NCBI GenBank assembly: GCA_025370845.1
Contig: JAMXFF010000062.1
Location: forward strand, 1-34,150
Source: Laspinema palackyanum D2a
GTDB lineage: Bacteria; Cyanobacteriota; Cyanobacteriia; Cyanobacteriales; Laspinemataceae
Direction: 5' to 3'
DNA length: 34,150 bases
Below, one piece after another: positions 1-34,150 of this stretch. The position numbers and the translations under genes were made by a program. The notes below the pieces were generated by a model. That model was not told where the DNA came from and ran no database searches. It saw only the letters and a list, made by a program, of their open reading frames with translations. Within the stretch, counting starts at the first letter, position 1. Each line of letters starts with the position of its first letter.

Positions 1-135
1 CGCCTTTTAAAACGAGGGGAATTCACTTCGACCTTGGACCTATCTGAGCAAATCCTTAAGTTTATCGATTACTTCAATCGAACGAGTGCCAAACCATTCT
101 TATGGAAATTTCAAGGGTTCAAGGAGTCTAACTAG
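1..135 (+). CDS. IS630-family transposase, C-terminal end (partial, enters from the left edge)
   Basis: Frame 1 is open from base 1 to a TAG at 133-135 and encodes 44 residues. They include ILKFIDYFNRTSAKPF followed by a Trp and basic/aromatic residues, which is the usual C-terminus of IS630/Tc1-mariner DDE transposases (FI-YxN-T-AKPFxW). The catalytic residues would lie to the left of the window, so it is not possible to say whether the gene is intact. No terminal inverted repeat was recognised in the next 50 bases. The family call is from memory of the conserved tail. Confidence 0.75.
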   Translation, partial: RLLKRGEFTSTLDLSEQILKFIDYFNRTSAKPFLWKFQGFKESN

Positions 136-169
136 ACTGGCTATTTATTTTTGCACCTCTGCAGTAGCC

Positions 170-188
170 GGTAAGCACCAGCTATGCC
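170..188 (+). repeat. Dispersed repeat GGTAAGC..CAGCTATGCC, copy 1
   Basis: GGTAAGCACCAGCTATGCC. It ends inside the start of the 57-residue membrane peptide gene, whose ATG lies in the GCTATGCC part. Related copies lie at 1788-1805, 9432-9447, 9531-9549 and 9923-9940. Confidence 0.6.
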
Positions 189-357
189 CCCGGGCTTATC
201 GCAACTCGTCTCGGTGCTGATAGCAGTGGGAGCCAATTGGATTTATCTGGCAGTGGCGATCGCATTGCAGGAACCGAACAGGCTGAATCCGGCAGTGGCG
301 ATAGCCTACGGCATAGCTGGCGATGTGCGGCATCACTGGCAGGGAGCAACGGACTAA
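184..357 (+). CDS. Small hydrophobic (single-pass membrane) protein, 57 aa
   Basis: An ATG-started frame of 57 codons ending in TAA at 355-357. Residues 8-28 form one hydrophobic stretch (LVSVLIAVGANWIYLAVAIAL) long enough for one membrane helix. A second weakly hydrophobic stretch (AVAIAYGIAG) follows at 37-46, and the tail is polar. The stop lies 2 bases before the stop of the convergent zinc-ribbon gene. The ATG lies inside a dispersed repeat and no clear ribosome-binding site precedes it, so the start is uncertain. The peptide is not recognised; small holin-like or toxin-like roles are possible but unsupported. It contains a HIP1 site (GGCGATCGC), which fits long residence in a cyanobacterial genome. 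Confidence 0.4.
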   Translation: MPPGLSQLVSVLIAVGANWIYLAVAIALQEPNRLNPAVAIAYGIAGDVRHHWQGATD

Positions 358-358
358 C

Positions 359-565
359 TTACCGCTTATCAATGGCCCCTATCCTGAGTTGCCAATGGTT
401 CTTGGACGCCTCGCAGTCCGGGCAAACATCCACGGTATCACCGCCATAACCACGACAAATCAGGCAGAACGAGAGTTGGCGGGCATGGAGTCGGCAGATG
501 GGCCGGTCACAATTTTCCCCGTCGGATAACAAGGATGCAGGATTATCGCAAAAGTGGCATTTCAT
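359..565 (-). CDS. Small zinc-ribbon protein, 68 aa
   Basis: The start is fixed at 565 by a strong ribosome-binding site (CGGAGGA, six bases upstream), although the frame is open further up. The protein begins MKCHFC and has Cys pairs at the N-terminus (CHFC), in the middle (CRLH, CLIC) and near the C-terminus (VCPDC). This gives seven Cys plus one His within 68 residues, enough for two zinc sites. Such treble-clef or ribbon miniproteins are common on cyanobacterial plasmids; the function is unknown. It converges on the 57-residue membrane peptide. No partner gene is evident. Confidence 0.6.
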   Translation of the reverse strand: MKCHFCDNPASLLSDGENCDRPICRLHARQLSFCLICRGYGGDTVDVCPDCEASKNHWQLRIGAIDKR

Positions 566-706
566 TCGGATTCCTCCGTTTCTCAACATCAAAAATATTG
601 GCATCCCATCGCCATTGGATGAGACGAGCTTGGAGCCATTGGATTGAGTCGGTTCCAAAATTAAGGGTATTCGGGAAAATGATATTCACTCAAGAGTTGC
701 AGCCTA

Positions 707-916
707 ATGAGCACCCTAGAAAAACTTGTCTTAGAATCCTTACAAACTCAGAGAAGGCTCCCTCAAACTATCCAAAAATATCTTAATGAAACCTACTATT
801 CTCTAGCGGAGTTAGATGATATAGAAGCGGCTCTACAGCAGTTAGAAGCCGATGGAAAAGTAAGGCGCTACAAGTTGCCATCGGGTCAAGTAACCGATAT
901 GTGGGAATTGGTATGA
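707..916 (+). CDS. Small winged-helix-like protein, 69 aa
   Basis: ATG-started, 69 residues. Pattern: helix (LEKLVLESLQTQRR), helix (TIQKYLNETYYS), then ELDDIEAALQQLEADGKVRRYKLPSG and a terminal MWEL. The last two segments resemble the recognition helix and wing of a small winged-helix domain (xxALxxLxxxGxVxR). No strong ribosome-binding site and no partner gene were seen. It may be a small transcription regulator or a fragment of a longer DNA-binding protein. I do not recognise a named family. Confidence 0.45.
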   Translation: MSTLEKLVLESLQTQRRLPQTIQKYLNETYYSLAELDDIEAALQQLEADGKVRRYKLPSGQVTDMWELV

Positions 917-964
917 GATACCGTCTGGGGCAATCGCATCATCACCCCGGAAAGACTCATCAGC

Positions 965-1327
965 AATAACTATCAGCGCTGACAGTTTAGGGATTCAGTT
1001 GCGGTAAGCGGAAGCTCTCCCGTAGGGAATCGCCCGCTAAAGACAGAACCCCTTCGGATTGATTCAGTTGGGAAGCAACTCATCCGAGTGAGTACCCGTC
1101 GCCGCTGGAACTGACTCGCACCGGAGCCAGTGGATTGAGTCGGTTTCAAACGAGGCGATCGGCCACGGGAAACCAAGCCCATTCCCCAGGAGAATCATCG
1201 GCGGGGGAAACTCAAGAGTTGATTCGGTTCCCCTGGGGGCGAGTCATCGTGACCGGGAAAGTTGGCATCCGGTGGGAATGGTCCTCGGCAAATAACTGTC
1301 AGGACTGACAGTTTAGGGATTGAGTTG
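965..1327. repeat. Two 37-nt copies of a palindrome-containing repeat
   Basis: 965-1001 and 1291-1327 share AATAACT(A/G)TCAG..CTGACAG followed by TTTAGGGATT(C/G)AGTTG. The second copy contains a perfect 8-bp palindrome (ACTGTCAG-GA-CTGACAGT). A separate pair, 632-659 and 1123-1150, shares GGAGCCA(T/G)TGGATTGAG followed by TCGGTT(C/T)CAAA. Confidence 0.6.
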
Positions 1328-1787
1328 GAACTATCCCGTGGGCGATCGCATTATCAGTGAGTCATCCTCGGCTAAAACGAGAGGGCGGCAAAATGGCAGG
1401 TGAATTGCTCACCTTATAAATTGGATCCTTACTCCGGCAGCTAGAGTATGAGATTGGTTAATTATCCCAGTCCGTTACAGCCCCAAAAAGTCTTGCCTAG
1501 CAAGGATTTTATTAGTTTATTTCTGTTGAAGGACCTTAGTTCTGGGCCTATGCCCAAACGATGCAACCTCAACAAGGTTAGTTCTGTTGCTCCGGCGATC
1601 GCTCAACTACGAAACCGATCGCCTCGAATGGAGGAGCCATTCTTTTCCATCGCCAGTAGCATCACTCCATTTTTGGGGTTGGGGCCAGTTTTTTTGGAGG
1701 TTCAGTCAGACGATCGGTTTGGTATTGACTGACTGAATCCCGGAACGAAGGGGCGATTTTTTCCGCTCAGTTCGCTGCTGAGTGAAC

Positions 1788-1805
1788 GGTAAGCGCAGCT
1801 ATGCC
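1788..1805 (+). repeat. Dispersed repeat GGTAAGC..CAGCTATGCC, copy 2
   Basis: GGTAAGCGCAGCTATGCC; intergenic, next to an imperfect hairpin at 1763-1789. Confidence 0.6.
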
Positions 1806-2119
1806 TACTTGCAATCGCCCAGAACAAAAGGGCCATTCTTTATGACTGGCGAAACATTTTCCACCCCGACCAAACCCACCCCAGCACTTATCACCGTTTT
1901 GCGAAAAACTGACGGGGGTAATAGCGATCGCCTTAAACACCGACGAACCCCGCTTAAGCCCCGTTGAAAGGCTTTCCCCCCCATCAACCTAACCTGATAT
2001 CAGCCATTGAAATCGCTTGAGAGGAGATTCGAGAAACCCGGTTGCTCCGGTTGACTTGGGATACAATTAGAATTGACCTTAAAACCTGATTTTAGATAGC
2101 AAAGCTGCCTGCACTCATA

Positions 2120-2311
2120 ATGAATACCTTAGCTCAAGAACTTCTCAAAAACTTTGATGATTTGCCCCAGACCGAACAACAGGCACTCGCTGTTGAAATA
2201 CTGAAACGGGTTGTCAATTTTGATGTTCCCCCCTTGACAGATGAGGATTTAGTCCTCAATGCAGAAGAACTATTTTTAGCATTAGACGAGCAAGAAACAG
2301 ATGATGAGTAG
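2120..2311 (+). CDS. Antitoxin of a MazF/PemK-type pair, 63 aa
   Basis: A 63-residue acidic protein beginning MNTLAQELLKNFDDLPQTEQ and ending in an Asp/Glu-rich tail (LALDEQETDDE). It precedes and overlaps the toxin gene by 11 bases (ATGATGAG within the end of this frame), the classical order for antitoxin then toxin. The N-terminal helices (LLKNFDDLP...LAVEILKR) resemble short antitoxins of the addiction-module type found beside PemK-like toxins in cyanobacteria. No folded DNA-binding domain is obvious. By family precedent it should neutralise the toxin by direct binding and may take part in autoregulation. Confidence 0.7.
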   Translation: MNTLAQELLKNFDDLPQTEQQALAVEILKRVVNFDVPPLTDEDLVLNAEELFLALDEQETDDE

Positions 2312-2654
2312 TCCTAACCGGGGAGAAGTCTGGCTTGTCGATTTAGGTTACACTGCCAAGGTGAGGCCCGGTCTTGTAGTGAGTATTCCGGCTTTGATGG
2401 AGGATAGAGCATTAATAACATTGATTCCTCACACCACCAGCCCTAGGGGTTCACGTTTTGAAGTAGAGATTAAAACCAGATTTCTCAAGCCCGGAGTTTT
2501 CGACACGCAAAACCTGATTACTATTCCTCATGCAAAGCTCATCAGAAAATTAGGAGAATTAAACCCAGAGCAGTTGTCAAAAATTGAAAAAGTTTTACGC
2601 TTATGGTTAGGGGTGGAAAGCCCGGATTCTGAGTCTCCACCTTCAAGGGAATAA
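2301..2654 (+). CDS. MazF/PemK-family endoribonuclease toxin, about 117 aa
   Basis: RGEVWLVDLG at residues 7-16 followed by KVRPGLVVS at 20-28 is the signature of the MazF/PemK (CcdB-like fold) toxins. The RP pair contains the conserved catalytic-region Arg. Other expected segments are ITLIPHTTSP, the (T)NLITIPHAKL region and a final helix LSKIEKVLRLWLG. Length is normal for the family. Members cleave mRNA at short sequence motifs. The ATG at 2301 (or 2304) overlaps the antitoxin gene, so the two are translationally coupled. The tail after LWLG is Pro/Ser rich and may be unstructured. The gene appears intact. Confidence 0.85.
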   Translation: MMSSPNRGEVWLVDLGYTAKVRPGLVVSIPALMEDRALITLIPHTTSPRGSRFEVEIKTRFLKPGVFDTQNLITIPHAKLIRKLGELNPEQLSKIEKVLRLWLGVESPDSESPPSRE

Positions 2655-2715
2655 ACCCGGTTGAGCTAGGGGCGAGTATAATCAAAACATCACCTAAAAG
2701 TTGAATCAGAAACCC

Positions 2716-2949
2716 ATGTATAATTACCAAGAAATTCTGCATCAAGCTCAAACTCTAACCTCAGATGAGCCAAAACTTCTATTAAAAGACCTAACCACCC
2801 TAGTTTCTCAGGGAGACCCCTCTGAAGAGGCCCAAAACACTACCGAATTACCCCGACTCAACTTGAATCGATGGCGTGGTTTTCTACCCAAGCGCGTCGA
2901 TGCTCTGAAATTTCAATTAGAACTTCGACAAGAATGGGATGCAGACTAA
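2716..2949 (+). CDS. VapB-like antitoxin orphan, 77 aa
   Basis: A start at ATG 2716 is preferred to TTG 2701. The protein has an N-terminal helix (YQEILHQAQTLT), a middle segment rich in Glu and Thr, and a C-terminal segment LNRWRGFLPKRVDALKFQ followed by LRQEWDAD. That layout matches the toxin-wrapping tails of antitoxins found before PIN-domain toxins. The gene overlaps the following VapC stump by 11 bases (ATG at 2939 inside the end of this frame), the usual vapBC junction. Because the toxin is truncated, the antitoxin is probably an orphan. Confidence 0.5.
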   Translation: MYNYQEILHQAQTLTSDEPKLLLKDLTTLVSQGDPSEEAQNTTELPRLNLNRWRGFLPKRVDALKFQLELRQEWDAD

Positions 2950-3040
2950 ATACCTTCTCGCTCCTAATATCCTGGTTTATTATTTTAATAATCAGTCCGA
3001 AGTTCAGGATGTATTTGAGGAAATTGACACCCGTGGTTAA
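2939..3040 (+). pseudogene. VapC PIN-domain toxin stump (33 codons)
   Basis: The frame from ATG 2939 reads MQTKYLLAPNILVYYFNNQ, then EVQDVFEEIDT, and stops at TAA 3038. PIN toxins start with (Y)LLDTNIL(V/I)YYF, where the first Asp binds the catalytic metal. Here DTN has become APN, so the first catalytic Asp is missing, and about 100 residues carrying the other acidic residues are absent. The overlap with the upstream antitoxin frame shows that it descends from a normal vapBC pair. It is therefore dead as a nuclease. Confidence 0.65.
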
Positions 3041-3401
3041 CCCAATCGGAGATGATTCAACTTTTGTACAACAAGTAGAAAAAGCGAGAATCGCTTCAGC
3101 AAGGGCTAATGCAACTGAACCGAGAGCAATAGCTGCCTATTATGATGCAGTCAATCGCTTGATTATCATTCACTTAAAAAGTGGGGCTATCTTCAGTTTT
3201 CCACCCGATATTGCCCAGGGGTTAGCCAATGCCGTAGCCAAGGATTTAGCCGAGATTGAAATTACCCCGAACGGAGAGGGTTTACATTGGTCAAAGCTGG
3301 ATGCAGATTTTAGCGTCTCTGAATTAATGATGGGTATGTTTGGCTCAAAACGCTGGATGGCTGAACTGCATCGACAATGGGCAACCGAACAAGTTTCATA
3401 G
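3009..3401 (+). CDS. DUF2442 domain protein, about 130 aa
   Basis: The segment AYYDAVNRLIIIHLKSGAIF, then FPPDIAQGLANA and EIEITPNGEGLHW..LDADF is the DUF2442 signature (short beta-rich domain; strand, strand, IxxxxxGxgLHWexLDxDl). It continues to FGSKRWMAELHRQ, the normal end of the cyanobacterial members. The start could be ATG 3009 or GTG 3033; both overlap the VapC stump, so the original 5' end may have been disturbed by the same rearrangement. DUF2442 genes are often adjacent to DUF4160 toxin-antitoxin-like genes, but no such partner is present here. Function is unknown. Confidence 0.65.
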   Translation: MYLRKLTPVVNPIGDDSTFVQQVEKARIASARANATEPRAIAAYYDAVNRLIIIHLKSGAIFSFPPDIAQGLANAVAKDLAEIEITPNGEGLHWSKLDADFSVSELMMGMFGSKRWMAELHRQWATEQVS

Positions 3402-3596
3402 CTTTTTCTACTCAACAACCCAACTCATGTAACCCAAAGTGGTTGCTTTCTTCCCCCCTTATGTCATGGGGAAATATCGCGGGGGAATCGCTTCCATCTG
3501 ATAAAAAACTGGGCAGAATCATGCACTACTGAATACGGCCAAATGGTATAGGGCGTAACGTAACGACCACAAAAAAAGCCAGCGGGAGCCCAAAAA

Positions 3597-3797
3597 TTGG
3601 GGGGTTACTTGACCCGCTCTCGTTGTAACAAAATGCCTAAGTCTCTCAACCACCCCTGGACTCTTGAATCACTGACTTTGGCCGACCTTCACCGCTGGAT
3701 CGTGAGCTTGACCGGATCACCCAATACCATCAAGGGCAAGGTCTACATTATTAAGTCTCAGAAGATCACTCAAGCGCTTCTGAGTCTCAGCATCTAG
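3597..3797 (+). pseudogene. Fragment of a tyrosine recombinase N-terminal domain
   Basis: The encoded LESLTLADLHRWIVSLTG, then SPNTIKGKVYIIKS matches the SAM-like core-binding domain of phage/plasmid integrases (xLxxLTLxDLxxWxxSLxGSPxTIKRKLxxIKS). The frame then runs into unrelated residues and stops. No catalytic domain follows. A second fragment of the same type (LKSVTLADLHRLISTL) lies near 32,820-32,950, so two decayed copies of this integrase family are present besides the intact one at 7.7-8.6 kb. Confidence 0.55.
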
Positions 3798-3804
3798 TTC
3801 CCAA

Positions 3805-3867
3805 GTTAGGTATTCAGGCTTGAATACCTAACCTAGGCGAGCCTGAATTTCTTGAGGACGCTCGCCT
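3805..3867. repeat. Two consecutive perfect hairpins
   Basis: Hairpin 1: GTTAGGTATTCA (3805-3816), loop GGCT, TGAATACCTAAC (3821-3832), 12 bp perfect. Hairpin 2: AGGCGAGC (3835-3842) and GCTCGCCT (3860-3867), 8 bp perfect. They sit just after the integrase remnant. No T-tract follows hairpin 1 on either strand, so a simple terminator is unlikely. They may be ends of an IS200/IS605-like element or a structured RNA. Confidence 0.6.
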
Positions 3868-4218
3868 TCAACCCACATTCCTCCGGTTTAATTGCTGACT
3901 TTTTATTTTCTAAAAACCTTTGCCCATAAAGGGTTTCAGCGATTTTATAAAAAATCTAGGGGAGCTATGGTCCTCACTGTAACCGGAGTTTTCCGGCTTA
4001 TTGAGAATATTATAAATAAAAACCGCACTTTTTGAGCGCTTGCTCCGCTGGAGAGAGTTATAGAACCCCTTCTAGAGAAAATAGCTGTAAATCTTAGAGT
4101 TCAAGGTTTGTAGCCATTTTAAGAAAATGTTTGCTTCAGCCAAAAAACTTGCGGAGACATTCCAGCTAAGTATTTTTGCTTATGCGGAATGTGGGCTTCA
4201 AGAAAACCCCCCAAACTA

Positions 4219-4247
4219 AAACCCCCTACCAGTCCGGCAGGGGGTTT
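4219..4247 (-). terminator. Rho-independent terminator of the leftward RHH operon
   Basis: Arms AAACCCCCT (4219-4227) and AGGGGGTTT (4239-4247). On the minus strand the second arm is followed by T-rich sequence (TTTTAGTTT). It lies 17 bases after the stop of the last gene of the operon. Confidence 0.7.
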
Positions 4248-4263
4248 ATCTGTTTCCAGGGAA

Positions 4264-4497
4264 TTAATTACCCTGTCCTAAGAATTTTTCTAATAACCAG
4301 TTACTTGAATCTTTATCTAAAGAAGGTAGTAGGCGAAAGTTAAAATACTCCTCCCAAACCTCGATCTGGTACTGGGAAACAAAGGCTCTCTCCATGTCTT
4401 TGAATTGTGCAAAGTCACGGTTAGCAATCGCATCTAAAAATGAAATTATTTCATTTAGAGGCACTTGACCTGCTTCCACCAAAACTGATTTATTCAT
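4264..4497 (-). CDS. Hypothetical protein, third gene of the RHH operon, 77 aa
   Basis: The second in-frame ATG (4497) is chosen because a GAGG ribosome-binding site lies nine bases before it and directly abuts the first ATG (4506). The protein is helical: VLVEAGQVPLNEIISFLDAI, then FKDMERAFVSQYQIEVWEEYF and SNWLLEKFLGQ at the end. It overlaps the upstream gene by 8 bases, so it is translationally coupled, and a terminator follows at once. No family is recognised. Position behind an RHH autoregulator and a 63-residue protein suggests a small addiction or stability module, which is inference only. Confidence 0.6.
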   Translation of the reverse strand: MNKSVLVEAGQVPLNEIISFLDAIANRDFAQFKDMERAFVSQYQIEVWEEYFNFRLLPSLDKDSSNWLLEKFLGQGN

Positions 4498-4681
4498 CTG
4501 GTTCATCCTCTAATATACATACAAACCGAAGCGGAACCTGTCCTGTGTCAATAACTTCTACAAGGCGTTTACCCTTGCGTTTTGCAATTTTCTTGCACAG
4601 ATCTTCACTGGTAGCCGCAGACCATTCACGGGTTTCTTTTAGTAGGTCCCATTGCGGGTCTCGCTCATTCTCTGGCATCAA
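4490..4681 (-). CDS. Hypothetical protein, second gene of the RHH operon, 63 aa
   Basis: Begins MMPENERDPQWDLLKETREW; an AAGGA ribosome-binding site lies three bases before the first ATG and six before the second. The middle (SEDLCKKIAKRKGKRLVEVI) is basic and the end (LRFVCILEDEPDE) acidic. Both neighbours are on the same strand within 20 bases. The family is not recognised. It could be the small toxin or the co-repressor of the module. Confidence 0.6.
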   Translation of the reverse strand: MMPENERDPQWDLLKETREWSAATSEDLCKKIAKRKGKRLVEVIDTGQVPLRFVCILEDEPDE

Positions 4682-4693
4682 ATAAATCCTTTT

Positions 4694-4909
4694 TTAATTG
4701 CTTTCACGGGCGAGTTTTTCGGAGATCGCCTGCCTAAGCCATTCCTGTTTGTTGTCTAACCGTTTCAAAGTTGTCGCCATTGACTCGCTCACCCTCACGG
4801 TCACAGTTTTGTTGAGGGGTTCGGAACCCTCAAACGAAAACGTCCCCAGGAGCGATCGGCTTCTCCCTTCGCTTGGTGTCCTCGCCCCATAAACGCTCTC
4901 TCTTTTCAT
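4694..4909 (-). CDS. Ribbon-helix-helix (CopG/Arc-like) regulator, 71 aa
   Basis: Residues 33-71 read NKTVTVRVSESMATTLKRLD followed by NKQEWLRQAISEKLARESN. This is an RHH fold: a beta strand with alternating residues (TVTVRVS), helix A (ESMATTLKRL), then helix B (EWLRQAISEKLARE). The first 30 residues are a basic, Ser/Gly-rich extension. A GGAG box lies ten bases before the ATG. RHH proteins bind short palindromes as dimers; the three near-identical palindromes immediately upstream (4959-5068) are the obvious targets, so the operon is probably autorepressed. Confidence 0.75.
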   Translation of the reverse strand: MKRESVYGARTPSEGRSRSLLGTFSFEGSEPLNKTVTVRVSESMATTLKRLDNKQEWLRQAISEKLARESN

Positions 4910-4958
4910 CGTTTGCTTTCTCCTCTACCTTCCTTGATGACTTCCACTATAGCTTCTT

Positions 4959-5068
4959 ATTTCCAGGTGTACGTGGAAATAAGGAATTCTGATGAATTAT
5001 CCAGGTGTACATGGATAAATGCCATCAATTAAAAACTCTAAAGTGCTTTTTCATCCTGGTGTACGTGG
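4959..5068. promoter_or_regulatory. Three-site operator array, CC(A/T)GGTGTAC(G/A)TGG
   Basis: Site 1, 4959-4980: ATTTCCA-N8-TGGAAAT. Site 2, 4998-5019: TTATCCA-N8-TGGATAA. Site 3, 5055-5068: CCTGGTGTACGTGG without extended arms. All share the core GGTGTAC(G/A)TGG. Centres are 39 and 53 bases apart. The array sits 50-160 bases upstream of the RHH gene start, in the expected promoter region. Confidence 0.75.
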
Positions 5069-5206
5069 TCTATTGTCAAGATAGAATAAAAGAAAACAGC
5101 CAGCCGGACGGACAAGTAGCGGCAAAGGGCTAACTCAATCCAGCCAATCAGTCTCATAAAACCTGGTAACAAGTTTTAAAATAAAGCCAAGTTAGCAAGT
5201 CAAGCC

Positions 5207-6405
5207 ATGAAACCCAAAGGAGGGCGGGGCAAAAAAGCGCCCTACGAAACCAAGTTGATGAGGGTGCCGGTGCCGATGGAATCGCAGGTGGAGGAACTGT
5301 CTGCTCGATACCGTGAGTTTGTCGCTGCCGGTGGCAATCCCGAGCAACCGCCCTCGCTGCTGGAGTCTCCTCGGGGGTTGCTCTCGGGTGACACTGGGCG
5401 AGCGCAACAGGAAACACCGCCATCGATGCTGGAGTCTCGTTTGTTCTCGGGTAAAACTGGGCGAGCGCAACTGCTACTCGGAGTTCGCTCCCCTGGCGTT
5501 CGAGGCGATCGGCGCAGCTATGCCGGAGGCAATCGGCACGACTGGGGAAGATTGGTCGATGCGGCTGGATCAGTTTTTGGCGGAATTGGCGAGGGCGATC
5601 AACAGCATCAAGCAGCAGACCGAAGCCAAACCCGAGCCAGTCCCCGAACCCGAGCCTAAACCTAAGCCAGAACCGCAACCCGAACCCGAGTCAAAACCCG
5701 AGCCAGCCCAGCCCCGCTCAAAGCACGAAAAAATCTGGGATGAGTTGAACGAGCGGCAACGAATTTATCTCAAGCAGATTTTCGAGATTGACCAGAACCG
5801 GGAAGAGACCGAGCGGGGTGCGTGGAATCGTGGCGATCGGCCTCGACCGGCTGACGAGTGGCGCTTTCCTTGAGTATTTGGAGCTATTTGGGAATTCCTC
5901 CCAACTCAGGCAGAAACTGAAAGCGGCGGACGTGGTTGACCCGGGAACCGGCAGCACGTTCAAAGCACTCGCCACCCGCAAGCTGATTGAAATTGACTAC
6001 TGCTATCAGGTTTCAGATTGGTTCAAATGTAAACTGACTCGGTTGGGTCGGGCCGTGGTGGGGGCTGGATTGGGTATTCAGTCTCCCAAAAAACTGCCCC
6101 CAAGGACGCTGAGGGATTATCAGTGGAAGGCGCTCGTAGCCGCATGGCAAGCTGGGGATGAAGGATTGAGGGCAGACGGGGAACGCTCAGGAGACTATGG
6201 CGGCCATAGTTGGCAGCATTGTTGGCTCCGGCTGCGGGCATGGGACGACAAGATGCGTTATGGCAGGAGTGGGCTGGTTCGGGAGTTCCACAAAGACTTG
6301 AAATCCTATCTGGGCATCACCGAAGAAGGACGCAAATTCTACCGGGAAAACTGGCAAAAATATCAAGAACTTTATCCCGAGGTGGAAGCACCAAAACCCG
6401 ACTGA
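5207..6405 (+). pseudogene. Frameshifted plasmid protein: RHH-like N-terminus, Pro/Glu linker, C-terminal domain
   Basis: Three frames carry successive parts of what looks like one protein. Frame from ATG 5207: basic start MKPKGGRGKKAPYETKLMRV, then a helix (QVEELSARYREFVAAGGN) as in plasmid RHH proteins. The second frame (from about 5475) gives FAPLAFEAIGAAMPEAIG, a helix (MRLDQFLAELARAINSIK), a PEPxPKPEP linker, and KIWDELNERQRIYLKQIFEI up to ADEWRF. The third frame (from about 5868) gives LEYLELFGNSSQLRQKLK, VDPGTGSTFKALATRKLIE and on to the end. A 23-codon in-frame repeat (5360-5408, 5429-5471) lies just before the first shift. Alternatively the frames are separate overlapping genes. No family name is known to me. 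Confidence 0.5.
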
Positions 6406-6468
6406 ACCGGATGCCCTCGCCTCGAACCTTTAGCAGGCCAAGTTCACAGCTTCCACCAACACATCACG

Positions 6469-7488
6469 TTACTCCTCGGATTCTGGCTGTGCTTTAACCG
6501 GGCGTGGTTTTGGCTTCGGCTTTTCCTTGCTCTGTTTGGCCTGTTTTTCCTTGGCCTTAGAGGGGGTGGCGTTTGCCGATATGGCGGTGGACTTTGACTT
6601 AGAGGGGTTGGCTTTAGAGGGGTTGGCCTTCTTTTTTTTCTGCTTTTGGACGGTGGCTTTATCGTCGTTAGATGCCTTGAAAAATTTGGGTGCTTTTTCT
6701 AAGGGTGGCGCGAGTAATGCCACAAACTCAAACCCGTCTTTCGCCGGGATAAACTTGGCTTTGAGTTGCAGAAACAGGGGACGACCTTGCTCCTCTTTTT
6801 CGAGTTTAGGGTTGAAACGGAATGGCTTAAAGGGCGCGTCTTTCCATATCAACGGCACATGGGTCGCTTTCATAAAATTGACCTTTTTCTTAGCCGCAAC
6901 TGCTTCATCTAATTTTTTCAAATTCTGGTGGATGGTTTCATCAAAATTGCGGAACACCGAGATGACCGGAACCCGACAAACTGGGATGAACTGCCACAAC
7001 CCCGACAACTTAAACTCAAAATCTTCTAGCTGCATGGAGATGGCGGAGGATGCCGGGTCTTTCTCAAAACCAACCAACTGAAAAGCAAGCTGATGGGGTT
7101 GGTCCTGCTTCGGGAAGTGCATCACCTTGGGATAAACAATGAGCCGTTGCGTTGTACTTCCCGACTGTTTTATCTCCAGTTTCAAGGCAACCATCGCCGA
7201 CATCAACCTGGGCTTAAACAAGAGTCGATATTCCTTACCCCCCACCGTCACTTTTGCCATAATACTCCCCTCCTCAAAGCTAACCTCACCGGGGAGGATG
7301 CCGACTGCTTGAAAAAATGCGCCCTTATGTTCTGGTTCCGTTTCCGTTTCCTGTTCCGTTGTTTCGGCAATTTCTAATTCGGCTGGCGGTTGAGTTGTTT
7401 CAACAGTTTCTAATTCGGTTGGCGGTTGAGTTGTTTCAGCAATTTCTAAATCGGCTGGCGTGGGTTTGAGTTGGGCTTTATCGCTCAT
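6469..7488 (-). CDS. Hypothetical plasmid protein with N-terminal 12-residue repeats, 339 aa
   Basis: Residues 14-49 contain three 12-residue units of the type LE(I/T)(A/V)ETTQPP(T/A)E, mirrored by a 36-bp DNA repeat at about 7368-7480. Residues 55-265 are a compact, hydrophobic, probably beta-rich domain (KVTVGGKEYRLLFKP...AMVALKLEIK...LIVYPKVMHFP...FQLVGFEKDP). Residues 275-339 are a Lys/Pro/Ser-rich tail. There is no signal peptide or membrane helix. Both ends are low complexity around one folded core, as in single-strand-binding or scaffold proteins, but no catalytic motif is seen and I cannot name the family. The gene is leftward and followed by the convergent end of the frameshifted gene. 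Confidence 0.6.
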   Translation of the reverse strand: MSDKAQLKPTPADLEIAETTQPPTELETVETTQPPAELEIAETTEQETETEPEHKGAFFQAVGILPGEVSFEEGSIMAKVTVGGKEYRLLFKPRLMSAMVALKLEIKQSGSTTQRLIVYPKVMHFPKQDQPHQLAFQLVGFEKDPASSAISMQLEDFEFKLSGLWQFIPVCRVPVISVFRNFDETIHQNLKKLDEAVAAKKKVNFMKATHVPLIWKDAPFKPFRFNPKLEKEEQGRPLFLQLKAKFIPAKDGFEFVALLAPPLEKAPKFFKASNDDKATVQKQKKKKANPSKANPSKSKSTAISANATPSKAKEKQAKQSKEKPKPKPRPVKAQPESEE

Positions 7489-7590
7489 TGTTAATGCTGG
7501 TTTTTCTTTGCTAGTATGATAACTAAATTTGCGGGATTTATTCCAAAGTCACCGAAGTTTTTCGGCTGGTTTCGATGTGACTATTGCCCT

Positions 7591-7652
7591 GAGTCGAGTA
7601 GCCACTCACCGGGTCGAAGCAACCAAAAAAAACCTCAACGGCTACTCAACTC
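7591..7652. repeat. Inverted repeat beside the integrase gene, possible recombination site
   Basis: GAGTCGAGTAGCC (7591-7603) and GGCTACTCAACTC (7640-7652) pair over 12 of 13 positions with a 36-base spacer containing an A-tract. The right arm ends ten bases from the integrase stop. Arms of this size around a spacer resemble core-type sites for tyrosine recombinases, but a transcript hairpin is also possible. Confidence 0.5.
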
Positions 7653-7662
7653 CAACGAGCTT

Positions 7663-8619
7663 TCAAAACTCCAGCTTCTGCACTGCCGCCCGCTTGGTCT
7701 CTTCCCCCCGCCGGTCATAGCGGGTGGTCGTTGTGGGTGAAGAATGACCGGCGAGTTGCTGCACCGTGAAGGGATCGACATCAGCAGCAAGGAGGTCAGT
7801 GCAGAACGTGCGTCTAAAATCATGGGGGGAACAGTGCTCGATTTGAGCGTGGGCCGCCAACTTCCGCACCACTTTGTACACCGTATCTGGAGTCAGCGCC
7901 TTGAGTTGGACTCTCCCAAATCGGTTGACCGGACAAAGCAACGGCCCGGGTTCGCGCCCTCTAACGAATAGCCAACTCTCCACAACCGGGACCAACTTAT
8001 CAGCCAGGTAAACTATCCTATCCTTGTCGCGCTTCCCCGCAATCACTTCGATAATCCCGGTGTCAGGATGGTAATGTTTCAATTGCAGATTAACTAACTC
8101 CTCTCGCCTCATGCCCGTACCGCGCAGGATGACAATCAAGGCCGCATCGCGCAGATTCAGAGGACTGACCGACTTTTGGCACTCATGGAGCATCGCCGCG
8201 AGTTCATCCGAGGCAATCGCCCGACCTTTCAAGTTTTTTTTAGGAACATCAATGCGGGGCAAATCCGCAGCCCGGGCATAGTCTTCATGGGACATTAACC
8301 CCAGCCGCCATGCTTCTTGGAGCGTTCGCCGCAGAGCACAGAGCATCTTGGCGGCAGTGGCGGGAGCCAACCGAGCCAACAAAGCCGAACGAACCGCAGC
8401 GGTGTGGTGGTAGCGCAACTTTGACCAGTCTAGGGTGAGGGCATCGCATGAGCCATTGGTGAGCAGTGCGGCAATGTAGTTGAGTGCTTGCCGCATGGTG
8501 ACTTGTGAAGTTTTGCCCAGACTGGCTAAATAAACCGCAGCCGGTTGTTGCGTGAGGGGGACTGGCTCCAGCAACCGCAACGGCTCGGATTCAAAAATAA
8601 ACTGTTGCAGGTCGTCCAT
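7663..8619 (-). CDS. Tyrosine recombinase / integrase, 318 aa
   Basis: The full catalytic set of the XerC/D-phage integrase family can be read: Arg171 in RGTGMRREELVNLQL, Lys196 or Lys198 in the beta hairpin IAGKRDKDRIVYL, His266 and Arg269 in SPHDFRRTFCTDLL, His292 in LAGHSSPTTTTRYDRRG, and the nucleophile Tyr301. Residues 20-115 form the helical core-binding domain (YLASLGKTSQVTMRQALNYI..). Length is normal and the gene is intact. Such enzymes resolve plasmid multimers or integrate elements. An inverted repeat directly downstream may be its site. Upstream is 330 bp of non-coding DNA, then a divergent RHH-like gene. Confidence 0.9.
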   Translation of the reverse strand: MDDLQQFIFESEPLRLLEPVPLTQQPAAVYLASLGKTSQVTMRQALNYIAALLTNGSCDALTLDWSKLRYHHTAAVRSALLARLAPATAAKMLCALRRTLQEAWRLGLMSHEDYARAADLPRIDVPKKNLKGRAIASDELAAMLHECQKSVSPLNLRDAALIVILRGTGMRREELVNLQLKHYHPDTGIIEVIAGKRDKDRIVYLADKLVPVVESWLFVRGREPGPLLCPVNRFGRVQLKALTPDTVYKVVRKLAAHAQIEHCSPHDFRRTFCTDLLAADVDPFTVQQLAGHSSPTTTTRYDRRGEETKRAAVQKLEF

Positions 8620-8949
8620 GACTCACCGCCAACGCATCCAACCATTTTAAGCAACTGGGGAACCCTATTCGTGAAGTGGCGGATAAAACTTAACAAGACT
8701 CTGTGGAACTGGCATTCTCAATTATCATTGGCTAACCATATCGTTTTGAGGGAGTTTAAACTCAATCCCTTGTCTACTGGGGGCGAAAGACTCTTCAACG
8801 GGTCCGGTCTTCCCGTAAACCTGAGCGCTAACTCCAGAGAGGCCCCTCAGAGGGGTTGTGCTGTCAGTAGCACTGAGAGAACACTAACTGAATGCCCCGG
8901 ACGAGCGGTATGATGGGAGGTTAAGGCACGACTACAGCACGGTTAAAGC
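8620..8949. other. 330-bp divergent intergenic region
   Basis: It separates the leftward integrase gene from a rightward RHH-type gene and should hold both promoters. A small hairpin CCCCT-cag-AGGGG lies at 8843-8855. No convincing promoter or open frame was found. Confidence 0.4.
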
Positions 8950-9405
8950 ATGGCAACACCAACGAAACGGATTGTGGGCTATTTGCCGGTGGAGTACCAC
9001 AACCGGCTCCGGCAGTACATGGAGGAGGAAAACCTGGGCGAGAGTGCGGCCCTGGTCCAAATCTTGCGCGAGTTTTTTGATGGCAGACAGCAGAATCCTG
9101 AACTCGAATCGCTGCGAGGGCAACTGACTCAGTTGCAGCAACGGGTGGCGGTGGTGGAAGCTGTGCTGAGTTCCGGGGGCAGAGGCGGCAGGGGACGGAG
9201 CCAGATGCCGGTGATGTCTGAACCGATTAAGCCCAAGGCACTGACCACAGCAGAACTGGCGGAACGATTGAAGGTGACACCCCAGGAAGTTGGCGAAGCG
9301 GTGACCCAAGGTGTCGAGGATTTTAAAAAATGGAGCCGCAGTCGGGACCCAGCTTTGATCCGCTGGGAAAAACGCGGCGAGTTGTTTCACCAGGTGGAGC
9401 GGTGA
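8950..9405 (+). CDS. Plasmid DNA-binding protein: RHH-like N-terminus, coiled coil, HTH-like C-terminus, 151 aa
   Basis: Residues 5-43 (TKRIVGYLPVEYHNRLRQYM then EENLGESAALVQILREFF) have the strand-helix-helix pattern of RHH proteins. Residues 51-75 (LESLRGQLTQLQQRVAVVEAV) form a coiled coil. After a Gly/Arg linker, residues 97-125 (ALTTAELAERLKVTPQEVGE and AVTQG) resemble a small helix-turn-helix (LTxAELAxRLxVxPxxV), and the end is basic/aromatic (FKKWSRSRDP...RWEKRG). This three-part layout is frequent among cyanobacterial plasmid proteins thought to bind DNA. The role, partition or transcription control, is not determined. Confidence 0.6.
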   Translation: MATPTKRIVGYLPVEYHNRLRQYMEEENLGESAALVQILREFFDGRQQNPELESLRGQLTQLQQRVAVVEAVLSSGGRGGRGRSQMPVMSEPIKPKALTTAELAERLKVTPQEVGEAVTQGVEDFKKWSRSRDPALIRWEKRGELFHQVER

Positions 9406-9431
9406 GTCGGTTGGGTTGCCGATCGCTTCCA

Positions 9432-9447
9432 GCATAGCTTGCTTACC
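9432..9447 (-). repeat. Dispersed repeat, copy 3 (minus orientation)
   Basis: GCATAGCTTGCTTACC, the reverse complement of GGTAAGCAAGCTATGC. Intergenic, 27 bases after the 151-residue gene. Confidence 0.55.
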
Positions 9448-9530
9448 GCTTGTGAACGAATAGAGCCAAACTTCCAGGGTTTACAGTTTTCTAGGCTAGT
9501 GTTGAGTTGTGCTTTTTGCCCCAAGCCTCC

Positions 9531-9549
9531 GGCATAGCTGATGCTTACC
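9531..9549 (-). repeat. Dispersed repeat, copy 4 (minus orientation)
   Basis: GGCATAGCTGATGCTTACC, the reverse complement of GGTAAGCATCAGCTATGCC. It lies 39 bases before the ParA remnant. Confidence 0.6.
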
Positions 9550-9587
9550 GCGAAGCTTCTCCTTAAGGAGAATCACCTATTGAAGGA

Positions 9588-9686
9588 ATGCCCATCATAG
9601 AAGCTAAGGGCTGCAATGCCAAAGAAGCCGCCAGCGATTACCAGAAAGTAGCCGATGAACTCCTGCGCGAGTGGGGTTCTAAATGA
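9588..9686 (+). pseudogene. Probable ParA C-terminal remnant, 32 aa
   Basis: The open segment MPIIEAKGCNAKEAASDYQK followed by VADELLREWGSK resembles the last helix of ParA/Soj-type partition ATPases (G-P-I-xEA...N-A-K-E-A-xDYxxLAxELLxxW). A TAA lies a few codons upstream, so the rest of ParA, including its Walker motifs, is missing. The TGA overlaps the ATG of the next gene (ATGA), as expected for a parA-partner operon. The assignment rests on one short segment. A repeat copy just upstream may mark the deletion edge. Confidence 0.4.
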
Positions 9687-9970
9687 TTAAACGGCGCAGC
9701 CTCTGTGATGTAGTGAACCCGAAATTAACAGAACCGACACCGGCGGCAAAATCAGAACCGTCACCCGAACCGTCACCCAAAAAGTCCAAATCGAAATCTG
9801 ATCCGAAGGCAGTCTTGCATTATCTGACCCTTGTTCGCAAAGAGACCCGGTTGAAAGAGGATCCGTCTAACGAACTTAGCCAACTTTTTAGAAAACTAAA
9901 CCGCCAGCGTTTAAGCACCCCCGGTAAGTACAGCCATGCCGGAGGCGATCGCATCACAGAAAAGAGCTGA
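9683..9970 (+). CDS. Small basic partner gene behind the ParA remnant, 95 aa
   Basis: The ATG overlaps the stop of the ParA remnant. The N-terminal part has a Pro/Glu/Ser/Lys-rich linker (PTPAAKSEPSPEPSPKKSKS), then a helical segment (DPKAVLHYLTLVRKETRLKE, LSQLFRKLNRQR). In intact loci this position holds the small ParB-like DNA-binding partner. The last 18 residues (from about STPGKYSHAGG) are encoded by the dispersed repeat at 9923-9940 and a HIP1 site, so the original C-terminus has been replaced by repeat sequence. Confidence 0.45.
   Translation: MIKRRSLCDVVNPKLTEPTPAAKSEPSPEPSPKKSKSKSDPKAVLHYLTLVRKETRLKEDPSNELSQLFRKLNRQRLSTPGKYSHAGGDRITEKS
9923..9940 (+). repeat. Dispersed repeat, copy 5, inside a gene tail
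   Basis: GGTAAGTACAGCCATGCC followed by GGAGGCGATCGC. It encodes part of the C-terminus of the 95-residue gene. Confidence 0.5.
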
Positions 9971-10067
9971 TTCGGGTAGCAGTTGATTTGCTCCTCTTGG
10001 GGGGAGTGTAGCAACAAAAAGCCTGCGGTCTGGATGAAGCTGATGTCCCCGACATCTCAGCCAATTG

Positions 10068-12860
10068 CTATTCATCCAGAGAACCCTCTGAGTCCTCTGA
10101 TGAATCAATCGGATCTTTGCCACTAACAGCATACTCTTTAGCTAAAGTGGCAAACAGAAACGGAAAGGGCAAAGAAACCTCATCTGCAAAATAGGGCCAG
10201 CGGTCTCTGAGATTATGGATGAAACAAGCCAATTTTTCAGCCTTTATGCTAGGGGAATGAAGCACTGCTATCTCTAGGAATTTTCGGCTTCCAGCAGGTC
10301 GGCTGCCATTATCAAGTCGAGATTCTGACTTGCGTAATAAGTCCTGTTCACTATTGGACGACTTCCTAAGACTGAGGTACAAATCAGTCTCCCCACTATC
10401 ACATACATATGGCCAAGAGAATAAACCTTTAGTTCTAGTGCCGGGAGAACCCTTGACAATACCAACAGGAACTTCGCCGTTGTCTGCAACTCGCAACCGC
10501 GCAAGCCACAAGCGATTTTGTTCTGCTTCTGTCTGAATATGTTGTTTCAGTTCGTTGGGCAAATTGTTGGCGGGTAGTTTGGGGTTTTGTAACCATGTCA
10601 AAATCTTGCGGGCGTTTTGTGCTTCTGCCATGAAAAGTACGTGGGGTAATTCATCATTTTCTACTGAAGTGCTTAAGCAATCGCGCAAGCAATCAGCTAT
10701 GAATTTATTAATAAGCTGCTGTTCGAGCTTTTGTTTATTATTTGAATATTCTTCGCCGCTATCTCCAGTAGCTTCAGAGTGGTAGGTATCCACGTCCCAT
10801 TTTTCAGTAACCAGGGAGCTCAGTCCAACAGGATATGATACCCATCCTTGTGTCAGCCATAAAGAAGGGGTGGTAACTTGTACAATTCCCTTGACTGGAT
10901 TAACTCGCACCATTAATGCCACATTAACAGGTGTGTTGCTCGCTGTTGTTTTGCGAGTACGACGTAGGAGATGAAAGCAAGTCAGCCACAAGTTAGAATT
11001 GGTGATACCATCTTTTTTTACGTCAATTAAAGGTGCAGGCAGAACTCCAAATTGTCGTAACAAATCGGAGACCGCTTTTTGTAATCGGTTACAATCATTT
11101 TTGTTGAGCGATTCTTTCTGTTTTTCTAGGGAAGTTGTCAGGGAATAAATATGTTGATTAACGTAACCGGCTTGCATGGCTCCAATTCTTAATGCCAACT
11201 TCGGATCTGACTCAGGGGGGAAGAAAGATTTCTTGGGTTTTATTTCAATTAATGCCCCGCCTATTCCTTGAACTTTTGGAAGAGATGAGATAATCTGCGA
11301 TACACGCTCATTGATTAAATTAATGCGCCGTTGTTGTGGGGTGTTGCCTTTGACTGATGGATTATCTACATCAAGCCTCTGCGTCAAACCTTGAACGTGC
11401 TGGCTTTTAATCCGCAGAGAACCCAATGAGCCTTCATAGATAGCTTCTTCCCCTTGTATTTCTAAGTTATAAACCTGAGCATCCCCTTTTTGGGACAAGC
11501 CAAGTAAATCACAAATTTCAGCAATGAGCGCATCGCGGCATTGTTTGGTTTCCCACAGAATAAATAGGGTGTGTAACGGGTTTTCAATAGGTCGGAATAG
11601 AGCTTTTCTAGCTATTTCAGGACGGAGCATTGGAGTATCTAAATGCTCCCGGGTTTTGTCTTTTTTGTTTTTCGGCTTTTCTATTTTCCATAATGGATTT
11701 GCTCCACTTAAAACTTTCTGAAATTTTCCGACTCGCTGAAGAGCGGAATTTCCCTTGACCAATTTATTTTGAATGGCTTCATCCAAACTCGATAAATCTT
11801 GCGGACTTATCCCGCGAAGGCAAGGGAGTTTTCCCCAGGTCGTATGGTAAGATATTGCTACCTGCATTCCGCAGGGTTCTTCTCCAAAACTGGACCATTG
11901 ATATTGGGGTTCAAAAGCTAAGTTGTGAGGTTCAGGAAGTAAAGAATCGTTAATTTTTAGAAGCTCATTAATGGCTCTTGACCATCTGGGGTTTCTCCCA
12001 TTTTGTGTCATGACTTGCTTGATTCGTAGAGGCATAAAACAGAAAGGCTGGCGAATCCCATCTAACCACCGACGATTATCCCCAATATAGGCAGTAGCAC
12101 CTTTATAGGGGAATTTCGAGAAAGGCTCAACAATCCACTGCCGGATTGAAAGTTGATGGTAAATCATAGGCTCTTTGCGCCAAGGAACTGTTTGCAGTTT
12201 GAAACGAATAACAAAGGAGATATGGGCTGTACCGACTTGTTGATTTCTCTCAATCAGCGAAACGGGATGAGGAGGCCATGACATCAATTCAGAACCTTGA
12301 TTGATGCTAACCACTCGGTAGAAGGTAAGTTCATACTGATTGTTAACCCCAAAGCCAACTTGGGGATTTTTAAGAAATTCAGTCGCTAGGTAATCTGGAA
12401 TAGCTTGGAAGCGCATATCCCCGTAGGGGGTCTCTGGGGGATGCAGCAGAGAATAAGTTTGGGGAGCTTCCCAATGCCAAGCACTATGATCTAGCTGTTC
12501 GAGAATCGACTCGACTTCCTCCTCTCCCAAACAGTCGCTAAACTCTTCTCGCAGCCAATCTTTAATGAATTCAGGCAAGTCTGATAGGTCCGCAGTTTCT
12601 GTGGCAAACACCCAAGGTACACCCGGACGTTGCCAGCCTTGACGCGCTGTCTGGATAATTTTCGGGAAGCTAGCAGCTATAATCGGATCAAGAGAGCTGC
12701 TTGGTACAGACGGATAGCCTTTACCAAGCAGCTTGACGCGCTTTTGTGCCAGAGATTTAGCAACTTGCTGCCACGCCGTAGGAACCTGAAGGGAAAAGAG
12801 AGTGTATTGCAGTTCTTTGGTGATTTTCCAGGCTCCAGGGAGGATTGTTTTAAATGTCAT
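10068..12860 (-). CDS. pPIWI_RE-family prokaryotic Argonaute-like protein, 930 aa
   Basis: Third gene of the operon. The C-terminal half has the marks of the pPIWI_RE RNase H-like module: GGALIEIKP at 534-542 with Glu539, then SDPKLALRIGAMQAGYVNQH at 551-570 with the conserved DPKxAxR and Arg558. The family is named for this Arg and Glu. Further on are LARLRVADNGEVPVG (786-800), LFSWPYVCDSGETDLYLSL (813-831) and HNLRDRWPYFADEVSLPFPF (882-901), followed by a helix ending in LAKEYAV, as in the PIWI C-terminus. The N-terminal 400 residues should be the family-specific X/MID-like region. Such proteins are predicted to bind guide nucleic acid or R-loops in defence against invading DNA. The ATG overlaps the helicase gene by 11 bases. 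Length is normal and the gene is intact. Confidence 0.85.
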   Translation of the reverse strand: MTFKTILPGAWKITKELQYTLFSLQVPTAWQQVAKSLAQKRVKLLGKGYPSVPSSSLDPIIAASFPKIIQTARQGWQRPGVPWVFATETADLSDLPEFIKDWLREEFSDCLGEEEVESILEQLDHSAWHWEAPQTYSLLHPPETPYGDMRFQAIPDYLATEFLKNPQVGFGVNNQYELTFYRVVSINQGSELMSWPPHPVSLIERNQQVGTAHISFVIRFKLQTVPWRKEPMIYHQLSIRQWIVEPFSKFPYKGATAYIGDNRRWLDGIRQPFCFMPLRIKQVMTQNGRNPRWSRAINELLKINDSLLPEPHNLAFEPQYQWSSFGEEPCGMQVAISYHTTWGKLPCLRGISPQDLSSLDEAIQNKLVKGNSALQRVGKFQKVLSGANPLWKIEKPKNKKDKTREHLDTPMLRPEIARKALFRPIENPLHTLFILWETKQCRDALIAEICDLLGLSQKGDAQVYNLEIQGEEAIYEGSLGSLRIKSQHVQGLTQRLDVDNPSVKGNTPQQRRINLINERVSQIISSLPKVQGIGGALIEIKPKKSFFPPESDPKLALRIGAMQAGYVNQHIYSLTTSLEKQKESLNKNDCNRLQKAVSDLLRQFGVLPAPLIDVKKDGITNSNLWLTCFHLLRRTRKTTASNTPVNVALMVRVNPVKGIVQVTTPSLWLTQGWVSYPVGLSSLVTEKWDVDTYHSEATGDSGEEYSNNKQKLEQQLINKFIADCLRDCLSTSVENDELPHVLFMAEAQNARKILTWLQNPKLPANNLPNELKQHIQTEAEQNRLWLARLRVADNGEVPVGIVKGSPGTRTKGLFSWPYVCDSGETDLYLSLRKSSNSEQDLLRKSESRLDNGSRPAGSRKFLEIAVLHSPSIKAEKLACFIHNLRDRWPYFADEVSLPFPFLFATLAKEYAVSGKDPIDSSEDSEGSLDE

Positions 12861-15800
12861 AGCGTAATTCCTTTGTGTGTTTTAGTGCAGTAAAAAAAGC
12901 TCCATAAAGCGCAAGCGCTAAGGTTCTATCGCTCGGTCGTTTTTCTTCTCCCTCAACCGAAAGTTGAAGATTTTTGATAATTCCTACTAAAAGTGATGTA
13001 GCTTGACTGTCTAATTCACCTTCAGCGGATCGGGGTGCAAACTTGACGTCCAAAAAATGAACAATACAAGGGACGCCTCCTCGTACTAACCGTCCAATGA
13101 TTTGCCAAATACTAACTAATTGACTCCAGCAAAGCACACCTCTTTCCTCATCATTTAACTGCGGAAAAGACATGGCACGACAGCTCAGGTCAAGCATCTT
13201 GGCCACTGCATACTTGTAAACCTCATCCTCCATGTTTACTAGGTTAAGAAGGTCTCCGCGCCGTTGAATTGGTTCGTAGAGAGCAGAATTAGAAATGTTT
13301 TCTAGCGCCCAATTGTTAAGTTGCTGGACGGTAGTTTGCCAATCATCGGGGGTGGGCATAGGTCTACATAAGAATACTGCTGCACCAAATGCAGCTATTT
13401 GGCTATCGTTGAGAATGTTATGACCTCGCTCTAAGGCCATTAAAGGTGCTACTACAATCTGGGTAGGGAGTTGATTCAGATCTCGAATTTTACCCCGGCG
13501 AATTCCACTCAAATGAGTGGGAGCATTATCGCGACGAAGAACTTTAATTTTTTCAAGATTCTCAACTCGATAAACCCGGTTTAAAACCGACTCAACTAAC
13601 TCTGCTTCATCATAACTATTGGTAATAAAGAGGACCCTCTCTCGCTGACCCCAGCGCTGTGGGTCAATCTGTCCTTTTTTGTTTAATTCCTCCAATAATT
13701 CATCGAGAAAACTCTTAGCTTGTCCAGGTCTATTACAGATAGCCTTAACCATTTCTTCAGCATTATTTTTCCGCACAGCAGGAGGTTGTCCTGATAGAGC
13801 GATGTACCTCCCTGCGCTCTGTTGCGGTCTAAAGAAAAACTCGCTGTCGTCAATTCCCGCATCACCTGCTCTGTCATTAGTTGGCGCTGGTTCTAGTAAG
13901 ACTGTAGGTTTTTTCTGAATGTGATAAGTTGGAGTACCCGGAGCATAGCTCGTGCCTGAAATCAGCACTGTATGGGGACCCTCCCAACCGTCAACAGCCC
14001 AAAGAGTGGGAAAATTGAGAAGCAAGAAGCGACCCACCCCAACATAACGAAAATACTCCAATTTCCCACCTTTTTTGCTGCCGCGATCTGGTGTATATTT
14101 AAAACCCAAAATATTACCTACTGGGGCAGATGGTAGAACCGGCAGGTAGTCGCGAGGCGGGCGATACACTAGGGAAAGGCTGGTGTCGTGCAAATCAATA
14201 ATGCCGGTCCGCATTAAAGCACTTAAATGGTCAACCAGAAAAGCTAACCGATTCGTCAGCACTGCTACGAGAATGGCAAAATACAAATGGCCTTTTACCT
14301 CCTCAAACTTACTTTCGGTGACATAAATTCCCGAGGATTCAAGCCACTTATTTAGCCAATCCGCCACATCATCTAATGCTACTCGCTCGTTTTCTGCACT
14401 TAATAGGGTAAAAGCCAGATCCGAAAGTTCACCTCCCTTGCGTCGGTTGAGGGGAGCTTGCAAAAAATTCTCTACGGTCTGCAATAGCTGTTTGCGCCGC
14501 TGACGTTCCTTTTCTGGTGGTAACCCCGCTTCAATCCGTTTTATCCGTTGTTGGCTGCTTTCTTTGCGGGTTAGTTTAGTGTTGGGTTTCTGTAGATCTG
14601 TGTCTGGTAGAGTTTCGAGGAGATCCCGGATAATGTGGGAAAATACGGAACGGCCAGTGAAGGGATTTGAACCTAACCATTCAACCAGTTTGGGTTGACT
14701 GTGCAGTTTGGGCAGAATAATGTCAGTTGCAATTTGAGCATAGTCGTTTGCTTTTTTTGCAACAGCAACTAATTCAGCCCCCATCCGGCGTCGGTCGGAA
14801 TTATAAATTGCTGTAGCAAATTTGAGTCCCAGTTTATTTAATAATGAGTTTCCTGAAGAATCAACTAATACTTCATCAGGAGCAAAGGCTTCATCAAATT
14901 GCACCTGTACCCGGTCTGCTTCGTCAATAAATAAAAAATTACATTCACGGTAAACGGCTTCAGCAAACGTAAGTTTTTCATCAAAAACTTGGCGGGGTAC
15001 GCGGCTATGAATGAAACTAGCCGTCGTTAATACCCACACTAAAGATTCCGCGATGTCTCGTTCCAAATCGTGGCGCGGGCATTGGTAATAAAAAGGGCAA
15101 GTATATTTATCTTCAGTCTCGCCTTCCTCCCAGTCTTTTAATTTTTTTGAGTCTCTCTCCAATGCCTCTTTAGTTTCTGTGACTTTTTGATAAAGGTTGT
15201 GGCAGGGTTCTGAACCAAATTCCCAATTATCCTCTGATTGGACTAAAGCAAGCAACGGACAGACAGGGCTAAACCACCGCCATGCTGGATGAACAGCACC
15301 TTGTTCAATTTCCTCCCCCTGTGTTGCTAAAATTGGTTCGTAGACTTTTTCTAATTGTTGTGAACGCTCACTCCCCAGTATAGGAGTAGCACGAACTCCT
15401 AGTCCATGCCAAAAGAGGGAGGCGAGGCGCACGGCTGCCACCACATCATTGACGATTAAGGCACAGCGATATCCTTGCTTGGCAAAATGGTAAATCAGAA
15501 TTTCAAGAAGGGTAGATTTGCCAACATTTAATAAGCCCACAATATGTACGAGTTGATTTATTTCCAGTTCCACCCCGGGATGAAAATCATCCCTAATTTC
15601 GTCATAAAGACGTAAGGAAATCCCTTGAAGTCGGGTATAATAATTTTCGGAATTGCACCCGGATTTAGCCAGAGAAGTATCCATTTCTTGGGCTGAAATC
15701 TGTAATTCCTCTAAGGTAATAGTCTGGGACGCATTCTCCGGAGTGCGCGTGCGTTGAAAAACCACCTGTGGTGAGGATGGAAGATGAGAAATAGTTGGGG

Positions 15801-16371
15801 GAATATTAATAGGTACTTCAAGATTTGCACGTCCCTGGTGGGAAACTTTAGCATACCAATACCCTGGCTCTGCTAGCTGAATTTTTTCTTTTTTGTGGGG
15901 TGGCGGGGACAATAGAGTTTGACGATATAGTTGCCAGCGGTTGGGATAGGTACTGGAGGGAATTAATTGGGGCGGCTCATTAATTTCTGTTAAACTGTAG
16001 ATTCTCAAAATCTCAGGGATTTTGATATATTCATTGAGCGACCGCTCCCATTGATTGCCTTTACGTCGCACGAGATAAAAACGGGCTGTTTGTACCCGTC
16101 TCCAGTTGTCATCATCTTGCAAAGTTGCAATGGGAAAGCGATACCCTGAAAGTAAAGCTGAAACGGCTTTGGCCGCTTCTTCTGGGGATATATCTTTCAA
16201 TAAGGTTAGCCCTAACTCTACTTCAGTAATCAATTGAGCCAAGCGTTCAACTTCTCGCTTTTGGGATTGGCTATCAGCCCCGGTCTGGATGTCTGATACA
16301 TAAGATTTTAAGTCATCAGATTCTCGCAGCGCTTTCCGCACTTGTTTTCCCCAGTTTGACAGATCACGCAT
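12850..16371 (-). CDS. DinG/XPD-like Fe-S superfamily 2 helicase of the pPIWI_RE system, 1173 aa
   Basis: The start at 16371 (MRDLSNWGKQ) is preferred over 16416 because ATGCGTGA overlaps the stop of the upstream gene. Residues 1-270 form an N-terminal region typical of these helicases (pPIWI_RE-specific domain). Walker A is LVHIVGLLNVGKSTLLE (274-290; Lys285), unusually GLLNVGKS. Four Cys at 371, 390, 425 and 431 (CPLL, EPCHN, YTCPFYYQCP) lie where DinG/XPD enzymes hold a 4Fe-4S cluster. FLFIDEADRVQVQ (479-491) is the DEAD box. Late motifs are APLMALERGHNI and WQIIGRLVRGG (motif VI). It is expected to unwind DNA or R-loops for the Argonaute-like partner. Overlaps of 8 and 11 bases couple it to both neighbours. 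Confidence 0.85.
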   Translation of the reverse strand: MRDLSNWGKQVRKALRESDDLKSYVSDIQTGADSQSQKREVERLAQLITEVELGLTLLKDISPEEAAKAVSALLSGYRFPIATLQDDDNWRRVQTARFYLVRRKGNQWERSLNEYIKIPEILRIYSLTEINEPPQLIPSSTYPNRWQLYRQTLLSPPPHKKEKIQLAEPGYWYAKVSHQGRANLEVPINIPPTISHLPSSPQVVFQRTRTPENASQTITLEELQISAQEMDTSLAKSGCNSENYYTRLQGISLRLYDEIRDDFHPGVELEINQLVHIVGLLNVGKSTLLEILIYHFAKQGYRCALIVNDVVAAVRLASLFWHGLGVRATPILGSERSQQLEKVYEPILATQGEEIEQGAVHPAWRWFSPVCPLLALVQSEDNWEFGSEPCHNLYQKVTETKEALERDSKKLKDWEEGETEDKYTCPFYYQCPRHDLERDIAESLVWVLTTASFIHSRVPRQVFDEKLTFAEAVYRECNFLFIDEADRVQVQFDEAFAPDEVLVDSSGNSLLNKLGLKFATAIYNSDRRRMGAELVAVAKKANDYAQIATDIILPKLHSQPKLVEWLGSNPFTGRSVFSHIIRDLLETLPDTDLQKPNTKLTRKESSQQRIKRIEAGLPPEKERQRRKQLLQTVENFLQAPLNRRKGGELSDLAFTLLSAENERVALDDVADWLNKWLESSGIYVTESKFEEVKGHLYFAILVAVLTNRLAFLVDHLSALMRTGIIDLHDTSLSLVYRPPRDYLPVLPSAPVGNILGFKYTPDRGSKKGGKLEYFRYVGVGRFLLLNFPTLWAVDGWEGPHTVLISGTSYAPGTPTYHIQKKPTVLLEPAPTNDRAGDAGIDDSEFFFRPQQSAGRYIALSGQPPAVRKNNAEEMVKAICNRPGQAKSFLDELLEELNKKGQIDPQRWGQRERVLFITNSYDEAELVESVLNRVYRVENLEKIKVLRRDNAPTHLSGIRRGKIRDLNQLPTQIVVAPLMALERGHNILNDSQIAAFGAAVFLCRPMPTPDDWQTTVQQLNNWALENISNSALYEPIQRRGDLLNLVNMEDEVYKYAVAKMLDLSCRAMSFPQLNDEERGVLCWSQLVSIWQIIGRLVRGGVPCIVHFLDVKFAPRSAEGELDSQATSLLVGIIKNLQLSVEGEEKRPSDRTLALALYGAFFTALKHTKELRYDI

Positions 16372-17677
16372 TGTGTTTTTTCTCCAAAGTTTGTTTTGCT
16401 TTAGCAATGATTTCACTCATTAACCTCAAGCGGATACCGCCCAAGTTGGGTTCAATTTGTTGCCGGACTACTTTAATTCTAAGTGCTGGTTCTCGCTCAT
16501 CAGGAAAAACGATAAATGTTTCTGTTGCATTGGGGCGGTACTGCACTTTCTGCAACCGCTCCTCATCCAGATAGGACCAATCTTTAACATCAATAGCCCA
16601 CCGGACTTTTTTGCTGAATTCTACCAGCAAGTCAAATTCGTCAATCTCGGGCCACAGAGTAACGCGGATGCCCATTTTGGTAAGAGTTTCTGCTAATTTA
16701 ATTTCTGAAATTCCCGGGATTGTCCCGTACTGATGTACGCCTAGGGTTACAGCTTTCCAAGTTTCGGCTTCATGTTTAGGAATTGGTGGCTGGGGAGGGA
16801 GATGAAGTTTGGCACTCTCGCGCTCGCAGGTTAAGTTTCGACAGGTATAGGTTTCATCTTGTCCTCGGCGCATTAGATATTTGCAGCGAGGGCAAAAATG
16901 ATAGTTTTTTTCTTCGGCTAAATCGACTAAATCAATATAGGTTTTTAGTAAAAATTCGCGCAAGGGTTTTAGTTGGGGCAGAGACAGGGAGCGACGGTAT
17001 TCTGGGTAGGGGAGGACAGGATGTTCAATAATCAATTTCCGGAAAGCGCGATAGGCTTCTTCTAGTTGATGCCCTCGGCAATGTTCAAGAACATCTTGCA
17101 AGATTTTCTCCTGCACCTGATTTTTTACGTCGTTACCTGTAACTTGCCACTGTTCGGCAAATTCGGAAACTAATCCGTCTTCAATGAGGGTGATATCCGG
17201 TGACAGATGTTTAATTTCTGCGGCGGGTTTCCACTCGACTACTGAATTTTTTGCCCAGTCAAAAAATTCAGGGATGTTTGAGGGTGCTGTTTTATCTCCT
17301 TGCAGTAGGGATGTTAGGTACATTCGGGACATCCCGATGCGGAGTGCTTCTGGAATATGCGCTCTCTCCTTTTGGTCCCGCTTTTCCCACTCTGCCAGTC
17401 CTGTTGCTAGATACCGTAAGGTTTCTGGTATAGCTATCTGCGGTCTGGGTTCAACTTCTGGATCCCCTGCAAGTAGACGCAGACTGCGGGCGGCATTATC
17501 TTCCCATTCCACGTCAATGCCTCGCATGGTCTGCAACCAGCGTTGCAGTGTTGCTTTCTGGCGAGGTTGCATTCCCAGTTCTACGCACAATTCTTCTAAG
17601 GTTGGTCCCTCTTTGTGAATACGAAACCACTCTTGCAGGGCCTCTAGAATTTTGGGTCGATGTCTGGTGACTTTCAC
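16364..17677 (-). CDS. pPIWI_RE-associated restriction-endonuclease-fold protein with wHTH and zinc ribbon, 437 aa
   Basis: First gene of the operon. It starts with GTG at 17677, seven bases after AGGAGG. Residues 5-65 resemble the LexA-type winged helix (PKILEALQEWFRIHKEGPTL, then EELCVELGM...LQTMRGIDVEW). Residues 260-286 are a zinc ribbon with Cys262, 265, 279 and 284 (FCPRCKYLM, TYTCRNLTCE). Residues 335-400 are a restriction-endonuclease fold: EIDEFDLLVEF with Asp349, then WAIDVKDW with Asp363-x-Lys365, the D...(D/E)xK metal site. In the pPIWI_RE triad this gene supplies DNA cleavage. The wHTH may let it also bind its own promoter. It is intact. Confidence 0.8.
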   Translation of the reverse strand: MKVTRHRPKILEALQEWFRIHKEGPTLEELCVELGMQPRQKATLQRWLQTMRGIDVEWEDNAARSLRLLAGDPEVEPRPQIAIPETLRYLATGLAEWEKRDQKERAHIPEALRIGMSRMYLTSLLQGDKTAPSNIPEFFDWAKNSVVEWKPAAEIKHLSPDITLIEDGLVSEFAEQWQVTGNDVKNQVQEKILQDVLEHCRGHQLEEAYRAFRKLIIEHPVLPYPEYRRSLSLPQLKPLREFLLKTYIDLVDLAEEKNYHFCPRCKYLMRRGQDETYTCRNLTCERESAKLHLPPQPPIPKHEAETWKAVTLGVHQYGTIPGISEIKLAETLTKMGIRVTLWPEIDEFDLLVEFSKKVRWAIDVKDWSYLDEERLQKVQYRPNATETFIVFPDEREPALRIKVVRQQIEPNLGGIRLRLMSEIIAKAKQTLEKKHNA

Positions 17678-17709
17678 GGGCTGCCCTCCTAGCTTTAGGA
17701 TTTGCTCCC

Positions 17710-17779
17710 ATTCTCACGCCCCCATCACCAGAATGTCAAGAAAATTTTTCCATGTTTCCGCAATGTTTCCGATGTTTCC
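17710..17779 (-). promoter_or_regulatory. Promoter and repeat operator of the pPIWI_RE operon
   Basis: On the minus strand a consensus -35 TTGACA (17739-17734) is followed after 18 bases by GAGAAT (17715-17710), placing the start about 25 bases before the GTG. Directly upstream are three GGAAACAT repeats (17779-17772, 17770-17763, 17759-17752), centred 9 and 11 bases apart. Such an array looks like a protein-binding site; the first gene's wHTH or a host factor is a candidate. Confidence 0.6.
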
Positions 17780-18465
17780 ATTTTAACCGATGGGCATCCC
17801 TGTTGGGCAAGAGTCTGTCTTAAGGTGCGATCGCCAGCCCAAACGCAACAATCCCGCCAGAGCCAGTCTGACGGGATTGCCTTTTATATCGATTTTTAAA
17901 TAGACCTGTGCGGCCTGTGTTAACCCGGGTTTGTTTTTCTTATGCTCCTAATCTACCGGACTCCTCTAGTCTGGGAATCTGCCTGGAGAGGTAACTTAAG
18001 CGGACATCTCTAATCCCAACGGATTGGCGGCGCTTGTTGTTGGCCGGAATCGTGCCGGTGGGAACCAATGTCACCCCTAGGGATTGGGAGTTAGTCCCTA
18101 ACAGCAGCGGAGAATTGCAATCACCTTATGAAACCACCCCATGAAACCTAGGTGGGTAAGGTGTAAATCAATCCGGCAGTGGAAGGCGCGGGACTGCTCA
18201 ACGGGTTGTTGATTCTGGAGGGACTGGCGACGGGGGCAAGACAGACGAGCGATCGCCTGAAGTCTCCCCAAAGATTGCACCGGCGAGTCAGAACTGGGGC
18301 GGTTGGGTTCGACACCGGGCGATTCTCCCTCCCCAGATGCGATCGCGAAGCCTCTAAGTTCAGTGTTCATCCCACAACTGATGGGTTGGCGGTTCTCCTG
18401 GAAACCGATCGCCTCTCGGTCTGAACCAACCCTAAGTTTCCCTCAAATTCTCCCCCTGCAACCCC
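17780..18465. other. 690-bp intergenic region upstream of the pPIWI_RE operon
   Basis: No supported gene. It contains a terminator-like hairpin at 17849-17888 (CAATCCCGCCAGA / TCTGACGGGATTG, 12 of 13 pairs, followed by CCTTTTATATCG on the plus strand) and HIP1 sites near 17828, 18250 and 18340. What the plus-strand terminator would end is unclear. Confidence 0.45.
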
Positions 18466-19173
18466 CTACAACTCTCCTAACGGTTCCCCATTCAAAATGT
18501 CCCGGCATTGCCGCCAGCGAGGTAGATATTTGTCCATATAGGCTTTAAAGCGTTCGTTATGATGGCGTTTCAAAAAATGAACTTTCCTCATGCACCACCA
18601 CATACTCCAGGCATTCTACCGGCTTTTTTGCCAACTCTAAATTCAACCAAATCCGATGCTGGTTTATATTACAACTTCCCCATTTGGTCTTCATTTTTTC
18701 ACCCCCCAATCGGCGACATGATGCCCGATTATTGGCTGCCACTTCTCTAATAAATCAGGGATTCTGGCTCTAAGTTGAGCGCGATAGCATTCGGTTAAAA
18801 CTAATGCCCTATTTTGAGGTAAAATCCCCGAGTTGACGAATAGCTGAAGGGTTTTAGGGGGAAGTAAGGCTATTTCGTGACGCCCCTGACGTTCGATGAC
18901 GAATAGCCGATACCGATCGCCAAATACATAATGACTTTCCCCAGAAACCATTTCTCGCTTGGACTGGCGGGGTTGGGCTTCAAAGTTGGCTCGTTGTTTC
19001 TTAATCCAGCACAGCCGGGAAATGACCGCCAGCCGAATGTTATCCTCGCTGAGGTGCAACGGTGCAGCAACCCGAACATGACCATGAGGCGGATAAACCC
19101 CTACATGGAGGTTTTTGATAGGTTTTCTGACAATTTGGATGGGTAGTGGTGGTAAGGAATTTAGGGTGGCAAT
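18466..19173 (-). pseudogene. Decayed DUF45/YgjP-type zinc metalloprotease
   Basis: Fragments cover the whole family: IKNLHVGVYPP and HVRVAAPLHLSEDNIRLAVI at the start, REMVSGESHYVFGDRYRLFV in the middle, VADWGVKK, then KMKTKWGSCN and RIWLNLELAKKPVECLEYVV, and finally RHHNERFKAYMDKYL...DILNGEPLGEL to a TAG at 18466. One A is missing from the homopolymer between WGVKK and MKTKWG, shifting the frame. A second shift lies right after the His-Glu of the HExxH zinc site (VVVHE, then seven bases instead of six before the next His codon). The expected start codon near 19173 reads ATT. The enzyme cannot be made. An intact relative would be a SprT/M48-like peptidase. Confidence 0.7.
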
Positions 19174-19182
19174 AGGGGTAGA

Positions 19183-19203
19183 GATTCTTGATTCTTGATT
19201 CTT
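19183..19203. repeat. Heptamer tandem repeat (GATTCTT)3
   Basis: Three perfect head-to-tail copies of GATTCTT just upstream of the decayed protease gene. Short heptamer tandem repeats are typical of filamentous cyanobacteria. Confidence 0.7.
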
Positions 19204-19319
19204 TAATATAATTGTCTAAGCCACTTTTGGATGGGCAGCTTGTTATCTGCCTCGGTGAGGATAAGGGGCAGGGGTGGCAAGGATTGACTAGGCGATCGGC
19301 CCAACCAATTCCAGTGCCA

Positions 19320-19607
19320 CTAAAAATCGAAGGATAGCTGACCGGGCGGGATGTTTGACTGCTTGCGGTTGTGGTAGGACAAGTGACAACTGGTGCAGAG
19401 TGCAATCAGATTTTCGGGGCGGTTGTCTTCGGGCATCCGGTTATGGTGGTGCACGGTCAGGGTGATTTTGGTCCGTTCTGATTTGGTCAGGTGTTTGGTG
19501 GGGTCTCCGGGGCGGAGGCACTGGCACCTACATTTAGAGCAACGCCATCCCGCTTGGTCCTTGATGGTTAGAGCGATTTGCTGCCAGTCTTTGGAGTATC
19601 GTGACAT
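19320..19607 (-). CDS. HNH endonuclease, 95 aa
   Basis: The N-terminal part has two Cys pairs forming a zinc knuckle (CSKCRCQC) after a Trp-containing helix (WQQIALTIKDQAGWR). Then LTVHHHNRMPEDNRPENLIA, LCTSCHLSYHNR give the HNH core: His-His, Asn, then CxxCHxxYH. Length is normal for a stand-alone HNH nuclease of the McrA-like/5-methylcytosine-type group. Such genes occur as homing nucleases or defence accessories. It lies between a dead protease gene and the restriction-modification cassette with no operon partner. The gene is intact and ends in QLSFDF. Confidence 0.8.
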   Translation of the reverse strand: MSRYSKDWQQIALTIKDQAGWRCSKCRCQCLRPGDPTKHLTKSERTKITLTVHHHNRMPEDNRPENLIALCTSCHLSYHNRKQSNIPPGQLSFDF

Positions 19608-19781
19608 CTTTGATTGTTGGGAGACACCCGGTTTTCCCTATTTTATCTGAAGGCTCCATTTTCAGACCGCAGCGTGGTAAGTGGAACTAGGCCCAGAAAT
19701 AGCGAAGCTGACACCAGCCGCAAAGTAGCAAATAAAGCCCTTTCCAGGTAAGAGTTTCAGCCCTCCGGAGAGCGATCGCAA

Positions 19782-19815
19782 TAAAAAACCCCCAAGGTTA
19801 ATCCCTGGGGGCTGT
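19782..19815 (-). terminator. Rho-independent terminator after the leftward endolysin/hypothetical genes
   Basis: On the minus strand: CCCCCAGGG, loop, CCTTGGGGG, then TTTTTTATT. It lies about 50 bases beyond the stop of the 79-residue gene and fits termination of the whole leftward transcript. Confidence 0.75.
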
Positions 19816-19867
19816 TTTGTGTAACATTCCTGGAACAACTGAGGTGAGGCGAGGGGTTGTTCCATGT

Positions 19868-20107
19868 TTATTCCTGAGACTTCTGCCACAGGATTAACCC
19901 GGTCCAGACTGCCCCTACAAAGTTTGGCGGGGTGCGTAAAGGGAAAAACCCTCGCCCTTTCCCCACCATCTCCCCGTTCTCATCCTCTCCGATAAACTCT
20001 GCCTCAATAAATCCAAATTCGATGATGTAATCAATATGCCCTCGGAAGGCATAGCCGGGGAATAGCGGGTTAGCTCTCCATTCTGTTGTTTGCGGTTCCA
20101 TTGTCAT
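19868..20107 (-). CDS. Hypothetical protein behind the endolysin remnant, 79 aa
   Basis: The ATG overlaps the stop of the GH108 tail (ATGA), so the gene was translated as the last gene of that unit. It looks beta-rich: GYAFRGHIDYIIEFGFIEAE, FIGEDENGEMVGKGRGFFPL, NFVGAVWTGLILWQKSQE. There is no signal peptide or clear membrane helix. Its constant link to the lysin suggests an accessory or immunity-type role, which is inference. The family is not recognised. Confidence 0.5.
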   Translation of the reverse strand: MTMEPQTTEWRANPLFPGYAFRGHIDYIIEFGFIEAEFIGEDENGEMVGKGRGFFPLRTPPNFVGAVWTGLILWQKSQE

Positions 20108-20403
20108 CCCCCTATCTGTCTCAACAGATCGTTGTCCCTATTTTTCCACCCTTTCAAAAATACCCTTTGGTCTGGAGCTTCACTCACCCTAAAATCCCTA
20201 TACTCAAGCCTCCATTGCCCGATCGCCCGTGCAGTTTCCCTCTCATCCTTGGGTAAAGCTGGGTATCGGTGTCCGTCCCGTCGTGAGCCTTGGGCTGAGA
20301 ACATCTCCCACCCACCCTGACCAAAGTTAACCACGGTATCGAAGCACGTTAGCTGCATCTGAGCCGTCTGCGTCTGCCACTCGCCACACTTAGCGGGTTC
20401 CCA
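20104..20403 (-). pseudogene. C-terminal part of the GH108 endolysin domain, after an in-frame amber codon
   Basis: The same frame as the 388-codon gene continues past its TAG (20406-20404) as WEPAKCGEWQTQTAQMQLTC, then FDTVVNFGQGGWEMFS, to VFLKGWKNRDNDLLRQIGG and TGA at 20104. FDTxVNFGxGG and the final GWxNRDxxL are the C-terminal half of phage-type GH108 muramidases with their helical tail. Related sequences read YLK(D/E)YW here, so the TAG most likely replaced a Tyr codon. Unless the amber codon is read through or translation restarts at the ATG near 20358, this segment is not joined to its other half. Confidence 0.65.
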
Positions 20404-21570
20404 CTATTCCTTCAAATAGATTTCTTGAATCTTGGATTCGGGCATAGAGCAGGGATCATCATAGCCGTGCCGTTGAGCCACAGAGCGAATGATTCCTTTA
20501 TAGGTTCTGCCACCGCGATCGGCAGGATGGTCCGAACATCCGCCCTCCTTTCCCAGAGTCCAGTCATAGGCAGCGGTGAAACCTGTTGACAGGCTTGAGG
20601 ATGGCCGAGGAGGAAGTTTCCCTGTAAGGGTTTGATGCAGAGACCAAAGCTCTGGCGGTTGAGCGCTTGATTTTGTCCCATCGGGTCTTGATTCCCAGTG
20701 AAGGTGAGGCCCTGTGCTTGCCCCTGTGTTTCCAGTTTTTCCAAAGGGTTGGCCGGGTTGATATTCACCAGGGCTGCACTTACTCAGGTGCATACTTGAC
20801 TTTTTTTTAGTGGTTATAGATTTTTTATTAGTTTGTTTGGGTTTACTAACTTCTTCTTCTGTTTGTTGGTTAGTTTTATCTTTATCTTTATAATGGTGTT
20901 TTAAATCAACCCAAAGATGTCTCAAATCAAATGGCGTAGGTTGAATGTGTTCACGCTCTAATTTTTGGTCTAGTTTTGTGATATCGGGTTGTTCACCATC
21001 AGAAGATATAGTAATATTAGGTAATAACTCAGATGCAGCATTAGTATTAACTTCCTCCAAAATAGTTTGCAATTCCATATCTTGGATATAGCCAATCATT
21101 GCACCTGAGTGTGATGATTTACCGTAGCTCCATTCAGGATCAACGAAACGCTTCATGCCATTAACCACATAGTTTTTGTTAAGTATCCATGTGGTGCTTG
21201 ATGGAGAACCTAGTCGCTTGGATTCAATAATATAAAATTTGTCCCTTCTATTAGGGTCAAGTTCGTTAGTATCACATACACCCCATTGAAAGTCTGGACG
21301 TTTAGATTCTCTTGGACTTCGAGTTACATCATCTGCATCTGGTTGGTTATTTGATTCATAAGTAATAGGCCACTCAATACCTTGATTTTGAGTTTGTAAA
21401 TCCCCGTTTGCGCGACGTACAAGAAAATATAATTTCCGATTTATTTCATCTTCCTTATCTGGAAGTGAAGATTCTTCACGGAGCATTTTTAAAGCTAGTT
21501 TAAATATTTCCAATACTCTTTTTTCATGTCTAGTCCATATATCTTCTCTTTGCCTACTAATACGAATCAT
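20404..21570 (-). CDS. PD-(D/E)XK restriction endonuclease fused to a truncated M23-GH108 endolysin, 388 aa
   Basis: Residues 1-255 are AT-rich in codon use, like the adjoining methylase gene, and contain PDFQWGV (Asp93) and KFYIIESKRLG (Glu116-x-Lys118), the metal site of PD-(D/E)XK nucleases. They end in a Lys/Thr-rich linker. From Met260 the sequence changes abruptly to GC-rich: MHLSKCSPGEYQPGQPFGKT, GNTGASTGPHLHWE is the C-terminal half of an M23 (LytM) peptidase with its HLH zinc ligands. From about 330 YDWTLGKEGGCSDHPADRGG followed by RTYKGI is the start of a GH108 muramidase (catalytic Glu342). TAG ends the frame at 20404. The M23 N-terminal half is missing. The start overlaps the methylase gene by 14 bases. 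Confidence 0.7.
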   Translation of the reverse strand: MIRISRQREDIWTRHEKRVLEIFKLALKMLREESSLPDKEDEINRKLYFLVRRANGDLQTQNQGIEWPITYESNNQPDADDVTRSPRESKRPDFQWGVCDTNELDPNRRDKFYIIESKRLGSPSSTTWILNKNYVVNGMKRFVDPEWSYGKSSHSGAMIGYIQDMELQTILEEVNTNAASELLPNITISSDGEQPDITKLDQKLEREHIQPTPFDLRHLWVDLKHHYKDKDKTNQQTEEEVSKPKQTNKKSITTKKKSSMHLSKCSPGEYQPGQPFGKTGNTGASTGPHLHWESRPDGTKSSAQPPELWSLHQTLTGKLPPRPSSSLSTGFTAAYDWTLGKEGGCSDHPADRGGRTYKGIIRSVAQRHGYDDPCSMPESKIQEIYLKE

Positions 21571-24500
21571 AATACCTCACCCCATCACTTTGAGTAGTTT
21601 CTTGTAAGTGAATTGCTTGTAGCAACGTAGCTTCAGCATCTTCACGAGCCATACTACGAGTCCACAACCGCATTTCATTACGCTTAATGATAATAATTTG
21701 AGTATCGTTAACTACACGAATCATACCATCAATATAAATTTGATGACTATCATAAGGACCTAAATTATGTTTACCAATACTTCCTAATATTTCTTTCCAT
21801 TCATCTTCGCTAGAACTAGAACGGTCTGGTAGAGAAATATTTTTCTCTTGAGTTGAAAATACAACAGCTAACATACTTGAATTGGTTTCAGCATCAATAA
21901 CTTTCCAATTAAACTCACCATCAGGTTGGAGTTCACGATTCCAAATATTGAGAAAGGTGTAAATATAGCTTTGAATATGATTTTGATTACCACGTATATT
22001 GGAAATATCTGAAATAGTACCTTGCAATTTTGGAAGAGATTTTATATTTAAAGATTGCACAGCCTGACTATTACTGTGGTTGTAGAAAAATTCTATTCCA
22101 ACATCACACATATCTCTGATTAGGTCACGTTCTGATATATTTAACTCATATAAATCAAATATTGCTTCATCTAAGCTATACTCTAAATCTGTTAGTTGAT
22201 TATTTACTTGATTCCAATTTTGTAGTTCTTCAACAATCTGAATAATTCGCTCACGCAGATTATTATCTGTAGGTAAAGTAATTGGGAGATTTAAATATTC
22301 ATTCTTATAAATTCCATCATGCCATATACCCCATTTACTGGAAGTCAGAAAAAAGTAATAACGTGGTAATGAAGACCACAAAATTCCCAGAATAACTTTA
22401 TATTTCCACGTTTCTGGTTGAATTAATTTAATGCAGTTGATTGAATTAGTGAAGCAGAATTTAGCTGATTCCATTCGAGCTATAATCTGCCCTTTTTTAT
22501 CTGAAGATTGAGTAATACCATGCTTGATAAGCAATCTATCTCCTTGATAGAAGGTTGGTTTACCTTTTCGCTTAACTTCTGTAGGTGGTTCTATAAATGA
22601 ATCGGGGTTAATATTTCCATACTTAGTAAAATTATCTCTTACTGGTAATTGTTTATATTCAAGTAACCACTTTGAAGGTTTTCTCTCTTGAATGCTTTTA
22701 GTAAAACCCTGTCCACTATTATCTGGATCATGCAAAACTCTTAGAGGAGTATATAAATTTATAGCCGATATCATGGCTACATCTTTATGATTACCCCACC
22801 AGTAAATTTTCCAAAGAGTATCATTACGCAAAAAGTCTGCCTGTCTTACTACATGACGATCAACAACACTCAAAACAACTGCTTGAAGTTCTTTAACCAT
22901 TGCAGTTTTTTTAGCTGACCAGTACAAAACATAGTTTTTATGAGCTTGTACTTCACTTTTCTTGCAAAATAAAACCGAGGCAAAGGGAGCAATTGCAGAA
23001 GCTGTCCTTCGTCCACGAAAAAAAACATCTCTGACATGAGCAAAGTTAATAACTTCCTTAAGTTCAACTTTTTTTAACCACTCTTTCCTAAAAGCTTGAC
23101 TTTTTGTGTGTGTCTTTAACAAAACACCTGTAGATACTAAAAGAGATGCCCAACCATTATCATGAAGTAATTCAAGCACTCTCCAAATAAAAGCCTGGGA
23201 TCTTTCATTATCCCCAACTGGGTATTCATGGGTTTCACACCATTTAGCTATTTTATTCCATCCAGTTGGACTTGAACCCCAAGGAGGATTACCAACTACT
23301 ACATCAGCACAATTACTATTAAACCTTTTAAATATTTCATTATTATTTTTTATTGCTGAAGTAATATCAAAAATATTTGCTCTAAGCAAATTATTAAAAT
23401 GCTGTTTATCATCACTCCACCCATCTTGGTAAATAAGATTGGGTAGATGTTTTCCATTTTTAATTTGTTTAAGTATATTCGGAGCTTCCTGATAGTGAAT
23501 AAGAGCAAGATACAAACTAAATGATGTTATGCGTATAGCTTCTTCGTTAATTTCAATGCCTGCAATTTGATTGCGTAAAATCTCTCTCATTTTCTCTGGA
23601 TTTAACCGCAGTTCATTATTTTTATACACATGATGGCGAATTATGCGTCTGAAGGATTCAACTAAAAATATTCCTGATCCACAACAAGGATCAATAACAC
23701 GAGGATTTGTATCTAAGCGTTCTGGATTTAGAACTTTGGACAGAAGATATTCTACTAACGAACCAGGTGTATAATGCGTACCAAAATCATCCGATTCTTC
23801 ATTTTCTTCATGATAAAATTCTTCATAAATACTGCTAATTAAAGAAATAGGTATAATTTGGAATTTATAAGCCCAGAAGAATAATGGTTTTGCCGAAGAC
23901 CCTAAATCTCCTCTTAAAAACATTTGTAAAAGTTTGAGATGATCTGCTGTAATTGCCTGTTCCTCTTGAAGATCAGAGGGAAACATATCTCCATTAAAAT
24001 CATTAGCTAGTCTTTCAAAAAGTGCATAGGTAAAATCTTTATTTCCTAGAATTCTGATATAAAATTGTTTAGCTTCAGGCTCAAGATTAAGTGGTAGGAA
24101 GTCTGGGGCATTTAGTAAATTTTGCCATTCTGGATTTTTTTGTGCTATTTCATCAAAATACTCCCGCGAGAGTATTTCTCTATCTTCTAAATATCTAATA
24201 AAAATTGATCTACCTATAAGGGAATGAGCATATTTTAATTTATCTTTTCTAAGCCCTTTATCCATGAGAGCAAAACGGACTCTCTTAAGATCCTGAATTA
24301 AAGATTGATCAGCCCGTTGGTTGTCTGTCCCAAAACGCTGATCTTCAAATAATCTACCAGACTCTATTTGCTCACGCCTATATTGATATAATTTTGATGC
24401 TACCTCGGCTGTAGTTCTAGCAACAGCCAATGATTCTTTGTCTTGCCACTCTTTAATAGTTTTAGATGGAGGCTTAGTTAAATCATAAACAGCAAGTTCA

Positions 24501-24811
24501 CCTTGTTTTGCTAAAAATAAATAGTGAGGTCTTGCCATGCACCAAATTTTATTAAAAACACGACGCAAAACTTCATCATCTTCAGTTTCTTCTACACCAG
24601 CAAAAACAATTATGGGATTATTATTAACAAAAAAAATCTTTTCTACCCCGACTTGCTTACCTAAAGATAGCCAATCTCCTTTTTCGATCCATTGTTCCAG
24701 CGTCAAGTTAGTAGGAGGAATATCTGTAGCAAGAAGCTCACCCTCTTGAAAATTGAGAGTTGAGTAAGCAGCTTCTAAAAGTTCACGAACAGAGTTCAGA
24801 CCTACAACCAT
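21557..24811 (-). CDS. Eco57I-class N6-adenine DNA methyltransferase of a type II-like restriction-modification system, 1084 aa
   Basis: Motif X/target region FGTHYTPGSLVEYLL (343-357) is followed by motif I VIDPCCGSGIFLVESF (372-387), the acidic loop AGIEINEEAIRITSFSLYLA (417-436), and motif IV ADVVVGNPPWGS (502-513). This is the gamma-type m6A order of Eco57I-like enzymes. Residues 1-340 form a long helical region; 640-1000 contain the recognition region and a coiled segment (LRERIIQIVEELQNWNQVNN). The gene is clearly AT-rich compared with its neighbours and no GCGATCGC was seen in it, which suggests recent transfer. A nuclease gene follows with a 14-base overlap. Whether this protein itself also cuts DNA is not visible. 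Confidence 0.8.
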   Translation of the reverse strand: MVVGLNSVRELLEAAYSTLNFQEGELLATDIPPTNLTLEQWIEKGDWLSLGKQVGVEKIFFVNNNPIIVFAGVEETEDDEVLRRVFNKIWCMARPHYLFLAKQGELAVYDLTKPPSKTIKEWQDKESLAVARTTAEVASKLYQYRREQIESGRLFEDQRFGTDNQRADQSLIQDLKRVRFALMDKGLRKDKLKYAHSLIGRSIFIRYLEDREILSREYFDEIAQKNPEWQNLLNAPDFLPLNLEPEAKQFYIRILGNKDFTYALFERLANDFNGDMFPSDLQEEQAITADHLKLLQMFLRGDLGSSAKPLFFWAYKFQIIPISLISSIYEEFYHEENEESDDFGTHYTPGSLVEYLLSKVLNPERLDTNPRVIDPCCGSGIFLVESFRRIIRHHVYKNNELRLNPEKMREILRNQIAGIEINEEAIRITSFSLYLALIHYQEAPNILKQIKNGKHLPNLIYQDGWSDDKQHFNNLLRANIFDITSAIKNNNEIFKRFNSNCADVVVGNPPWGSSPTGWNKIAKWCETHEYPVGDNERSQAFIWRVLELLHDNGWASLLVSTGVLLKTHTKSQAFRKEWLKKVELKEVINFAHVRDVFFRGRRTASAIAPFASVLFCKKSEVQAHKNYVLYWSAKKTAMVKELQAVVLSVVDRHVVRQADFLRNDTLWKIYWWGNHKDVAMISAINLYTPLRVLHDPDNSGQGFTKSIQERKPSKWLLEYKQLPVRDNFTKYGNINPDSFIEPPTEVKRKGKPTFYQGDRLLIKHGITQSSDKKGQIIARMESAKFCFTNSINCIKLIQPETWKYKVILGILWSSLPRYYFFLTSSKWGIWHDGIYKNEYLNLPITLPTDNNLRERIIQIVEELQNWNQVNNQLTDLEYSLDEAIFDLYELNISERDLIRDMCDVGIEFFYNHSNSQAVQSLNIKSLPKLQGTISDISNIRGNQNHIQSYIYTFLNIWNRELQPDGEFNWKVIDAETNSSMLAVVFSTQEKNISLPDRSSSSEDEWKEILGSIGKHNLGPYDSHQIYIDGMIRVVNDTQIIIIKRNEMRLWTRSMAREDAEATLLQAIHLQETTQSDGVRYYDSY

Positions 24812-24941
24812 ATATAAATTAATTTTAAGTAGCAGTCTATATCAATACTGTAATTTTATCAGTGATATAATACAAGATTTACATAACATACCACAATCAG
24901 TAATCAAATGCAACAGGTAATTAAAGAGCGGTAATATCACT

Positions 24942-25160
24942 TTACATAATCCAAAACTTTTGCTGCTTCTCCATCTCCCTAAACGGCGTAAAACAGCGAT
25001 GACACCACCCATCCACCCACAACGCCGGAATCTTAAACATCGCCCCACAGTTGCGACATTCCCACAGCAAGCGTAATTTGTGCCGATCGCATCCCTGCTT
25101 CCCTTTAAACTGCCACTCAATCTTATGACAAGGCGACTCCGCATAACAAGCCCCACACAA
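24942..25160 (-). CDS. Zinc-ribbon protein, about 72 aa, possibly 5'-truncated
   Basis: The sequence LCGACYAESPCHKIEWQFKG, then CDRHKLRLLWECRNCGAMFK and VDGWCHRCFTPF contains three CxxC pairs plus two more Cys, enough for two zinc sites. The only start in range is TTG 25160; the frame stays open upstream to a TAG near 25240 (encoding KLDAPSG just before), so the original N-terminus may be longer or lost. It lies 130 bases upstream of the methylase gene and is on the same strand. It is not a known part of restriction-modification systems. Confidence 0.5.
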   Translation of the reverse strand: MCGACYAESPCHKIEWQFKGKQGCDRHKLRLLWECRNCGAMFKIPALWVDGWCHRCFTPFREMEKQQKFWIM

Positions 25161-25594
25161 CCCACTAGGAGCATCCAGTTTAAATGCCGAAGAGCTTAAC
25201 GAATTTACGAGGTTTGAGCCTCTAGCGAAGGCCCTAATCTAACCTTTACTAGGCATGACTCTCAATAATTACCCCAAATTTTTTCTAATGGTTTTAAGGT
25301 CATAACGCTGATGGGATCAATACTTCCGGCTTGTAAAAGGCTCCCAAATAGATTGAGGATAGAAATAGACAAACCTGCGAAATGTAGGTTTCATGGAATC
25401 GCCCCGTCCAGTTCATCCCTCCGAAGTGATGCGAGGCCCGATCCGCCATCCTTGTCTACCCAGACTTGCCACTCATTCCGGCCAAAATCCCGGGTGCGGT
25501 TCAGAAGCTCTCTGCACCCAGTCCTTTATCTGCCAACCGCGATCACATCGATGCCAGGGAACTAATTTCAATCAGAACCACAGCCTCCTCCATG
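25161..25594. other. 430-bp region with a probable broken small gene
   Basis: On the minus strand, about 25592 to 25391, a GGAGG box precedes a frame that gives LKLVPWHRCDRGWQIKDWVQ, ASEPHPGFWPE; after a one-base shift the reading continues WQVWVDKDGGSGLASLRRDE. It looks like one short gene with one or two frameshifts. I do not recognise the family. The rest of the region shows nothing. Confidence 0.3.
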
Positions 25595-25852
25595 TTAGTG
25601 ATGGTTTGGGTCTAGTTCAGTAGCGTTGGCTAGAAGGGATAAAAGCCGATCGCGCAAATCTCTCAATTGCGACGTGGACATCAACCTCCCATCCGAGACA
25701 CCATACCGGCCAACAAGTAACTCCCGGATTGCTTCTAAGCCGGTCCCCTGTTGGGTTAGTTGTCCGATTAGCGCAGTCGTTTCCCTTGTCACCACCGGGT
25801 CAGGGAGTGGACGAACATCCTGCAAAAAATCTAAAAGAACCCTGGGAGTCAC
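25595..25852 (-). CDS. Small gene, or detached C-terminal domain of the replication protein, 85 aa or more
   Basis: A GTG at 25852 gives 85 residues ending in LLANATELDPNHH. The frame is open further upstream, without a stop, to the TGA of the rep gene at 26012-26014 and is the same frame as rep. The extra upstream residues (PRFGTGDRIRGIYQTAYGG, EGILEVDPLGRLYFTLEK) look like a small SH3-like beta barrel. No good ribosome-binding site precedes the GTG. So this may be the original C-terminal domain of the replication protein, separated by one in-frame stop. Helices REAIRELL and LRDLRDRLLSLL fill the rest. Confidence 0.5.
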   Translation of the reverse strand: MTPRVLLDFLQDVRPLPDPVVTRETTALIGQLTQQGTGLEAIRELLVGRYGVSDGRLMSTSQLRDLRDRLLSLLANATELDPNHH

Positions 25853-26011
25853 GTCAAACTTCGCCTTTTTCTCAAGGGTGAAGTAAAGCCGACCCAGCGG
25901 GTCAACCTCCAGAATCCCCTCCCTCTCCTCAGTACCACCATAAGCAGTTTGATAGATCCCGCGAATGCGATCGCCGGTTCCAAACCGAGGGGGCAGGGTA
26001 CCTGCATCAGT

Positions 26012-29000
26012 TCAGTCACCGGCGGGGGAATTGGTGGCGGAGTTGATGTCCTCCTCGGGTTGGTCACTTCCGAGGGAATCGCTGGGAGAATTGATGCCCT
26101 CGAACGATTGCTCCCCGGCGGCAAAATTGATGGGGTTTTCTTCATCAGAGGCGATCGCTCTGCCCTCCTCGGGTTGTTCACCGGCGGGGGAATCGTTGCC
26201 CTCGAAGGGTCGCTCACCGGCAGGGGAATTAGTGGCGGATTCGACTCCCTCCGGTTGTTCCACGACACGGGAATCAGTGGGGTTTTGTCTAGTGGAGGCG
26301 ATCGCCATGTCCTCCTGGGGTTGTTCACCGGCGGGGGAATTGGTGGGGTTTTGTCTAGTGGAGGCGATCGCCATGTCCTCCTGGGGTTGTTCACCGGCGG
26401 GGGAATCGATACCCTCCCCTTCTTTTCGGGGGGACTGATCTCTCCTTCCTGATCCACCCCCTACATAAATAGATCTATTTATAGGGGGGGTGGATCGGCC
26501 CCACTCTTCACCCGGGGTTGGATCAGGAGGGACTGGATCACTCGCTGCTGGATCACCACCCGCTAGATCACTCCCCGGAGAATCCGAAGACTTCAACACC
26601 TCGCGGTCCACCCAAAGATCAAAAACAGTCCAGCGCTCATCCTGGGGAGGAACGAATCGGTAGAAGCGTTTGACCCCTTCAGGAGTACGGCGACGGGAAC
26701 TTGTCAGATTGAGGTCCATCAAACCCAGAAGCTGCTGACAAGTTTGCATCGCACTCACACCGGGATTAATCTTGACTCCCAAACAATCCTTAATCGACTG
26801 GCGACCTGATCGCGCCAGGGTAACAATCCCTTGCACCTCCGGCGAATCCGCAGTAAACTCCTTCTCCGGGTCTAGCAACCGCTTCACCCCAAGAAATTCC
26901 AACATCCTCGCCTTCACCGAACGGCATTTGATATCCGGCAGATGAAGGAGTGGGCGAGACAGCAGATGCTCCAAATCTCGCCTATCCTGAGACTCCGCAA
27001 ACTTGGCAAACAAGAGATAGAAATTCAAGCGCCATTGTTTGTGACGGCCCTCATCATGCTTCTTAATTAGCACAGGGGTCAACTCCTCAATCCCGCCAAA
27101 GTCTTGCACGATGCGATAGCGCTCACACTGGTACTGCTCGGCCTCCGTTTTCTGAGCCTTTTTATCCAACTCCCTGAACGTTTCCGGCTCGATTTCCAAA
27201 GCATCAGCCCGTTGTATGCAGTGGTCCGCCCAATTTTTATCCCGAGCTATCTTCGCCGAATCGGAGATAGCTTTGGCTCCCTCTTTATCCAGTGAATCAA
27301 CCGGAATGACCCGCACCCCCTCCGATTCAAACAGAGAGATAGCCGTCTCTCGGTAGCGATAACAATCCCGGTTAAAGCGGGCTACTTGTTTGGTCCAAGT
27401 GCGGAAGCATACTGGGTCGTAGGCTTTATCAATATTGAAATCTACCTCCTGAAGAATTCTCATCAATGCCGAAACTTGTCGGTTTTTGCCCGCCCTAATC
27501 TTCCGGTAGTCACTCGACCCATTAGCGATGGGTTTCGCAATTTTGGGGATAAACAAATGCCGGTCTACCCCCGCGCGCACTCGGTCAAGTCGCTGCCGAT
27601 ATTCTCGGACGCTGTTGAGTCCAGCGGAAATGTCGCAAACAGCAATCCATCGCTCAGTCTCATGTAGGCTGACCGCGCTGCTGATTGAGGTGGAACTCAA
27701 CATCACATCACAGTCACGCGCTAACTCATTAATGCGTTCGATGTCTGCATCCGAGTTGTCAGTCCCGAGAATTTGCTGGTCAAACCGTTTGATGCGGATG
27801 CCAGGAAACTCCTCCTTAAGCATCCGCTCAATCGTCTTCGTTCCCCATTTTGATTTAGTTTGTGCCCCCTCTACGCTGAACCAGAGACACTTATCCTGGG
27901 GCTTAGATTTCAGGATTTCAACCGCTTTGTTATAGATGTCAGCGGGTCCGTTATAGAGGTAAGCATTGTATTTATGCTCATGCTGGAACTCATTGACCAC
28001 CACAAACGGCCTGATGGGGCATTGCAACGAATCTTCGTCGTCACAGGCTTCCCGGGCGATCGCCATCAAAAACTCAACATCTAAATCGCTGATGTCGGCG
28101 CTTATGGCTACTACTAACCCATTGGACCGGACTAAGACATCTTGGATGAGGCTCTTAAACGTGGTGATAATCCAACCGCGATCTCCTCGACAAGTTGACC
28201 CTCCTAACATTTGCTGCAAGGTTTGGTCAAACTCGTCAAGAATCACAATCCCATCTAACCACTCAGAGGGCAGTTTTTCATGTCCCAGTTCAGTTTGGCG
28301 GACCCGGGTCACCTGGGGTGAGGCTTTACCGAAGGGTTTCACCGATTCAACACAGCAGGCGAAACCATAGACTGAATCTCTAACCCCCTCGCCGTCGTCA
28401 ATATATTGCACCCCAAAGCGAGCGGCTAACTCCCGTCCGGTGGATTTGCGGTTGGTGATAATCAGACATCGTGACCCCTGTTCAATCAGGGGGACCATCT
28501 GATCCCGGATGTGGTCCGTTTTCCCGGTGCCGGTGGTCGCCTTCACGATTCTCAATCCTGAATAGGGAAGCCCTTCAATATCGCCCAGATAGCGGCGATT
28601 GACCAAGATATCTGGCTCGTAGGTGAACTCCCAGGGATTGTAAGGATAGAGGGACTCACTAGAGAATTCGCACCCTTCTAGGTCATCATCCCCAGTTTGG
28701 ACAAAGTAATCATCGAGACCGCATTTTTCACCGTCGGGGGAAGGGATGCGGATGAAGTCAACGATCGCCCCTTCCTTTCTCAGCAGATAAGCCAGGGTGT
28801 TCGAGGCTTTTCCAACGGCTCTTTGAGTTTTGAGTTTGGGGTCAAAGTCAAACCCAATATGAATCCTACGCCCCTTCAGCCCGATCGCCAAAAGGTCAGG
28901 GTGCAGTTTATCTTTGTCGCTGGGGTCCCGGAACATCCAGACCCCACCCAACCCGATCGCGGCGTGACCTCGGGAAAGACAGGCGGCATCTTTTTTAGCC

Positions 29001-29533
29001 CCTTCCCCAAGGGTGACGGGTATAGAAATGTTGTCCCTGACCCACTGCCAAAAATTCCCCCCTGGATAGGGGACGCCACAACGAGCGCTGACTTGAGCGG
29101 CGATTTGCTCGGGGACATCAAGGTAATAGACCCCATAGGATTCGTGCTTGGGGGACTCGTATTTGTTGAATTTCCCAGGGACGACCACCCAGGAATCATC
29201 CTCTAATTTTTTCCAGGATGGCCGGGGGTGGAGGGGTTTGACTTGACTCCATAAGCTCTCCTGTTCCCAACCGGAGGAGGGAGCCAGATTTTTGCAGCGC
29301 CAGATGCCATCTTCTAGGAAACGGTAAGGCTTCTGTTCCGGGGGGGCGACGGGGTTGCCGCCGGATTGGGTGCGGCGAAGTTTTGGGCTATAGAGCACGC
29401 GGTCTAGTGCTGCTATGCCTTCAAAGATTTGGAGATTGGCGGCAATCATCACGGGGTCGATGCCGGATGCTTGCCAATCTGCGATCGCCCAGTGCCGGAT
29501 ACCCGAGAGAGTCGAGGGGTAGACTATGCTCAT
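26012..29533 (-). CDS. CyRepA1-family plasmid replication protein (primase-like plus helicase), 1173 aa
   Basis: The N-terminal part has the DUF3854 Toprim-like domain: IPVTLGEGAKKDAACLSRGH (171-190, Glu177), GLGGVWMF, and HIGFDFDP (225-232; Asp229, Asp231). A superfamily 1/2-type ATPase follows: Walker A IVKATTGTGKTDHIRDQM (329-346) and Walker B GIVILDEFDQ (428-437). The middle (CLWFSVEGAQTKSKWGTKTI, FDQQILGTDN, VMLSSTSISSAVSL) matches the helicase C-lobe. From about residue 985 the tail is Pro/Gly/Asp/Ser-rich with SPAGEQ repeats. This layout defines the cyanobacterial plasmid replication family annotated as CyRepA1. It overlaps an upstream short gene by 4 bases. It ends at TGA 26012 with an open frame beyond. 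Confidence 0.85.
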   Translation of the reverse strand: MSIVYPSTLSGIRHWAIADWQASGIDPVMIAANLQIFEGIAALDRVLYSPKLRRTQSGGNPVAPPEQKPYRFLEDGIWRCKNLAPSSGWEQESLWSQVKPLHPRPSWKKLEDDSWVVVPGKFNKYESPKHESYGVYYLDVPEQIAAQVSARCGVPYPGGNFWQWVRDNISIPVTLGEGAKKDAACLSRGHAAIGLGGVWMFRDPSDKDKLHPDLLAIGLKGRRIHIGFDFDPKLKTQRAVGKASNTLAYLLRKEGAIVDFIRIPSPDGEKCGLDDYFVQTGDDDLEGCEFSSESLYPYNPWEFTYEPDILVNRRYLGDIEGLPYSGLRIVKATTGTGKTDHIRDQMVPLIEQGSRCLIITNRKSTGRELAARFGVQYIDDGEGVRDSVYGFACCVESVKPFGKASPQVTRVRQTELGHEKLPSEWLDGIVILDEFDQTLQQMLGGSTCRGDRGWIITTFKSLIQDVLVRSNGLVVAISADISDLDVEFLMAIAREACDDEDSLQCPIRPFVVVNEFQHEHKYNAYLYNGPADIYNKAVEILKSKPQDKCLWFSVEGAQTKSKWGTKTIERMLKEEFPGIRIKRFDQQILGTDNSDADIERINELARDCDVMLSSTSISSAVSLHETERWIAVCDISAGLNSVREYRQRLDRVRAGVDRHLFIPKIAKPIANGSSDYRKIRAGKNRQVSALMRILQEVDFNIDKAYDPVCFRTWTKQVARFNRDCYRYRETAISLFESEGVRVIPVDSLDKEGAKAISDSAKIARDKNWADHCIQRADALEIEPETFRELDKKAQKTEAEQYQCERYRIVQDFGGIEELTPVLIKKHDEGRHKQWRLNFYLLFAKFAESQDRRDLEHLLSRPLLHLPDIKCRSVKARMLEFLGVKRLLDPEKEFTADSPEVQGIVTLARSGRQSIKDCLGVKINPGVSAMQTCQQLLGLMDLNLTSSRRRTPEGVKRFYRFVPPQDERWTVFDLWVDREVLKSSDSPGSDLAGGDPAASDPVPPDPTPGEEWGRSTPPINRSIYVGGGSGRRDQSPRKEGEGIDSPAGEQPQEDMAIASTRQNPTNSPAGEQPQEDMAIASTRQNPTDSRVVEQPEGVESATNSPAGERPFEGNDSPAGEQPEEGRAIASDEENPINFAAGEQSFEGINSPSDSLGSDQPEEDINSATNSPAGD
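26020..26430 (-). repeat. Tandem repeats encoding SPAGE(Q/R) units in the rep tail
   Basis: Two almost identical 66-bp units (from 26282 and 26348) encode SPAGEQPQEDMAIASTRQNP plus two residues. Around them are five or more looser units built on SPAGE(Q/R)P. HIP1 octamers (GGCGATCGCC) are inside the units near 26151, 26297 and 26363. Confidence 0.8.
26451..26496. repeat. 46-bp near-perfect palindrome inside rep
   Basis: Arms GATCCACCCCC....TAAATAGA (26451-26473) and TCTATTTA....GGGGGTGGATC (26474-26496) pair at 20 of 23 positions around the centre AAATAGATCTATTT. It lies between the folded rep core and the repeat tail and encodes STPPINRSIYVGGGSGR. Confidence 0.75.
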
Positions 29534-29751
29534 AGCTCATCCCCTCCACCTACTCGGTCTAAGGTGGGCTGAAGCGGAGGCGACGGCTGGGAGAGTTTAA
29601 CTCGCTCGATCCATTGCCACCTTTGACACTGGCGGCTCTGAAACTGGGCAAGAAAACGGGTAAATTTTTCGCTCTCTACGGGATTTTTGCATTGGCGACA
29701 TCTACGGAGATGCCGCCACTGGACGAGTGGGCGCTTCTCAAGGGTAGACAC
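29530..29751 (-). CDS. Short gene translationally coupled to rep, 73 aa
   Basis: GTG start at 29751, seven bases after AAAGGAG. The product is basic and includes HLRRCRQCKNPVESEKFTRF, LAQFQSRQCQRWQWIERVKL and ends in a Pro-rich segment. The three Cys (CRQC, QC) could bind zinc. The stop TGA overlaps the rep ATG (ATGA), so its translation probably sets rep translation, as with leader peptides of other plasmid rep genes. Homology is unknown. It lies just downstream of the folded leader at 29769-29896. Confidence 0.6.
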   Translation of the reverse strand: MSTLEKRPLVQWRHLRRCRQCKNPVESEKFTRFLAQFQSRQCQRWQWIERVKLSQPSPPLQPTLDRVGGGDEL

Positions 29752-29768
29752 TGGACTGCTCCTTTATT

Positions 29769-29896
29769 AGAGCTGTCCCCTTTATCTATGCCTCAACCTG
29801 TGTTAAACTTAATTTACTTAATTTAAAGAAAAACAGGTCGAGGGGCTGCTTCCTTGCTCGTTTACCAGACGAGCGTTAGATTTTAGGGACAGCTCT
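29769..29896 (-). ncRNA. Structured 5' leader of the rep operon, possible copy-number control RNA
   Basis: The closing stem AGAGCTGTCCC (29769-29779) / GGGACAGCTCT (29886-29896) is 11 bp and perfect. Inside are CCTCAACCTGT (29791-29801) / ACAGGTCGAGG (29833-29843), and a hairpin GCTCGT (29856-29861) / ACGAGC (29869-29874) with a 7-base loop. In the minus-strand RNA the one mismatch of the middle stem becomes a G-U pair, while on the plus strand it is A-C, so the rep leader is the likelier folded RNA. The outer stem ends about ten bases before the ribosome-binding site of the short gene. On the plus strand T8 follows the last arm, so an antisense RNA terminator is also possible. Confidence 0.6.
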
Positions 29897-30128
29897 TCTT
29901 TTTTTTGTTGAAAAAATGGAATTTTTTTGGGAAACTTTGGCTCATGAAATCAAACTTCTTGACCCTTTAAAGGACTAATAAATAGAAATTTAACTTTTTG
30001 AACCTTTGTCCTGTAAAGATTACAGGGGTTAAAGCTATCATCAATTTAATTCATTTATTAGTACCGTTTTGGAGTTACTTATCAACTAAGCGAGAAACCT
30101 TGTGGGGTCGGGAGAGGAAGTCGAGTCT
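29897..30128. other. AT-rich region upstream of the rep leader, candidate origin or promoter region
   Basis: No gene. It contains T and A tracts, the palindrome CCTTTAAAGG (29964-29973) and the hairpin CCTGTAA-AGA-TTACAGG (30010-30026). The composition is far more AT-rich than the flanks. No iteron series was found. Confidence 0.4.
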
Positions 30129-30269
30129 TCATTCCTCCTGGGAAGAAAATTTGGCCCAGAGAGACTCCATTACCGCCACCTCAGCATCAATTTTCTCTAG
30201 CCTCTGCGTGAGTTCAGAGGCTTCGGCTTGATTGCGCTCGATAGCGGTGGGTTGCTTTAGGGTTGACAT
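30129..30269 (-). CDS. Small coiled-coil protein, 46 aa or slightly longer
   Basis: The frame reads MSTLKQPTAIERNQAEASEL, TQRLEKIDAEVAVMESLWAK, FSSQEE and ends in TGA at 30129. Heptad spacing of hydrophobic residues (I, A, L, L, I, V, V, M, L) fits one long coiled-coil helix. The frame is open upstream (AIANRKRILAAIDAISAK) to a TAA inside the RHH gene but has no standard start there, so ATG 30269 is used. The gene lies between the RHH gene and rep on the same strand. No family is recognised. Confidence 0.45.
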   Translation of the reverse strand: MSTLKQPTAIERNQAEASELTQRLEKIDAEVAVMESLWAKFSSQEE

Positions 30270-30327
30270 TTTGGCGGAGATTGCGTCTATTGCAGCGAGG
30301 ATTCGCTTGCGGTTGGCGATCGCCCTG

Positions 30328-30546
30328 CTAAGGAGGAGGGCAAGTGCTTTTTATTTGTGCGGGCTTTGAGGGTGAGACAATGGTTAACTCACCCCTACCG
30401 ATTTTCTCCACCAGCTCTGAGCGACTAAGGTTTAGCGAGTTAGCGAGCACATCCAAGCCTTCTAACCCTTCAATAGAAATAGAAATAGTCGTCCGAGTCT
30501 TTGGTCTATCATACAGAGCCGGTCTGCCCCCAGGGTTCTTTCTCAT
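30328..30546 (-). CDS. Ribbon-helix-helix regulator of the rep region, 72 aa
   Basis: MRKNPGGRPALYDRPKTRTT is a basic arm, then ISISIEGLEGLDVLANSLNL, SRSELVEKIGRGEL is a clear RHH core: strand (TTISIS), helix A (EGLEGLDVLANSL), turn with the N-cap SRSE, helix B (ELVEKIGRG). The end is Pro-rich. RHH proteins next to rep genes commonly repress rep transcription (CopG-like). The palindrome ACTAAATTTAGT at 30665-30676 lies 120 bases upstream and could be its operator. It is intact. Confidence 0.7.
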   Translation of the reverse strand: MRKNPGGRPALYDRPKTRTTISISIEGLEGLDVLANSLNLSRSELVEKIGRGELTIVSPSKPAQIKSTCPPP

Positions 30547-30664
30547 TTATTTAGTCACTAAGATTTTTCTCTATCTCTCTTTAAACTTATAGCTATATCT
30601 AACCCCTTCCAACTAAAAATGATACAAAAGTTAAAAAAACCTCTTGGACCCCTGTTATGCCTAA

Positions 30665-30676
30665 ACTAAATTTAGT
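30665..30676. promoter_or_regulatory. 12-bp palindrome ACTAAATTTAGT, possible operator
   Basis: A perfect palindrome in the divergent region between the RHH gene (leftward) and the 95-residue gene (rightward). Confidence 0.4.
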
Positions 30677-30720
30677 ATGCACGAAACTAAAAGACAAGAG
30701 TTTGATACCCAAAAACAATC

Positions 30721-30782
30721 GCTGCGCTCCCGTCGAAAGTCGCGCAGCTACGTTAGTTTTCACTGAGGAGTGAAAACTAACG
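30721..30782. repeat. Two adjacent perfect hairpins upstream of a small plasmid gene
   Basis: Hairpin 1: GCTGCGC (30721-30727) / GCGCAGC (30742-30748), 14-base loop. Hairpin 2: CGTTAGTTTTCACT (30751-30764), loop GAGG, AGTGAAAACTAACG (30769-30782), 14 bp perfect. They stand two bases apart and end 12 bases before the GTG at 30795. No T-tract follows. Confidence 0.75.
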
Positions 30783-30794
30783 ACCATTTTATCA

Positions 30795-31082
30795 GTGCCG
30801 AAACCCATCGGCTACTACGCCCCCCTTGCAGCGTCCGCGTTCGAGTCAATTTTGGGCAATGGCGTAAAGCTGAGCTTCCGAGATACAGTAATGCTTTGCG
30901 CCATCACCAGTCAAGCAATCGACGCCAGCCTCCAGCCCTTTGGCAAGGAAGATTGCAGCCTAAAATATGCCTTCGCCCTAGCCCGAATCAACCCCGACCC
31001 CCAATCCCTCCTAGGGGCGCTGCTCAATCAGCAAGGAGAGAATATCCTCACCCTAGATCAATGGGTAGAGTTCCTCGGGTAG
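30795..31082 (+). CDS. Hypothetical plasmid protein, 95 aa
   Basis: GTG start at 30795. The product, MPKPIGYYAPLAASAFESIL, then LSFRDTVMLCAITSQAIDAS, PFGKEDCSLKYAFALARINP, ends in LTLDQWVEFLG and appears all-helical and soluble. I do not recognise a named family, although similar short proteins are frequent on cyanobacterial replicons. A strong double hairpin sits immediately upstream, and a divergent RHH gene lies beyond it. Confidence 0.55.
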   Translation: MPKPIGYYAPLAASAFESILGNGVKLSFRDTVMLCAITSQAIDASLQPFGKEDCSLKYAFALARINPDPQSLLGALLNQQGENILTLDQWVEFLG

Positions 31083-31392
31083 TCCCAAACTCTGGCCGCT
31101 GCTCATGTATTTAGTAGCTGGGGGTGGGCGATGAACCTTCAGAATTTAAAAGAAATTTTCGTGAGTCAGTCCGAGTTAACCCAATTAGACTATTTGACCC
31201 TTACCCGCGTTACCCGCTGTAAGTCGGTTAGCCGCGATGGGCCGGTGAATCGGTCAGATCCTGCCATTTGTGTAAGTTATCTATTCCAGTTCGGAGCGAG
31301 GCACTGCCAACCTTGTTCGAGATTGCGATACACCTGCCACGCCGGAAGCTCATGGGTTCATCTGTTTTTGCATAGATGTTTGGAATGCATAA
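31083..31392. other. 310-bp region without a supported gene
   Basis: A frame starting at ATG 31131 (NLQNLKEIFVSQSELTQLDY) is open for 94 codons but loses protein-like character after about 30 residues. It may be a gene start joined to unrelated sequence. Nothing else was seen. Confidence 0.35.
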
Positions 31393-31728
31393 TTATCCGA
31401 CTGAGTATTCAGTGAATTGCCGTTTAAAGGGGGAGTGAAACCCAATGACAATATCAGAATTGGGTACCCCCATTTTAACTAATTGTTCAGCCAACGAGTC
31501 TTCAGTACCATTATATTGAATCCAAATTTTACCGTCTTCAATGTCAAAGTGCATCACCGGACCAAATACCCGCTTATCTCCCTCCCAACCTACATAATTT
31601 AACTGATAGTGGTCATTTTCACTATCAAAAATAAGCTGGGTTTTTACCGCGTCCGCATTCCCAGAAAGTTGGGCGTGTTCCCGCAAAATTTGCTTGACAA
31701 TTTGTCGATACCGTGCTAATTTATCCAT
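31393..31728 (-). CDS. xisI: XisI family protein, 111 aa
   Basis: MDKLARYRQIVKQILREHAQ, then DSENDHYQLNYVGWEGDKRV, FGPVMHFDIEDGKIWIQYNG, and VPNSDIVIGFHSPFKRQFTE are the signature of XisI (fdxN element excision controlling factor): the N-terminal helix, D..xxHYQLxxVGW, IDIKDGKIWIQ-x-(D/N)-x-T, and IVLGFxxPxxR. Length is normal (about 110). It overlaps xisH by 13 bases. In Anabaena XisI with XisH is needed for XisF-driven excision of the fdxN element, but most cyanobacterial copies lie away from any excision element and have unknown roles. Confidence 0.9.
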   Translation of the reverse strand: MDKLARYRQIVKQILREHAQLSGNADAVKTQLIFDSENDHYQLNYVGWEGDKRVFGPVMHFDIEDGKIWIQYNGTEDSLAEQLVKMGVPNSDIVIGFHSPFKRQFTEYSVG

Positions 31729-32132
31729 GACCGAATCTCCTCTAATTTAGGGTCATAAACCACTAACTTAACCTGATAACGTTTTAAGGTTCTTTGGATG
31801 AAAGGAAGTTGAAAAAAATCATAATAGGTGTCAACGGGAATGGCTAAATACACCAATCGGTCCGGTTCTTGTTCTTCCAGGGCTTGACAATAGTTAAGAT
31901 ATTGTCCTAACGCGGTATGAAAACTACTAATATCAGAATCACCGATAAAACTTTTGATTTCCACAGCAATTTTATCCGACCCCCGTTCTGCTGCGAACGC
32001 AATTTCTGCCGCCAAATCAATTTGTAATTTTACGGCTTCACTAATCCGAATCGTTAAGGGGTCATGAGTAATATTCCATCCCTCTTTAATCAAAGCATTT
32101 TTAACCTGCTGATGAAAAACATCTCTAGCCAT
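31716..32132 (-). CDS. xisH: XisH family protein, PD-(D/E)XK-like fold, 138 aa
   Basis: MARDVFHQQVKNALIKEGWN, ITHDPLTIRI, LQIDLAAEIAFAAERGSDKI, AVEIKSFIGDSDISSFHTAL, GQYLNYCQALEEQEPDRLVY match XisH across its length. The residues Asp in IDLAAE and Glu-x-Lys in VEIKSF form the restriction-endonuclease-like core. The xisHI order and overlap are the usual ones. The region upstream carries heptamer repeats and a hairpin (32185-32290) that could affect expression. The gene is intact. Confidence 0.9.
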   Translation of the reverse strand: MARDVFHQQVKNALIKEGWNITHDPLTIRISEAVKLQIDLAAEIAFAAERGSDKIAVEIKSFIGDSDISSFHTALGQYLNYCQALEEQEPDRLVYLAIPVDTYYDFFQLPFIQRTLKRYQVKLVVYDPKLEEIRSWIN

Positions 32133-32184
32133 GTTTGGTATGAATTGAATGGACCATAAATTATAGATTATCCATTATCCTCAA

Positions 32185-32290
32185 CCTCTGACTTCCTCAC
32201 CGTCACCTTCTGGGAGAGGGTGAGGGAGTCAGAGGAAGTTTCATTATCCATTATCCATTATCCATTATCCATTATCCATTATCCATTGCC
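32185..32290. repeat. Hairpin plus heptamer tandem repeat (CATTATC)6
   Basis: CCTCTGACTTCCTCACC (32185-32201) and GGTGAGGGAGTCAGAGG (32219-32235) pair at 16 of 17 positions. Six perfect CATTATC heptamers follow (32242-32283) and a variant CATTGCC (32284-32290). One or two further ATTATCC units lie left of the hairpin. This is the STRR-type short tandem repeat known in filamentous cyanobacteria. Confidence 0.85.
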
Positions 32291-32294
32291 TCCC

Positions 32295-32819
32295 ATGCGG
32301 GTCGCAGTTCGCCAAAGATACGGGAGGGGTCTTACGTTCTGCAAAGGAGCCAAACTCTATGCCAGTGAAATTTGGAATATGTTGAAGCAGTGGTATCAGG
32401 ACACCGGGAGCCTGGAGATTGAGGCCACCGACAAGAGCAAGGAAAAGTCCCTGTGGTACGACCTAACCAACCACTTTGACAAGCTCTCCAAAGCGGTTGG
32501 TTAGGTCCCTGCTCGGATTATGGCCATCTTCACCAATGCCAAAAAAGGACGTGACGAGGGTGGGACCTATCTGATGGATTTAGCCTTCGCTGACGCAGTT
32601 TGCGTCAGTCCTGACGCAATGGCTGACGCTGCAACCCTTGCTCCGAGCCAGACTGACGCAACTGACGCAATTTTGCCAACTTTTGAACAAAAAGATAATC
32701 CATCCACCTGCATCGTTGAGGTGAACGTAACTGAAAAATTGGTTGAGGAAATTGCATCCACTGCGTCAGTTTCTTGCCAGCAAAGCGATACAGCAATAGT
32801 ATGGGGCGATCACGTTTAA
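32295..32819 (+). pseudogene. C-terminal remnant of a plasmid replication/primase-like protein with in-frame amber
   Basis: One frame holds two segments: GAKLYASEIWNMLKQWYQDT, GSLEIEATDKSKEKSLWYD up to a TAG at 32502-32504, then VPARIMAIFTNAKKGRDEGG, TYLMDLAFADAVCVSPDAMA and an Asp/Ala/Thr-rich tail. The text resembles the C-terminal part of large cyanobacterial plasmid primase/rep proteins, where this joint reads ...Q-VPARIMxIF, so TAG probably replaced CAG. No N-terminal part is present. The tail holds TGACGCA four times and TGCGTCA twice. The family assignment is tentative. Confidence 0.4.
32461..32506. repeat. 12-bp perfect inverted repeat containing the amber codon
   Basis: ACCTAACCAACC (32461-32472) and GGTTGGTTAGGT (32495-32506), 22-base spacer. 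The TAG is inside the right arm. Confidence 0.7.
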
Positions 32820-33020
32820 GGTCGAGATCAAGCGGTGGAGATCTGCCAAGGTCACCGACTTAAGAGGTAAGCCGATCGCTTCGATGAACTCTCGGTAAAT
32901 CCGTCGGTACTTTTCTTGAGTCAATGCCGCTTTGCCATAAAGCCACATCTGAACGAGGTCATCATCGGAGGAGGATCCAGAATAATCGGTAAGGTTAGTC
33001 TAAGTTAAAGTTGTTAACAT
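32766..33020 (-). pseudogene. N-terminal fragment of a second tyrosine recombinase
   Basis: From ATG 33020 the frame gives MLTTLT, a TAG (33002-33000), then TNLTDYSGSSSDDDLVQMWL, YGKAALTQEKYRRIYREFIE, AIGLPLKSVTLADLHRLIST, after which the reading becomes unrelated and stops. LxGKxxxTxxxYxxxxxxFxxxxxxPLxxVTLxDL is the SAM-like core-binding domain of integrases. The catalytic domain is absent. The TAG may have been CAG (LTQTNLT). Confidence 0.55.
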
Positions 33021-33365
33021 GATATGTATTAGTTGGTTATTTTTGGAGGGGCCACAGGGACGGCTATGGGGTGGGTCCTTTGATTTGAGGGGTGAAGGTC
33101 AAAGAGGAGCAATTCTGTGATCTTTACTTAGCGAGTTAAAGGATCCAAGCAATGGATCCTTTGGGTTGATCTACTCCCAATTATGTACATGATAATACTG
33201 TTAACGCTGATGTCAGCTAATTTAGTTAGAAGGGGAGATACTCAAGGTGGGGGTGAACCTAAGTCTAGTCTATATACTCTTTTTTAAGTTTCTTAGTGTC
33301 AATACAACATTGTTAACACTGTTGACAGTCAAGGTGGAATAGCTTACACTCTTAGCAATGTTAAC
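33012..33365. promoter_or_regulatory. Four TGTTAAC sites between divergent genes, probable RHH operator array
   Basis: TGTTAAC at 33012-33018, 33199-33205, 33311-33317 and 33359-33365. The middle two extend to TGTTAAC(G/A)CTG(A/T)TG(T/A)CAG (33199-33216, 33311-33328). The third overlaps the -35 box of the RHH gene. Confidence 0.6.
33322..33350 (+). promoter_or_regulatory. Sigma70-type promoter of the RHH gene
   Basis: TTGACA (33322-33327), 17-base spacer, TACACT (33345-33350). The expected start near 33357 excludes the ATG at 33358 and supports ATG 33379 with GAGG nine bases before it. Confidence 0.75.
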
Positions 33366-33378
33366 AGAGGTAAAAGTT

Positions 33379-33765
33379 ATGGCAAGTTCTACAAAACCCG
33401 CCACAAAGCTATTGGGGTTCCGCATTGAGAAGACCCTGTTGAAACAGTTCGGGGAAATCTGCGATCGCAACAAATCCAACCCATCAGATGAATTGCGGCG
33501 ATATATTGAGGCTGTTGTGCGTGACAAGAAACTTCCCCAGACTGATGATGAGTTGATCCCAGTCGATGCCCTAGACCAACGAATCAAGAACGCAACCGAG
33601 TCCCGTTTTGCAGCGCTTGAATCTCAACTCGCTACAATGGCTGATCAGTTAGGGGCAATTGCTCTAAAGGGTGAAGCGGATCCAGTTGAGGCGATCGCCA
33701 CGAAAGGGGACCGGAAGGGAAAGGTAAAGTCTGTGATAAAAGGTCAGCACCCCGCACTGAAGTAA
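33379..33765 (+). CDS. Ribbon-helix-helix plasmid protein with coiled-coil tail, 128 aa
   Basis: Start chosen from the promoter and the GAGG box. Residues 1-50: MASSTKPATKLLGFRIEKTL, LKQFGEICDRNKSNPSDELR, RYIEAVVRDK fits an RHH fold (strand KLLGFRI, helix A, turn SNPSD, helix B). Residues 60-95 form a coiled coil (LDQRIKNATESRFAALESQL, ATMADQLGAI). The end is Lys-rich. Several cyanobacterial plasmids carry such proteins near rep or partition genes. The TGTTAAC array upstream is the likely binding site, giving autoregulation. An IscB element lies directly downstream. Confidence 0.7.
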   Translation: MASSTKPATKLLGFRIEKTLLKQFGEICDRNKSNPSDELRRYIEAVVRDKKLPQTDDELIPVDALDQRIKNATESRFAALESQLATMADQLGAIALKGEADPVEAIATKGDRKGKVKSVIKGQHPALK

Positions 33766-33774
33766 CGGGGCTTC

Positions 33775-33979
33775 ATGCCTCACGCTTGCAGTTAGTTGAC
33801 CAGCCCAAGTCTTAACTGACTCCGTTACCTGAGTCAAGATACCCACGAATGCGACGCTAGTTCGTGGCTCTATCGTTAATCATTAAACAGTTTTACGAGG
33901 GGTAAGACAGTGTGGTTAGCCTCTCAAGCTCAGATAACATTATTGAAGCGAACTTTACCCTAGAAATAGGAGTTATTTC
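33775..33979 (+). ncRNA. Putative omega RNA of the IscB element
   Basis: In IscB (OMEGA) loci the guide RNA is encoded just upstream of iscB on the same strand. The 205 bases here are non-coding and fold: CAGTTA / TAACTG near 33790-33820, GACTC / GAGTC near 33819-33836, and a 7-bp perfect stem CCACGAA / TTCGTGG near 33843-33867. The 5' boundary is not known; the guide would come from the flank left of the element. Confidence 0.5.
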
Positions 33980-34150
33980 ATGTCTAATTACGTTTTTGTT
34001 ATTGATACAAATAAACAGCCTCAAAACCCACTACATCCCGCCCAAGCTCGATTGTTATTGAATCAGGGTCAATCTGCTGTTTATCGCCGTTATCCATTTA
34101 CTGTTATTTTAAAGGAGTCAAAAACTACATCAGAAATACAACAAATAACT
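33980..34150 (+). CDS. iscB: IscB/IsrB-family RNA-guided nuclease, N-terminus (partial, runs off the right edge)
   Basis: AGGAG lies five bases before ATG 33980. The 57 visible residues start MSNYVFVIDTNKQPQNPLHP, then AQARLLLNQGQSAVYRRYPF, TVILKE. This is the PLMP domain that opens IscB and IsrB proteins (VFVLDxxxxPLxPxxPARARxLLxxGxAxVxRxxPFTI), with the PLMP motif as PLHP. RuvC, HNH and target-binding parts lie beyond the window, so IscB (with HNH) cannot be told from IsrB (without). Members are nickases or nucleases guided by omega RNA and are ancestral to Cas9. Confidence 0.85.
   Translation, partial: MSNYVFVIDTNKQPQNPLHPAQARLLLNQGQSAVYRRYPFTVILKESKTTSEIQQIT

Follow-up and report, generated by a model that had tools for sequence, protein, structure and literature searches.

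Given three adjoining minus-strand open reading frames, free of internal stops, within a 34,150-nt stretch of Laspinema palackyanum D2a DNA (hereafter the window), we asked whether they form an intact pPIWI_RE system, which of its subunits could cut DNA and how the operon might be controlled. An anti-invader role of pPIWI_RE islands was predicted by Burroughs, Iyer and Aravind in 2013 (PMC3702460), and few tests of these systems were found in the literature.

Gene content, setting and spread

The genes run in the order REase, DinG helicase, PIWI, as they do in all 85 loci that hold all three, and overlap by 8 and 11 bases. These overlaps had been given by a sequence-only reading of the same DNA and were reproduced with the helicase starting at the ATG at 16371: the ORF as listed spans 12850-16416 from a GTG, but M16-R17 is almost invariant in an alignment of 19 sequences, so this ATG is probably the start, which yields the 8-base overlap with the REase gene. 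The profile search proposed by that reading returned all six Pfam domains above their respective cut-offs (pPIWI_RE_X, MID_pPIWI_RE, RNaseH_pPIWI_RE, pPIWI_RE_Z, pPIWI_RE_Y and pPIWI_RE_REase), and PADLOC matched the triad with PprPIWI, PprDinG and PprRE. All three genes are full length and under purifying selection (dN/dS 0.13-0.22). The triad is an intact pPIWI_RE three-gene system of a kind already described (Burroughs 2013; PADLOC Ppr): its six domains, gene order, overlapping genes, HTH-REase fusion and Fe-S DinG-type helicase are all common to the published islands, and nothing sets the window triad outside the family.

The helicase (12850..16371, minus strand; 1173 aa) is a DinG-type Fe-S superfamily 2 protein with an N-terminal domain Z, matching PF18155 (pPIWI_RE_Z) above the cut-off and PprDinG at 488 bits. 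The Walker A lysine K285, the DE box, two motif VI arginines and the Fe-S cysteines C386, C405, C440 and C446 are present in 79 of 79 helicases of at least 1000 aa, a conservation that is partly due to selection, since the relatives (the best 80 of 156 in a contig profile scan) were chosen by a helicase motif. The PprDinG match and the four cysteines bear out the earlier description of an Fe-S DinG-like helicase. The REase subunit (16364..17677, minus strand; 437 aa) matches PF18156 and PF18154 (pPIWI_RE_Y, pPIWI_RE_REase) as well as PprRE, and comprises a LexA-like winged helix (1-70), domain Y, a zinc ribbon (262-284) and a PD-(D/E)XK nuclease (322-434). Its N terminus adopts the winged-helix fold of LexA in the structure model and the ribbon cysteines 262, 265, 279 and 284 recur in 84-85 of 85 REases, in agreement, together with the two Pfam domains, with the proposed wHTH/zinc-ribbon/restriction-fold protein. 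The EDDK motif is intact (E325, D349, D363, K365); it is found in 74 of 85 aligned REases, the other 11 having no nuclease motif. Judged from their sequences, both the helicase and the nuclease of the window copy keep their catalytic residues.

The contig is probably plasmid DNA, because it carries a gene for the plasmid replication protein CyRepA1 (26012..29533, minus strand; NCBIfam NF042913, 232.9 bits against a cut-off of 200); a search for exact terminal overlaps of 20-1999 bases that would close it found none. The single Rfam match in the window is HEARO (33743-33958), with no Rfam RNA close to the triad operon, and a tRNA search found none. Two short ORFs (18691-19059 and 19040-19405) were also read and play no part in the argument.

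We consider it somewhat probable that the complete triad is a guided system for destroying plasmid or phage DNA. A function mainly in host or plasmid DNA replication or repair, at R-loops or stalled forks, would suit two published observations: deletion of piwi-re in Pseudomonas stutzeri is reported to lower survival after ciprofloxacin about 15-fold and to give filaments (PMC10991935), and R-loops are described as substrates of DinG-type helicases (PMC3702460). We nevertheless judge such a function unlikely, since the patchy spread of the systems fits accessory defence better. They occur in 12 of 386 cyanobacterial genomes and in 11 of 39 relatives (own genome included in both counts), some copies are plasmid-borne (0 phage-borne records were found), this genome carries two different versions of the triad, and several relatives look broken (for example L048, L067 and L121).

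A candidate operator upstream of the operon

Ahead of the REase gene, three direct repeats of GGAAACAT with spacers of 1 and 3 nt form a candidate operator (17752..17779, minus strand), and 12 nt downstream of it lies a sigma-70-like promoter (TTGACA-18-GAGAAT; 17710..17739, minus strand) with 10 of 12 consensus matches. The array appeared in 0 of 100 shuffles and occurs once in its own 7.4-Mb genome; the exact pattern was found in two of 386 cyanobacterial genomes (this one and one other), in both before a pPIWI_RE operon, a count that misses true diverged copies (of 146 loci, an almost identical exact pattern picked up 19). The comparison of loci covered 86 REase genes, labelled by pattern as 30 LexA-like and 56 other; L056, whose N terminus aligns with the LexA-like set, was counted with it, giving 31. 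Thirty of these 31 loci carry the array, and the remaining one (L074) has nearly no DNA upstream of the gene. In 27 of the 30 the array is likewise followed by TTGAC after 12 nt, in one by TGGAC and in two by neither. Among the 55 other-type loci the array is found in none at up to five mismatches, while L019 matches at six. The upstream sites differ in two clades whose HTH domains are of other types; with the MerR-like types they are other repeats or a palindrome. No shared upstream site was seen at four loci whose REase lacks an HTH; the upstream DNA of the Streptomyces groups is conserved throughout and thus uninformative on sites.

These patterns suggest that the array may be the operon's private on/off switch, with the REase subunit as a possible autoregulator. 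In a literature search that reached a minority of the subscription journals we found nothing joining PIWI-RE with an operator, and the mapped candidate site would be an addition to what is known of the family. For the fused HTH, Burroughs et al. 2013 named both autoregulation and sequence specificity. The HTH might accordingly direct cutting, with the array bound by another factor or serving as a self-marking site; since the array lies upstream of the -35 element, geometry alone is no proof of repression. Per genome searched there is, however, one such site, its spacing from the promoter of the HTH-encoding operon hardly varies, and it changes with the HTH type, so that a role in cutting specificity seems to us rather doubtful. 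Autoregulation, if true, would settle the choice of Burroughs et al. between autoregulation and sequence-specific restriction for fused HTH domains, and with a site of 28 bp and a domain of 80 residues it is cheap to test.

The PIWI subunit and its active site

The pPIWI_RE protein (10068..12860, minus strand; 930 aa) consists of domain X, a MID region (478-610) and an RNase H-like PIWI lobe (627-912), with Pfam scores of 246.4 bits for PF13111 (pPIWI_RE_X), 86.5 for PF18157 (MID_pPIWI_RE) and 142.2 for PF13032 (RNaseH_pPIWI_RE), all above cut-off, and a PprPIWI match. Sequence and model indicate an Argonaute fold with a conserved MID region, and the RNase H-like lobe, for which the sequence-only reading had suggested structure prediction, is present in the model, on which Foldseek/VIA comparisons were based. 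Sequence searches of the PDB with the PIWI and the REase gave either no hit or short alignments with proteins that are unrelated. Conservation was read from 84 PIWIs, namely those longer than 780 aa among 109 ORF hits minus four duplicate loci (L040, L044, L045 and L046, which repeat L079, L065, L064 and L066, respectively); the set includes the truncated PIWI of L016, the second system of this genome, which is interrupted at a contig end.

According to PMC3702460, the signature pair of the family is carried by the sheet that extends the RNase H fold. It had been placed at E539 (LIEI) and R558 (DPKLALR), kept in 77 and 81 of the 84 PIWIs, but both residues fall within the MID domain. R790 and E863, each kept in 81 of 84, are more probably the signature Arg and Glu: they lie on model strands (784-791 and 861-868), and their order matches R639 and E718 of PsPIWI-RE, where D525 and D610 precede the pair (Huang 2022). 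This mapping follows order, conservation and rough spacing; from the second acid to the Arg there are 44 residues in the window PIWI versus 29 in PsPIWI-RE, and from the Arg to the Glu 73 versus 79.

PsPIWI-RE of Pseudomonas stutzeri (PMC10991935) belongs to the same family as the window PIWI, and differs from it in having the catalytic pair D525 and D610 and in cutting; the counterparts inferred in the window protein are H630 and E746. RNase H strand 1 spans 624-634 in the model, and model and spacing place the equivalent of D525 at column 630. This column is preferred because it lies on strand 1 and because compact members reach the second acid 82-91 residues after it, which fits the distance from 525 to 610 in PsPIWI-RE; this distance is 94-123 in other members and 116 in the window PIWI. 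No Asp occurs at 626-632 in any of the 84 PIWIs. Column 654, first considered since some plasmid copies have Asp there, was dropped as the first catalytic position, the model putting strand 1 at 624-634. The window protein has Asn at 654, and so is without the Asp on either mapping. It is thus the PIWI that departs from the earlier statement that all catalytic motifs are present, which stands for the helicase motifs and the REase EDDK. We conclude from alignment and model that the window PIWI is probably cleavage-dead and has lost its own cutting ability. According to Burroughs et al. 2013, catalytic residues are retained in only a subset of pPIWI_RE proteins, and a strand 1 without Asp in 84 of 84 would add to that account.

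Might the PIWI still be a nuclease through a different acidic set, for instance E746 plus other residues? An acid (D or E) is kept at column 746 in 58 of the 84, PsPIWI-RE is active (Huang 2022), and Asp is seen at columns 654 and 746 in some of the distant plasmid copies; within the alignment, Asp at 654 occurs in two proteins (L099 and L102), one of which (L102) also has it at 746. Against this stand the missing strand 1 Asp, the Asn at 654 and the requirement of PsPIWI-RE for D525 (Huang 2022), which together make a surviving nuclease improbable. That the triad is a decaying, functionless remnant, as the broken-looking relatives and the interrupted second system might hint, is scarcely credible beside three full-length genes with this dN/dS and an intact promoter array.

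Proposed mechanism and comparison with DdmDE

The window copy would offer a clear predicted split of roles, with a dead PIWI and a live helicase and nuclease. In the mechanism that we propose, the PIWI subunit would bind a short guide and, without cleaving, recognise an R-loop or invader DNA complementary to the guide; it would then load the DinG-type helicase onto the target, which the helicase would unwind for the nuclease subunit. The winged helix of the REase would bind the GGAAACAT repeats and control how the operon that encodes it is transcribed, so that the cell would make a dangerous nuclease only when wanted.

A comparison by mode of action is the plasmid-elimination system DdmDE (names as in PMC12409362; they are swapped in PMC12904381), in which a catalytically inactive, Argonaute-like sensor, DdmE, recruits the helicase-nuclease DdmD, much as the PIWI might load its helicase. 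The likeness is one of parts and proposed action (inactive sensor, SF2 helicase, PD-(D/E)XK nuclease); no sequence relation between the triad and DdmDE was found. DdmE is absent among the 50 structural matches listed for the PIWI, which is no more than absence from a list and no test of relatedness. In the literature, as far as it was available to us, one paper treats both PIWI-RE and DdmDE, in passages that give a classification and a reference. Published accounts class DdmE as a long pAgo, whereas the window protein is a PIWI-RE, and DdmD joins in one chain the helicase and nuclease that the window encodes in two separate genes. In the REase model, part of domain Y, the zinc ribbon and the nuclease can be fitted to the C-terminal part of DdmD (residues 924-1190). 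It is tempting to speculate, as a possibility that we would put somewhat short of even, that a pPIWI_RE triad is in effect a split version of DdmDE, in which a dead guided PIWI loads a helicase and a separate nuclease resembling the DdmD tail doubles as the operon's transcription factor, HTH type and operator having been swapped jointly over evolutionary time (GGAAACAT direct repeats going with the LexA-like type, and the other repeats or the palindrome with MerR-like types). Such joint exchange would let two triads coexist in one cell without cross-talk and, if true, this reading would connect the pPIWI_RE family with the mechanism of DdmDE, which was solved recently.

The pPIWI_RE triad and its contig

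Three minus-strand genes overlapping by 8 and 11 bases encode the REase (16364-17677; ORF, Pfam and PADLOC PprRE), the DinG-type helicase (12850-16371; PADLOC PprDinG, with its start placed by the nearly invariant M16-R17) and the PIWI protein (10068-12860; ORF, Pfam and PADLOC PprPIWI). All six pPIWI_RE Pfam models scored above their cut-offs on these proteins, so that the complete three-gene system proposed in the sequence-only reading holds up under the HMM check suggested there. The same-strand order REase, helicase, PIWI is shared by all 85 loci that yielded the three genes. The window genes lack internal stops, and their dN/dS values against four relatives are 0.13-0.22. Of 386 cyanobacterial genomes, 12 have PF13032, as do 11 of 39 closer relatives; our genome is counted in both sets.

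The contig, C82, makes up 34,150 bases of a 7.4-Mb genome split into 116 contigs and has cyanobacteria as its relatives. Because it encodes a CyRepA1 plasmid replication protein scoring above its cut-off, the earlier description of a plasmid-borne copy is well supported, although the contig could not be closed by exact terminal overlaps of 20-1999 bases. Using tblastn against plasmids, we retrieved 6 records for the PIWI protein, four of them with 55-62% identity across 98% of the query, and 23 for the helicase; a search of phage records gave no match.

At 20404-21570, adjoining a Type IIG-like restriction-methylation protein (21557-24811), is a protein that matches GH108 and, below threshold, M23; together with the triad, 20404-24811 looks like a defence region. 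The window also carries a tyrosine recombinase (7663-8619) and a XisH and XisI pair (31393-32132), and a XisH/XisI-like pair is likewise annotated close to the triad on an Aulosira laxa plasmid (L136). A HEARO RNA (RF02033, 147.6 bits) in the 33743-34150 region precedes an ORF that starts at 33980, is cut by the contig end and is presumably IscB-like.

The same genome has a second triad from another clade, which the end of contig C48 interrupts (L016:4341-11963; REase of 503 aa, helicase of 1153 aa, PIWI running to the contig end). The rest of its PIWI lies at the start of contig C110 (L017:68-685), and the two pieces were treated separately. Two giant proteins, one of 3100 aa (L151:3024-12326, Bradyrhizobium elkanii pS15H) and one of 3394 aa (L152:4738-14922, Microvirga pMVF16-3), have a pPIWI_RE module at their start and an AAA_22 ATPase domain much further downstream; an AAA-family gene comes next, and both operons have a WYL-domain gene alongside.

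Catalytic residues and probable division of roles

The sequence-only reading had taken E539 and R558 as the signature pair and all catalytic motifs as present. Both residues lie inside the MID domain (Pfam 478-610), where they may help to hold the guide. R790 and E863 are more probably the signature residues: each is conserved in 81/84 aligned PIWI proteins, and a predicted model places them on strands 784-791 and 861-868. They come after the second RNase H acid, as do R639 and E718 of PsPIWI-RE (PMC10991935). Strand 624-634 is where the RNase H fold would be expected to carry its first catalytic Asp, yet none of the 84 aligned proteins has an Asp at 626-632, and ten additional plasmid copies also lack one at column 630. 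The window protein, with His630 at the first position and Glu746 at the second acid, is thus not catalytically complete and is probably not a nuclease.

All 79 helicases of at least 1000 aa, from loci chosen partly by helicase motif, retain the Walker lysine, the DE box, the four cysteines and both arginines of motif VI. E325, D349, D363 and K365 occur together in 74/85 REases, including that of the window. Since the PIWI lacks the strand-1 Asp and the helicase and REase residues are kept, guide binding in this copy would most likely fall to the PIWI and cutting to the REase. The 11 REases without this set (L100, L103, L105, L106, L107, L109, L110, L112, L116, L122 and L129) are all actinobacterial, with DRQY replacing EDDK in eight. 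As the strand-1 Asp is also missing from their PIWIs, neither subunit would cut, and these triads may work through binding and unwinding alone.

Candidate control sites and HTH types

Upstream of the REase gene, three direct repeats GGAAACAT (17752-17779) form a candidate control site, whose end is followed after 12 nt by the TTGACA of a sigma-70-like promoter. The array is found in 30 of 31 loci with a LexA-like REase, L056 being included because its N-terminus aligns with theirs; across 30 of these loci, mean pairwise identity is 0.84 in the array, 0.26-0.36 upstream of it and 0.49-0.58 on the promoter side, and 27 have TTGAC 12 nt beyond the array. The 55 REase genes whose N-termini are of other kinds gave no array at up to five mismatches and one match at six. 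The array occurs once in our genome, and the exact pattern is present in 2/386 cyanobacterial genomes, directly upstream of the LexA-like pPIWI_RE operon in both (the other being locus L022).

The clade of the second triad carries a palindrome, TTTACATCATTTAnTGTAAACA, with the exact pattern in 5/7 aligned loci (it is missing from member L138) and one occurrence in our genome (C48:89357-89378); MerR_1 matches are weak (0.017-0.066) in 4/5 members. In the MerR-like clade, where L018 matches MerR PF00376 (E 3e-12), TGCATAGG direct repeats occur in 5/7 aligned loci. In seven of seven REases of this clade (L018, L049, L088, L089, L091, L093 and L126), there is no ATG, GTG or TTG in the stretch from the in-frame stop to the start of the HTH, which reads ATT or GTT, then GAG GAA AAA; either the start codon is unusual or the frame is an artefact.

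The conserved upstream sites switch together with HTH type across clades, as would be predicted if the REase subunit autoregulated its own operon through them. Within the literature covered, we found no such site for pPIWI_RE in print. The sequence-only observation is sound and concerns a known system; two of its details are corrected here, namely the signature residues and the PIWI, which is probably not a nuclease, and one addition is made: a conserved, clade-matched candidate control site.
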